DNA of 64,000 bases from an uncultured Chlorobiaceae bacterium (lineage in GTDB: Bacteria > Bacteroidota > Chlorobiia > Chlorobiales > Chlorobiaceae): the NCBI GenBank assembly GCA_903866255.1, contig CAIPMW010000032.1, forward strand, positions 1 through 64,000, in the 5' to 3' direction. The stretch's first letter is position 1. Every line of letters begins with the position of its first letter. The notes below the pieces were generated by a model, which had not been told where the DNA came from, did no database searches, and saw nothing but the letters and a program-made list of their open reading frames with translations. Below, one piece after another: positions 1 through 64,000 of this stretch. Position numbers and translations under genes: made by a program.

Positions 1-3000
1 CGTCTCTATCGCATTCACCGCACCGTTCAGACTGTTGCCCGACAAAAGGCCAAAACCTTTGCCAGCCTCAATGCGAAGGCCAAGCGCATAAACATCACGG
101 TTCGTATCGCCTGCAAGGTCGCTGTCGAGGATCGAGCCGCTCGAGAGCAGGCTCACATTCGCGTTGGTCGCGTTAATCAGGCCTATCATCAACTGGTCAG
201 TAACATCGTCACCGGCATGGACGCGAATGTCACCATCAACACTGTTCAGCGTCGCGCTGGTCGCCATCGTGAACGAGCCGCTACCCGCACCAATCTCAAG
301 CGTGCCGATGCCGCCGGTGGTAACATCAACGTTCGCCTGCAAGTCGACAGTACGAGCCGCAAGCAGGGTGATATTTCCAGTGCCGGAGACGATGTCCGCA
401 TCGGCCTTGACAATGATATCCGTGCCTGTGCCAATTGCCTGCAGCAGGATGTTGCCACTGCCGTTAGCGCTCACCGCATAACCATTAGTACCGCCATCAG
501 CGATACCATTCACATCACCATCACACAACTCAATATTGCCGTTTTTCGATACCAGCACAATATTGCCATTGTTGCCCGTCAACAGATCACTCAAAACATT
601 CGTAACAGTAGTGGTCACAGCAGCCGTATCAACCCGGTTGACCTTGACCGTAACCGTATCAACCGTGACGCTGTCACTCTCCGTGATAAACACACCACCA
701 ATTCCCGCCGACGCCGAAAGGGTGACAACTGTTGTCTCAAGATGGTTACCGCCAGTGCCAATACCTCCATTGACAGCGCTCATCAGCAATCCTGCCGCCT
801 TGACATCAAGGCCTGTCGCAGGGGTATCGATATCCACAATTGAACCACTTGTCGATATGATCGCCACATTGCCGTTTTCCACTCCCGATGTTGTGGTCGT
901 AGCATCAACATAGGAAACAGCAATGTTATTGACCGCCTCAAAACGGATATCGCCACCTTTGGAGGTGATGGTTGAACTATCCTTCATATCAACCATATTG
1001 CCTGCCTTGACATCAATGGTGGCATTGATGGTACGCAAGACACCGGTAAATGACTTGCTGCCAGTAGTATTCCAGAGAGTTATGCTGTTGCTGGCATCAA
1101 GAGAGATGTTGCCTGTGCCACCATCAATAATGGCTTTGACTGTAATATCCCCACTGCGGGCTTTGAGCAAAATATTACCATCACCTGAAGTCGTAATGCC
1201 TGATGTCAGCTCGGTGGTTGTTGCCCCACTTCCACCTTTCACCGTAATATCTGTTGCATCAATGACAACATGCCCTGAACCGGTTGTGATATCGGTCAGT
1301 TCACTATCTGTCACCGTGGAACTTGTCACCGTACCATCACTCTTGACACGGTAAACAACAATCGCTGCCACGGTATCAATGATCATGGCATCCGTCTCGG
1401 TAATGAAGAGATTGCCTGCAGCACCAAGATCAGCAGCCATTGTGGTGACTGTCGTCTCAAGGTGATTGGTGCCCGTTCCAATACCGCCGCCCGTAGCGGA
1501 AACACGAAGATTCCTGGCTGCAACATCAATATCAGCGCCTGCGCCATCATCATTGGCGCTATCGGTAATTACCGGAGAAAACAAGCTGACATCGCCGGTT
1601 GTCGTGATGGTTCCGATACTGATGGACGTTACTGTCTGATAGCGTATGTTGCCATAGGTGGATGAGGTTGCCGCGCCGTTATCCATCATAACTGCACCGG
1701 AAGAGGTGCTGGTAGAAACATACACATCAATGGTGCCACTGCCATCAGCAGTAATATCACCTGTGGCTGCCTGAGTCACAAAATCTTTGGCGATAATGCT
1801 GATATGGCCATTTGAACCGGACGTGGTACTGACCGTAGCATTCAGTGTAATACCTGCCACCGTTGCTGTTGATGTTTCACCGGCATCCAGAAGAATGTTG
1901 CCCGCAGCAGAGATATCACCATTGTCAACCAACGTCGTTATGCTTCCATTGGTCGTCTGAAGAACCACAGCGCCAAGACTGACAAGATCATCCTGCAAGG
2001 TATCGGTTGTGTCGGTAAGTGTCGTGCCATCACTTCCAACACGCTTGACCGTTACTGCTGCAGTCTGGCCAACCGTCACGGCCGTCGCTTCGGTGACATA
2101 GAATCCTGATAAACCGGAACGTCCGCTGGTCCGCGCCACTTCAGTTTCAAGGTGATTAGCGCCAGCGCCAATCGCTGTGGCCGCACCCAAGCGCAGTTCA
2201 TTGGCGTAAACATCTGTTGTCGTTTCGCTGTTGTCGATAATTGAAGCACCGGAAAGGAGGCTTGCTGAACCCCATGTCGCCTGGTTCGTCAAGAAGTTAC
2301 CAGAACGATCGGCGGCAGTTCTCGCGTCAAGAACGCCGACGGTTATGTCGCCCGCAGTTTCTGTGGTCGTGGCATAACGAATAGCGCCAGCATTGGTTGC
2401 GCTGACTGCACCGTCAACCATCGTTATGGCCGCATCAGCAAGCAAATCAATGGTTTTGCCCAACGTGGCGGATGAGATGTCAGCATTGACATGGTTCTGC
2501 ATCACACTGTCTTTCGAGATAATGCTGATGTTCCCGCTACTGCTGATAACAGAAGCATTCAATGTAATATCCGCTGTTGTTCCTTCAGCGCTTTCACCAC
2601 TCTTGAGCAGAATATTGCCGGTTGCACTGATTTCACCCGTTGAAACGGTGGTGGTGATGAAGCCGTCGATAGTGGTCAACACCAGGTCGCCGCCAGTAGC
2701 CGAGAGGTCTTCCTGTGCTGCGTTAACCGTTTCCGTTGCCGATCCGGTGACATCAATTCGGTTAACCTGAATCGTCAGGGTGTTGATGGTGACATCATCT
2801 GTTTCTGTAACAAAAAGGCCGCCATTACCGGCATGCGCTGTGAGCGTTGTGACGGTGGTCTCAATGGCGTTGATGCCTGTACCGATTCCGGTGCCAGCTT
2901 TCAGCAACAGCCCGGTGGCCGAAATATCGACTTCGGTGTCACCATCTGCATCACCATCAACAATACCACCAGCCGTTGCGGTGACACTGACGTTGCCGGT

Positions 3001-6000
3001 GCCAGCAGTAATGGTCTCAAGAGTCACCGTGGTGCCCGCCAGCAACAGAATGTTTCCATCGGTGCTGGTGATTGAGAAGGTCTGGGCCTGTGTGATATTC
3101 CGTCCGGCAACAAGGTCAATCGTCTTGCCGCTGGTGCTGGCAAGAATATTGGCATTCTGCAGGATGTCCTGGCCTGCATTGAGGCTGATGTTGCCGCCGA
3201 GTACTGTATCTGTAACTGCAGCACCCAATGTGATATCAGAGTTACTGCCTCCTGCCTGCAGCAGCATGTTGCCGGTTGCGGTGATTGCTCCGGTTGCAAG
3301 CGTGTCAATGCTGCCTGCCATGGTGACGAGCACCAGTGCACCAGTACTGACAAGATCATCCTGCTGAGCATCAGTGGTGTCCGTAAGCGTCGTACCATCA
3401 CTTCCAACACGCTTGACCGTTACTGCTGCAGTCTGGCCAACCGTCACGGCCGTCGCTTCGGTGACAAACAGGCCGGATGAACCGGAACGTCCGCTTGTCC
3501 GCACCACTTCCGTTTCAAGATGGTTAGCCCCGGTGCCAACCGCTGTCGTGGCATTCAGACGCAGCTCCTTTGCATAAACATCAACCGTCGTTTCACTGTT
3601 GTCGACAATTGATGCGCCGGAAAGGAGGCTTGCTGAACCCCAGGTCGCCTGGTTCGTCAAGACGTTACCCGAACGATCGGCGGTTGTTCTCGCGTCAAGC
3701 AGACCTACGGTTATGTCACCCGCAGTTGCCGTCGCCGTCGCATAACGAATACCGCCAGCATTAGTTGCGCTGACTGCACCGTCAACCATCGTTATGGCCG
3801 CATCAGCAAGCACGTCGATGGTTTTGCCTAAAGTGGTTGTCGAGATGCTGGCATTGACGTGGTTCTGCAGCACACTGTCTTTCGAGATAATGCTGATATT
3901 CCCGCCACTGCTGATAACAGAAGCATTCAATGTAATATCCGCTGTTGTCCCTTCAGCGCTTTCACCACTCTTGAGTAGAATATTGCCGAATGCGCTGATT
4001 TCACCCGTTGAAAGGGTGGTGGTGATAAAGCCGTCGATAGTGGTCAACACCAGGTCGCCGCCAGTAACCGAAAGGTCTTCCTGTGCTGCGTTAGCCGTTA
4101 CCGTTGCGACACCGGTGACATCAATTCGGTTAACCTGAATCGTCAGGGTGTTGATGGTGACATCATTTGTTTCTGTAACAAATAGGCCGCTATTACCGGC
4201 AGATGCTGTGAGCGTTGTGACGGTGGTCTCAATGGCATTGGCACCTGTACCGATTCCTGTGCCAGCTTTCAGCAACAGTCCGGTGGCCGAGATATCGACT
4301 TCGGTGTCACCATCTGCATCACCATCAACAATACCACCAGACGTTGCGGTGACACTGACGTTGCCTGTGCCAGCAGTAATGGTCTCAAGAGTCACCGTGG
4401 TGCCCGCCAGCAACAGAATATTTCCATTGGTGCTGGTGATTGAGAAAGTCTGGGCCTGTGTGATGTTCCGTCCGGCGACAAGGTCAATCGTCTTGCCGCT
4501 GGTGCTGGCAAGAATATTGGCATTCTGCAGGATATCCTCTCCTGCATTCAAGCTGATGTTACCGCCAAGTGCTGTATCGGTGACCGCAGCACCAAGTGTA
4601 ATATCAGAGGTACTGCCTCCTGCCTGCAGCAGCATGTTGCCGGTTGCGGTGATTGCGCCGGTTGTAAGCGTGTCAATGCTGCCTGCCGTGGTGACGAGCA
4701 CCAGTGCACCAGTGCTGACAAGATCATCCTGCTGGGCATCAGTGGTATCCGTAAGCGTCGTACCATCACTTCCAACGCGCTTGACCGTTACTGCTGCAGT
4801 CTGGCCAACCGTCACGGCCGTCGCTTCGGTGACAAACAGGCCGGATGAGCCGGAACGTCCGCTTGTCCGCGTCACTTCAGTTTCAAGATGGTTAGCCCCG
4901 GCACCAACCGCAATCGTGGCATTCAGACGCAGCTCCTTTGCATAAACATCAACCATCGTCTCGCTGTTGTCGATGATTGATGCACCGGAAAAAATGCTTA
5001 CCGAACCCCATGTCGCTTGGTTCGTCAAGACACTGCCCGAACGATCGGCGGCTGTTCTCGCGTCAAGAACGCCTGCGGTTATGTCACCCGCAGTTGCCGT
5101 CGCCGTCACATAACGAATAGCGCCAGAGTTGGTTGCGCTGACTGCGCCGTCAACCATCGTTATGGCCGCATCAGCAAGCACATCGATGGTTTTGCCCAAC
5201 GTGACGGCTGAGATGTCAGCATTGACATGGTTCTGCAGCACACTGTCTTTCGATATAATGCTGATATTCCCGCCACTGCTGGTAACAGAAGCATTCAATG
5301 TAATATCCGCTATTGTTTCTTCAGCGCTTTCACCACTCTGCAGCAGAATATTGCCGGTTACACTGATTTCACCCGTTAAAGCTGTAGTCGTGATGAAGCC
5401 GTTCGTGGTGCTCAACACCAGGTTGCCGCCAACAACCGATATATCCTCCTGACTATCAGCAGTCGTGGGTGTTGTGGTTGCAGCAATGCCAACGCGGTTT
5501 ACCGTTGTAACTGTCACATCCTTGACAACCACCCCGTTTGTCTCATCAATAAAGATCGAACCATTCGCCGTTTTTGCTGTCAGATTGACCACCGTCGTTT
5601 CGATATGGTTGCCACTGAGCGCTATTGCCACCCCGGCAGTCAGTAGCAGGTCGTTGGCTGTAATATCAACAGCCGTGGTATTATCTCCGTCCAGAATACT
5701 GCCAAGAGTGGCAATAATCGCCACGTTGGCTGTACCCGCCACAAGTTCTCCAATGGTGATATCACCCGTTGAAGCCTCATAACGAATATTACCATTGGCT
5801 GTCGTGGATACCGACCCGTCAACCATGGCAATAGCAGCATCAGCCTTGAGGTCGATGGTTTTGCCTGCGGTTGATAACGTGATATCTCCTGCGGCATTCT
5901 GGGTAATATTATCTTTGGAATAAAGACTTATGTTGCCGTTTGTTGAGGTGATGGCCGCATTCAGCGTGATATCAGCATTTGTTGCGGTGCCCTCTCCGGA

Positions 6001-9000
6001 ACTCTCTGCTGTCTGCAGCAGAATATTGCCGACCGTTCCAGTGCTTGATATGGCACCGCTCACCGTAATGCTTCCGTCAAGAATATTGAGAACAAGCGAT
6101 CCCTCCGTGCCGGAAACTGTTATCCCGTCAGTAGCAACGATCAGTGAGTCTCTTTCCCGGATAAAGATGCCACTGCTGGCCACACCAGTATTTTTCGCTG
6201 TAATGGATGCAATTTTCGTGTCGATATCATTCGAGGACGTACCAATACCCTTCGTGGCGCTCAAAACAAGCGCAGTAGTCGCCCCTTTGATATTGAGATC
6301 AGTGACCAACTCTCCCGCCAGGTTATCGATAATCGCACCGGCAGTTGCCGTCAGCGTTACCGTTCCACCGGCATCAATAATGCTCAACAAAATATCAGTA
6401 CCAGCCGTAAAGGTAACGGCACCAGCAGCTCCGGCAATCGTTTGGGTGCCGCTTGCCATGGTGACAGAGGTAGATGCCGAATAGGTAATAAGTCCACCTG
6501 CTGATGATACATTGGCACCCTGGGAAATCGAGAGATTCTTCGACGTGATGGAAATTACCCCGGCACCACTATCCGAAACAAGTGCCAATGTCGTTACTGC
6601 GCCATCCGCTTCCAGTGTAATAGTACCCGTTGTCCCACTGATTTTCTGATTGAGCGCAAGCGTCGTGTCTGTACCGGTATCGTTGGCATCAATGGTGATA
6701 TTGCCTGTTCCAGCCGTGCTGACTCCATTTCCGGATGCCGCAACCGTAATATTGCCATTATCCGTTGTCAGGGTAATATTGCCGCTGCCGGATACCGAGG
6801 TTTGCGCTATTCTGGTAACACTGACATCACCTCCAACCCCAAGTTCCGTATCACGGGCAACAACATTAACAAAGATGTTTCCACTGTCAACATTATCGGC
6901 AACCAGAGTATTGATCTGGGCCCATGGCATATCCACACCTGTAGCCGCACGAATGGTAAGTGTCCCCGCACGCAAACGCTCACTGCTGATACCATCGGCA
7001 CCGGTAGTCCTGTTAAACTGCTTGACATAGCCAGCTTCCGAATACATGGTTATATCAAGCGGGGTCGTATTGAGGGCATCTCTTGCTTCAACAGTATTGT
7101 AGAGTTCTATGTTGCTGTACGCATCAAGATTGATCGTCCCCTGCACATAGAGAATGTAACCGGAGTTGACACTGTCCTCTACAGTAATCCTGCCACCATA
7201 GACGGTCAAATTGTCGAGTATCGTGGGCGTTGAAAGCGATTGAAAAGCGCCGATGCGCACCGAACTTGCATGAGATTCAGCATGGCCACCGCTCACGCGA
7301 CCAATAATGACCTGGGTAAACCCGTCAGACAAAGCATTCAGATCGGCATTCGTCAGATTAAGCGTTGTGCTGGATGCAAGTGGATTTGGTGGATCGGCTA
7401 TTTCAATCGCCCAATCAACGGTCGCAGGACGAAGAGTAATCGTGCCACCTATAGAGTGTATGGAAGAGGAGCCGCTGAGGAGATCAATTTCATTACCTTC
7501 AACAACAATTGCGCCGCCATCAACAGCAACTTCACCTCTGAATATCACCTGAGTCGCTCCAAGAATGGTAAGCTTTCCACCACTGGTAATGGTCACTGTT
7601 GATTTGAAGTCAACAACTCCATTGGCAGTAATGGTCAGATCGCCATCCACGCTGACGGACTGATAGAAGGTAACCGCCCCTGCACTCGCAACCGTCAACC
7701 CTTTGAGAAGAGGTTGCGTACCGGCATTATTTCCCACTTCACTGTTAACTACCACATTTCCTAAGGTTGCTGTCAAAGTAAGCGTGTCAGCCACATCATT
7801 CAAAGAGCTGGCATAACCGGTCAGGGTGTTCACAATGCTCGTACTGCCAAGCTGTATACCAGTACCACCAGCCCTGATTTCACGAACACCGCTCACCTCC
7901 AGTGAATCAGAGATCGTTGCGCTATTCTGTACATCTATCTGGTCAGCAAGTAACGTCGTATGCCCGGAACCCTGAATGGTGAGAGATTTTGCCTTCAGGG
8001 TGGCATCAATCACTATCTCGCCACCCTGCGCTGGATTCAGGAAAACAAGGTCATCAGTAAAGGAAACTACGTCGTTGGTGACCGCGCTGTCACCAATATG
8101 GATGTAGCTGCTGCCCGTATAGCTGCCAAAAATAATCTGGGCAAAACCAGGCATGAACTTCTCCAGCTCTGTCGTATCAAGATAGAGAGTTTCAGCCGTC
8201 GATGTCATGGCCGTAACGGAACCAAGCTGAATCGATCGTGAGGTATCCAGCGGTGCAATGGTCAGAATTGCGCCAGGGCTGCGAAGAGTATCGCCGAGTT
8301 GCACATCATTGGCAAGGATGGTCAAATCCTGACCAGAAGCATCAACAGGACTTAAAATGGTCTGCACACCACTCAACGTGCTGATACCTGTGCCTCCACC
8401 TTTTGAACCGGCGGCATCGCCAATGTTCAGCACACCGACAGAATCTGTCGAAATCACCGCTACAGTTGCCCGATCTGAACTGCTGGCAGCAACATAAGCC
8501 GCATCAATAATCAAGGAAAGAGGGCTGTAGTGGAAACCGGATACCGCATCACCAACCGTGCCTTTCGCCTTCATGAGAATAGTGCCGCCGGTGGTCTGGA
8601 CATACGGCCCCTCGGCAGCTCGCAACACTCTTCCATTCATGAGATGGTAGCTCTCTTCGTACGGCGTAGCGCCATCGACCCAAACTTTGCCAGTATTAAC
8701 ATCAACCTTGAAGCGACCATTGATCATGGCCCATTCAATCTCAGGACTGAAAATCCTGCTGTTCTGCGTTATGGTACTCGCTCCGGCTCCATCGGTAACG
8801 GTAATAACATTTCCAGAGAACGATGCGGTATAACGGGCATCAGCATCAATCAGGGAGGCAAAGGCACTCACCACCTCTTCCAGCGTCGCACTTGCCGCTG
8901 ACGCTTTATAGATAAAGTTGGTGCCATCAATGGTTATCGTGTACTCTCCACCATTTTCAACCGAAACATTTGTCAGGGAAATGATACGATCAAAGACAGC

Positions 9001-12000
9001 ATTTGCACCCTTACTGTTGATGCTCGCCTGACTGACATCCGCCTTGAGCCATCCTGTGGCATCAAGATTATTCACAATTGAGCCCTGTGGCGCAAGGAGC
9101 GTAATGTTGCCGGTTCCAGTCACCTCAATTCCCTTGCTCAGGGTTATGTTGCCACTGTCAGTAATGATGCTCACACTGCCACCGGTTGTTTTGATAACAC
9201 CTTCAAGAGTGAAGCTGCTGGCATCGCCACCAGCATAAAGCGTAACACTGCCGGTTGTGGCCGTGATACCGCTGCCACTGATGGCAAGAGCGCCATTAAC
9301 GGTCTCAACCTTTACGGTACCGGATGCTCCCTGGGCAATATTGGCAATGGTCAAGCCATCCGTTTCATCAACAGCTATACCACCACTGGTTGTATTGGAA
9401 ATGTCAAGAAAAGCCACCTCGGTCTCAAGTGCGCCAAAGGTCCCGTTACCGACACCACCCTCTGCATTGATAACCAGCTTCGCCAGCGGAGCAATAACAT
9501 CCGTCGGACTGTCTCCTGCGTCGAGAACAGCACCACCAGTGCTGGTGATAACCAGATCATTACTGTTGGTGGTGCGAAGTTTGCCCAGCGTTATGGTGCC
9601 ACCTGCGTCGATATCGATCAACCCGCTACCGGAGTTAATGACTGTTTCGCCGGTCATGGTCAGGGTGCTGATGGTGGGAGCTACCCGTGCTGTCGCGGTA
9701 TAGGTTCCGGCTGCCAGCGACTCGGGAATCAAGCTCCACGTGTTGCCACTGTAACTCAAATGACCGTCGCCCACCGTATAGACCCGGCCATTCAGTGTCA
9801 CTGTCAGTGTCTCATTGCCCCCGACCGTCACCGAGCCACTCAGTGTTGGTGTCGGGCTGCTAGTGGCTACCGCTCCGGTTGGCGCAACAGCCGGGGCTGT
9901 AGTGTAAATAACCACAGCATCTGCGGCAGTAAACAGTTCGCCACCCGTTACCTGTGCCGTCACGGTATAAGAACCGGCAGACAGTGCCGTGGCTGTGGTC
10001 AGGCTCCATACGCGGGTTGCTGCGCTGTAGTTCAGTGTGCCTGCAGCAACGGTGTAATCAGCATTATTTACTTTAACCGTCAGCGTTTCGCCGCTATAAA
10101 CGGTTGCTGTTCCGGTAATGGTCGGCGTGGTATCGTTGGTGGTGATGCTGTTGATGGTTGGTGCCACCGCCGTTGGAGCGCTGACAAGAGTGAGCTCGCT
10201 GGTGGTTGCATCAGAGCGCAGAATCACGTCGCTTGTTGCATTTCTCACCTCGGCAAGAACAGTATGCTGACCTGTGCCGAGTGCTGCAGAACCCGATAAA
10301 TCAAGGCTCCATATTCTGGTTGCAGCGTTCCATGTCAGCTTGCTTCCGGCACTGGCTGAGTCATAAGTAACACTGTCAACCGTCACCGTCAGCTTTTCGC
10401 CAGTGTAGAGTGTCGCCTTACCAGTAAGGGTCGGCTTAGTACTCGTTGTCGTGAGCGTGTTCACCGTCGGCAGTTCAGGAGTGGTTGCCGCACTTATCTG
10501 CAACGCTCTGGCGCTGGTGACCTCGCTGATCCTGTTATTGCCTGCATCGCTCACCACAGCCTTGACATCGTAAGAGGCCGCTGCAAGTGCTGGCAACTGC
10601 AACGACCACGAAAGCGAAGCAGCATCATAGGGCAAACCATTGGCTGACGTATATACGACACCATTAACCGTCACTGCCAGCTTTTCGCCACTATACACCG
10701 TTGCTGTGCCGCCAAGCATCGGCGTGGTATCTACTGTTGTCAGCGTGTTGACCGTTGGCGCTACAGCCGCTGGTATCGTATAGGTCACCAGAGCATTGTT
10801 ACTTGTCGTTGATGCCACAACAGCAGCGCCATTCTTTATCTCTGCTGTCACATCATATCCTTCGCCCGCCACCAGGGTATTCGCCAGGATACTCAAGCTC
10901 CATCCTCCGGTCACCGAGGAGTAGGTCAAGCCATTTGCAGTCGTGTAGGTGGTGGTTGCCGATGGTGTGGCATGATTTGTCACCGTTACCAACAGTGTTT
11001 CGCCTTTCATCACAACGGCTGTTCCACTGATCGTCGGGGTCAGACTGCGCGTGGTCAGTGTGTTCACCGTGGGCTGAACAAGAGCAGTAACAACAAGAGT
11101 GGTTGCTGCGCTGGCAGTACCACCTGCGCTTGCTGTTACAGTATGCGTTCCAACGCCAATAGCGGGCAACGTCAATGTCCAGAGACCGTTTACTGCATCG
11201 TAACTGAGACCATTGGCAGAAGTATAAGTGGAGCTATCCACCGTCACGCTCAGACTCTGGTTCTGGTAGAGAGTGGCGGTGCCGCTCAGGGTTGGGGTGG
11301 TGTCGCTGCTGGTAAGCGGGTTCACCGTTGGCGCACTTGGTGCTACAACCTTGTAGATATGGAGAGCGTGAACCGTTGCTGTGGTGGTTAAACCTGCTGT
11401 CACCTCAACATCATAGCTGCCAGGAGTCAACGCAACAGTCGTCAGCGTCCAGGTACGCGAAGCTGCTGTATACGTCAGTGCGCTGTCAATGCCAAGCGTA
11501 TACGTTTTGCCAGCAACAATGACAGTGCAAGCTTCACCATACATCAGTGTTGCTGTACCGGAGAGCGTTGGTGTCGTGGCGTTGGTAATGAGAGTGTTGA
11601 TTGTTGGCGCATCGGCAGGCACAACAGTAAAGATCGCCAGTTCATTACCCGTATTGATGTCAGTGCGCACTACTTGACCAACATTATTAACAACATCAGC
11701 CGTCACTGCATAAGCACCTGCCGCAAGCACATCAGCCGCAGGAATTGTCAGACTCCAGATTCCAGAAACAGCATCAACAGCGACAGATGAATAAACCTTG
11801 CTGTTGACGGTAACCTTCAAAGACTCGCCAACCTGCAATGTTGCTGTACCAGTAATGGTTGGTATGGTCTCGCTGGTTGTCAGCGTGTTGACCGTTGGTG
11901 TCGCTGGTTTGGTTACATATACCACCAGCTCACTGCTTGAGGTATCAGCGCCAGCGCCATTACTGACCGTCGCTGTAACAGAATATGTTCCAGTCGGCAA

Positions 12001-15000
12001 CACAACCGGCACAGCAAGACTCCATGATAACAACGAAGCGTTGTATGTCAGGGCTGCATCGGTGCCAAGCGTGTAAGTAACATTATTCACCTTCAGCGTC
12101 AGCGTTTCACCTTGAAGCACCGTGGCCGAGCCGGTAATAGTCGGAGTAGTGTCATTCGTGGTGAGCGTATTGACCACCGGCGCTACAGCCGCAGGAGCAG
12201 TGTAAACCGTCACGGCGTTGGCTGTGGTGTATGTTGCAGTCCCTGCGGTAACCTCGACATCGTAACTGTTGCCGGCAGTCAACGCACTTGCGGGCGTCAA
12301 CGTCCAGATGCGGGAAGCCACATCATAGCCAAGGCCATTACTTGTCGTGTAGGTGACATTATTAAGCTTGACACTGAAAGCCTCTCCGGCGAGAACTGTC
12401 GCCGTGCCGGTAATAGTTGGTGTCGCAATATTCGTCGCCAGACTGTTCACCGTTGGCACTGCTGGCTCAGAGGTAAAAATTACCAGCTCATTTCCTGTAT
12501 CGGCATCAGTGCGTACCACAGTGCCGCTGCCATCAACAACATCGGCCTGCACGGCATAACCGCCTGCCATAAGTGCATCACCAGCAGGAATTGTCAAGCT
12601 CCAGATTCCAGAAACAGCAGCAACAGCAACAGATGTATAAACCTTGCTATTGACTTTCAGGTTCAACGACTCACCAACGCCGAGATTTGCTGTGCCGGAA
12701 ATTGTCGGTCTGGTGTCACTGGTCGTAAGAATGTTGACTGTTGGGTCTGCGGGTGTAGCAGAATAAATCACCAGCTCACCGACGGAAGGATCGGAACTGA
12801 CAAGCGTTGCGCCATTATAGACCTCCGCCTTGACATCGTAGGTAACGTCGGCAGTCAGAGCCGATGATGGAACAAGCGTCCAGATTCTCGACACCGCATC
12901 GTAGAGCAGGTCAGCCCCAACTGTGTACGGAGAGCCAACCGGCGTGGTTGTGCCATCAGCATTAACCTTGTTCAACGTCACCTTGAGTGTTTCACCACTG
13001 AGCACAGTTGCTGTGCCGGAAATGGCAGGCGTTGTACTGTTGGTTGTCAGGAAGTTAACCAGCGTTGTTACCGCAGTGATCTCCAGAGCATTGTCGGTAG
13101 TTACGGTTGATACAATGGTGCCAGCCGCATTGCTGACATCGGCCGTCACCGCATAAGTACCTGCGATAATTGACGATGCGACAGGAATTGCCAGATTCCA
13201 TGTTTGCAGCGCCGCATTATAGGCAAGAGCGTTATCAATACCGAGTACATAAAGATTTTTTCCAACCAGCACAGAGAGTGTCTCGTCGGCATAGACCGTT
13301 GCCGTACCGGTAAGAACAGGAGTGACATCATTGGTACGCAAGCTGTTAATCGTCGGAGTCGAATGAGTCGTTGCCACAGTTCCGATAACCAGTGCATCGG
13401 CTACCGTTGTGGTCGAAGAACCGGCAGCAACCTTAACAGAATAAGAACCGGGCACAAGATCGGCCGATATTGGAAGCGTCCAGACTCTGGTCGCCGTATT
13501 GTACTTCAGCCCATTCGCTGTTGTATAGTCAGTCGAGCCTACCCTGACCGTAAGCGTCTCTCCACTGAACAACGTAGCCGTACCTGAGAGTGTCGGTTTG
13601 GTTTCAGTTGTCGTCTGCGTGTTGACTGTCGGTGAACTTGACGTTGCGGTACGCACCACAAGCTCGTTGCTTGTGCTGTCGGAAGCATCGCCAACCGTAG
13701 CTGTAACCGGGTACGTGCCTGCTGCCAAAGAATCCGCAAGAACGAGACTCCAGAGTGATGTTGCTGGATCAAAGGTCAGATTACCGTCACCTGCGGTATA
13801 TGTCCTGGCGTTAACTGTCACCGTCAGTGTCTGGCCAGCAAGCGCTGAAGCAGTTCCTGAAAGTGTTGGTGTGGCACTGTATGTGGTCAGACTGTTTACT
13901 GTTGGTGCTACGATGCCTGTGGAAGAGAGTATCACCAGCTCGTTACTGCTGGCATCAGTTGCAACAATGTTGCTGGCGGCATCTTTCACCTGCGCAGTCA
14001 CCGACCAGGTACCAACACTCATTTGCGTCGCAAGAGCAGAAAGATCAAGACTCCATGAGCTGGTAGGCGCTGAATAGGCAAGCTTGCCACCGCCAACAAC
14101 ATAAACTGTAGAACCGACAGAGACCTCCAGTGTCTCTCCACTGTAGAGGATAGCAGTGCCCGATAATGTTGGCCTTGTGATCGTCGTGGTCAGGCTATTT
14201 ACCGTCGGCACGGCTGAGGTAACGGAGATAATGTGCAGCGCATCACTATCGGTGACACTATTTGTGCCGACAGTGGCCGTAATTGAATAAGTGGTATCAG
14301 CCGTCAGCACCGCTGCGGATGAAACAGCAAGCGACCAGATGCGGGAAGCAGGATCGTAGCTCAGTGCTCCTTCGCCATTTGTATAGGATACCGCGATTTG
14401 TGTTGTGAGATTCTTTATCGTCACCTCCAGCACCTGGCCACCCTCAACGGAAGCCGTGCCAGTAATGACAGGCGTAGTATCGCTGGTAGTCAGCGTGTTG
14501 ATGGTAGGAGTTGCCGACGACGCCGTATAGATAATCAGTTCATTGGTTGACGTATCATTTGTTGTCGTCGATCCATTATTTATTGATGCCGTTACCGCAT
14601 AGGTTCCTGCCAGAAGTGGTGCAGGAACTGCAAGACGCCAGGCAAAAGTTGACGAATCATAGGTCAACGCTGAGTCAGTACCCAACCGGTACGTTGTGCC
14701 ATTAACCGTCACGGTCAGAATATTGCCCACAGCATTCGCCATACCAGTAAGAACTGGGGTGGCATCAGTAGTGACAAGCGTGTCAACCGTCGGAACTGTT
14801 GGAGCTGAAGAGGATACCGTCACCGAGGTACCATAGCTCCGCACACCGGCATTGATGGTCACTGCACCGGTAGCGCTGGTAATATCAGCCTGCTCCGATA
14901 AAGTAATGGCCGAACCGGCGTTCAGGGTAACAGCGCCATTCAACGTCGTGATCGCCTGATTGATGACCAGTGAGCCAGTGCGATCGGTACCGGCATTCAG

Positions 15001-18000
15001 CGTAATTGTTGCTGAACCGGTTGCTGAGATATCGTCGTTCAGGGTGACGTTTCCGGCGGCATTCAGCGTAAAGCTGGATGCAAGGTTGCCCTGGACAACG
15101 CTGTTGACCGTCACATCATCCAGCTCTGTAATTGAAATATTTCCGCTGGCTACAAGATCAAGCGTATCAGCTTCAAGTGTGGCCGTAATGGAACCACCAG
15201 GTGCATTCAGCGTCACAGCGCTGGCGTTTGCCATACTGCCAATGGAAATGTTGCCCGACCTGGCCGTCATGTTAACCGCGCCTGCGGTGCCGGTAATCGA
15301 ACCAATAGTTATAGAGCTATCCGCCACAAAAGTGATATCCCCGCCTTTCATTTCCACTGATGAAACCGTAAGTGTGCCAGTCTGGAACACCGTCAGGTCA
15401 CCGGCACCTGTCATGGTAACGCACAGCGTGCCAACCTGAGAGGTCAAGGTCAGATCATCTCCCGCCTTCAACGTGAGATTGCCGGCAGTGACTTTGCCGC
15501 CCAGAGTCAGCCCTGAACCAGCACTCAGTGTGATACTGCTGCCATTGATTGGCGAAACAATGACCAAATCCTTGCCCGCACTGAGAGTGGTAGTATAACC
15601 GGATGATGTCGGCAGCTCAACCACCGTCAGCGTGCCTCCAACGCTCATGGTAACGTCACTTGCCGGTTTACCGGGTGCAATCAGGAGATAGTCGCCAGGA
15701 ACATTTGATGGCAACCCGCCAATACTCATCGTGGTCTCTCCTGTAAGAACACCGGTGCTTTCACCACCAGTTGCCGTGAACGCCACCTCCAGATCATCTC
15801 CAGTGCCCGTATCAGTCGGATCGTTGATAACAACAACCCCGCTGTTGGCGCCATTGATCGTTATCGTCAAACCAGCCACATCCACGGAATAATTATCAAT
15901 ATTTGAAGCAAGTTCAGATATTCTCCCCGCAGCATCAAGCGTTACTGTGGCATTGGCTTTCAGGGCACCTTTTGCAAACCCGGCCTCAACGTAATCAACC
16001 TGAAGATCATTTCCCGACTTCAGCACAATGTCATTTCCTGCATTATCCTCAATCGTCTGCACAGTATGAACAAGCATGGTATTGCCAGCGGTAATCTCCA
16101 CCCTGCCATCTTTGGAAACAACACTGTTGACCGTCAAACCATCAGCCTCATTGATAATAATGCTCCCTGCCGTATGCGACACCGCATCAACAGTGGCAAC
16201 AAGCGTATTGAGAAGAATTCCCTTGTTGGCCTCAGCCAGAAGATCAGTTGCAATAAAAACTGAGCTGCTGTCGCTGGCTATATCATCCGCCCTGACGGTG
16301 AGGTTTTTCGTAGCAGCCACAATACCACCAACCACCGAAAGTTTGTGCGCCAGCACATCAGTTGCACCGGTACCTGAATCCGGGGTGGATGAGAGCAGCT
16401 CTATCTTGATATTCTGAGCTTTCTCAAACCCTGTAACGCCGCCTACAAATCCGGAGAGTATGAAGTCAGACTGAAGACCAATGTAAATGTCCTGCTTCGC
16501 TCTGATCTCGAAGTTGGAGGCCTTGATTCCTGTTGTCTGGATATAGACGTAACCGGAAGGTTTTTCTACAGTTGTTTTGTTGCCACTATTATTGACATCA
16601 ACCCCTGTCGTGACCGTCTGTTCCCCTCTGGCAACAATCTTCACGTCGCCTATTTCTGAACCGATCGCGATAATATTTCCCTTGACGAGAACATCCCGTG
16701 CCGAATTCAGCTCCAGATAATCCCTGGCTTCAAGTGTTCCTGTAATGGATATGACATCGCCGGTTTCAATGATAATGCTATTCGCCCTGAGACTGGTTTC
16801 CGGGATAACTTTGGTAATCGTGCTGCCATTGTTAAACTGGAAGTAGTCGCCCGCCCTGTACTCAATCAGATCAGTTGCATTGAAGAATCTGTATAGATCG
16901 ACCACTTTTTTTGCGATAAAAGAGACTCCCCTGGTATAGACAAGGCTGTCACCACCTGATGGCCTGGCCACCTGAACATTGCCGGTATCACTGACCAGTT
17001 TTATTGTATCGCCTTTAACGGTAGAAGATGCAACAACAAAGAGATCGTTTACCGCGCCGATGCTCACCGTCGATGTGCCTCCGGTCGAAGTTTTCACCGA
17101 CAACACCGTCAGCCCCTTCGACTGGACATCCTCCAGATATCCGTCAAAATCCTTCAGCCAGATGTCGCCGGAAGTTGTCTCCGCTTTTGTTACCGTATTC
17201 ACCGCTATCTCCAGACCGAGAATTCCTGTTCCCGCTGTAAGCGATACCGTATTGGCTATAAGGTCAACGGCATCATCCGTGAAACTCTCGGCAATCTTGC
17301 CCTTCGCCGAAAGCACAATGTCTCCGGCAGAACTGACTTTCGTGACTGAACTTACCGTGCCATCACTGTTATATATCGTACCGGGAGAAGCACCGTTTTC
17401 GAGGTAAATGCCCGCATTAATGTACCGCACCAGAATATCGCCACCAGTTGAGGTTACGGTCATATCATTGGCGGCGCTGTTCGACGACAGCACAACACTC
17501 GCCAGGTCCACTGTCCCGGCGGCTGTCAGAGTAAATGAACCATCCATAACATTCACACTTTCAACGGTAAGCTGCTGTGTGCCTGTCTGGTTAACCGTCA
17601 CATTGCCAGCCGCCTTTGTTGTAACGGAAAGGACGGCAACATTGGTGGCCGCAAGACTTACCCCGCCGATAACCGTCACGTTCAGGTTGTCGGCAATAAG
17701 TGTGCCGGAGGTTTGCGTGATGGCTCCCTGGGCATTGATGATGATATCGCCCTTGCCACCAGCCTTTGCATCCACAAGTATAACATCTGCTGTTCCAGCT
17801 CCAACCTTGTAAGTATTTATCGTAATGTCGTTTCGGTCGGTTGTGCCGAGTGTGACAACGCTGGTGGCAACGACATTGCCAACGGCATCGACTGTTACCG
17901 AACCATCTGCAGCGCTGACAGATGTCAGTGTTATCGTTTTAGCATTGGTGATGTTGATATTTCCGGCATCGGTTGTCGCAAGATCAACACTGTTGAGATT

Positions 18001-21000
18001 GGTATTGACCGAAATACCACTTGCCGCATCAGCGGTCAGCACAGAGGTCGATATAACGCCCAGCGTCTGCACAATCTTGCCTGCGCTTGCGGTCAACGTC
18101 ACCGAATCAGGAGCCATCAGTCCGGAGTTGGCAAGCGTAATATCGCCACCATTGGTACCGGCAGTCAGTATGATATCACCGGTTGAGGCGGTGACGGTTA
18201 ACGCTGCTTCAACATCACCGATAATGCTGCCATCCTTGACGGCACCAAGTGTTACAGCACCCACCGTTGTTGCGCCGGAAGTAACAGCAAGAGTATTGAT
18301 CGTGGTCACCGTACCACTGAGAATAATATCCCTGGCTGCCGCAATGGTTATCGTATCCTTCGATGAACTCAACCCGCCCAACGTCATATCCTGTTTTGAC
18401 GCAAGAGTAATATCGCTCCCGTCAGCCGTGGTTGTTACCATCGCAGAATCAGCCAGCACCAGATTGCTGCCCGCAGTGAGAGCAAGACCATTTGCCGCAG
18501 TTAGGGAGGAGAACATATCGACCGTCACAGTGCTTCCATTGACTGTGGTTGTGCCGGTAGAGCCCTTGATCGTCAAGATATTGGATGCTGTAACATTCAG
18601 GGTGTCTTCAGCCGTCAACAGCGCACTGATGGTGCTGTTCCTGTTGGAATCAATGGTAATGGTTAACGCCTTCAGAGAGGAGCTCTTGTAATCTCCAACC
18701 TGGCGTGCGTTCGCCTCCTCTGTGGTGCGCACCGTTGAGGATACCGTCTCCGTACTCGTCTGCGCCTGAGTGTCCCACAGGTTCACATCCTGCTGGGTCA
18801 CGGTGCGAACCTTGACCGATGAGGAGCCATAAACAGGCCGGTAATCGTAAATATCCTTTGACTGCGTCGTCAGCTCATAACCCAGTTTTACGCGGGTGTC
18901 ATAAATATCGTGCCAATCGGATGTCCAATCGTAGGTATAGTCATCCTGGGTCTCCTTGACTGTTGCCGTAAAAATATTACGCCCTCTGAAATACCAGTAA
19001 TAATCGTCGTATGAAAACGTCCCGCCCCAGTCTATCTCTCCCCTGATCTGCATTTGGGTATAGGCATCCTTGATGCTGTTCCACTTGGTATGATCGTTAA
19101 TCTCATTTGGCCAGTCATCAGGCCATTTATCATACGCTTGCCAATCTGGAGCATAACCCCAAAAATCGCTCAGAGAATATTCATCATAATTATCCCTGCC
19201 CCAGTCTTCATGCCACTTGCCAGCAAGATCAAACGTGGCTGCATCTACATCTGTTCGCTGTGACGCTGATTTTTCAACAAGTGAAATCGTATCATTGTCA
19301 AGCACTGAGATATACTCCTCCGGCGCTATAACATCAGCCGTTCTTGTACGGGTGTTCGTAAAGGTATCACCGGTATCCTCCTTGCCGCTGTCAACGCCGA
19401 CTGTCTCCTGATCGCCATTACCCCATGCCCATGACGGATCTTTTTGCAGTGATGTATCATCAGTGGTCCTGTCCACCTGAATCGTTCCTGAGCCAGTGAG
19501 CGTAAGCTGATTGGCGATATTGAACTGACGATATCCTGAAACATCCTCATACGTCACCTTCCATCTTGCATCGCCATCATCCTTCAGATTCTTTGGCTCG
19601 GCAAAACCATCGGCCTTACTGCTGACATCAAACGCCATTTCGTTCGATGAGTAAGCGCCAAGCGCTTTTATTCCAGGGAAATCAAGCGCATTAAAATAGG
19701 ATTGATCCTGCGTATAAACTGCAACACCAGTGTCACGGTACTGACCGATATATTCTCCTTTCGTGTTGTCATATTTGACGGTATAGCCAAGCTCGCAGGC
19801 AACAGCATTTTGCTGTGCCGCACTGAGCTGTGACCATGTTGCATCAGCCGCTGGCTTGTCTGACCCGTATGCAGTCCAGAATGTGTCGGTATTATTGTAA
19901 TCAGTTCCTGGCGTAAAGAGTGTTTTGACTGTGGTTCCTTTGATATATTCCGCTCCCGCCGCAACAGCTGTTCCCCAGGAATCACCATTATTACCATCTG
20001 CCGTTGTATCTCCGGTCAGATACTGCGCCTCACCCTGAGATACAACCCGCAGGACATCTTCGTTCGCCCCCTTCGGCATTTTGATATACTTGTCTTTCCA
20101 TCCATCAACCTCAATACGGCAGACCACCTCGGCATTACTTGCCCATTCAGGTGTCACAAAGTTGTTTGAAGGAGTACCGTTGATGGTCTGCTCCAGCAGC
20201 ACTTTATTGGAGGCTTGCTCAATAATTTTCCCATTGGCATCTTTTTTTGATGCGCCATAGGAAAACTGGAAGAGCGGCATGTAGCCGGTAGCATTCAGTA
20301 CCGCCTGTTTCTGGGCATCATTAAGCGCTGTAAACTCTTTGTAGGCAGCATCTTTGTAATCACCCACCACGGCCTCGGCTGTTCTTGTTGGCAAGGCATC
20401 GCTGCCAGCCTTGTTCCAGTCAACAACCGGGACCTCTCCAGATTCTGAAATGTTATTACGGTAATCAATGCCCTCAATCAACACCTCACGGAACTTCGAC
20501 CCCTCGGCAGCATTGGGATTGTAGTAGCCAATCTGCTCCAGTGTCACATCCATGGAGTAGTTCTTGTGACCAACCACCACCTTGGCAGTGCCAATCTGCT
20601 CAACAAGCAGCGTTGTTTGCCATGAAACCACATCAACCTTGATAGTGCCGGCAAAAACCTGCTTGTAGCCGTCAATCCTGGTCACCTCCTGCGTTACGGT
20701 TTTGATAACAGGGTTCAGAATTGTAGTCAACCCGCCGACTGTCGCATCCGCATTGATGATAACATCGCCACCGCTTTTGATAGTGATAGCTCCGCCAGCA
20801 TCAAGCAAGCCGCTGGTAATGACATACACCGAACCGCTGCTCTGGAGAGTGGTTTTATCCCTCAGAGCGGTTAAGGTGTCAAGAGCATCATCAAGTTTGA
20901 CACCGGAATTAATGGTAATATCGCCATAGGATTTGACCGTGCCGGTAATGGTGGTATTCGTTGCTGAATTGAGCAATATCTTCCCGGTGCTACCACTATC

Positions 21001-24000
21001 GTTTGAAATCATGCCGTCAATACGGATGTTCGATGCCAGAATGTGCAGCAAGCTGTTTGCCTTGAGTTGCGCAGCATAGGGGGGAGGAACTGTTGCACCC
21101 GGATAGACCCACACATTGCCGGAAGCTTTGATAAACATCGTTGATGCGGCATTTCGCGCAAATATCCGGCCACCTGCGAGCACATTCACATCCGTTGCGC
21201 TCACCGTTACACTGTCGCCAATATCCACCATACCATCAACCGTCACCGATTTCGAGGTAGAGGTAATATCCAACTGGCTGACGTTTGCCTTGCCAGCGCC
21301 ATCCAACTGACCAACAACTCCGCTCAGGTAAACAGCGTCAAGCGCCGTAAGATGAATCTTGCCGCCAGTTGCCGTATCAAGCGTTCCGCCTGAAACTCTG
21401 TTGGCGCTGCTGGAGGGGAAGAACACCATCGGTGTCACAACAATTCCAATGCCGGTGGTGTCAGTGCCACCCTTGATGGTCAGCTCATCATAAGCCTTGA
21501 CCAGGCCATCAACATAGACCAGCGAGTCGGAAGTGATTACAACATCCGAGCCAGCATCTTTTGACTCAATACTGCCAAAGAGATAAACATCACCGCTGGC
21601 GCCAATTTTCACCATGCCCGCTGCGGATGCAGCAAATTTGTTGCCGCCAGTGGCATCCACCGTTATGGCGCTCACTGATTTCACTGTTCCATCACCGTTG
21701 ATGACCCTGTTGAGAGTGAGGGTACCATTTGATGTAACAAGAACAGAACCACTTGAAGCAAGAGTACCCGAGACTGTCGCACTGCCAATAATCAGGTTGC
21801 CATTGGTGATAATATCCAGAGAACCATTAGCTCCTTTCCACTCATAACCGGCTGTCTTGTCATAGATAGCTCCAGCCCTGACGGCTCCTTCCACCAGCAG
21901 ATCAGCAGCAATGATTTTGATCCTGCTGTCCTTGCCACTCGTAAAGATCAGGGCATCCGAAGCCACATCAACCAGACCGCCAACCTCAATATCAACAAGT
22001 CTGTCAGCAGTAATGGCCACCGCCATCGGGTCACTGACATCTGTGGTATTGCCCAAAAGCAGATCACCCGGAGTTCTGATGGTCAGGCGCTGGTCTGTTC
22101 CGATGGCAAGAGCAGTATTGTAAATGCTGATATCATCACCTGCGCTGACCAGAAGTGATCCCGCAAAGGTCAACGCACCATGAATCTTTACAGTACCGGT
22201 GGTATCAATTGCCACCTCATTGTCAAACAGGGCAGATGTGAGTCGGGTACTCTCTATAACCCCGGCAATATCAATATTTTTGCCGGTCAACTTCAACTCG
22301 GCATCAGTCTTGATATAGCCTGACTCCTTGTCGATCAAAAGTCTCCCCTCGGTTGACGTTACCTGCAACAGACGCAACTGGTTCGCCAACTGGCCGATCT
22401 GGCTGTTGATCACAACATCATTCAGGCCGGTTATTTTGATAGTACCCTCGACATCAAGGGCCGTAAAATGGCTGGTGCCAAAAGTATAAACACTCGTTTC
22501 ACCGGCTTGTATATCGGTGCCTGCTGTAACAAAAATATTGCGCTGGGCTGTCAGGTTCCCCCTGAGTTCAAGCGTATCCTTTGAGTTAATCACAATATTT
22601 GCGCCAATGCCTCTCGCAACCAGGTCGCCCTTGACGACCCCCATATCTCCGGGGTTAAGAACAATACCGCCTTCAAGCGTTTCAAGAACGCCTGTTTCAG
22701 TCAGCGTAAAGTTCTGGCTGCCATCACCTCTGGTGCCGCTGTAAAGATTGATGGCTCTTGCGCCACGGATAGCGTTGGCAATAAGTATCTGGCCATTATA
22801 CGACCCCTCCTTGCCAATATTGACTGTGGAACCTTCCTGCCCGGCATCAATCGTATACATTCTGCCAGAAACAGAATCGCCATCGCCAGGCAGCGTGAAG
22901 CCAAGCAGTCCATAGTTGCTGGATGTTGCTTTTTTGATGCTGAATTCCGTCCCTCTCGGACTGGTAAACATCAAACGCCCGTCCGTCAATCGGCAATTAA
23001 GGTACGAATAACCATCAGTATCTTTTCCGATAACGGCATCAAGAACCGCCTGAATATCACCCTTCAGATCACCAATCCCGAAGTTATTCAAGGTATCAGA
23101 TGCCTTTACTGTAATAGCGTAGTCCTGGAAATCCGTTCCCTTGTCGAGAGAAATAACCAGGGTTGCATCACTGGAAATATGACCATCAGCAAATTCAGCA
23201 AAACCGTCTGCCGTGAGTTCCTGCCTCCAGGCTGGTGCCAGAACGGAAAGGTCACCTTTCGCGCTCAGGTTGATCCTGCTGTTTGGCTGCCAGGTTGCCA
23301 GATGGGTAGTGCCAGCAAGAATAACACCCTGCCCTGCCCATGGATTTGCTGCCAGACCGCTCACGGGATCAATAACCGTATCTTCCGCCAGAATCGGATC
23401 AATACCACCACGCAAATCAATTAACCTGCCTGCATAGAGATCGCGCCCTATTCTGATTTGATGGCCAAGCTCAGCATTGATCGTTATGGAAGATACGCCG
23501 CCAAAGGTCTCAACAGTACTGCCAAGATAGAAGCCCTTGCTGTCGCGGAAATCAATAATCTCTCCACCTGCCACAAGCACCCCATACACCTCTGCATCGC
23601 CAAGAGCCTCAAGATAAATGGAGCCATCAGCATTGGAGACAGCAACCTTGGCGCCACCAGGCATTCTGATGCTCCTGTCATCATAATATCCTGATCCGTT
23701 CAGAAGAACGTTACGGCTGCTGACACCGCCCGCAAGGCTGATGGATTCGCTTGCACGGATAACCGAGCCAATTTCAACCATCTCACCGGCGCTCGACTTC
23801 GCCATACCTCCAAGCCAGAGCTGATCCTGGCTTGCAATGCTGACCCGCGATTTTTCAGGCGACCAGGAGAAGGTTTCGGTCAGCAGCTCCCCTTTTTCAT
23901 TGAATGTCTGTGCCACACTGCCACCGGAAAGAATCATTCCACTCAGGGTTACCCCGCCAACGGTATCAATGGTAACAAGACCTCCGCTGTTGTCTGAAGT

Positions 24001-27000
24001 AATTCCTGCAGTGGTTATACCGCCTGCCGTGGTAAGTATCAAACCCCATCCGTCATCATCTGCTCCAGTGGAACCAGTTGTGATGATGCTCACCTCTTTT
24101 GACGCAGCAACCGCCGTGTCAATAAGCACCTGTTGACCCGCAGTAATGGCAACTTTCGAGTTACCACCTGCCGTCCACTCTATGCCATTGCTGCCAATGT
24201 CACCACCCGCAACCGTTCTGCCATAAATATCAACATCCTTGCCACCCTTGATGGTAATAATGCTGCCCGCCTCCCAGGTTTTCAGCGTTGCTGTGGAGTG
24301 AATATAGACGCTGGTCTCTTTTGCCGTTGCCGTCAGCAAACCAGTTTCCAGCGCGACACCGCCAAAAATTGAGAAATCTTTGGTAACACTCGCCTTGCCT
24401 TCGAAATAGACCCACTTGTCCGACTGGATGGTCAGATCGGAATGGTTGCCATACAGGTTGATATTGCCCCTGATAATGGTGTCATCCTTGCTTGATATAA
24501 CCATGGTGGTATTATCCTGCAGCGAGGTGACAGTACCGGTCAACAGATATCCATATCCCCGCTGACCCAGCAGTTCATGTGGTTTCTGGAGTTGAAGTTC
24601 GTCAACGGTGCCATTATTGTCGCTGTCGAGGGCATAGATAACATACTTGTTGCTCGCGCTGTCAGTAATAACCCATCTGTTGGTCTTGATACCCGATGAC
24701 GATGAACCCCAATCCATGGCGCTGTTGGTATAATCAAGCCCCTCAGTAAAGGTTGTCACCAGACGTTTGTCAACAACAGTTGCTTCAGCATTGTAATAGA
24801 AGCTCTGCGTGTACCTGGTGTAACCGAGATATTTGATGATGGCGTTCTGCTGCTCTGCACTCAGATATTTGGCATCGAGCACTTTTTTCTGCTCAGCATC
24901 CATCGTCTTGTAGGCCTCTTTTTCCGCAGCAGTCATCTCCCCGAAGATAGCGCCACTCTCCGGCACATCAATCGAGCTCCACTTGACATCGGCATTCTTG
25001 TAATCCGTGCCCTGGGCAAACGTCAGAACATACTGTTTTCCCGCAGCGGCATTCCCGTTGTAATAGACCGTGCCGGTAAAGAGGTGGTATTTTGTGCTTT
25101 CCAGTACCCTTGCCTGCTGCTCCGAAGAAAGCTTGTCAAACGCAACGCCCGACGCAGGTTTGGTTACCGTGCCCCAGTCAACCGACGAAACAACATAGGC
25201 AACCGTAGTGGCCAGCGCTTTCGTGTCGGAGTTATAGTAGAGATCACCCTGATATTCAGCATAACCGAGCAGATTGAGCACCACCTGCTTCTGGGCTATA
25301 GTCAATTGCTCGAATGACGCATCAGCAACAGGCTTAGCAGTACCACCCCAGTTGATATCTTCGAGGCGATAATCAGGAGAAGTTCCTGCAGCCGCTACGG
25401 TGGTGATCAGCCGTCTGCCATCCGCAGCATCAGCCTTGAACCAGACGCCATCAGTATAATAATCGTAGCCAAGCGCATGGGCGACCACCTTCATATCGCC
25501 GACAGTGGCCGTTCCCCAATAGATATCAGCGGAGCTGTAATCACTCCATCTCCCCTGGGTGAAGGTGGTCACCAGCTTTTTGCCCTGAACTGCGTTATAG
25601 TTGTAATATGCCTTGGCATCACTGTCATAGGTATAGCCAAGCGCAGTAACAACCCGCTCCTTGTCAGCCTCCGACAAGCCCTCAAATGTGGCTGACTTTG
25701 TGGCACCTTCGGCAGCACCCCAAATCAGTGTATTATCGTAATCAACCGCAGCCCCTTCTACAAAACCGGTTTTTATGGTGTTTGTCGACGGGTTGTAATA
25801 CACTGTCCCCTCATAGCGGGTATAACCAACCAGACTTGCGGTATATCCGCCTTCGGTGAAGGTGGTGAGCAGCCGTTTGTCAGCAGAAGCACCGGCACTG
25901 TAATAATACGCAGGGGTTTCTTTGTCGACATTTTTAACCACATAACCGAGCTTTGCAACAACAAGGGCCTGCTGCTCACTTGTCAGCGAGGTGAACGGTG
26001 TGTAGTTTGATATAGACGATACCACTGCACCTGCTCCAAGAGAATAATGCTGCGCACTCAGCGCTGCAATGATGGCGCTGTCAACAGTTCCACTATTGAG
26101 CTTGTCAATAATATCCGGCATTGATGCCGTAATTTTGGTGATAGTCTGACCGTTGATGGTGTCGAAATAATCCGCGTATGAATTTGCGAAATCGGATCCT
26201 CCACCAACCAGATTCATCGCCCCGGCTGAGGTGATGGAGCCGGAAAGCTTCATTTCACCCTTGGCAGTAATGCTGATACTGGCGTTATCACCTGTTTTCT
26301 CGTACTGCGGCGTTGTGCCGACATAATAGAAACGGGCTCCTGCTGTTACCGCTCCTCCTGAATTGATATGAACATAGGTACCAGCGCTCATCTCCACCTT
26401 TGAATCGGCCTCCCTTACGGTCACAACTGCCCCTTCGAGCACGGTAAGTCCTGTGCCAGAATTGACCACAACCGATGAACCGGTACCTTTGGCCTCAAGT
26501 TGCGTCGCAATAATAACCGAAGCTGAGGTGTCAATGGTAACAACACTGTTGCTGTTAGTGGTATAAATTGCGCTGCCTACATCAGCAGTGACGCTGTTCG
26601 GTTCAGCGCCATAACCAACAATAACCTTTTCGCCCGTGCTGCCATGCACGTTGATGGTAACTTTATCTGCGCCTGTTATCCAGCCGGTCACCACAATCTG
26701 TTCGGAAAGATCAAAAACAACCTCTCTGGCCGTTACCCCTGAATCAGCAGGCCCAAGCTGATCATGAAAATTGGCTTTCCACACCTCCGACAGGCGTCCG
26801 GTAAAGCCAATGATGTCGCTCGACTGCACGTCGCCAACAATGTTGATTCTCCCGGCAGTAAACTGCGCCTTGTCGGTCAGTCTGGCATAAAAAACAGGAA
26901 GTTCATCGCCCATCTGCCGGTCTTCAACGTCGCCGACATACATGACAACGCTGTGCTGCTCATTGTCATGGCCAATGTTTATCTGCGAGAACCCGTCGGC

Positions 27001-30000
27001 AAAGGCATCCATATCCCTCATGGAGAGGTTCATGAAACGTTCGTTTTTACCCAGCGAGTAGTCAACACCATATTTTGAACCACCAGCAGCGCCGATCTTG
27101 TAGTTCTGATCAAGAGAATTGGCCATGATGGTCAATTGGCCAGTAGCCGATACCATATCTTTGCCGGACCTGAAATCAACATCATCGGCAAGAATGGTGA
27201 TGTTTTTGCCGCCTCCGGCATGAATAACCCCGGATTCGAGGGTCAGAAGGGATTCCTGCTCTGCAAGAGTAACAGAAATATCGCCCTGGGCTGCATAGAG
27301 ACCACCATTGACGCGGTCATCACTGACAATGTTCAATCCGTTGGCATCGTTGACGGTAATATTGCCCGCACCGCTGTTGATAACGGTCAGCTCCTGCATA
27401 TCGCCCTGTATTGTCCCGGAAAGCCCGCTGGATAGCAGCGTCAGATGCGCTTCAGGAAGCAGGAAGGTGCACGTGGTTGTATCAATAACGCCGCTTGAGG
27501 TGACAAGCAGGCTGGTAGCGCCCCAGTTTCCGGAACTGGAATCTGCATTGGTAAAAACCGTTGTCTCCGTTGGAGTATCAGTGACTTCAAACAACGAAAC
27601 GCTGTCATCAAAATTGATAACCTTCTCCTTGTAAGCAAACTGATGATCACCCAGTTTCAGCGCCTCTGCGGTGGTTATCGGGTCAAGAATCACCCGCTCA
27701 TGGCCACCACCACCCTTTATGGTGACCGTGCCATATTCGGAAGCGAGATGAATGGTACTCTCTCCCGGCCCGGCGTTAATGGTGGTATTGCCGTTGCCCA
27801 CAGTAATATCATCACTGCCCGGCCCGGTAAAAATAGTGTTATTACCATTGCCTGTGATGATGGTAACCGATCCATCTCCGCCTATAAACTTGTTGTTTCC
27901 CGTACCAAGATCGTAGGTGATCCCGCTTACAGCGCCACCAGTGATGGCATCATTGCCAACGCCACCAAGAATCACGCTGTCTGCAGCACCGCCAGCAACA
28001 AGGAAGGTATCATCACCTTCACCACCATCAAAGTCCAGAGTTGCCGTAACCTCTTTGTCTACAACAAAAATGTCGTTACCCTTGCCACCTTTGGCCACAA
28101 TTTTTTTGACGCCGGTATACTTGACCTCCTCACCAAACGCATTAACCGTAAGCTCCCCGGTTTCACTGTCCTGAGAAATGCGATAGGTGTCGGTATCGTT
28201 TTTACCATAGATGGATTTTTCTTTGTCATTGGGATTGCCGCCATCACTCGGCTCTCTCTGTGGCCAGCGATCTCCGGCATTGAGCGTCAAGGTATCTCCC
28301 ACCTGGGTGGCAATAACCGGGGGGCCTGCCAATCTCCAGAGATGATCTGCCCCCACACTGATACCACACACCGTCACCTCTGCCTGTAAATAGGCGCTTG
28401 CAGGAGTAATCTCTATCTCACCCCTGAATCCCGCAAGCGTCGTATTAATCTCAAACAACCCCATATCAAGATGAACGTCAAGTGAACCATAGACACTTGC
28501 CGCAAACTTTGTATCTCCTATGGTTATTGACATCCCGGCTTTCAAAACCAGCACAGCCATATCAACAGTCATATCTACCGCACCTGTAATCTCAAAGTGC
28601 CCATCAGAACGAATGTAACCACTGACATTAACCGTCAGGACATGAAAGAAATCAAGCTTTGCTTCGTTGATTCTCAGCTCAAAAACGTCGTTGACCACAC
28701 TCATTTCGCCATCGAACGCAACATCGAAAGCCACAACATTCAAGTTGCCTTTAAGCGCAATCTTAAAGGCTGTTCCTGCTGCAACACCGGCATACTCCTT
28801 GCTGCTGCTGGTGTTTATTTCAAGCGTCACCCCCGCCTTGATCGAAATGATTCCAATCCCGGCATCCATTTTGGCTGTTGCCTTCAGCGCAAAAACCGGA
28901 CCACTCTCATCACTCACCAGCGCAATGGCTCCACCAACCGTCAGGTTACCGAGAGGACCAAGATCAAGCCTCATGTCCATTGAGGCCTGCAGGCCAAGGT
29001 CATTGATAAGGATGTCAAACTTTCCTTTCATCCCCACTCCACCAACAATATCAAGGGATGCCGCGCCAGCAATATGCAGCGAATAAGGATCAAGTTTTGT
29101 CGTTGACAGTTTCAGGAAGTTACCGTTCTCATCAGTTTCAATGGACTTGACCTCTTGCTGGCTGCCCGTTGAATTGAGTTGTAACAGGAAACCACCTTTG
29201 ACAACAACAATGCCACTACCAATATCAAGAAGCTTGGCACCACCCTTGGCAGGATCGCCACCAACCTCAAGTGCACCATAAACCCCTCCATTGGTAAATC
29301 CAACCGTACCAGCCACGGCAAGCGGCTCAAGCACAGGAAGATCAAGCACAGCGCCGATATTCAATTCCGCCCGGACTTCAGAACCGGTAACACTGAACAA
29401 AATAACCAGCCCGCCGTTGCTCTCCTTGCTTGCATCAAGAGAGAGAACATTGAGAAGATTAAACTGACCATAGGCTTCCATCGATAAATAGAAGTCGGCT
29501 GGTTGATCCTTGCCTGGAGGTTTCGCGGAAATAGTAACCGTATGATAATCAAGCACGCCTCCCTTCTCTTTCCAGAACACTTCGGGCACGTTATAGACCA
29601 CATCTTTCCCAAATGCATTCATGTTGACCTCAATCGTCAAAGAAGATTCGAGAACTCCGGGAATATTAAGTGTCTTGTCAAGTTCAAGTTTCAGGGCAAC
29701 ACCAGCCTTGCCATCATACTCACCCAACACCAGCAGCCCCATGGCATGGGAGTTGAACTCCAGCGAATCTTTTTTGCCGATACCGGCCTCAACATCAGCA
29801 AAGACGGTCAAACCTGTCGGTGATGCCTGAATATCAAAGGCCCCCGTCATGTTAATCACATCCATGATGTTGAGTTCAGCCTGCCCGGCAACACGCAGAT
29901 AAAGATCTTCGTATTTGAGAACAATCGGCTGGTCAGGATTGCCTGTCTCGATTGCATAACCATCATGCACAACATCATTGGAATCTTTCCAGGTGCTCTT

Positions 30001-33000
30001 CGAGAAGTCAATCGTTGTTGGGAGAATCGAAACACCCAGATTATCCTTGTTGTATGTGGCCTTTTTACCAGCTTTCGGGTTTGCAGGATCAGTTTCCACA
30101 GTAAAGCCTGTCGAAAGCTTGAAACGTGCCCCAACATTCAGTTCAAGCTTCAAATCCCTGGCATTCAAAGTAACACCGGGCACACCATTAAGTCCAACAA
30201 AATCAAGATTGGCCTGTGCTGCCAGATAGGTACCTATGGCAAGACCATCAAGCCCTATGCTTGTTTCCTGGGCAACAACGATGCCAAAATCAAGATTTTG
30301 CAGCACCAGACCGATAGCAGCTTTATTGACACTATCTTTTTCATCAATACGCCCATCGCTATTGCTGTCCCAGAAATAGCCATGCCCGCCGGAAGGCATA
30401 CCTATAAAACCGTTGGCATCGTTTATGCCAATGGCAAGAGAGAGTACTGAAGTCTCTTCACCGCTCGATAGCGTTACCTTTTCACCACCCCGCATGGTAA
30501 AGGCCATGGATGCGGAAAGTTGAACAAAGCCGGCAAGATTAATCTCTGCATATCCAATTTTTGCCTGAATGAGATTACCGGTAAAGTCAAGAATAACAGC
30601 ATTATTGCCTCCAGCCCAGACAGCATAACCATTTGGCGCCAGCTTGCCATCTTTGTTGAGATCTTCAGAAAGATCCAGTATTCCGTTCTTGTTCAGATCT
30701 TCTCCTTGATCAAGAACACCGTTCTGATTTGTATCCTCGTCATAGAGATCAAGTGTCCCGTTTTCGTTCTTGTCTTCGGGCGATTTCGGGAAACTGGCCT
30801 GCCAGTTAATGGTTGGAGCGCCAAAAAGCTGAATTGCTGCGTTGACAGCCAGTTCTGTATTCGGTTCCGGCAGTTGCCAATAGAAGGTGTTGATATTGAC
30901 CGCTACATCTTCCGCCCTGACTTCAAGCAGATCCTTGTCTATACCAACAAGAGTGGCTGTGCCTACACTTGCCTTGAGCGTATAGAATTTTGGGATGTAC
31001 TGTTTCAGGCTTTCAGGAAGGAAGCTGAGCGCCGTAGGGGTAAATATTCCGAAGGCAAAGCTGACATCATCAATAGTAACACCGATGGCGCTGTTGTTTA
31101 TACTGTCAAGCAGTCCATCGGGAACTCCGTTTGGACCAGTCAAATCTTCTCCAAACCGGTATGGACCGCCGATACCGGCAAATCCTGCCAGATGTGCGCC
31201 TGCAATGGTAAGCACGTCAACCTGCACAGGGGCTGTTTGAATATTCGGCACGTCACCGCTTATAGCGCCCCATACCTGGTTCACAATTTTTTTGAACCCG
31301 CCAAGATCAACCTCTACCGTTATCTGCGCACCTTTGGTGAAGGCAAAAGAACCACGCAGAGAGAGGAACTCTGAAACCTGAATATCAGCAAGACCAACAC
31401 CAGCCGCCATAATGGGGCTGTTCATATCCAGATAGATGGGGGTGCCACCAGTAGTAATGGCCAACCCCAGTGGCACGCCATTGTCGCCGGGAAAACTCTG
31501 CTCAAAATCAATCCACTGGTTATACTTGTCCCCGGACCCGCCTTTTTTGGCCTGGTTATACTCAATCGTGATATCTTTGAATGTTGCCTTCAAAATATCA
31601 CCAAAACCCACCAGACCGACTTCAGCGGCATGCGCGGCAAAGGCGGTGAAACTGCGCTTGCTCCCCCCTTCCGGTGCGGTTTTTTCAGAGAACATGGCAA
31701 AGGCAACATCAATGTTATCGGCGTACACTCCAACCGGAGAATCACTGTTGCGCGGATCACCTGCACCAAAATAAGGGCCGTTAATGCCGACAAACACATC
31801 CACCTGACTTCCCGCAACAGAGAAATAATTAAAGGAGGTCATATCATCGTTAAGAAAAGCAAGTGGATCATCCGAGCCCATCTCCACTTTTGAAATCACG
31901 CTTTTCTTGAATGCGAAATTACCCGACACATACACAAAACCTTCGATCGCAATCAGGGCATCCTGAGCAACCAGCTCCATCGTCTCACCCTTGCTGCCAT
32001 CAAGATCCATGACAAAACCAAGCCCGTCGGCCAGATTAAGATTCTTGGCCTTGTAGTCAATAACCCGTCCCTTGCTGTCAGCAGTATTAATCGCAAACGT
32101 CAGATGCTTTGCATTCAGTTCAATCAGGGGGAGACCAACAAAACCGAAATAATCACTTTTTCCTTGGAGTGTAATGTATTGTTCACCCGAAGTACTGATC
32201 GCCATGACAACGCCTATATCAAGTTTTTCTACCTTGAAGCCAATCTCATCAGCACTGCCTTCGTTAAATCCGGCAAACAGATCAAGATTGGTAAACGCTG
32301 CTGAAAAATAGGTAATGTTCGTGCTGCTGCCATCACTCAGGATGACACTCCGCATCTTGATGGTAAAATCAAATTGTCGGTTGTAGTGTATAAAATCAAA
32401 AGCTTTGAAATCAAAAATTCCAGAGAGATTTATAACACTTCCTGCTCCGAGGTTACCCAGTTTCGGGAAATCAATACCAAGCGAAACCATCTGTGAAGTC
32501 GTGAGTCCGGAGAGAGTAAACGCGGGCATTTTGCCAAAAGCGACATTCAGATCATCGTACGAACCAAAATTGATATTCATGCTTATATTTGGCGCGGATA
32601 TTTCGATACCCGGCAAGCCAGTAAAACTAACCGTCCCTGCCCTGGAGCTCATCGCCGTCCATTGACGCTTGGTGTCGCCCTTGTCCGTCATGGCAAGGAA
32701 AGCAAAATTCAGATCCTTGATAATGAAACCGAACTCACCAACTCCCGCAAACGCATCAACACCGGTACCGACCAGGGCAAGCATATCAACCCTTGTCGTG
32801 GTAGAATCGGACAGTGTTACCTCTTTTGTTGACTTCTCAAACCCAAAGAAACCATGCAACTGGACAAAATTGAACAGATTGAGATCCAGTGTCCCCGCAG
32901 CGCGCATCATCTCACCCTTCATATCAAGGGTCACTGCTGTGGCGCCACCGCCGCCAATACCCTCTTTGACAGGAAGACCATGCGTTATATTATCTGACTG

Positions 33001-36000
33001 CAGATACTCCGTGAAATCAATACTCGACCCATCATTTGAGGCTGTATTGAGTGAAACGTCGAGGTGGGTCGCTGTGATGTTAAAAATATCGGGGCCGATA
33101 AAACCAACCGTGTCGGCAGAAGCTTTGGCCGCCACCCAGTACTGCCCTGCATGAATAATGTCAGCACTGTAAACAATGGCCATGCCAACGCCGGCGTTTT
33201 TAATCTGAAAACCAAACGCATCATCCGTATCACCATTGATGCCAGCAAAAACATCAATGCCGCCCTGTCCAAAGGCGAGCATCCCAACCATGACCCGATC
33301 CGCTTTCCCTAATGCATCAATGACGGTCACCGTCTCAAACGTCTGTTCGAAAGAGATCGATTTGGTAAAGTCAAAGAAACCGGAAATACCAAAGGTGAAG
33401 GTGCCACTGAGAGCAGCGTAGCTCTTTGTTGTTTTCTTCAGATCAAAAGTGATAATTGCGTCGCTGCTGTCTGCCTTGATGGTGAGTGGAGCTGCGGTAA
33501 AATCAACAATCGTGTTGTCTTTGGCCGTACGGTTGATGGCGACATAAAGGTCGCTGGCACTAAGTTCCATAAAGTCAAGACCCACAAAGCCTGCCGAAAC
33601 GGCAGTTGCTTTAAGAGAAGACCAGGTACGTGCCGAAGCGAGGGCAACACCGCTTTCGACCATAGTCAGCATGGCAAAATCAACAGTATCGATCCTGAAG
33701 CCCATCTCATCTGCACTGCCACCATTGACACCAACAAAAGCGCTGACATCAAGCGCTCCGATGGTCAGGGTGTCAACACCAACTGCTGCGCCGGTATCAA
33801 GGGTAACGGTCTCATGTCCCCGTTGGAACAGAAGTGTTGCATCAGCATAAAAGAAATCGAAGACTCTGAGTTTAACCTGGCCAGAGGCCGCTTTCAAGCC
33901 ACGAGACATGTCCAAAATGGCGGTATCAGCGCTGCCTATCGTTACGCCAAGCTCATTTTTGGTTTTAACAAAATCTATCGTCGAGTTATCACTGGCGGCA
34001 ATGTTGATCGCCACGCCAAGATTATTCCCTTCGATCGTCACGCCTGGCAACCCGACAAGCGCCAGTTGATCACCCCCCCCTTTCATCGCAGTCCAACTGC
34101 GGGAACCCCCTTTTTCCTTGAACAGCGCCAGTTCGAAGTAAACATCCTTAATCTCCACCCCCACTCCGCTGACTCCGACAAAAGCATCCAGCCCGGCTGC
34201 GCCAAACGCAAGCATATCGGCTTTCACCGTCCCCCCGCCACTAAGTTCCAGCTTTCTGGTGTCCATCTCCATGGTGATGAGACCATTAACATCAAAAAAG
34301 CCTCCCACGTTCAGATCGAACACTGCCTGTGCCTTGAAAAGATCGCCATCACTCCCCTTCATATCAAGAATTGATGTCTCTGCCGAACCAAAGGTCACCC
34401 CAAGGTCGCTGCTTGTCTTGTCAAACGCGACAACAGCGCCATCTGCTGATGCTTTATTAGCAATGATGTCAATCGCGTCTGCCGAAACAGTAAGCAAATC
34501 ACCGTCAATACCCGTAAAACCAGCCGTAGCCGAGTGAGCCTTGAACGCTGTCCAACTTCTTTTTTGTCCAACGGTCTCATCAATCAACCCAAGGGTAAAA
34601 TCGACATCAGTCAGCTTCAGTCCGATCTCATCAGCATTGCCACCATTCACACCAACAAATGCGTCCACTCCCTGACCGGAAATGATGAGTACCTCAACAG
34701 ATGTCTGTGATGGAACGGGGCCTTTCGCCAGCTTGAGTTTCGTGTCAAACTTTTCAAGACCGATAATACCATCAAGCATAACATAGTTACCGATTGCAAT
34801 CGATACATCTGCCTCCACTTTGAGCAAATCACCCTTTTTGCCGTCCATGGAGAACGTCACCGTCTGAGCCACACCTGCCTCATCCACCCCGGTAACAACC
34901 TTGAAGGCGTTGCCAGCGCTCTGCATCGCCTTGAAATCAATAACGGTGGAACCGCTGGCTTGTTTGTTAACAGCAATTATTGCAGAGTTGACCTTAAGTG
35001 TTATATCGATATCCGGCGTGCCAACATATTCAACCATGCCGGAGTTGGTTCCAACGGCTGTCCAGGAACGTTTGGCACCCCCTTTCTCACTAAAAATCGC
35101 CAGACCCAGATCGATATTGGTAAACTTCAAGCCAAGATCATCGCCAGTTATGGAGAGATCCCCCATCACGCCAACAAAAGCGTTGACCCCATTCATCCCG
35201 AACGACAGTGCATCAACTTCGACCTGCGAATGAGATGCATTATTCAGCGTGACGGTTGTGGTTGACTTTTCAAGAATGAAAGCACCCTCAACCGTAACAA
35301 AATCGAAAAGGCTGAGATTGATATTTCCCCCCGCCTGCTGCACGCCGCCTTTAGACGCATTAAAATCAATGGCGACTGTCTTTCCCGGAGCAACAGTCAG
35401 GAAATACGGAGCCGAGGCAAAATCAAGCAGTGAACGGTCAATTGATGTGCGATTGATATTGACAAAAACATCAGCAACATTCTTGATATGCACACCATCA
35501 ATATTGGTAATGGTGGCGTTATCGGCACCTGCCTTGACGGCACTCCACTTCCGCTTTTTGGAGTTCTGATCTTTGCTGACCTGCTCCTGCGCCACCAGAA
35601 TGGCAACATTGGTATCAGTCAGCGACAGACCCAATTTGATGAGACCCTCACCATTCAGGGCAACAAAAGCATAAAGACCTGTTCCTCCCAGAGTCAGGGT
35701 ATCCATTGCCAGACTCGATGTGCTGCCATCAGATTCCTGCACGGTAAGGTACTCAACCTTTTTTTCGATGGCCATTTCACCACTAACACTCAGGAAATCA
35801 GAGACACCAACATCAAATGTGCCTGCAGCCTTCACAAGAGGACCGGCAAAATCCAGCGTCACTGATGTGCCAACACCTGTAGCAACCAGCAAGGGTGACT
35901 GACTGAAGTCAATAACTGTTCCATCAGCAGCCTTCAGATTCACATCCACAATGAGATTACTGGTCGAGAGAACCAGATCGGGAATACCGATAACCGAGAC

Positions 36001-38856: not shown

Positions 38857-38924
38857 GGTTGTGGTAGAAACACCATTTTTGACAAATGAAAACAAAACTT
38901 TTAACACAGGTCTCTCAGTCCGGC

Positions 38925-39128
38925 TTATGACGCTTCACCCTGTACATCACCCAACAGAAGTTCGGGCGGCTGTTCTTTCTTTTGCGCAGTATTCTTGTCC
39001 CGCATTTGAACCAGTCGCTCTATTTGTTTAATTGAAAAAAGATAGCTGTAAATCAGTGGAAAAAAATTCTTTTTCCGTAATTCAAGAAATGTTTCGTCAC
39101 TTAAATGACTTGAACGATCACAATGGCA
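38925..39128 (-). pseudogene. C-terminal remnant of a SapC-family gene
   Basis: A minus-strand frame of 67 codons ends at a TAA at 38925-38927 and has a TAG at 39129-39131 upstream, with no usable start before the conserved part. It contains LSDETFLELRKK, then FFPLIYSYLFSIKQIERLV, which matches my recollection of the conserved end of SapC-family proteins (F-L-E-L-R-R-x-x-x-L-P-L-I-Y-A-H-L-x-S-L). I do not find the remaining ~180 residues expected of a SapC protein in any frame upstream, so this is a truncated relic. SapC is associated with the surface layer in Campylobacter fetus; here it sits just before the giant surface-protein gene, same strand. A recent sequencing frameshift cannot explain the missing part. 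Confidence 0.55.
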
Positions 39129-39131
39129 CTA

Positions 39132-39783
39132 TCTTTTTTTACATGATGACTATGTTTACGAGTTAAAGCGATTGAGATTTTGGGGCACTTCAAGAAAAAA
39201 GAGTAATTAACGCATCCAGTCTCCCCGGCAAAGTATTTACAGGCGCACTATCATGATAATCGATACCATATTCAACTGAAAAAACCGGGCTCCACACCTC
39301 TATCGCGATATGTTATCAGGTGGACACAATCCCGAGGAGAGATTCTCACTCAATACCACCATACGCCAGCCAAAAGTATAACCCGGTATCAAATCCACCG
39401 TTTTTCAATACTACACTCCGCACCCTCCAGAGTTTACCGAATATAAATGAATCAATCCACGAAAAAGTTAGACCCCCTGACAAAAAAGCAACAACCTGCA
39501 AAAAAACGCCGTACCGAGTCAGTGATAATGCAATAATATACGTTGATGAGATCCAGAAATGCTCAAATAACTTTTCTTCTTTCACCGAATACCATCCATC
39601 ACGCTTCTACCCTTTCCGTTCGGACGATATGCCGGGCCATAAGGTTCCCATACTTCACGAGATACCGTCATTCCCCACCAACAGCATCGCTTTCTATTTC
39701 AAAAAAAACGGCAATCGCCTCTTCCTCTCGGGGATCAGCACCAGATCGCACTCGACATCGATGCTTGCAAGATGAACCAATAT
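39132..39783. other. Intergenic, no convincing gene
   Basis: Both strands carry only short frames here without a recognisable family, including a 79-codon hydrophobic minus-strand ORF at 39346-39585 and an overlapping 151-codon plus-strand ORF. Stops occur often and neither shows family motifs. The stretch may hold decayed sequence belonging to the sapC remnant next to it, but I cannot align it. Confidence 0.5.
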
Positions 39784-40665
39784 TCAAGCCTGCTGCCCCC
39801 GAAGCCTTGCAATACGCTCATCCAGAGTTGGGTGTGTCGAGAATAACCTCCTCAACCCACGGCTCTCACTGCCTGAAATCCCAAAAGCGGCAATCTGTTT
39901 TGGCAGGGCGGAAGGAAGTTGCTGCATCTTCAGCTTTTCAAGCGCCGCAATCATCTTCTCTCTGCCTGCAAGCCCGGCCGCTCCGGCATCAGCACGAAAC
40001 TCCCGCTGGCGTGAGAACCACATCACCACAACCGAGGCCGCAATGCCAAGCAGTATCTCTGCGACGATCCGGACAAGAAAAGATGCTGGGCCGGTACCCC
40101 GTCTGGTATCGAAGACAAATTTGTCGACCGCATAGCCGATAACGCGTGAAAGGAAAACGACGAAGGTGTTCAGGACGCCTTGAATCAGGGTTAGCGTCAC
40201 CATGTCGCCATTGGTGATGTGCGACATCTCATGCGCCAGCACCGCTTCGGCTTCGTCGCGGGTCATGGTATTCAAGAGTCCGGCAGAGACCGCTACCAGC
40301 GAACGGTTTTTAGTCATACCGGTGGCAAAAGCATTGACCTCCGGCGAATTGAATATGGCAACTTCTGGCATGGTGATGCCAACTCTCTGCGCTTGGTTTC
40401 TCACGGTATTGACCAGCCATTGTTCCGTTGCCGTAGTCGGGGTTTTAATCACAACTGCGCCCGACATACGCTTGGCTGACCACTTTGAAAGCGCCAGTGA
40501 GAGAAACGCGCCACCAAAACCGATGATAAAGGAAAAAATCAGCAGGTTGCCAAGATCAAGGCCACTGGCATTCAGATAGGGTTGTACGCCAAGGATGCTC
40601 ATGGTCACAGAGAGCACCAGCATAATGGCAAGGTTGGTCACAAGAAAGTAAAAAATGCGCTTCAT
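39784..40665 (-). CDS. htpX: Membrane zinc metalloprotease HtpX
   Basis: The 293-residue product is an M48-family protease that degrades misfolded inner-membrane proteins from the cytoplasmic side. Two N-terminal membrane helices (about residues 5-27 and 38-60) precede the catalytic zinc site HEMSH (His145, Glu146, His149). The third ligand is Glu222 in R-Q-R-E-F-R-A-D. Two more hydrophobic segments lie near 155-180 and 195-217. Length and layout are normal for the family. The start follows a GGAG Shine-Dalgarno at about 8 bases. It is separated by ~280 bp from the nitrogenase-like array upstream, so it is probably transcribed on its own. Family assignment is secure; its local substrates are unknown. 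Confidence 0.96.
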   Translation of the reverse strand: MKRIFYFLVTNLAIMLVLSVTMSILGVQPYLNASGLDLGNLLIFSFIIGFGGAFLSLALSKWSAKRMSGAVVIKTPTTATEQWLVNTVRNQAQRVGITMPEVAIFNSPEVNAFATGMTKNRSLVAVSAGLLNTMTRDEAEAVLAHEMSHITNGDMVTLTLIQGVLNTFVVFLSRVIGYAVDKFVFDTRRGTGPASFLVRIVAEILLGIAASVVVMWFSRQREFRADAGAAGLAGREKMIAALEKLKMQQLPSALPKQIAAFGISGSESRGLRRLFSTHPTLDERIARLRGQQA

Positions 40666-40947
40666 ATTTTTTCTCCGGCAGGTTATGGGTATTGGTATTG
40701 ATGAGTTTTCAGCAACAGAAATTTCATGAAATTACCATAAAATTTGGCTGTGGCAAAGAATATCCATCGCCTGTACAGAAAGACGACTCCCCCCTTCGGA
40801 ATATTGAATGATCAAAGTTTTGAAACTGGTCGCGACCACAATGTATTACAAACAGCAACATCATGAAGACTGGAGCCACTCGACCTCCCTGTAGAATTCC
40901 GGCAATGTGCATACTGGCCAATTTTTCCTTGACCATGAAGCCTCCCG

Positions 40948-42258
40948 TCACAAGCGGCTATATTGAGCAAGTATTGCGGAGCCAATATCTTCGAGTAAGG
41001 TTACCGCACCACGATAACCAGCATAGGAACGATTCAGCACGACCCGACCAGCAACAGGGAATGATAGCTGTACAAAAGGTACCTCCAACTCGGCAGCCAC
41101 CTCTTTTTCAAGGGCACTTCCCAGTACAATTGTGGCACCTCCAGAACGAACCAATTCCGATATTTTGGCAAGATCTTCGCTGAACAACACTTCCGGGCAA
41201 ATACCATCAACAAGAGAGGTCAATCTCGATAACAATGCTTCTCTGGCATACTCCGGAGGGTTGTCGGTGATAACCAGCGTTCGCGGTACAAGGCCGAGGG
41301 TGGCACTCAAAAACTCACTGATTCCCTCAACCTGGGCACTCTCTCCTACAAGTGCAAATTCACGCTGAAAACCTGCCAGGTACCAGGTATCGGCAAGAGC
41401 GGCGAGATGAGCATCAAATCGCTTCTCCTCATCCTCAACAAAGTGTTCTGTCTGGTTGGGGTCAAGCTGAAGACGTTTGCTGATGTTATAAAGAAAACGT
41501 CCTGCTGCAGCTCCAACCGGCAAACCTTCCAGCGCAAGGAGCGGTGTACCGTAGCGCTCCTCAAGCAGTAACGCAGGAGCATCTCCCCAAACCGAGACAA
41601 CAATATTGAGCAGAGCATCCGGAAGCCTCTGCCAACCAGCAACTCCCTGGCCATAGCCAAAAAGCAGATTCGGTGTCAGACCAATCCCTTCAAGCAGCCG
41701 CCCAATCTCCTCAAGATTGCCCGCCCAGAATGGATCCTGACGGGGAACTATTCCCAGAATATTGACTAGCCCTTTGAGGGGCAGTGGCTCAGACTTTCCG
41801 AGATCAGGCAACTGCTCAATCAACGCTTTTAATGCCAGTTGATAGCCTTGATGAACATCACCCCTGAACCCTGGTGTATTGGCATAGATAACGGGAAAAC
41901 CCTGCTCACGCCCCTCTTTATTCATTGCCGGAACATCATCACCAACCATTTCGGTAGAACATCCCGTCACAATGAGATAGAGATCCCCCTCAACAATTTT
42001 AACTGTATTTTTAAGTTGTTCCCGCAAGCGGGAGCTCCCTCCAAACACAACGTGCTTTTCACTGATATTGCTGCTCGAAAGCGCAGGAGCGCCGAATCGG
42101 TCACCTCCGGCAGTCAGACGATTGACTCCAAGATAATGTTGCGCACCGCAACCAGCAGTGCTGTGAAGCACAGGCACCACACCCTCGATTGCCTCAATGA
42201 CCTGAAGCGCCCCATGCAGAGCGCAAGAGTTGCGTGAACCGTCAATATGATGTGCCAT
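40948..42258 (-). CDS. Nitrogenase component 1-like subunit with three cluster cysteines
   Basis: The 436-residue product belongs to the NifD/K/E/N-BchN/B superfamily. It keeps all three cysteines that hold the interface cluster: Cys12 (S-C-A-L-H-G), Cys37 (S-T-A-G-C-G-A-Q) and the Cys in IVTGCSTEMVGDD. The segment VFGGSSRLREQL is NifK-like. In the region where NifD has the FeMo-cofactor cysteine (Cys275), the aligned stretch reads NIVVSVWGDAP, with no cysteine, so a FeMo-co-type site is doubtful. It is the last gene of the array and starts one base after the previous stop, using a strong Shine-Dalgarno inside that gene. It is shorter than NifK (~520) and closer to BchN in length. It should pair with the 42260-43672 product. 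Substrate unknown. Confidence 0.85.
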   Translation of the reverse strand: MAHHIDGSRNSCALHGALQVIEAIEGVVPVLHSTAGCGAQHYLGVNRLTAGGDRFGAPALSSSNISEKHVVFGGSSRLREQLKNTVKIVEGDLYLIVTGCSTEMVGDDVPAMNKEGREQGFPVIYANTPGFRGDVHQGYQLALKALIEQLPDLGKSEPLPLKGLVNILGIVPRQDPFWAGNLEEIGRLLEGIGLTPNLLFGYGQGVAGWQRLPDALLNIVVSVWGDAPALLLEERYGTPLLALEGLPVGAAAGRFLYNISKRLQLDPNQTEHFVEDEEKRFDAHLAALADTWYLAGFQREFALVGESAQVEGISEFLSATLGLVPRTLVITDNPPEYAREALLSRLTSLVDGICPEVLFSEDLAKISELVRSGGATIVLGSALEKEVAAELEVPFVQLSFPVAGRVVLNRSYAGYRGAVTLLEDIGSAILAQYSRL

Positions 42259-42259
42259 A

Positions 42260-43672
42260 CTATTTCACCTCCTTTTTGATATGCCAGTTGGGGCTGCGTC
42301 GCAACCATCCATCCTTGTAGGGTAACGGGGTTCGAGAGAGCGCTTCACCAAACGAGCGATTGAGCAATGCCGTTGATAATCGCCGCGCAAGTGCTGTTAC
42401 TCCACGGTAACCGAGAACAGAAGTGTCTCTGAGAGAGACTACCGGTATACCGAGTCTTCCCACCTGGGCAAGATGGAGCGAATCGCCAAGATAGAGATCC
42501 GGACAGAGGCGTTTGAGGATGTTCACCTCTTCAAAAGGCTGACCATCGGCCACATGAATCAACAGAGAGGGATGCCTCCCTGAGAGTTCTTCAAGAGCCC
42601 CCGTGTGCAGTTGGTCGAGACGACTCACGGTTATGCCGATGACCTCCCCACCAAGTTCCTCCACAAGCTCCAATATCCCGAAAGCAGTAGATGGAGCGAG
42701 CGCAAGATAGACGCGTATCCCTTTGAGGGTAAAATCGCCAAGAGAGTGGCGCACTTTTTCGGACTCCAGTTCATGCAGCCTTTGTGCCTCCTCTTCCAGA
42801 CCCAATGCACTGCCTATTCCTGCAAGCCAGCATCTGGTAGCGCCGATACCTGCAGGACGCGACACGGCGGCAAAGGGAACACCATACTCATCACGCAGGC
42901 AGAGAGCGAGATAATGGGCAGCATCCTGATCAAGGGATACTGAAAGTCTTGCCCTTGCAGCTCGCAGGAAAGAGTTCTTTGAAGCTCCGTCAGGAAGAGT
43001 GTTCAACTCCAGACCAAGAGCAAGCAGAAGGCGCTCGGCCTCATGGCGATCATGAGGATTCTCAGCAACTGAGAGCAGATTGACACTGTTATCCTGCTGA
43101 TGAACTCCCCTTTTTCCTCCCAGATATTTCAACAGGGAGTGCAGTGTTGTATCATAACCTGTCACGGCATGGTGTGAGGCAAAACCGGTCACATAGACCG
43201 GAATAATATCCAGCTCCAGCTCTTCATGCAGCTCCTCAACAACCGACTGAATGTCATCATTGTTGATGGCCACAACCGGGCTTGAAACAATAAAAAGTAG
43301 CTCCGGTTTATATCGTTGATTGACCTCTTTTACCGCCTTGCGCAGTTTCACGTCAGCACCCATGATGGTATCCCTGTCGTCAAGATTGGTAACAATCCAG
43401 CGACCTCTGCCACTCCCTGCCTGATGGAAAAGAGCAGATGCAGCACAGCCACGCGGAGCATGAATAACGACAACACTGTTCTTAATGCCTGCCAGAAGAC
43501 GCAGGGCATAGAGAAGATCATCCTCGGTACTCTGCGAGAAGGTGCGTATGCGTTTCTCCGGCTGCCCTTCAGAAAACTCGGTCAAGGCAGAAAATAGCGT
43601 TCCCTGCCAGGCGTTCAGTGAATCAAGCTGCTTCTCACGGGTACGGGCGGCTTTCGTTTTTAAAAGACTCAT
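42260..43672 (-). CDS. Nitrogenase component 1-like subunit with one cluster cysteine
   Basis: I place the start at the ATG at 43672 (470 residues) because GAGG lies 9 bases before it; the longer frame to 43732 would overlap the previous gene and add an unlikely leader. The product is a second component 1-like protein. Its IHAPRGCAAS segment aligns with BchB HAPQGD, where Asp36 ligates the DPOR cluster; here the position is Cys. The other two cluster positions are not cysteine: none occurs in the N-terminal part, and the IVSSPVVAINNDD stretch has Ser/Pro where nitrogenases have Cys. PAGIGATRCWLAGIG resembles the NifK/NifN P-V-G-x-x-x-T-D-x-W-L region. It most likely forms a heterodimer or heterotetramer with the three-cysteine subunit, docking the NifH-like protein. 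Substrate unknown. Confidence 0.83.
   Translation of the reverse strand: MSLLKTKAARTREKQLDSLNAWQGTLFSALTEFSEGQPEKRIRTFSQSTEDDLLYALRLLAGIKNSVVVIHAPRGCAASALFHQAGSGRGRWIVTNLDDRDTIMGADVKLRKAVKEVNQRYKPELLFIVSSPVVAINNDDIQSVVEELHEELELDIIPVYVTGFASHHAVTGYDTTLHSLLKYLGGKRGVHQQDNSVNLLSVAENPHDRHEAERLLLALGLELNTLPDGASKNSFLRAARARLSVSLDQDAAHYLALCLRDEYGVPFAAVSRPAGIGATRCWLAGIGSALGLEEEAQRLHELESEKVRHSLGDFTLKGIRVYLALAPSTAFGILELVEELGGEVIGITVSRLDQLHTGALEELSGRHPSLLIHVADGQPFEEVNILKRLCPDLYLGDSLHLAQVGRLGIPVVSLRDTSVLGYRGVTALARRLSTALLNRSFGEALSRTPLPYKDGWLRRSPNWHIKKEVK
42266..42274 (-). promoter_or_regulatory. Shine-Dalgarno embedded in the upstream gene
   Basis: On the minus strand, AAGGAGGTG lies 7 bases before the ATG at 42258 and is made of the last codons of the preceding gene (K-K-E-V-K-stop). 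The one-base gap and this embedded site indicate tightly coupled translation of the two component 1-like subunits. Confidence 0.8.
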
Positions 43673-43694
43673 AAGTATTATCCTCACTTTCGTA

Positions 43695-44570
43695 TTAAAT
43701 AGACTCCATACTCTGTACCACGCCGGTCTCAACCTGAAGAATCCTGTCTCCCCAGCTTCTTGCCCACCGTTTCAATTCAGGCCCATTGAGAGGTTTGGGA
43801 ATAACCGACTCAAGGTTATGATCGATATGCCTGGCCAGCTTCCGGTAGACCTCCGCCTGTTCCGACTTGGGTAGCGCTTCAATGACGGTCTTGCCGAAAA
43901 GTTCGCTTTGTGCCACCGTCATAGAGCGTGGCACATATCCGATAACCGGAATCCCGGCCAGCTCTGCAAAATCATCAATTAAAGGCTGTGAATAGGGGTG
44001 CTGGATACTGTTGGCAATCACCCCGCCCAGACGTGCTCCACCCGATGGCGCATATTTATTGATGGCCTTGAAAAGATTATTTGCCGCAAAAATAGCCATA
44101 AAGTCTGAAGAGGTCACCACGAATGCCCGGTCAGCAATACCGTCACGAATGGGCACGGCAAATCCACCACACACAACGTCACCAAGCACATCATAAAGCA
44201 CAAAATCCGGCTTGTACTCATCGAAGAGATGCAGCTCCTGCAACAGTTCGACAGCAGCGTTGATACCTCGACCGGCGCAGCCGACACCGGGCACCGGGCC
44301 ACCGGCCTCGATGCAGAGTACTCCACCAAAGCCGACCGCAGAGATATCTTCAATCTTCACCTTGCTCTGCTCTCGCAAGGTATCGAGTACCGTTGGCAGG
44401 TCATTACCCCCGCGCAGAATTGTCGTCGAATCACTCTTTGGGTCGCAGCCGATCTGAATGACCCTGTAACCGGATTCGGCAAGGGCCGCACTGATATTTG
44501 AGGTAGTCGTGGACTTGCCAATCCCGCCCTTGCCGTAAATGGCAATATGTTTTCCACTTTTTTCACTCAT
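43695..44570 (-). CDS. NifH-like iron protein (ATP-dependent reductase)
   Basis: This P-loop ATPase should carry a [4Fe-4S] cluster across a homodimer and pass electrons to the two component 1-like subunits. I take the start at the ATG at 44570 (291 residues) since AAGGAG lies 7-8 bases upstream; an ATG six bases earlier is too close. In the 293-residue numbering: Walker [12 protein letters not shown] (16-26), switch I CDPKSDS, cluster ligands Cys100 (PGVGCAGRG) and Cys136 ([13 protein letters not shown]), and Arg103 at the NifH ADP-ribosylation position. These motifs are nearer NifH than BchL or BchX. The C-terminus ([16 protein letters not shown]) departs from NifH and resembles group IV nitrogenase-like H proteins as I recall them. 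It is not the structural nifH: no nifDKENB are nearby. Confidence 0.9.
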
Positions 44571-44603
44571 TGTCATACTCCTTCTTGTAAATAGTGTTCA
44601 TCA

Positions 44604-45395
44604 TCATGACCGCCGTGCTTGCAGCGGACTCAGACCGGGAATGGTAAACCCGCCTCCGGAGATGTCAATAAAGGCTCCTGTAATAAAAGAGGCTTCGTTG
44701 GAGAGCAGCCAGACAATCGGCCTGGCAACCTCATCAACAAGCCCCGGACGACCAACAGGAATGGTCGATGCTATCTCCGCAAGAGTTTGCGGGTCGGCCA
44801 CATAAGGCTCGGTCATCCCGGTTATGGTAAACCCGGGCCGTACAGAGAGTGCCCGAATGCCCTCCCGGGCAACCTCCTTTGCCAGACCGAGAGTGAAAGC
44901 ATCCACGGCACTTTTGGTCGCTGCGTAGAGGCTTGCCCCTGGACGCCCGCCAATGGTTGCAGCCATGGATGAGACGTTGATAATCACGCCGCCCTTGCCG
45001 CCGTGCAGGGTAGACATGCGGCACACCGCTTCACGAGTCGAGAGAATAAGTCCAAGCACATTGGTTTGAAACAGATAATGCAACTGATCCGCATCAGTCT
45101 CATCAACCCTGGCCGGAGGGGTGCCGATGCCTGCACTGTTGACAAGCGCGGTAACCCTGCCGAGTTTTTCATCAACCTCCCGGTACAGACGCTCAATATC
45201 GGCAGGACGGGAGATATCTGCCTGAAACGCGTATGCCTTGATGCCGGACGCGTTCAGTTCATCGACCAGTAGCCGGGCCTCACTCTCCCTGGTGCGATAG
45301 TTGATGGCAATATTGTACCCCTTTTCTGCGGCCAGTCTGGCCGTTGCGGCACCAATACCACTGGCACCGCCTGTTATCATCAGTACTTCCGACAT
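44604..45395 (-). CDS. Short-chain dehydrogenase/reductase (FabG-like)
   Basis: The 263-residue product is a classical SDR that should oxidise or reduce a hydroxyl/carbonyl group with NAD(P)H. The dinucleotide motif TGGASGIG is at residues 8-15, NSAG at 87-90, Ser143 in NVSS, and the catalytic pair Tyr157/Lys161 in YAATK. The 'INYRTRESEA' segment after strand 2, with Arg after the turn, suggests NADP preference, but this is weak. An AAGGA Shine-Dalgarno precedes the ATG. It lies between radical SAM enzyme 1 and the NifH-like gene with gaps of 42 and 33 bp, so it probably acts on the substrate, product or cofactor of the nitrogenase-like system. Fatty-acid FabG is less likely, as no fab genes are nearby. 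Confidence 0.9.
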   Translation of the reverse strand: MSEVLMITGGASGIGAATARLAAEKGYNIAINYRTRESEARLLVDELNASGIKAYAFQADISRPADIERLYREVDEKLGRVTALVNSAGIGTPPARVDETDADQLHYLFQTNVLGLILSTREAVCRMSTLHGGKGGVIINVSSMAATIGGRPGASLYAATKSAVDAFTLGLAKEVAREGIRALSVRPGFTITGMTEPYVADPQTLAEIASTIPVGRPGLVDEVARPIVWLLSNEASFITGAFIDISGGGFTIPGLSPLQARRS

Positions 45396-45437
45396 AGGTA
45401 TCCTTCCGGTGATAGTATTGCTTCATGGTTAGTGGAT

Positions 45438-46649
45438 TCAAACAGCCTCAAGTGACAAGGCCTCCTCGCTGAATACAGGAAGCGTCTCATCCTCGATTCT
45501 GTAAATGTCATGCATAATGGTGATCGGCGCGGCATAGCAGTCATAAATATCATCAAAGGTAAATCCTGTCTTTCTGTAAATTGCCGTGATTTTTTTGTAC
45601 AGATCCAGATGCCACTCAGGTTCCGGAGAGCGATGGCCTTCAAGGGCCGAACCAGGGTTTGGATTCCAACTGGTCGCAAAGCAGACGACACCTTTTGATG
45701 CGAGGTATTCGATACCTTCGAGGGTAGAGTCCTTGGGTTCAATACCGGCGACTATGTTTGAGCGTACTTTTCCTTTTCCAAAGACCTGGGCTTCATACTC
45801 CAGCGTCTTCACCCAATGATCGTAGCCGCCGGACTCGATATCCTTGCCGGGGCAGATGGCCCGAAAAATGTTCTTGTCCCAGATCTCGATGTTTGTGGCG
45901 ACGGTACGGAACCCGGCTTCCTTGTATTTGTCGATAATGCTCAGGTCAAGAGGTGCACCGATAACTGCGGTGCCGTTAAAATCGGCAAGACCGGTATGCT
46001 CCCTGATGGAATCGGCAACGTCGAGGTAATACTCTACCTCTCGCCTCTCGGCAACAAAACCACCGGTAAGCGTAATGTGACGTGCGCCATCTTCGCGGTA
46101 GGCAGCCGCAACCGTCTCGCCAATCTGATGCGGGTACTTCCATCCAATACCTTCAACCTCACCATAAGTATTTTTCGTCGCATTGATGTTGCAGAATTTG
46201 CAATCACGTCCTTTTTCCTTGAAGGCGCACTCATTGCTGTAAGGCACAAGGATCGCTCCGTCCTGGGTATTAAGGGCAAGGGTATTCATTCTTACGCCAT
46301 CAGATGTTTTTTTGCCGTAATACTTCGGGCGCTCAAGAAATTCAACCGGAAAAATGACCTCCCCCTTGTGGGCAAGATAAAAAATGCCATTTTCGACAAT
46401 GAAAGAGTAAGGGGAGCGTCTGTCCCACTTCAGCGCAAAGACCAGTCCATGCGGTGACTTGAAGCCTGCAGGAAACTGAATTCCGACATGCGATTCATGG
46501 TCGCCTTCAAAAAGGCAGTGAATCTCCTCTTGATAGCGACCGCCAAGATCGAGGTTCCTGAAAATATGGGGATTGAAATTTATCCCTTCGACACCCGTAA
46601 TCACCTTCAATTCGAGTTCACGGTACAGCGTCTCTTTAAGTTTGCTCAT
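45438..46649 (-). CDS. Radical SAM enzyme 1 with CX8CX2C cluster motif
   Basis: The 403-residue product has a cluster motif CAFKEKGRDCKFC (Cys141, Cys150, Cys153), spaced CX8CX2C instead of the usual CX3CX2C. The central part has radical SAM barrel features such as HITLTGGF (the GGE-like SAM-amine contact) and IEIWDKNIFRAICPGK. An N-terminal ~115-residue region carries ERPKYYGKKTSDGVRM. It is clearly paralogous to the gene at 50774-52021, which shares the same cysteine spacing and the W-D-K, C-P-G-K and F-G-K-G segments. AAGGAT precedes the ATG at 8 bases. Its place next to the SDR and NifH-like genes suggests maturation of a cofactor or substrate chemistry for that system. It is not NifB, which has a CX3CX2C motif and different ligands. 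Confidence 0.85.
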   Translation of the reverse strand: MSKLKETLYRELELKVITGVEGINFNPHIFRNLDLGGRYQEEIHCLFEGDHESHVGIQFPAGFKSPHGLVFALKWDRRSPYSFIVENGIFYLAHKGEVIFPVEFLERPKYYGKKTSDGVRMNTLALNTQDGAILVPYSNECAFKEKGRDCKFCNINATKNTYGEVEGIGWKYPHQIGETVAAAYREDGARHITLTGGFVAERREVEYYLDVADSIREHTGLADFNGTAVIGAPLDLSIIDKYKEAGFRTVATNIEIWDKNIFRAICPGKDIESGGYDHWVKTLEYEAQVFGKGKVRSNIVAGIEPKDSTLEGIEYLASKGVVCFATSWNPNPGSALEGHRSPEPEWHLDLYKKITAIYRKTGFTFDDIYDCYAAPITIMHDIYRIEDETLPVFSEEALSLEAV

Positions 46650-46701
46650 AATAGATCCTTCTATTTATTTTGTGTTTTGTTGAAAAAATCAAGACGAAAA
46701 A

Positions 46702-47478
46702 TTATATGGAGTAGTTAAAATTCTGCTCAGTATGCAACATGAACTCTTCAAGAACCTTCTCTTTCATCTGAGCAAAATCTATACTTGCTCTATCTCTTGG
46801 CCGGGAAAGAGGTACAGGAATAATTTTTTGCAGTTTCCCTGGCCGGGCTGACATAACAACAATTTTGTCGGAAAGATAGACCGCCTCGTCAACATCATGT
46901 GTAACCATAATCATGGTAATACTCTCTTTTTTCCATATCCGCTCAAGCTCTTTGTGCATATACATTCTGGTCAAAGCATCAAGCGCACCAAGCGGTTCAT
47001 CCAAAAGCAGTATTTTCGGATTATTGACAAGAGAACGTGCTATTGCCGCGCGTTGTGACATACCTCCTGACAATTGATAGGGATAACTTTTTTCAAAACC
47101 TTTGAGCCCAACCAGTTCAATATGGTTTTGTACAATCTCTTTTTTCTCGGCATCAGTTTTACCAACAATACCAAGTCCAACATTTTTTTCAACCGTAAGC
47201 CAGGGAAACAATCGGTGATCCTGAAAAACAATTCCCCTGTCGAGACTTGGTCCATTAAGTTTGCGGCCATCAAGCAGAATATCTCCTGCATAGTCAGATT
47301 CAAGACCTACAATAAGACGCAACAAGGTTGTCTTTCCGCATCCACTCAAACCAACTATTGTTATAAACTCCCCTGATTTTACTGACAAGTTGATATCATC
47401 AAGAACATGAATCTCTCCCTCCTGACTTTTGAATTTCTTGCTCACATTCTTTACCGCAAGCGTCCCTGTACTTTTCAT
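46702..47478 (-). CDS. ABC transporter ATPase, nitrate/sulfonate/taurine type
   Basis: The 258-residue product is the energy-coupling subunit of a NrtD/SsuB/TauB-type importer. Walker A GLSGCGKTT (residues 43-51), signature LSGGMSQR (136-143), Walker B ILLLDEP (156-162) and the H-loop THDVDEA are intact, and the D-loop LGALD follows Walker B. It begins 4 bp after permease B and has only a weak GAGA ribosome site, so translational coupling is likely. With the two permeases and the binding protein further upstream it forms a complete importer. The family covers nitrate, cyanate, taurine, aliphatic sulfonates, thiamine precursors and others; sequence alone does not settle the substrate. Confidence 0.92.
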   Translation of the reverse strand: MKSTGTLAVKNVSKKFKSQEGEIHVLDDINLSVKSGEFITIVGLSGCGKTTLLRLIVGLESDYAGDILLDGRKLNGPSLDRGIVFQDHRLFPWLTVEKNVGLGIVGKTDAEKKEIVQNHIELVGLKGFEKSYPYQLSGGMSQRAAIARSLVNNPKILLLDEPLGALDALTRMYMHKELERIWKKESITMIMVTHDVDEAVYLSDKIVVMSARPGKLQKIIPVPLSRPRDRASIDFAQMKEKVLEEFMLHTEQNFNYSI

Positions 47479-47482
47479 ATAA

Positions 47483-48265
47483 TTATCTCGATTGTTTCAA
47501 TGTTATTCTCCAGAAAGAGAAAAGTCTTTCAAGTTTTCGCATAGTGAAGTTCATAGCAAAACCAACAAATGCGATAGCAATAATACCAACGACGACCAGA
47601 TCCATTCTTGAAAATTCTCTGCAGGCCCACATCATTTCACCAATGCCGCCTCCTGATGTCATAAATATTTCGGCGGCAACAACCAGCATCCATGAAATAC
47701 TCAAGCTTAATCGTAGACCTGTAAGTGTTGCCGGAAAACTTGAGGGTAAAATTATCTTGAAAAAGCATTTCACTTTACTGAATTTGAACATCCTGCCAAC
47801 CTCCATATAATCGTGCCGTACACTTTTAACGCCCTCAAACGTATTGAGCACGACAGGATAGCAGGCTCCCATGGCGATAAAAAGTACTCTCGACATCTCC
47901 CCAAGACTTACTAACACCAATAAAGGTGCCCATGCTGGTAAAGGCACCTGACGGATTGCATTGAAAATCGGAGTGATCAATTTTTCTAAAAATCGCGACA
48001 TTCCAAGAGTTATGCCAATGAGAAATCCGGTGGTCGAACCAAGAAGAAAACCTTTCAAAACTCTTATAACACTGATGTTGAGGTTATAAAAAAAACTGCC
48101 GTCATTGAGAACCTCATAAAAGCCGGCAAGAACATCAGACGGAGATGGAAATAAATTTCCCGGCAGAACATTGTACCGTGAAGCGAGAAACCAGGCTACA
48201 AAAATGGTCGCTGGCAGAAGTGCAGCTTCTAATACATGCGTCAATTTTATGTTCTTGATTTTCAT
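47483..48265 (-). CDS. ABC permease B, nitrate/sulfonate/taurine type
   Basis: The 260-residue membrane protein has about six hydrophobic helices and the BPD-type EAA loop (around residues 150-170, VRHDYMEVGRMFKFSKVKCF, then ILPSSFPATLTGLRLSLS) that docks on the ATPase. It belongs with SsuC/TauC/NrtB permeases. The gap to permease A is 24 bp and to the ATPase 4 bp. The importer has two different permeases, whereas SsuC and TauC systems normally use one as a homodimer, so the two may form a heterodimer or serve alternative channels. The substrate is not fixed by sequence. Confidence 0.9.
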   Translation of the reverse strand: MKIKNIKLTHVLEAALLPATIFVAWFLASRYNVLPGNLFPSPSDVLAGFYEVLNDGSFFYNLNISVIRVLKGFLLGSTTGFLIGITLGMSRFLEKLITPIFNAIRQVPLPAWAPLLVLVSLGEMSRVLFIAMGACYPVVLNTFEGVKSVRHDYMEVGRMFKFSKVKCFFKIILPSSFPATLTGLRLSLSISWMLVVAAEIFMTSGGGIGEMMWACREFSRMDLVVVGIIAIAFVGFAMNFTMRKLERLFSFWRITLKQSR

Positions 48266-48289
48266 AACGAGAAGATCAATTTTGTATTA

Positions 48290-49072
48290 TTATTTTGTTG
48301 CGGTTGGACGATGCCAGCGCATAAGTGATGATTCAAACGTGTTAAGAGTCAGGAACATCAGATAACCTATACAGCCAACGACCGCAATACCCACAAAAAC
48401 AATATCCATCTGAAATAACTGTCGCCCCCATACAATAAGGTATCCGACACCTTCACCTGCGGCTACAAGTTCAGCTCCCACAACAAGCATCCACGACATC
48501 CCGAGCGCAAGCTTGATCCCTGTAAAAAGGGATGGCAGCGCTGCGGGCAGCAGAACTTTTCCAAGAAGCTTTACAGAGCTGAATTCAAAAGCGCGGGCCA
48601 CTTCGATGTATGATTTTGGAACACCATGAATCCCTTCAAACGTATTGATCAGCATGGGGAAAAATGCCCCGAAAGCGATAAAGACAACTTTAAATGTCTC
48701 TCCAATCCCAAACCATAAGATGAGAATAGGAATCCAGCCAAAAAGAGGCACCTGACTCAAGGCACTCAACAAAGGGGCAACAATGCGCTCAGACCTTTTC
48801 GAAAGAGCGATGACTGTTCCTGTGATAAAACCAAGTGAGGCTCCCAGAACAAAACCAGCCAAAACCCGGGATAAACTGATTCGAAAATGCTCTGACAGTT
48901 CACCTGTGTTCATCAGCTCCAAAAAAGTTATGACCACTTTATGTGGAGGAATGACAATCTGGGATGGCACCATTTCAAGCTTGCAGATGACCTCAATAAA
49001 GATCACAAGCAGAATTGGAACAATCAGCCCGATAGCAACGGTTTTGATTTTTTCAGACTTAATAAAAGGCAT
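48290..49072 (-). CDS. ABC permease A, nitrate/sulfonate/taurine type
   Basis: I take the ATG at 49072 (260 residues) because AAGGAG is 7 bases before it; a GTG one codon earlier is less well placed. The protein has about six membrane helices and the EAA loop (VPKSYIEVARAFEFSSVKLL, then VLLPAALPSLFTGIKLALG), then GMSWMLVVGAELVAA, which is typical of this family. It is a diverged paralogue of permease B. Its start overlaps the end of the MFS gene by 14 bp, tying the carrier and importer genes into one transcript. Confidence 0.9.
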   Translation of the reverse strand: MPFIKSEKIKTVAIGLIVPILLVIFIEVICKLEMVPSQIVIPPHKVVITFLELMNTGELSEHFRISLSRVLAGFVLGASLGFITGTVIALSKRSERIVAPLLSALSQVPLFGWIPILILWFGIGETFKVVFIAFGAFFPMLINTFEGIHGVPKSYIEVARAFEFSSVKLLGKVLLPAALPSLFTGIKLALGMSWMLVVGAELVAAGEGVGYLIVWGRQLFQMDIVFVGIAVVGCIGYLMFLTLNTFESSLMRWHRPTATK

Positions 49073-50288
49073 CACGAGACTCCTTGTTGATTGATACAGT
49101 ACTCAAATGAGCTGTTGCCTTGATTGATAACCTGTTGTGCTGGTTGAAATAAAGCTTGACGGCCAGTGCAAGATAGAGTGGTATAAAAACCAGAAATACC
49201 GCCTGCACTCCAAAAAACTCACCGGCAAATCCTCCAATGACAGGCCCTGCAATTGAACCCAACACGGTAAACATGGCAAAAATACCAGCCGTCTTTCCCT
49301 TTTCTACATTGGCATTTGCAATGCGGGTCACATTGATCAGATTGAACATCCCAAGACCGATTCCGATGAGTATGGTTCCTGCGACAAGAAATGCTGGATG
49401 CCAAATACATGAAAGCAGGGCCAGACCTGTAACAACAAATCCAATACTTGTCAGATAGAAATGATATTCTTCGAGTTTGTCAAGAAGGCGCCAGAGGGTG
49501 AACAAGGTTGCAATAAATGACAAGCCTTCGACTGACACAAAGAGTGATGCTGTCTGGGTGGAAAAATGAAACACCCGAATGGCAAGCACAACGATAAAGG
49601 CATTGAAAGAGGAAAATGTGGCCAGCGCCAGCGCTTCCGCGCCGGAGGCCTGAAGGATGTTCCGGTCTTTAAAGAGCTCTCTTACATCTGATATCCGCTC
49701 ACCTAAAGAACGCCCTTCTGAAACCTTGCTGTCAGGGAAAATAGCCACAGCGCCAATAATCAACAGTAAGACAAAAGCACTCACCAGGTAAAAGGTAGCA
49801 TTGAAGCCGAGGTATTTACTCATGGATGCACCAAAGACCGGGCCGAGAAAAACAAGACCGAAGGAGTGAGATCCACGTTGCCAGCCAGCCTTGTTACTTC
49901 CCACTTTTCGGACAAACTCAAGAAAGACGCTGCTCAAGGGAATAAACCTGAATGCGGTAAAAAAGCCGGTGACCGCAACGAAAGAGCAGAGGGTCTGTGA
50001 TGTGTTTGCAAAAGGGAAAAAGAGGTATATGATGGAGCTGGTTATAGCTCCAAAAATAAACACTTTCCTCGGGCCAACATGATCGACCAAAAAACCGATT
50101 GGTAAAACTGTAAAAAGCAGACCGATTCCCTGCATGCCACCTATCATGCCAATCTGGGCACTTGTTGCGCCAAGCGCAACAGCATAGAGTGTCACTGCAA
50201 TCTGTGCCATACCCATGCTCATCCCGCCTACAACAGAGAGAAGCATGAATTGAAACAGCAGTTTACCGTCATCACCGGATTGTTTCAT
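49059..50288 (-). CDS. MFS transporter
   Basis: The 409-residue protein has about twelve hydrophobic segments in two halves. The conserved loop after helix 2 reads GFLVDHVGPRKVF (major-facilitator motif A, G-x-L-a-D-r-x-G-r-k). A central hydrophilic loop lies near residues 195-215. It starts in an ATGA overlap with the FMN-protein gene and ends inside permease A. Within this array it may export the product or a by-product of the nitrogenase-like enzyme, or import a second substrate; neither direction can be read from sequence. Confidence 0.88.
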   Translation of the reverse strand: MKQSGDDGKLLFQFMLLSVVGGMSMGMAQIAVTLYAVALGATSAQIGMIGGMQGIGLLFTVLPIGFLVDHVGPRKVFIFGAITSSIIYLFFPFANTSQTLCSFVAVTGFFTAFRFIPLSSVFLEFVRKVGSNKAGWQRGSHSFGLVFLGPVFGASMSKYLGFNATFYLVSAFVLLLIIGAVAIFPDSKVSEGRSLGERISDVRELFKDRNILQASGAEALALATFSSFNAFIVVLAIRVFHFSTQTASLFVSVEGLSFIATLFTLWRLLDKLEEYHFYLTSIGFVVTGLALLSCIWHPAFLVAGTILIGIGLGMFNLINVTRIANANVEKGKTAGIFAMFTVLGSIAGPVIGGFAGEFFGVQAVFLVFIPLYLALAVKLYFNQHNRLSIKATAHLSTVSINKESRDAFY

Positions 50289-50755
50289 TCTGAGTGCCTC
50301 AAAAGATCAAGATGGCTGTGGAACAGGCCTCGTTCTTCTCTTGCCAATGAGCTTCGCACTGCAGGAGATTCGTTTCGTACCTCTTCCGGGGTAATAACCC
50401 AGACACCGGCAATATCAGCTTCAGCACCTCTCCTTTCACGCGCCCGGTCAAGAAGCTGCCTGAAGACACTCCCCGTAATCAAATATTTGTACGGGCGACC
50501 CTTGACTTGATAACTGGTTAAGCCTTTGGTAATATTGATGGCAACTTTTTTGTCAAACCAGATACTTCTGACCAGATTTTTATTGCTGAGAGAGCCTTCC
50601 AGCCCTTCAGCAAAAACAATTGTTTCATTATCAAGCGTGGTCAGTGATCCTTTGACGACAACATGGGGATGCCCTTCACCATCAATGGTAGCAATCACTT
50701 TAATGCTCCCTGTATCGTGGAGAAGCGCAATAAGTTCTTCTGGTAGTTTACTCAT
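50285..50755 (-). CDS. FMN-binding split-barrel (PNPOx-like) protein
   Basis: The 156-residue protein resembles the pyridoxamine 5'-phosphate oxidase-like family: 'IKVIATIDGEGHPHVVVKGS' gives the first barrel strands, followed by 'ETIVFAEG', 'LVRSIWFDKKVAINITKG' and 'PYKYLITGSVF'. Such proteins bind FMN or F420, sometimes haem. The C-terminal ~40 residues (from EADIAGVWVITPEEV) are helical and charged. It overlaps the MFS gene by four bases (ATGA) and is 18 bp from radical SAM enzyme 2. It may supply electrons or reduce an intermediate in the pathway. No ligand can be assigned. Confidence 0.78.
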   Translation of the reverse strand: MSKLPEELIALLHDTGSIKVIATIDGEGHPHVVVKGSLTTLDNETIVFAEGLEGSLSNKNLVRSIWFDKKVAINITKGLTSYQVKGRPYKYLITGSVFRQLLDRARERRGAEADIAGVWVITPEEVRNESPAVRSSLAREERGLFHSHLDLLRHSE

Positions 50756-50773
50756 CGGAGTTCTTTTATAGAA

Positions 50774-52021
50774 TTAGTTTAACCGTTCAAGATCACTGTC
50801 GCCATGATTGCCGCAGTGCTTGAAATCATCGTTATCAGATGCCAGACCGTAGTGCTTGCGAATTTCGACAAGCCCCCTGATCAGACGCACATAGTATTCG
50901 AGCGGTGGCTGCTGCTGCCCGGCGAGGCCCGTTCCCCGGCCTGGCCTCCAGACAATGCTCAGATAGACCACACCATTTTTTGAGAAATATTCGCACGCCT
51001 CAAAGTTCGAGTCAAGTGCCTGTTCGATACTTGTAAAGCCATGGGGCTGCACAAATTCAACACCGGCAACAAAATTCGTGTAAACATTTCCCTTGCCGAA
51101 GATCTCAACAGCATCAAGAGCACTCTTGATCCAGTAATCGCGCCCATACCACTTCTCCTTGCCGGGGCAGATCCACTTGAAAAGCTCTTTGTCCCACACC
51201 TCAATGTCAGGGCAGTATGAAGAGAGCCCTGTTTCGTCATAAAGCCGCTTTACCTGCTGCTTGCTGTATGCTGGAGCAATCAACTGGCTGGGGAATCTTC
51301 TGGTTTTGAAGTTCCTGCCAATCGCCTGCAGCACCTCGACATAACGCTTCACCTCGTTTTCAAAGGGTACCTCGCCGGAATAGTCCGTGCCTGCCGTCAG
51401 GTTGATCTGAGAGAAACGGCCAGGCTCCTTGATTGCCTCGCGTACCGTCTCAAAAAGATCTTCCGGGTGAACAATCTTGGCATAAGAGTCACCAGCCAAC
51501 TGCTTCTGCGTCTTCAGATCAGTGAAGAAACCGCAGAATTTGCACTGCTCCCTGGTATCCCAATAATGGCAATAGCGGTATGGGTAGAGATCCAGACGCT
51601 GCGGCCTCGACCAGGCAATTGATTCCATGGGGACACCACGGCTCGTCAGCTTTCCGTAAAATTCAGGTCTTGGAGAAAAATCCACCTCATCAAGACGCTC
51701 TCCGTTATCGTATACATAAAACTTGCCATCGATATAATCGACAGTATAGGGCTTGAGCAGCGTGCTGTCCGTTGGACCAGTAAGAACACTGGTGCCATCA
51801 CGCAGAAGAATCGGGCCCGGAAGTGGACGGACGGCTGTCTCTTTGGTTGAAAAAGCGGTCACTTCCGGACCACGATAGTAAGGCGTGCAGGTGGCATCTG
51901 CAGCAGCATCGCTCAAGGTTATCCCGCGTCGTTGCAAATCAAGCTTCAGAATGATTAACCTGGGAACATCAGCATATTTCTCACTGAGAGCTTCTACCCC
52001 TGACTCTTGGTTATGACTCAT
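50774..52021 (-). CDS. Radical SAM enzyme 2 with CX8CX2C cluster motif
   Basis: I start at the ATG at 52021 (415 residues); a GTG lies one codon upstream and no strong ribosome site is visible. The cluster motif CHYWDTREQCKFC (about Cys151, 160 and 163) has CX8CX2C spacing, as in the gene at 45438-46649. Shared landmarks include PRPEFYGKLTSRGVPM, INLTAGTDYSG (SAM contact region), IEVWDKELFKWICPGK and IFGKGNVYTNFVAG. The N-terminus has a further ~35-residue stretch absent from the paralogue. It lies between the binding-protein gene and the FMN-protein gene, in the uptake half of the array. The two enzymes could catalyse successive steps, or form a heterodimer. Confidence 0.85.
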   Translation of the reverse strand: MSHNQESGVEALSEKYADVPRLIILKLDLQRRGITLSDAAADATCTPYYRGPEVTAFSTKETAVRPLPGPILLRDGTSVLTGPTDSTLLKPYTVDYIDGKFYVYDNGERLDEVDFSPRPEFYGKLTSRGVPMESIAWSRPQRLDLYPYRYCHYWDTREQCKFCGFFTDLKTQKQLAGDSYAKIVHPEDLFETVREAIKEPGRFSQINLTAGTDYSGEVPFENEVKRYVEVLQAIGRNFKTRRFPSQLIAPAYSKQQVKRLYDETGLSSYCPDIEVWDKELFKWICPGKEKWYGRDYWIKSALDAVEIFGKGNVYTNFVAGVEFVQPHGFTSIEQALDSNFEACEYFSKNGVVYLSIVWRPGRGTGLAGQQQPPLEYYVRLIRGLVEIRKHYGLASDNDDFKHCGNHGDSDLERLN

Positions 52022-52092
52022 CACAATTCAATGTTTAGGTTTGCAGAAGTCCATAGGCTGGCGCACAGGACTCCTGCAGAGTGTGAAAAAAA

Positions 52093-53130
52093 TTACTTCC
52101 AGAAATTTTCAAGCTTCAGCTCTCTTAATGCGGCATCCAGATAACTCCGGTCAATCCAGGTATTGATATCAAAAGTGTTCCGTATCAAGCCCCTCTCTTT
52201 TGCAAAAGCAATGCCGCCGACGTAATGACTGACGTACTCTTTATCAAAAAGAACATCATTAACATCTTTTAGGGAACGGCCTTCAATCTCTTCAAGTGCT
52301 ACCGCACGAGGTGTTCCTCCCTTGACCGCGATGTCCAAAAATTCTTTTCTGTTTTTTTCGTCCGATGCCCATTTGGCGGCCTGTACATAAACCTTGACAA
52401 TGCGCCTTGTGATGTCAGGGTTTTCCTTTGCAAAAGATTCTGTTACGTAGAAACCGCCAGTATTTCGCCAGTCACGCGGGCTCTCTTTTGTTGAATAAAT
52501 GATCTTTGCGTTCCCCTGGCTGCGAAGCAATAAATTATTTGTCCAGGCGACTGAAGCATCAATATTTTTGGTTTTCATAGCAGCATCGAGATCGGCAATA
52601 CCGAGATTGTAAATCTTCAGATCACTCTCCTTCAGATTATTTGCTTCGAGAATACGGGCCAGGGTCAGGTGGGCATTTGTTCCCTTGAACAGACCAACCC
52701 GTTTACCTTTCAGCTCCTTGACAGAGGTTATTTTAGAGTCATTGGGCACGCCGATATAGACATTGGTATACTTGGAGCCGCCGGCAATGAACCTGGTTTT
52801 GAGTCCCCCAGCTCGCCCTACAATAGCGGGAAGATCTCCGATGTAGGCAAAATCAATGGCATGATTGGCCAGCGACTCATTGGTCGCCGGTCCCGCACCC
52901 TTGAAAAAAGCCCAGTCAAATTTGATGCCGTCGTTTTTAAACTCCTCCTCCAGCAAACCTTTGGCATGGACGATACCGATGATGCCAGCACCATAAGGTT
53001 TTCCGTAACCAGCCGAATAGGCTGAGCCGATACGGATAACGGCTGGTTTGTTTGCTGCTGCCTGCAATGAAGTACCGCCAAACACCACCACAGTGATCAG
53101 GGTAACAAGTATGGAAAATGTATGTTTCAT
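52093..53130 (-). CDS. Periplasmic binding protein, SsuA/NMT1 type
   Basis: The 345-residue protein begins with a Sec signal peptide (basic MKHTF, hydrophobic core, likely cut near residue 24 after SLQA). Mature sequence has features of the aliphatic sulfonate/nitrate/thiamine-precursor binding family: IGSAYSAGYGKPYGAGI near the start, GAGPATNESLANHAIDFAYI-type ligand loop, then GSKYTNVYIGVP, ELKGKRVGLFKGTNAH and WTNNLLLRSQGNAK. A GGAGAG site precedes the start. It is most likely the receptor for the ABC importer encoded at 46702-49072. Aromatic residues in the loops fit a small organic ligand, but sulfonate is only one option. Confidence 0.9.
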   Translation of the reverse strand: MKHTFSILVTLITVVVFGGTSLQAAANKPAVIRIGSAYSAGYGKPYGAGIIGIVHAKGLLEEEFKNDGIKFDWAFFKGAGPATNESLANHAIDFAYIGDLPAIVGRAGGLKTRFIAGGSKYTNVYIGVPNDSKITSVKELKGKRVGLFKGTNAHLTLARILEANNLKESDLKIYNLGIADLDAAMKTKNIDASVAWTNNLLLRSQGNAKIIYSTKESPRDWRNTGGFYVTESFAKENPDITRRIVKVYVQAAKWASDEKNRKEFLDIAVKGGTPRAVALEEIEGRSLKDVNDVLFDKEYVSHYVGGIAFAKERGLIRNTFDINTWIDRSYLDAALRELKLENFWK

Positions 53131-53162
53131 GATGATACTCTCCAGAGAATGACATTGATTGA

Positions 53163-54476
53163 TTAAAAGGTGTACTGAAGCTGGGCAAGAAACTCATTGT
53201 TTGCTACCCCGTTGCTCTCTTCTGTGATGATATTGTAGTTAATCTGTAACTTGGTGGTCTGGGCAAAAAACCAGTTCAATCCAATGGTGGTTATATCTTT
53301 CCTGTTGCCGCTTATGCTGGTATCTGGATCCCACCGGTCAAAACGCACAAACGGCTGAAATGTGGTTGGATACCAGTCATCATAACGATCCTGTGACTTG
53401 TAGCCAGCGACAAACTGTTCACCCTGGTTATAAAATATGGTAAGTGTTCGTCCACTCTTTTTAACAGCATTGTCTTCGCCATCGACAGACTCAAAAGTAA
53501 AACCGACTGGCGTGTTGACATAGGAGAGATCAAAGCCACTCCTCTTTTTATCGACAGTACCCAAAGCGCCACTCTTTCCTGTGTAATAGGAGCCTCCTAA
53601 CGATAACCCGCGAAAAATTGAGGAATAGTCAACAGGGGCATTCAGCACAATTCTGCCGACAATATCCTTCTGTTTATTGTCGTCGGTAAGATTGGTATAA
53701 CCGAACGCGTCTGAGCCCCTGCCGTTGAGTAACCCAACTGAATACTCTATTGCTGGAACACGGTAGCGAAAACCGGGATCAAACTGAGGGAGCAGATCAC
53801 CTTTGATAACGATGCCAAGATCGCGAGCATCAAGATCAAGGAGACCTGCCCTGGCTGATTGAGCAAGCTTGATCGTTGGCTTTTTATCTTCACCTGCAAG
53901 TGCTTCAAGGCCAAATGGTTTTTTCTGCTTGCCAAACGAGATGCTTAACAGTGCCTCTTCAGGATTAAGCGAGGGAAGAAGAAATGCGGTGATATATGCA
54001 TCAAGCGGAGATACCCTGAAATCAGTTGTTCCATCGGCATTTGCGCCACTGGGTGAGGAGAAGCTGAAAAGATAATTGATATTGCGTCCCTCTTCATAAT
54101 CCCGTTTAAGGCTTCCCTGAAAATTGAGCACAAGAGCATTCAGGTCGAAACCATATTTTGTTGCGTTTTCCACCTGGGTATATCGGAGCTGAGCGATACC
54201 GGTAAAAATGAGCGACCTCTGGGTCCGTGCTGTGTTATTTTCCAGCGTTCTTTGCCACAACTCCTGAAGTGTAGCAACTTCTCCTCTGACACCTTCAAGC
54301 TCTTCCCTTGTTATTGGCTCCTCTTTAATGGTTTTTTCTTCAACGGCGACAACTTCAGCAGAGTCGCTTTGCTGTATGGCAGTCAGACGATCCTTGTCAT
54401 TTATCTGGGCAGCCTGAAGATTGTTGCCAATCAATAGACCTCCAATAAGCAGTACTGAAAATTTTATTTTACTCAT
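53163..54476 (-). CDS. Outer-membrane porin (phosphate-selective porin O/P-like)
   Basis: I start at the ATG at 54476 (437 residues), because it opens with a clean signal peptide (MSKIKFSVLLIGGLLIGNNL, then QA); the frame extends to 54620 but that adds an AT-rich, unlikely leader. After the signal come a charged, coiled-coil-like periplasmic segment (about residues 40-80, E/L/R-rich) and then alternating amphipathic beta strands ending in AQLQYTF, with the C-terminal Phe typical of barrel proteins. The arrangement resembles OprP/OprO-family porins. It is first in the 13-gene array and probably admits the substrate taken up by the periplasmic binding protein 32 bp downstream. Confidence 0.82.
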   Translation of the reverse strand: MSKIKFSVLLIGGLLIGNNLQAAQINDKDRLTAIQQSDSAEVVAVEEKTIKEEPITREELEGVRGEVATLQELWQRTLENNTARTQRSLIFTGIAQLRYTQVENATKYGFDLNALVLNFQGSLKRDYEEGRNINYLFSFSSPSGANADGTTDFRVSPLDAYITAFLLPSLNPEEALLSISFGKQKKPFGLEALAGEDKKPTIKLAQSARAGLLDLDARDLGIVIKGDLLPQFDPGFRYRVPAIEYSVGLLNGRGSDAFGYTNLTDDNKQKDIVGRIVLNAPVDYSSIFRGLSLGGSYYTGKSGALGTVDKKRSGFDLSYVNTPVGFTFESVDGEDNAVKKSGRTLTIFYNQGEQFVAGYKSQDRYDDWYPTTFQPFVRFDRWDPDTSISGNRKDITTIGLNWFFAQTTKLQINYNIITEESNGVANNEFLAQLQYTF

Positions 54477-55305
54477 TATTTTTGTTGTTGATGATTTAGA
54501 ATAACAGTTTGAAAACAAAAAAGCCGACCCTTTGAAAATAAGAATCAGCTCCATTATTAACTTTTTGGAATAATCAATATTACGATTATGGAGCAAACGC
54601 TTTAAGGTTAATCTTGACAAAAAGACAACAACTATTAAACTTTATCCTCTTCATTCTCTATGAATTTATTTATAATTAATTTCTGAATTTAGACTTCTAT
54701 TACGGCATCGATTGATAAAAAATATTTATTCTATTATAGAAATATAAGCGCACAAGCAGGCCGCTGAATAAAAAAGAAATATTTCAATACAACATAGAAT
54801 TTTTTTCAAGTTACATTCATGTTGCTATAATCTTATATCACTAACGAAGAATAAGTAAAATCAATTTGTTAATATTTTACAAGTATCTACCATAAAAATA
54901 CCATGTATATGGTATTCGGATTTACATAAAAAGACAAGCAATATATTTACAATAAATCCAAAGCGACACATCAATCGACTCTTCAGAAATAACCGTTCCG
55001 TAATAAACATCGTCAACATACAGGAGATAGTAAATCCCGTTTAAGTGGCATATTGCATACCATAAAGAGGCCATGCCCGGTTACAGAACTGCTTTGGTGC
55101 GCTTATTGCCCGTTAACGTCAATGCCCTTTTCGTGTGTCAGCAAATCCTTGCACACAACGATACATCCCGACTGATGCGGCATCTTCCTGAGAAACTCTT
55201 GTCATACACCCCAAAATTCGGTCTTTTCCTCCTAATGACTGTAGAAACTAAAGAGTATCTATTATCACAGAAAAAAAACTTCCTGATTTTTTATACCGAT
55301 AATAG
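54477..55305. other. AT-rich intergenic region upstream of the 13-gene array
   Basis: About 830 bp of markedly AT-rich sequence separates the porin from the inverted-repeat element. I find no gene in it; the only frame of note (55073-55354, plus) has no family features and runs into the repeat. It presumably contains the promoter of the array on the minus strand and possibly one toward folD. Canonical -35/-10 pairs are not clear; a TTGACA at about 54613 on the plus strand has only a weak -10 partner. Confidence 0.5.
54570..54589. promoter_or_regulatory. Candidate operator palindrome upstream of porin gene
   Basis: A perfect 6-bp inverted repeat, ATAATC-8-GATTAT, lies about 95 bp before the porin start. 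Its spacing fits a dimeric regulator site. AT-rich sequence yields such repeats by chance, so support is weak. Confidence 0.25.
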
Positions 55306-55563
55306 AGCCCTGAAAGGGTGGTATATGCTAACGATGGGTGAAGCCCATCGATGATCACGAACCGAATGTGCCACCCATAGACGGTCTGTCAGGGCCGGAG
55401 TTACCGGGTATTCAGACAGGGGTAACGATAGATTCAGAGCTGGATTACTGATGATACTACTATGCGGGATTAAGAAGATCGACTGACGAGGGGCACTTCG
55501 CATGGAGAGTCCTGCTCATACAGGGCTGCACCCTGTGTTGGCAGATAACGCCCTTTCAGGGCT
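55306..55563. repeat. Inverted-repeat element with hairpin termini (REP/BIME-like)
   Basis: A left arm at 55306-55350 and a right arm at 55521-55563 are inverted copies, both beginning AGCCCTGAAAGGG at the outer end. Each arm contains its own small hairpin: GATGGGTGAAGCCCATC on the left and CAGGGCTGCACCCTG on the right. The stems differ in sequence yet stay base-paired, so the structure is conserved by paired changes. The ~170 bp between the arms has no recognisable gene; translated pieces such as HPFRALLSV resemble spurious hypothetical proteins I recall being annotated from similar repeats in other genomes. It looks like a dispersed non-autonomous repeat. Confidence 0.7.
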
Positions 55564-55700
55564 AAAATTACGTATTCCTGAGAAAAGAATAAATCCCTCT
55601 CCTTTTGAAATTTACTGCTCCGATGAATATTTCATAGCTATATTACGGTTCTGACAGTGACCACCGATCATAGAATATTACACCAAAAAGCCACACCACT

Positions 55701-56588
55701 ATGCTTATTATCGACGGGAAAAAAGTCTCGCTTGACCTGAAAGAGGAACTCAAGGCGAGCGTTGACAGCTATAGAGCCCAAACTGGCAAAGTACCCGGGC
55801 TGACCGTCATCATTGTCGGCCAGGATCCCGCATCACAGGTTTATGTTCGCAACAAAGCAAAAACATGCAAGGAGATCGGGATGGTTTCGACGGTGATCGA
55901 AATGGCTGCCGACACCTCTGAAGAGCATCTGCTCAAGACCATCAAGGAGTTGAACAACGACATGGCGGTCCACGGCATTCTTGTCCAGCAGCCACTTCCA
56001 AAGCAGATTGATGAATTTGCCGTCACCCTTGCTATTGATCCATCGAAAGATGTTGACGGATTTCATCCCGAAAACCTTGGTCGCCTTGTGATGGGCCATC
56101 TCGACAAATGTTTTGTCAGTTGCACCCCTTATGGCATCCTCGAGTTGCTTGGTCGCTACAACATTGAGACCAGAGGCAAGCACTGCGTCGTGGTCGGGCG
56201 CAGCAACATTGTCGGCAAGCCGATGGCCAACCTGATGCTCCAGAAGCTGAAAGAGACGAACTGCACCGTCACCATCTGCCACTCGGCAACACCAAACATT
56301 GCGGAATACACTCAGCAGGCCGATATTCTCATTGCCGCCATTGGCAAAGCGGGCTTTATCACTGCCGATATGGTAAAACCCGGCGCGGTGGTTATCGATG
56401 TCGGCATCAACCGTATTGAGGATGCTTCAACAAAGAGCGGCTACCGTCTTGTCGGAGATGTCGATTATGCGGGCGTTTCCGCCGTTGCCTCTGCCATGAC
56501 TCCGGTGCCTGGTGGCGTTGGCCCCATGACCATTGCCATGCTCCTGAAAAATACGCTTCAGTCGTTCCAGCGTACCAACGGACTGTAG
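55701..56588 (+). CDS. folD: Bifunctional methylene-THF dehydrogenase/cyclohydrolase FolD
   Basis: The 295-residue enzyme interconverts 5,10-methylene-, methenyl- and 10-formyl-tetrahydrofolate with NADP in the cytoplasm. The catalytic stretch VYVRNKAKTCKEIGM contains the active-site Tyr and Lys (about Tyr48 and Lys54). Other family segments are GILVQQPLP, KDVDGFHPENLGRL, the nucleotide loop VGRSNIVGKPMA and the C-terminal PVPGGVGPMT. Length is normal. No clear Shine-Dalgarno is visible before the ATG. radA begins 6 bp after its stop codon, so the two are probably co-transcribed. Confidence 0.97.
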   Translation: MLIIDGKKVSLDLKEELKASVDSYRAQTGKVPGLTVIIVGQDPASQVYVRNKAKTCKEIGMVSTVIEMAADTSEEHLLKTIKELNNDMAVHGILVQQPLPKQIDEFAVTLAIDPSKDVDGFHPENLGRLVMGHLDKCFVSCTPYGILELLGRYNIETRGKHCVVVGRSNIVGKPMANLMLQKLKETNCTVTICHSATPNIAEYTQQADILIAAIGKAGFITADMVKPGAVVIDVGINRIEDASTKSGYRLVGDVDYAGVSAVASAMTPVPGGVGPMTIAMLLKNTLQSFQRTNGL

Positions 56589-56594
56589 GGCATC

Positions 56595-57965
56595 ATGGCC
56601 AGGTCAATCACCAAATATATCTGCTCAAACTGCGGAGCCATCTCCCTGAAATATCAGGGAAAATGCTTTGAATGCCAAAGCTGGGGAACTCTTCAGGAGA
56701 CCCACATTGAAGCTGAACCAAAAAAACAGCGTCCGGGTTCACAGGGTTCTGCGGCTGTTGTGCAGAACCTGCATGATGTTGTGCCATCAGAATTTCAGCG
56801 AATTCTGACCGGCATGGGTGAACTCGACCGTGTTCTCGGAGGTGGCCTCATGCAGGCTTCAGCCGTGTTGGTGGGTGGTGAACCTGGTATTGGTAAATCG
56901 ACCCTCATGCTGCACCTTGCCCCTCGACTTGCTCCGGCAAAAGTGCTTTATATTTCAGGTGAAGAGTCGCCGAACCAGATCAGGGAACGAGCCCGGCGAC
57001 TCTCCATCAAGGCAGAAAACCTCTGGCTTGTACCAGAAGTGAACCTCGAACGCATTCTGGCGCTCATTGAACGGGAAAAACCGGCGCTGGTCATTATCGA
57101 CTCCATACAGACCGTCCACTCAGAGGAGTACCAGAGTTCTGCTGGCACCATTACCCAGATCAGGGAGTGCGCCGCCTCACTTATTCGGGCCGCCAAGCAG
57201 CAAAACTTTATCCTGATGATTATCGGCCATATCACCAAGGAGGGGGCACTGGCAGGCCCGAAGGCGCTGGAGCACATGGTCGATACCGTCCTGCAATTTG
57301 AGGGAGAGGGCTACCAGCGCTACCGGATAATCCGCTCGGTCAAAAACCGCTTTGGCTCCACCAATGAAATCGGCGTCTTCCGCATGGACGAAACCGGACT
57401 CGAAGAGGTAAGCAACCCCTCGGAATTCTTCATCTCCGGTCGCAGAACTGATGTTCCCGGCAACTCGATTCTTGCTGCCATTGAGGGAACGAGGGCTCTT
57501 CTGGTAGAGGTTCAGGCGCTGGTCTCCAAAACCAACTACTCCATGCCGCAGCGCATCAGCACCGGCTTTGACCTGAAGCGTATGTCGATTATCCTCGCCG
57601 TGCTCGAAAACAGGCTGCACATTGAAACCTGGGGGCAGGATGTTTTTGTAAAAATAGCCGGAGGACTCAAACTTGCAGAACCTGCTGCAGACCTCGCCAT
57701 TGCCGCAGCCATAGCCTCAGGACTCATGAACCGCCCGGTCGATCCCGCAACAGTCTGCTGCGGAGAAATTGGCCTTGCCGGGGAACTGAGGGCCATCAGC
57801 GACAGCGAACGACGCATCCGTGAGGCCGCCCACCTCGGCTTCCAGCGCATCGTCCTGCCCGAAGCCAACACCCGTGAACTAAAGCCATTCTTGAAAAAAC
57901 TTCCCATAACCATCACCGGTTGCCCAACCCTCCGCAACGCCCTCGAAGAGCTAAATATCATCTGA
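56595..57965 (+). CDS. radA: DNA repair protein RadA
   Basis: The 456-residue protein is the RecA-related ATPase that aids branch migration in recombinational repair. An N-terminal zinc finger uses Cys10, Cys13, Cys24 and Cys27 (CSNC and CFEC). Walker A GGEPGIGKST is at residues 94-103, Walker B near ALVIIDS, and the RadA-specific KNRFG motif at 250-254. The C-terminal ~170 residues form the Lon-protease-like domain. Length is typical. The start is six bases downstream of folD. Confidence 0.97.
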   Translation: MARSITKYICSNCGAISLKYQGKCFECQSWGTLQETHIEAEPKKQRPGSQGSAAVVQNLHDVVPSEFQRILTGMGELDRVLGGGLMQASAVLVGGEPGIGKSTLMLHLAPRLAPAKVLYISGEESPNQIRERARRLSIKAENLWLVPEVNLERILALIEREKPALVIIDSIQTVHSEEYQSSAGTITQIRECAASLIRAAKQQNFILMIIGHITKEGALAGPKALEHMVDTVLQFEGEGYQRYRIIRSVKNRFGSTNEIGVFRMDETGLEEVSNPSEFFISGRRTDVPGNSILAAIEGTRALLVEVQALVSKTNYSMPQRISTGFDLKRMSIILAVLENRLHIETWGQDVFVKIAGGLKLAEPAADLAIAAAIASGLMNRPVDPATVCCGEIGLAGELRAISDSERRIREAAHLGFQRIVLPEANTRELKPFLKKLPITITGCPTLRNALEELNII

Positions 57966-57991
57966 CAACTGACTACTAACAACTGACACCT

Positions 57992-58333
57992 ATGACCCAC
58001 CTCCTCATTCAATGGCTGATTAACGCCCTCGCGGTTTACGCCACCGCACATATTCTTGACGGCATTCATATTAAAAGCTTTGGCGCGGCGATTGCCGTGG
58101 CGCTTGTGCTTGGTTTGATCAACACCCTTGTCCGGCCCATACTGCTCCTGTTCTCTTTTCCCTTTATTATTCTTACCCTGGGACTTTTCCTCCTGGTCGT
58201 CAACGCCCTTCTGCTTCAGTTCGCTGCGGTGCTTGTCAGTGGATTGACCATCGACGGCTTCTGGTGGGCAGTTGCCGGATCAGTGGTAATCAGCGCTATT
58301 TCATGGTTGTTGGGGTCGCTTTTCAATCTGTGA
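57992..58333 (+). CDS. Small membrane protein of the phage holin 4-like (PF04020) family
   Basis: The 113-residue protein has three to four hydrophobic helices (about residues 5-20, 28-60, 63-85 and 90-110). The core ALVLGLINTLVRPILLLFSF, then FPFIILTLGLF, matches the family named after mycobacterial phage holins but common in ordinary bacterial chromosomes. Function is unknown; nothing here suggests a prophage. It follows radA by 26 bp on the same strand and converges with ogt, with only one base between the two stops. Confidence 0.85.
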   Translation: MTHLLIQWLINALAVYATAHILDGIHIKSFGAAIAVALVLGLINTLVRPILLLFSFPFIILTLGLFLLVVNALLLQFAAVLVSGLTIDGFWWAVAGSVVISAISWLLGSLFNL

Positions 58334-58334
58334 A

Positions 58335-58817
58335 TCATTGTGGGAAGTGCGCCAGCGTGGAGTGCTCAAGCTCAAGCAGCGCCTGTTTTAATGCCACCCC
58401 GCCACGATAGCCGATGAGCGAACCATCGCTGCCGACTACCCGGTGACATGGAATAAAAAGAGGCAAAGGATTTCTGTGATTCGCCATCCCCACCGCCCGA
58501 ACGGCACGCGGATTTCCGATGGCGGTGGCAACCTCCTTATAACTTGCGGTTGCACCATAAGGGATGTCGGAGAGCAAGTGCCAGACACGCAACATGAATG
58601 GTGTGCCCACCGGCGCAAGAGGCAGGGTAAACTCTTTCAGCTCCCCCTTGAGATAGCCATACAACTGCCGGAAAGCCTCTCTGATCAACTGCGTCTCACA
58701 ACGCTCTGCATCATGCGGAAGGGTATCCTGCTGAAAATAGAGGTTGGTTATGCAGCCACCGCTCTCAGCAATGGCTACAGTACCAATAGGCATCTCCTGA
58801 AGCGAGAGTTTCACCAT
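58335..58817 (-). CDS. ogt: Methylated-DNA-protein-cysteine methyltransferase
   Basis: The 160-residue protein removes alkyl groups from O6-alkylguanine, transferring them to its own cysteine. The active site is PCHRV with Cys124; the helix-turn-helix/recognition part includes IPYGATASYKEVATAIG and RAVGMANHRNPLPLFIPCHR, and the Arg finger lies in PRAVRAVG. The C-terminal segment YRGGVALKQALLELE is typical. The gene is transcribed toward the membrane-protein gene. A GAGG lies just before the ATG. Confidence 0.93.
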   Translation of the reverse strand: MVKLSLQEMPIGTVAIAESGGCITNLYFQQDTLPHDAERCETQLIREAFRQLYGYLKGELKEFTLPLAPVGTPFMLRVWHLLSDIPYGATASYKEVATAIGNPRAVRAVGMANHRNPLPLFIPCHRVVGSDGSLIGYRGGVALKQALLELEHSTLAHFPQ

Positions 58818-58998
58818 TCCTCTGCTCTTTTATTTCCGTTTTACAAATTTCCATGCCCTGTTTATCTTCTCCCATTCATTATCTTGGCAAGCGATGTCAT
58901 GGAAGGCAAGAAAATATGAACAATATCCATCAATCGTACTCAACAAGATAACAAGTGTATAAGCGCTGACACAACAGATTTTTGAAGTAACCATACCA

Positions 58999-59961
58999 AT
59001 GACCATGAAGGGGGACGCTCAAGCGATTGTTTTGCAGAAAGCCAACAAGCTTAAACTGCGAAGTGTTTCATACCTTGCTGATCAGCCTGACGATGTGCTG
59101 ATCAAAACTATTGCAAGTACCATAACACCAGGATTTGACCGCCTTCTTCTGACCAACAAACCAGTATCAAGCAGAGTTTTTAAATATCCTCTTATGCCCG
59201 GCAGTGAGGCGATCGGTCAGGTTGTCAAGACCGGGGCAGGAATAACTGATCTGCAACCTGGTGATTTTGTCTATACTTTCAAGGCAGATCGCTGGCAGGG
59301 CATTGAGCCTTACGCGGGTTGCCATGCGGAGATTATCCCAACATCCCGCCGGAATATGTTAGCCCTTGGTCGCCCTCCTGTCCATCGCGATCTGCTTACA
59401 GGCCTTCTCGGCTACGCAGTCAGTGCTCTTGAAAAAGTACCTCTCGATGCCAGTTCAAGAGTTCTTGTGCTGGGTCTTGGTTCGGTAGGGCTGATGGTGT
59501 CGGAGTACCTGCACACGCTCGGATTCATGCACGTAGATGCGGTTGAAACATTCGGCATCAGGGGACAACTCTCCCATGCTGAACATATTGCTCTCGACCT
59601 TGATGATTTTACATCGGAATTCAATAACAGCTATGATCTCATTATTGAAACCACCGGAAGAATCCTGATGGTTGAAAAGTCTGTGCGTTTGATGAAACAG
59701 CAAGCGATGGTGCTGCTGATGGGAAATTATGAGGTTATGGCTTATGATTACCGTTTGATACAGCACAAAGAGCCTGTAATCATCAGCTCCAGCATGACCA
59801 CTATTGAGCACCTGAAGAGGGCATCATCGCTGCTTGAGGAGGGAACGCTTGATACTGAAAAGTATTTTACCTCGGTCTTTCCTGTCGCTCAATTTGAACT
59901 GGCTTATCGCAGGGCGCTTGACGGAAAGGAGTCCATCAAAACCGTGTTGAGCTGGGTATAA
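58999..59961 (+). CDS. bchC: BchC-like bacteriochlorophyllide dehydrogenase (zinc-free MDR family)
   Basis: The 320-residue product is a medium-chain dehydrogenase-like protein. It has the N-terminal GroES-like part (DVLIKTIASTITPGFDRLLL, then PLMPGSEAIGQVVKTGAG and LQPGDFVYTF) and the Rossmann motif VLVLGLGSVGLMVSEYL. The zinc-ligand cysteines of alcohol dehydrogenases are absent. This layout and length fit BchC, which oxidises the 3-hydroxyethyl group of bacteriochlorophyllide to acetyl in bacteriochlorophyll a synthesis. Green sulfur bacteria need it for their reaction-centre pigment. The call rests on overall resemblance; another MDR oxidoreductase is possible. It is followed 22 bp later by the ABC ATPase gene. 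Confidence 0.6.
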   Translation: MTMKGDAQAIVLQKANKLKLRSVSYLADQPDDVLIKTIASTITPGFDRLLLTNKPVSSRVFKYPLMPGSEAIGQVVKTGAGITDLQPGDFVYTFKADRWQGIEPYAGCHAEIIPTSRRNMLALGRPPVHRDLLTGLLGYAVSALEKVPLDASSRVLVLGLGSVGLMVSEYLHTLGFMHVDAVETFGIRGQLSHAEHIALDLDDFTSEFNNSYDLIIETTGRILMVEKSVRLMKQQAMVLLMGNYEVMAYDYRLIQHKEPVIISSSMTTIEHLKRASSLLEEGTLDTEKYFTSVFPVAQFELAYRRALDGKESIKTVLSWV

Positions 59962-59983
59962 ACCGACTGAAAATCATTTCCCC

Positions 59984-61525
59984 ATGGCTGTTGCTGTCCG
60001 CTTGAGCGCCGTTTCAAAAAAGTTTGGAAGCTTTACTGCAAACAACAATATCTCGCTTTCGGTGGAAGAGGGTACAATTCATGCGATTGTCGGTGAAAAC
60101 GGAGCGGGCAAAAGTACGCTGACAAAAATGATCTACGGGATGCACCTCCCGACATCGGGAGAGCTCTCCATAAAGGAAAAAGCAGTACGCTTCACCTCCC
60201 CACGAGAAGCAATCAAGGCAGGTATCGGTATGGTTCATCAACACTTTATGCTTGTACCGGAACTCTCGGTTGTTGAAAACATCATCCTTGGCCATGAAAA
60301 GAGCGGCCTTTTTCGCCCTCTTCCCCTTGAAAGCGCTAAAGCCCTGATCAGAAAGGAGGCGGAGGCATACGGTTTAGTCGTTGACCCTGATGCTCCAGTT
60401 GCAAGCCTCAGTATCGGCGAGCAGCAGAGGGTTGAAATTCTCAAACTCCTTTTCCGTCATGCGGAGATCATGATTTTTGATGAACCGACCGCAGTGCTCA
60501 CCCCGTCTGAAATCGATCGGCTGTTTATAACGCTCCGTGCGCTCCGCGACACGGGAAAAAGCATTATTCTCATTACCCACAAACTTGACGAGGTGCTCGC
60601 TGTGGCCGACACCGTAAGCGTTATGAGAAAAGGTGAAATTGTCGGCACAATGCCTGGCTCCTCTGTAACAAAAGAGGAGTTAGCCCACATGATGGTAGGG
60701 CGCAGTGTTCTGTTAAGCGTCTCTAATCCGGCAGCCACTCCGGGTGAAATCGTCCTCGCCATCAACAACTTCAGCTATCGCACGACGAGGGGTGAATGGA
60801 AAGTGCAGAACCTCTCCCTGAATGTCAGGGGCGGGGAGATTTATGGCATTGCCGGTGTTGAAGGGAATGGCCAGAGTGAACTGTTGCAAACGCTCTGGGG
60901 ACTTGCGCCTGAGGGAACCATCATCTCCGGAACAGCGACGCTCAAAGGAGAGTCAATCATCGGCAAAAGGCCTGGCGATATCGCCCTTATGGGCATCTCC
61001 TGCATCCCTGAAGACAGGCTGCGTCATGCCGTTATCACCGAGTACACCGTTTCTGAAAATCTTCTTTTCGGCAGGCACCGTGAACGCTCTTTTCACCGGG
61101 GTATAGGGTTCAACAACCCCGCCATCAAACGCTATGCAGAGGAGATGATCGCTGACTATGATATCAGATGCAGCTCACCCGAAAGCCAGTCGCTCGCCTC
61201 CCTCTCGGGCGGAAACCAGCAGAAGGTGGTTCTGGCAAGGGAGATGAACCGACCGGGAATAACCCTGCTTATACTTGCCCAACCAACCCGTGGAGTGGAT
61301 ATAGGCGCAATTGAGACCATTCATAACAAGATTATTGAGGCACGTCGTACCGGCATCGCAATACTGCTTGTCTCGTCGGAACTGGACGAGATCATTGCGC
61401 TTTCAACAAGAATCGCCTGTATCTACAAGGGTTCAATACGCCACGAATTCAGTCAGGAGGAGGTCGAACTCAAAAGAGAGGCTGGACATAAGTTTCAGAA
61501 AGAGATCGGTCTGCATATCACCTGA
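59984..61525 (+). CDS. ABC transporter ATPase, duplicated type (nucleoside/sugar family)
   Basis: The 513-residue protein has two fused ATPase domains. The first has Walker A GENGAGKST, LSIGEQQRVEI in the signature region and MIFDEPTAVL. The second has GVEGNGQSE in place of Walker A, signature LSGGNQQK and LLILAQPTRGVD. This asymmetry is characteristic of the BmpA-NupO/YufO nucleoside and the RbsA-type sugar importers. The absence of a canonical Walker A in the second domain is normal in this family. The permease gene follows 14 bp later. No binding protein is encoded next to it. Confidence 0.9.
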   Translation: MAVAVRLSAVSKKFGSFTANNNISLSVEEGTIHAIVGENGAGKSTLTKMIYGMHLPTSGELSIKEKAVRFTSPREAIKAGIGMVHQHFMLVPELSVVENIILGHEKSGLFRPLPLESAKALIRKEAEAYGLVVDPDAPVASLSIGEQQRVEILKLLFRHAEIMIFDEPTAVLTPSEIDRLFITLRALRDTGKSIILITHKLDEVLAVADTVSVMRKGEIVGTMPGSSVTKEELAHMMVGRSVLLSVSNPAATPGEIVLAINNFSYRTTRGEWKVQNLSLNVRGGEIYGIAGVEGNGQSELLQTLWGLAPEGTIISGTATLKGESIIGKRPGDIALMGISCIPEDRLRHAVITEYTVSENLLFGRHRERSFHRGIGFNNPAIKRYAEEMIADYDIRCSSPESQSLASLSGGNQQKVVLAREMNRPGITLLILAQPTRGVDIGAIETIHNKIIEARRTGIAILLVSSELDEIIALSTRIACIYKGSIRHEFSQEEVELKREAGHKFQKEIGLHIT

Positions 61526-61539
61526 ATAACCCGACAACC

Positions 61540-62565
61540 ATGCATGCAAAACAGCTCCGGTTTCTCATACCACTGCTCTCTCTTCTCTCTACCCTTGCGG
61601 TCAGCAGCCTGATTATGGCGCTGGCAAATCGTGATCCGGTCATGATTTTTGGAAAAATGATCCATGCAACATTTGGCTCTTCTTACGGTACCGGACAGAT
61701 GGTGTTCAGGATGACAACACTGCTTCTTGTGGGGCTTGCCGCAGCAATTCCCTTTCAGATGAGACTTTTCAATATTGGAGCAGAGGGGCAACTGCTCATG
61801 GGATCGTTTACCGCAGCCATGATCGGTGCCATGCTTCCACCCACCATGCCACCATTTCTGGCAATACTTCTCTGTAGCTTGGCGGCAATGGCTGCTGGAG
61901 CTTTCTGGGCTCTGCTGGCCGGATCACTCAAGGTACAATTCGGTGTCAACGAGGTCATCGCAACCATCATGCTGAATTTCATTGCCCAGGGCATTACAGG
62001 ATACCTGCTGACCTACCATTTCGCACTCCCCTCTACCGTTCATACTGCCCCGATCGCAACTGCCGCCGCCATACCAACCTTCGACAAGGTAACTGGATGG
62101 TTCGCCAACGCTCCAGCCAATCTCAGCGCCTTTCTGGCCATCGGCCTGGCCCTTCTCCTCTGGATTATGCTGTTTCAATCGAGGTTCGGCTATGAAATGA
62201 GAGCCGCCGGATCGCAACCTGATGCCGCTCGGTATGGGGGAATAAACGCGGGAGTACAGACGCTCACCGCAATGGGCATTGGCGGAGCTGCCGCAGGACT
62301 TGGCGCAGCGAACATTGTTCTCGGCTATAAACATTACTATGAGGCAGGAATGAGTGACGGAATCGGCTTTACAGGAATTGCAGTGGCGCTCCTTGCCGGG
62401 GCTCATCCCCTGTGGATTATCCTCTCGGCTCTTTTTTTCGGATTTCTCGAATACGGTGGGCTGACGGTGAACACCTGGATACCAAAAGATATCTTTATGA
62501 TCATTGAGTCAATGACCATCATTCTCGTCATTTCATTCACCGCTCTCGGAAAGCGCTTTTCGTAG
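61540..62565 (+). CDS. ABC permease, nucleoside/sugar family (YufP/NupP-like)
   Basis: The 341-residue membrane protein has eight to ten hydrophobic segments. It carries the family landmark FNIGAEGQLLMG (about residues 74-85), the FGVNEVIATIMLNFIA stretch and GFTGIAVALLAGAHP. These point to the BmpA-associated nucleoside importers. Such systems normally have two permeases (NupP and NupQ) and a lipoprotein receptor; only this permease is present before the terminator. The second permease and receptor may be elsewhere, or this is a reduced system. Confidence 0.88.
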   Translation: MHAKQLRFLIPLLSLLSTLAVSSLIMALANRDPVMIFGKMIHATFGSSYGTGQMVFRMTTLLLVGLAAAIPFQMRLFNIGAEGQLLMGSFTAAMIGAMLPPTMPPFLAILLCSLAAMAAGAFWALLAGSLKVQFGVNEVIATIMLNFIAQGITGYLLTYHFALPSTVHTAPIATAAAIPTFDKVTGWFANAPANLSAFLAIGLALLLWIMLFQSRFGYEMRAAGSQPDAARYGGINAGVQTLTAMGIGGAAAGLGAANIVLGYKHYYEAGMSDGIGFTGIAVALLAGAHPLWIILSALFFGFLEYGGLTVNTWIPKDIFMIIESMTIILVISFTALGKRFS

Positions 62566-62573
62566 CATGATTA

Positions 62574-62594
62574 TTTTTTCCCTTTGGGAAAAAA
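62574..62594. terminator. Rho-independent terminator
   Basis: TTTTTTCCC-TTT-GGGAAAAAA is a perfect 9-bp stem with a three-base loop, 9 bases after the permease stop. The A/T ends let it act in either direction. It closes the bchC-ABC transcription unit. Confidence 0.7.
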
Positions 62595-62666
62595 GGATAA
62601 GTTCGCAATGCAGCAAAGCGACATTCTGTCGCAGTGTGGATTTTTTATGACCGTCAAAAAATTTCA

Positions 62667-62840
62667 ATGGTAAAAAAAAGCATCTCATATCTCTGGGGTT
62701 CAATCTCAATTTTCTTTGCCGGCCTCTGGCTTGTTGTTCGTATCATCCTTGAATATTTTGGCATTATCAGCGACGGTAACGACAGAACAACAGGTATCAA
62801 GGATATGCGCGAGGAGTATAAAAATACCAACTACAGGTAA
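62667..62840 (+). CDS. Small single-helix membrane protein, unknown
   Basis: The frame from the ATG at 62667 gives 57 residues: a basic start MVKKSISYLWG, one hydrophobic helix (about residues 9-31, WGSISIFFAGLWLVVRII) and a charged tail (NDRTTGIKDMREEYKNTNYR). The arrangement looks like a real small membrane protein, but no ribosome site is visible and I recognise no family. It converges on the PASTA gene with a five-base gap. Confidence 0.45.
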   Translation: MVKKSISYLWGSISIFFAGLWLVVRIILEYFGIISDGNDRTTGIKDMREEYKNTNYR

Positions 62841-62845
62841 TGCGA

Positions 62846-63577
62846 CTACTCTGCGGTGACCACTGTAAGCTCAACAAGCTGTTCCGGAGACATATATGAG
62901 CCAACTGCAGGCTTCTGGCTGATAACGGTATTGGGTACCAGAAGTGACGAGTATTCGGTCGTGACCGTTCCAACCTTGAGACCAGCATCGGCAATAATCT
63001 GCCGAGCCTGCGCAAGAGACATGCCAAGAACATCAGGAAGTGCAATTTTTTTCACGCCCAAAGCAGATGTCTCGTATCTCCCAATAATAAAAGAGGCCGC
63101 CGTTCCCGGCTTCACCATGGTTTGGGCAGGAATTGATTGGCTCAGCACCTTTCCATTCTCTTCTGGATGGGTCACCGGGCTGACCTGTACACCTACAAGC
63201 AGAATATCGGTACGGGCAGCAGCCTGACGAGCTTCAACTTCAGGCCTTCCAACAAAATCGGGCATCGGAAAGCCTGGTTTTTCACGCCGATTGACTACCA
63301 GATAGATATTTCTGCCAGGTTTCACCTCCATTCCCGCCTGGGGTGTCTGGGATATCACAAGATTCGAATCGACATTACTGAGATATTTGACATGGTAACT
63401 CTTGATCGCCTCAAAACCCGACATCCGAAGCTTCTGTGAGGCACTTTCGTAAGCCATGTTGGTGACATCAGGAACAACCTTGACGCTTCCCTGAGAAATG
63501 TAAAGAGGCATAAGCAGTTTGTCAAACAGCAAGGCAACGCCGAAAAGTACAAGAACAATCACAACTGCTTTTTTCAT
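62846..63577 (-). CDS. PASTA-domain membrane protein
   Basis: The 243-residue protein has one N-terminal membrane helix (about residues 3-24) followed by three PASTA domains of ~65-70 residues. Each starts with the 'V-P-D-V/F' turn (VPDVTNMAYESASQKL, MPDFVGRPEVEARQAA, LPDVLGMSLAQARQII) and ends in 'V-x-S/Q-x-x-P-x-x-G' (VISQTPQAG, VLSQSIPAQ, VISQKPAVG). PASTA domains bind peptidoglycan and beta-lactams. Here no kinase domain is attached, so this is a stand-alone PASTA protein located outside the cytoplasm. It lies 33 bp downstream of the prenyl synthase gene, a lipid-carrier biosynthesis function, consistent with a cell-envelope role. Confidence 0.9.
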   Translation of the reverse strand: MKKAVVIVLVLFGVALLFDKLLMPLYISQGSVKVVPDVTNMAYESASQKLRMSGFEAIKSYHVKYLSNVDSNLVISQTPQAGMEVKPGRNIYLVVNRREKPGFPMPDFVGRPEVEARQAAARTDILLVGVQVSPVTHPEENGKVLSQSIPAQTMVKPGTAASFIIGRYETSALGVKKIALPDVLGMSLAQARQIIADAGLKVGTVTTEYSSLLVPNTVISQKPAVGSYMSPEQLVELTVVTAE

Positions 63578-63610
63578 CTCGCCAGTAACGGTTATTATCT
63601 TGACCGGAAA

Positions 63611-64000
63611 CTAATACTGCCTTACCATCACAAAATCAACAAGACGCAACAGTGAGGTTTTAGCCGAACAGTCAGAAAAAGCGCTGATTGATTCAACGGC
63701 TTTCGAAGCAAGGCTCTCAGCAACTTCAGCCGCATATTCAAGTCCGCCCTTGCCGGTAACAAAAGCTATCACCACCCCGCATTTTACCGCTCTTTTCCGG
63801 GAACTCTTTAAAATGGAGCGAATCATCTTCTGTTCCGCAACCGGAGCGTTGCGAAGCGCATAGATCAGGGGAAGAGTTATTTTTTTATCCTTGATATCAA
63901 TACCCATCTGCTTGCCCGTTTTTTTTGAATCTCCGGTATAGTCGAGCAGATCGTCACGAATCTGGAACGCAAGACCAAGATATTCTCCATATTGCTTCAA
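63611..64000 (-). CDS. Polyprenyl diphosphate synthase, C-terminal part
   Basis: At least 129 residues of the C-terminal part lie in the window; the N-terminus is beyond 64000. The motif LAFQIRDDLLDYTGD is the second aspartate-rich region (D-D-x-x-D) of trans-prenyltransferases such as octaprenyl synthase, which bind isoprenyl diphosphates through magnesium. KKITLPLIYALRNA is also typical. Product chain length cannot be read from this fragment. The methionine at the window edge is internal, not the start. Confidence 0.9.
   Translation of the reverse strand: MKQYGEYLGLAFQIRDDLLDYTGDSKKTGKQMGIDIKDKKITLPLIYALRNAPVAEQKMIRSILKSSRKRAVKCGVVIAFVTGKGGLEYAAEVAESLASKAVESISAFSDCSAKTSLLRLVDFVMVRQY

Follow-up and report, generated by a model that had tools for sequence, protein, structure and literature searches.

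The genes at 40948 to 43672 of the window (the whole stretch of 64,000 nucleotides that was analysed, from an uncultured Chlorobiaceae bacterium) probably encode the catalytic subunits D and K of an isethionate reductase (Isr)-type enzyme, which share one operon with H, IsrB, an SDR-family oxidoreductase and an importer and would work as proposed below. Their conserved cysteines are split into three in K and one in D. This 3+1 pattern, its reading as a [4Fe-4S] site and the comparison with DPOR have been in print since 2024, and the finding therefore mainly enlarges the Isr group. The present member, its operon and the banks of IsrB paralogues in its relatives extend the known Isr type, and many members from Chlorobiota and of the Geobacter type are added to the group.

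Organization of the isr-like operon

All genes of the operon lie on the minus strand (-) of the window and are given here in the order of transcription. An outer-membrane porin of the O/P type (53163..54620; PF07396, E 3.6e-10) is followed by an SsuA-family (aliphatic sulfonate) periplasmic binding protein (52093..53130; PF09084), which scored 162.7 bits with TIGR01728, slightly under the cut-off of 163.5. Then come the second of two variant radical SAM proteins (rSAM1, 416 aa with a CX8CX2C motif, 50774..52024; NF045502, 223.7 bits, cut-off 125), a small PNPOx-like protein (50285..50755; PF01243, E 2.1e-4, under the Pfam cut-off) and an MFS transporter (49059..50288; PF07690, E 1.1e-35). Profile matches identified the following three genes as the second (48290..49075) and first (47483..48265) ABC permease, both of the SsuC/NtrB type, and an ABC ATPase of the nitrate/sulfonate/taurine importer type (46702..47478). 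The isrB-like variant radical SAM gene encodes rSAM2 (403 aa, 45438..46649; NF045502, 469.5 bits, cut-off 125), which carries the CX8CX2C motif at residues 141-153 and is 52-54% identical to the purple-bacterial copies adjoining HDK. Between isrB and isrH lies the SDR gene (44604..45395; PF13561, E 1.8e-48). It travels with window-type clusters and adjoins HDK in L011, L013-L018, L020, L021 and L039.

The last three genes encode an IsrH-like Fe-protein (NifH family) reductase of 293 aa (43695..44576; PF00142, E 4.6e-97), the IsrD-like NifD-side subunit of 470 aa (42260..43672; PF00148, E 8.8e-61) and the IsrK-like NifK-side subunit of 436 aa (40948..42258; PF00148, E 1.6e-68). The isrK start lies one base past the isrD stop and has AAAGGAGG on its 5' side. 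The start codon of the isrD-like gene is ATG; an alternative upstream TTG would give a protein of 490 aa. The closest relatives of D are encoded on Chlorobiaceae contigs (56-85% identity), followed by those of Geobacteraceae, Clostridium, Paenibacillus and Rhodopseudomonas/Rhodovulum.

Correspondence to the Isr system of R. capsulatus

The genes nflBHDK, renamed isrBHDK, are required by Rhodobacter capsulatus for the anaerobic use of isethionate as a sulfur source (Morimoto et al. 2024, PMC11423573). Growth on isethionate needs B, H and DK, and the role of the essential IsrB was left open (PMC11423573). IsrK keeps Cys12, Cys37 and Cys99, while the sole cysteine kept in IsrD is Cys74 at the position of NifD Cys88; the other two IsrD positions were given as Arg and Pro/Ser, and FeMo-co Cys275 and His442 are missing from IsrDK (PMC11423573). 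A [4Fe-4S] cluster on the four IsrDK cysteines was suggested and likened to the DPOR site of three Cys plus Asp, and purified IsrDK has a dithionite-sensitive absorption near 410 nm, indicating an Fe-S chromophore (PMC11423573).

Every published feature is matched by the window genes except the Arg. Common to both are the order B-(SDR)-H-D-K, an SsuABC-like importer, the variant radical SAM protein, one Cys in D and three in K, Pro/Ser at the third D position and the lack of the FeMo-co Cys and His. For IsrH, Cys99/135 were reported (PMC11423573); in the window protein the cluster is expected to be ligated by Cys100 and Cys136, and Cys44, Cys88, Cys100 and Cys136 are all present in the purple-bacterial copies. 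Compared with isrBHDK, the window operon adds the SDR between B and H, a second variant radical SAM gene, the MFS transporter and the PNPOx-like gene. The SDR, the second radical SAM protein and the MFS transporter lie outside the R. capsulatus gene set found necessary. The host also differs. It belongs here to the green sulfur bacteria, and several IsrB paralogues occur in many relatives. The main hosts named before were Bacillota, Spirochaetes, Pseudomonadota and Myxococcota, with a few exceptions, and the string 'Chlorob' is absent from the main text (PMC11423573). Membership in the Isr type was assigned by the published description and by other purple-bacterial copies, not by R. capsulatus sequences; the sampled order and family genomes around Rhodovulum held no further isr copy.

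Conserved cysteines of the D and K subunits

The sequence-only reading had placed three interface cysteines in the 436-residue subunit and a single one, at the position of BchB Asp36, in the other, had pointed out that the FeMo-cofactor cysteine position lacks Cys, and had on these grounds separated the pair from nitrogenase and from six-Cys relatives. All of this was borne out by the joint alignment described below and by family alignments of 34-36 sequences per subunit from four phyla, with counts taken over non-gap rows. In K, the conserved residues are Cys12 (42223..42225; 34/34 rows) at the position of MarK Cys32 and NifK Cys70, Cys37 (42148..42150; 35/35) at MarK Cys56 and NifK Cys95, and Cys100 within TGCSTEMVGDD (41959..41961; 35/35) at MarK Cys121 and NifK Cys153. 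D keeps Cys76 within HAPRGCAAS (43445..43447; 36/36), which corresponds to NifD Cys88 and MarD Cys91. The two other cysteine positions of D are occupied by Asp51 and Pro132. Pro132 (43277..43279) stands where MarD has Cys158 and NifD Cys154, and this position is Pro in 33/34 rows and Ser in 1/34. None of the other window D and K cysteines is conserved, each being common to at most 3 rows of these alignments. In the 470-residue subunit Cys76 is the single candidate for an interface cysteine.

A second set was collected from two Bacillota orders, with Isr-type D defined by a score above 450 bits; two of its loci overlap the first set and one locus entered twice. Isr-type D had Asp, Cys and Pro or Ser at the three positions in 15/15 rows, and Isr-type K had three Cys in 14/14 rows. 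The non-Isr D relatives in this set had Cys at all three positions (44/44 scorable rows).

In a joint alignment with NifD/K/E/N, V- and Fe-nitrogenase, MarD/K and BchN/B/Y/Z, the D-Cys76 column holds Asp in BchB. The Cys position of the FeMo-co and the L-cluster is Asp in the window D and variable across the family, and the position of MarD His429 is Ser in the window D. Judged by these alignments, the 3+1 cysteine set is conserved in the Isr-type family and the FeMo-cofactor Cys and His are lost.

D and K are closest to methylthio-alkane reductase

By sequence, tree and predicted fold, the nearest lineage to the Isr-type D and K is methylthio-alkane reductase (Mar), a six-Cys enzyme. The best PDB sequence matches were MarD (9fmg_A) for D and MarK (9d9u_C) for K, so that MarHDK (PDB 9fmg, 9d9u) is the nearest solved structure for both subunits. 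AlphaFold2 single-chain models had a mean pLDDT of 83.8 (D) and 82.9 (K), with low-confidence stretches around K residues 43-76 and at D residues 163-169. Their best fold matches were MarD 9fmg_A (Z 39.6, 2.4 A over 436) and MarK 9d9u_D (Z 43.7, 2.5 A over 411), and BchB came next (Z 33 and 36). In trees made by a quick method with SH-aLRT support, in which the deep forks are weak, D and K form an IsrD clade (support 100) and an IsrK clade (support 96) with the purple-bacterial Isr-type genes, apart from MarDK and from the groups with six Cys. IsrD groups with MarD (support 99), and IsrK joins MarK in the Mar/Isr/NflX K group (support 100). The profile scores were 804 for IsrK-MarK and 554 for IsrD-MarD.

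Tree, profile and fold all place D and K with Mar, and the DPOR-like relationship that had been proposed for the pair was consequently rejected. MarHDK also cleaves a C-S bond and has a radical SAM partner. It keeps all six P-cluster cysteines, the L-cluster Cys270 and His429, whereas the Isr-type proteins are without two of the cysteines, the L-cluster Cys and the His. In the window the two D cysteines are replaced by Asp and Pro, Cys270 by Asp and His429 by Ser.

The 3+1 interface compared with COR and DPOR

EPR has revealed a [4Fe-4S] cluster in (BchY/BchZ)2 of chlorophyllide a oxidoreductase (COR; review PMC7242693). In the joint alignment, BchY has Cys at three positions and BchZ solely at the second, the D-Cys76 column. 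This pattern was seen in the window's own genome, in a second Chlorobium, in Rhodopseudomonas and in Rhodovulum (BchZ); the COR ligand residues are named here from this alignment together with the review PMC7242693. COR (BchXYZ) thus resembles the window proteins in its all-cysteine 3+1 interface set, but its three-Cys subunit is BchY, while here it is the NifK side, and its substrate is a tetrapyrrole. K scored 48.1 bits with the BchZ model (cut-off 529), D gave no match, and the pair falls into a separate clade.

Dark-operative protochlorophyllide reductase, DPOR (BchLNB), likewise has 3+1 ligands with the single one in the same alignment column. This ligand, BchB Asp36, is an Asp in DPOR and a Cys here, the three-Cys subunit of DPOR is BchN, and DPOR is remote in tree and profile score (BchB, 101.6 and 66.4 bits, cut-off 490). 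The earlier description of the site as that of DPOR with Cys for Asp is therefore right in the 3+1 split and the column, but an all-Cys 3+1 site already exists in COR; and the likeness to DPOR holds for the split of the ligands and probably not for its orientation, since the three cysteines are on the K side, the reverse of DPOR and COR.

BchN and BchY are commonly equated with the NifD side, and BchB and BchZ with the NifK side. Since the three-Cys subunit is K here and BchN or BchY in DPOR and COR, the asymmetry would be reversed, as in a mirror image. This claim leans on the accepted equivalence because tree support at the deep forks is weak; of the profile scores, those of BchB and BchZ clearly favour the K side over the D side, BchN moderately the opposite, and those of BchY are mixed. 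The finding of three cysteines on the K side in a lineage that groups with six-Cys P-cluster proteins suggests that the interface was reduced to 3+1 more than once, from opposite sides.

Proposed working and substrate

We propose that a sulfonate would pass through the porin and be taken up by the ABC importer. While hydrolysing ATP, the Fe-protein would deliver low-potential electrons one at a time to a [4Fe-4S] cluster, of which each DK half would have one, located at the subunit interface on K-Cys12, K-Cys37, K-Cys100 and D-Cys76. DK, with the radical SAM protein, would then cleave the C-S bond reductively and release sulfite, and the complex would hold neither FeMo-co nor L-cluster. Only four cysteines in a 3+1 split are present, and a nitrogenase-like six-Cys P-cluster is thus not possible; four conserved interface cysteines in the absence of FeMo-co ligands make a single [4Fe-4S] cluster at the DK interface the likely arrangement. 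The [4Fe-4S] cluster at the all-Cys 3+1 site of COR and the co-occurrence with radical SAM proteins (see below) support the Isr-type reading. An invariant Asp51 was counted against it, since a larger cluster might use this residue as a fifth ligand.

The genome has two adjacent genes of the sulfite-reductase fold with the size of DsrA/DsrB, named by position and length only. A profile search of the genome found no Xsc over the cut-off. Within the genus the distribution of Isr is patchy (6/25 genomes). Sulfide is the usual diet of green sulfur bacteria, which makes a need for sulfur from isethionate less than obvious and counts against the Isr-type reading.

It is a serious possibility, somewhat short of an even chance, that the complex acts on another sulfonate or organosulfur compound and that the SDR makes this substrate ready or completes its conversion. 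In the window-type clade, isrB and isrH are separated by the SDR gene, for which no requirement was reported in R. capsulatus; the ABC transporters around a second HDK clade are different ones, and some genomes carry two HDK sets. The importer genes of the window, however, are of the aliphatic sulfonate type and thus compatible with isethionate. Such a change of substrate would be compatible with the Isr-type reading and does not exclude it.

Banks of IsrB paralogues around one HDK set

IsrD was encoded in 6/41 related genomes. A variant radical SAM protein scoring above the NF045502 cut-off was present in all 6 of them, but in just 8/41 overall (hypergeometric P 6e-6, kinship ignored). Among other Isr genomes, 16/16 had such proteins, 1 to 12 each. 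The window's genome has two variant radical SAM genes only, both within this operon. Several Chlorobiaceae have four to six tandem rSAM2-type paralogues, 66-88% identical, around one SDR-H-D-K set. In the tree, these paralogues form lineages common to different genomes, for example L011_4896 with L016_4879 (support 100) and L011_703 with L012, L013 and L014 (98). Duplicates that are kept as separate lineages suggest different tasks. For IsrB, whose role was left open, the separate lineages favour, short of proof, a role in setting the substrate.

These data bear on the question whether HDK cleaves the C-S bond at all. HDK might instead use ATP to supply low-potential electrons to radical SAM enzymes of the IsrB type, or to activate them, and these enzymes would carry the substrate specificity; we hold this possibility in some doubt. 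As many as six paralogous variant radical SAM proteins around one DK pair in Chlorobiota, lineages that were duplicated and then kept apart, a DK without ligands for an active-site metallocluster and the essential IsrB of R. capsulatus would all fit such a role. Purple bacteria, in contrast, have a single radical SAM protein per HDK, and several maturases or activators of one enzyme would give the same picture. The further proposal, which we put forward tentatively and regard as rather unlikely, is that in Chlorobiota and their relatives one ATP-driven HDK set serves a bank of IsrB proteins, each of which sets the organosulfur substrate, with HDK as shared supplier of low-potential electrons. 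If true, HDK with its mirror-image 3+1 cluster and without an active-site metallocluster would not be the substrate reductase. IsrB banks beside one HDK make the question whether IsrB or HDK cuts the C-S bond testable by comparing paralogues.

An invariant aspartate at the first lost cysteine position

For the Isr-type enzyme, the earlier count of four ligands agrees with the four conserved cysteines, but it had ignored D-Asp51 (43520..43522), which is Asp in 34/34 rows at the position of MarD Cys66 and NifD Cys62. A profile-profile alignment sets TFSQSTEDDLL against PFQQASMCAEH of MarD and is ungapped from Asp51 to Cys76. As judged from our alignments, the Arg published for the first lost cysteine of IsrD is to be corrected to an invariant Asp. 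With an invariant Asp at this position there are five candidate ligands, and this raises the single question of a fifth ligand. Asp51 may serve as a ligand, may cap a helix, or may do neither of the two.

A larger or unusual interface cluster (e.g. a P-cluster-like 8Fe or 7Fe cluster) bound by K-Cys12/37/100, D-Cys76 and D-Asp51 is accordingly conceivable, and we consider it improbable. Besides the invariance of Asp51 in both the family alignment and the Bacillota set, the spacing to Cys76 is the same as in MarD (25 residues), BchB shows that Asp can serve as a ligand of a [4Fe-4S] cluster, and the closest relatives, the Mar proteins, hold a P-cluster. Against this, the third D position is Pro, which is incapable of ligation, and the 3+1 ligands of COR and DPOR bind [4Fe-4S] clusters. 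In the AlphaFold2 models, D-Asp51 and K-Cys12 are each located immediately N-terminal of the first helix; Asp51 right before helix 52-60 may be a mere N-cap. Furthermore, BchB has a Cys at the third position, yet its sole counted ligand is Asp36, and conservation at such a position is therefore no proof of ligation.

Finally, bacteriochlorophyll synthesis by the host, the common superfamily and the COR-like 3+1 pattern would speak for a nitrogenase or for one of the chlorophyll enzymes, DPOR and COR, but this reading can be dismissed with near certainty. D and K form a separate clade with all NCBIfam equivalog scores far under the cut-offs, the full set of six P-cluster Cys of nitrogenase and its FeMo-co Cys275/His442 are absent, and NifD, NifK, NifE, NifN, BchN, BchB, BchY and BchZ are each encoded separately in the same genome.

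Radical SAM genes around the Isr-type sets

In several Chlorobiaceae relatives of the window, a single set of genes for the SDR-family oxidoreductase, the Fe-protein (H) and the NifD- and NifK-side subunits (D and K) is surrounded by four to six tandem paralogues of the variant radical SAM protein IsrB. Such banks, each together with its SDR-H-D-K set, were located at positions 3-12020 of locus L011, 132-12057 of L013, 1578-12056 of L014 and 643-11983 of L016. The same paralogue lineages recur in different genomes. Besides its isrB-like protein, the window encodes another variant radical SAM protein that is more divergent (rSAM1, 50774-52024) and whose gene adjoins a PNPOx-like gene. This pair was found again in the loci L018, L021 and L034, and it also occurs in other contexts, for example in L012, L013, L027 and L032. 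In the relative L015, an in-frame stop divides the D gene (6290-7699) into parts of 296 and 173 residues; either a mistake in the assembly or a defective gene may account for this.

A second HDK clade and six-cysteine relatives

A second clade of Isr-type HDK sets (L023-L033, L036 and L040) is hosted by Chlorobiaceae and Geobacteraceae, and its D subunits share ∼57% identity with that of the window. Mostly, these sets have no neighbouring isrB-like gene (rSAM2), and their neighbours are other ABC exporters or importers and NMT1-type binding proteins; in some genomes, for example G053, radical SAM copies lie ∼10-18 kb away. Two genomes, JABDHL and JABDHK, carry two HDK sets each. The position of MarD Cys270, the FeMo-co/L-cluster cysteine, is occupied by Cys in the D subunits of L023 and L036 from this clade, and is not conserved across the family.

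A further nitrogenase-like DK group from Paenibacillus and Clostridium (L086, L090, L131, L132 and L137-L141) contains the L-cluster cysteine as well as six P-cluster cysteines. It is placed next to the methylthio-alkane reductases (Mar) and Isr and belongs to neither. Individual clostridial genomes (G516, G517, G495, G502 and G555; order of Clostridium polyendosporum) each gave at least seven NifD-like matches, many of which are of the six-cysteine Mar type and some of which are tightly clustered.
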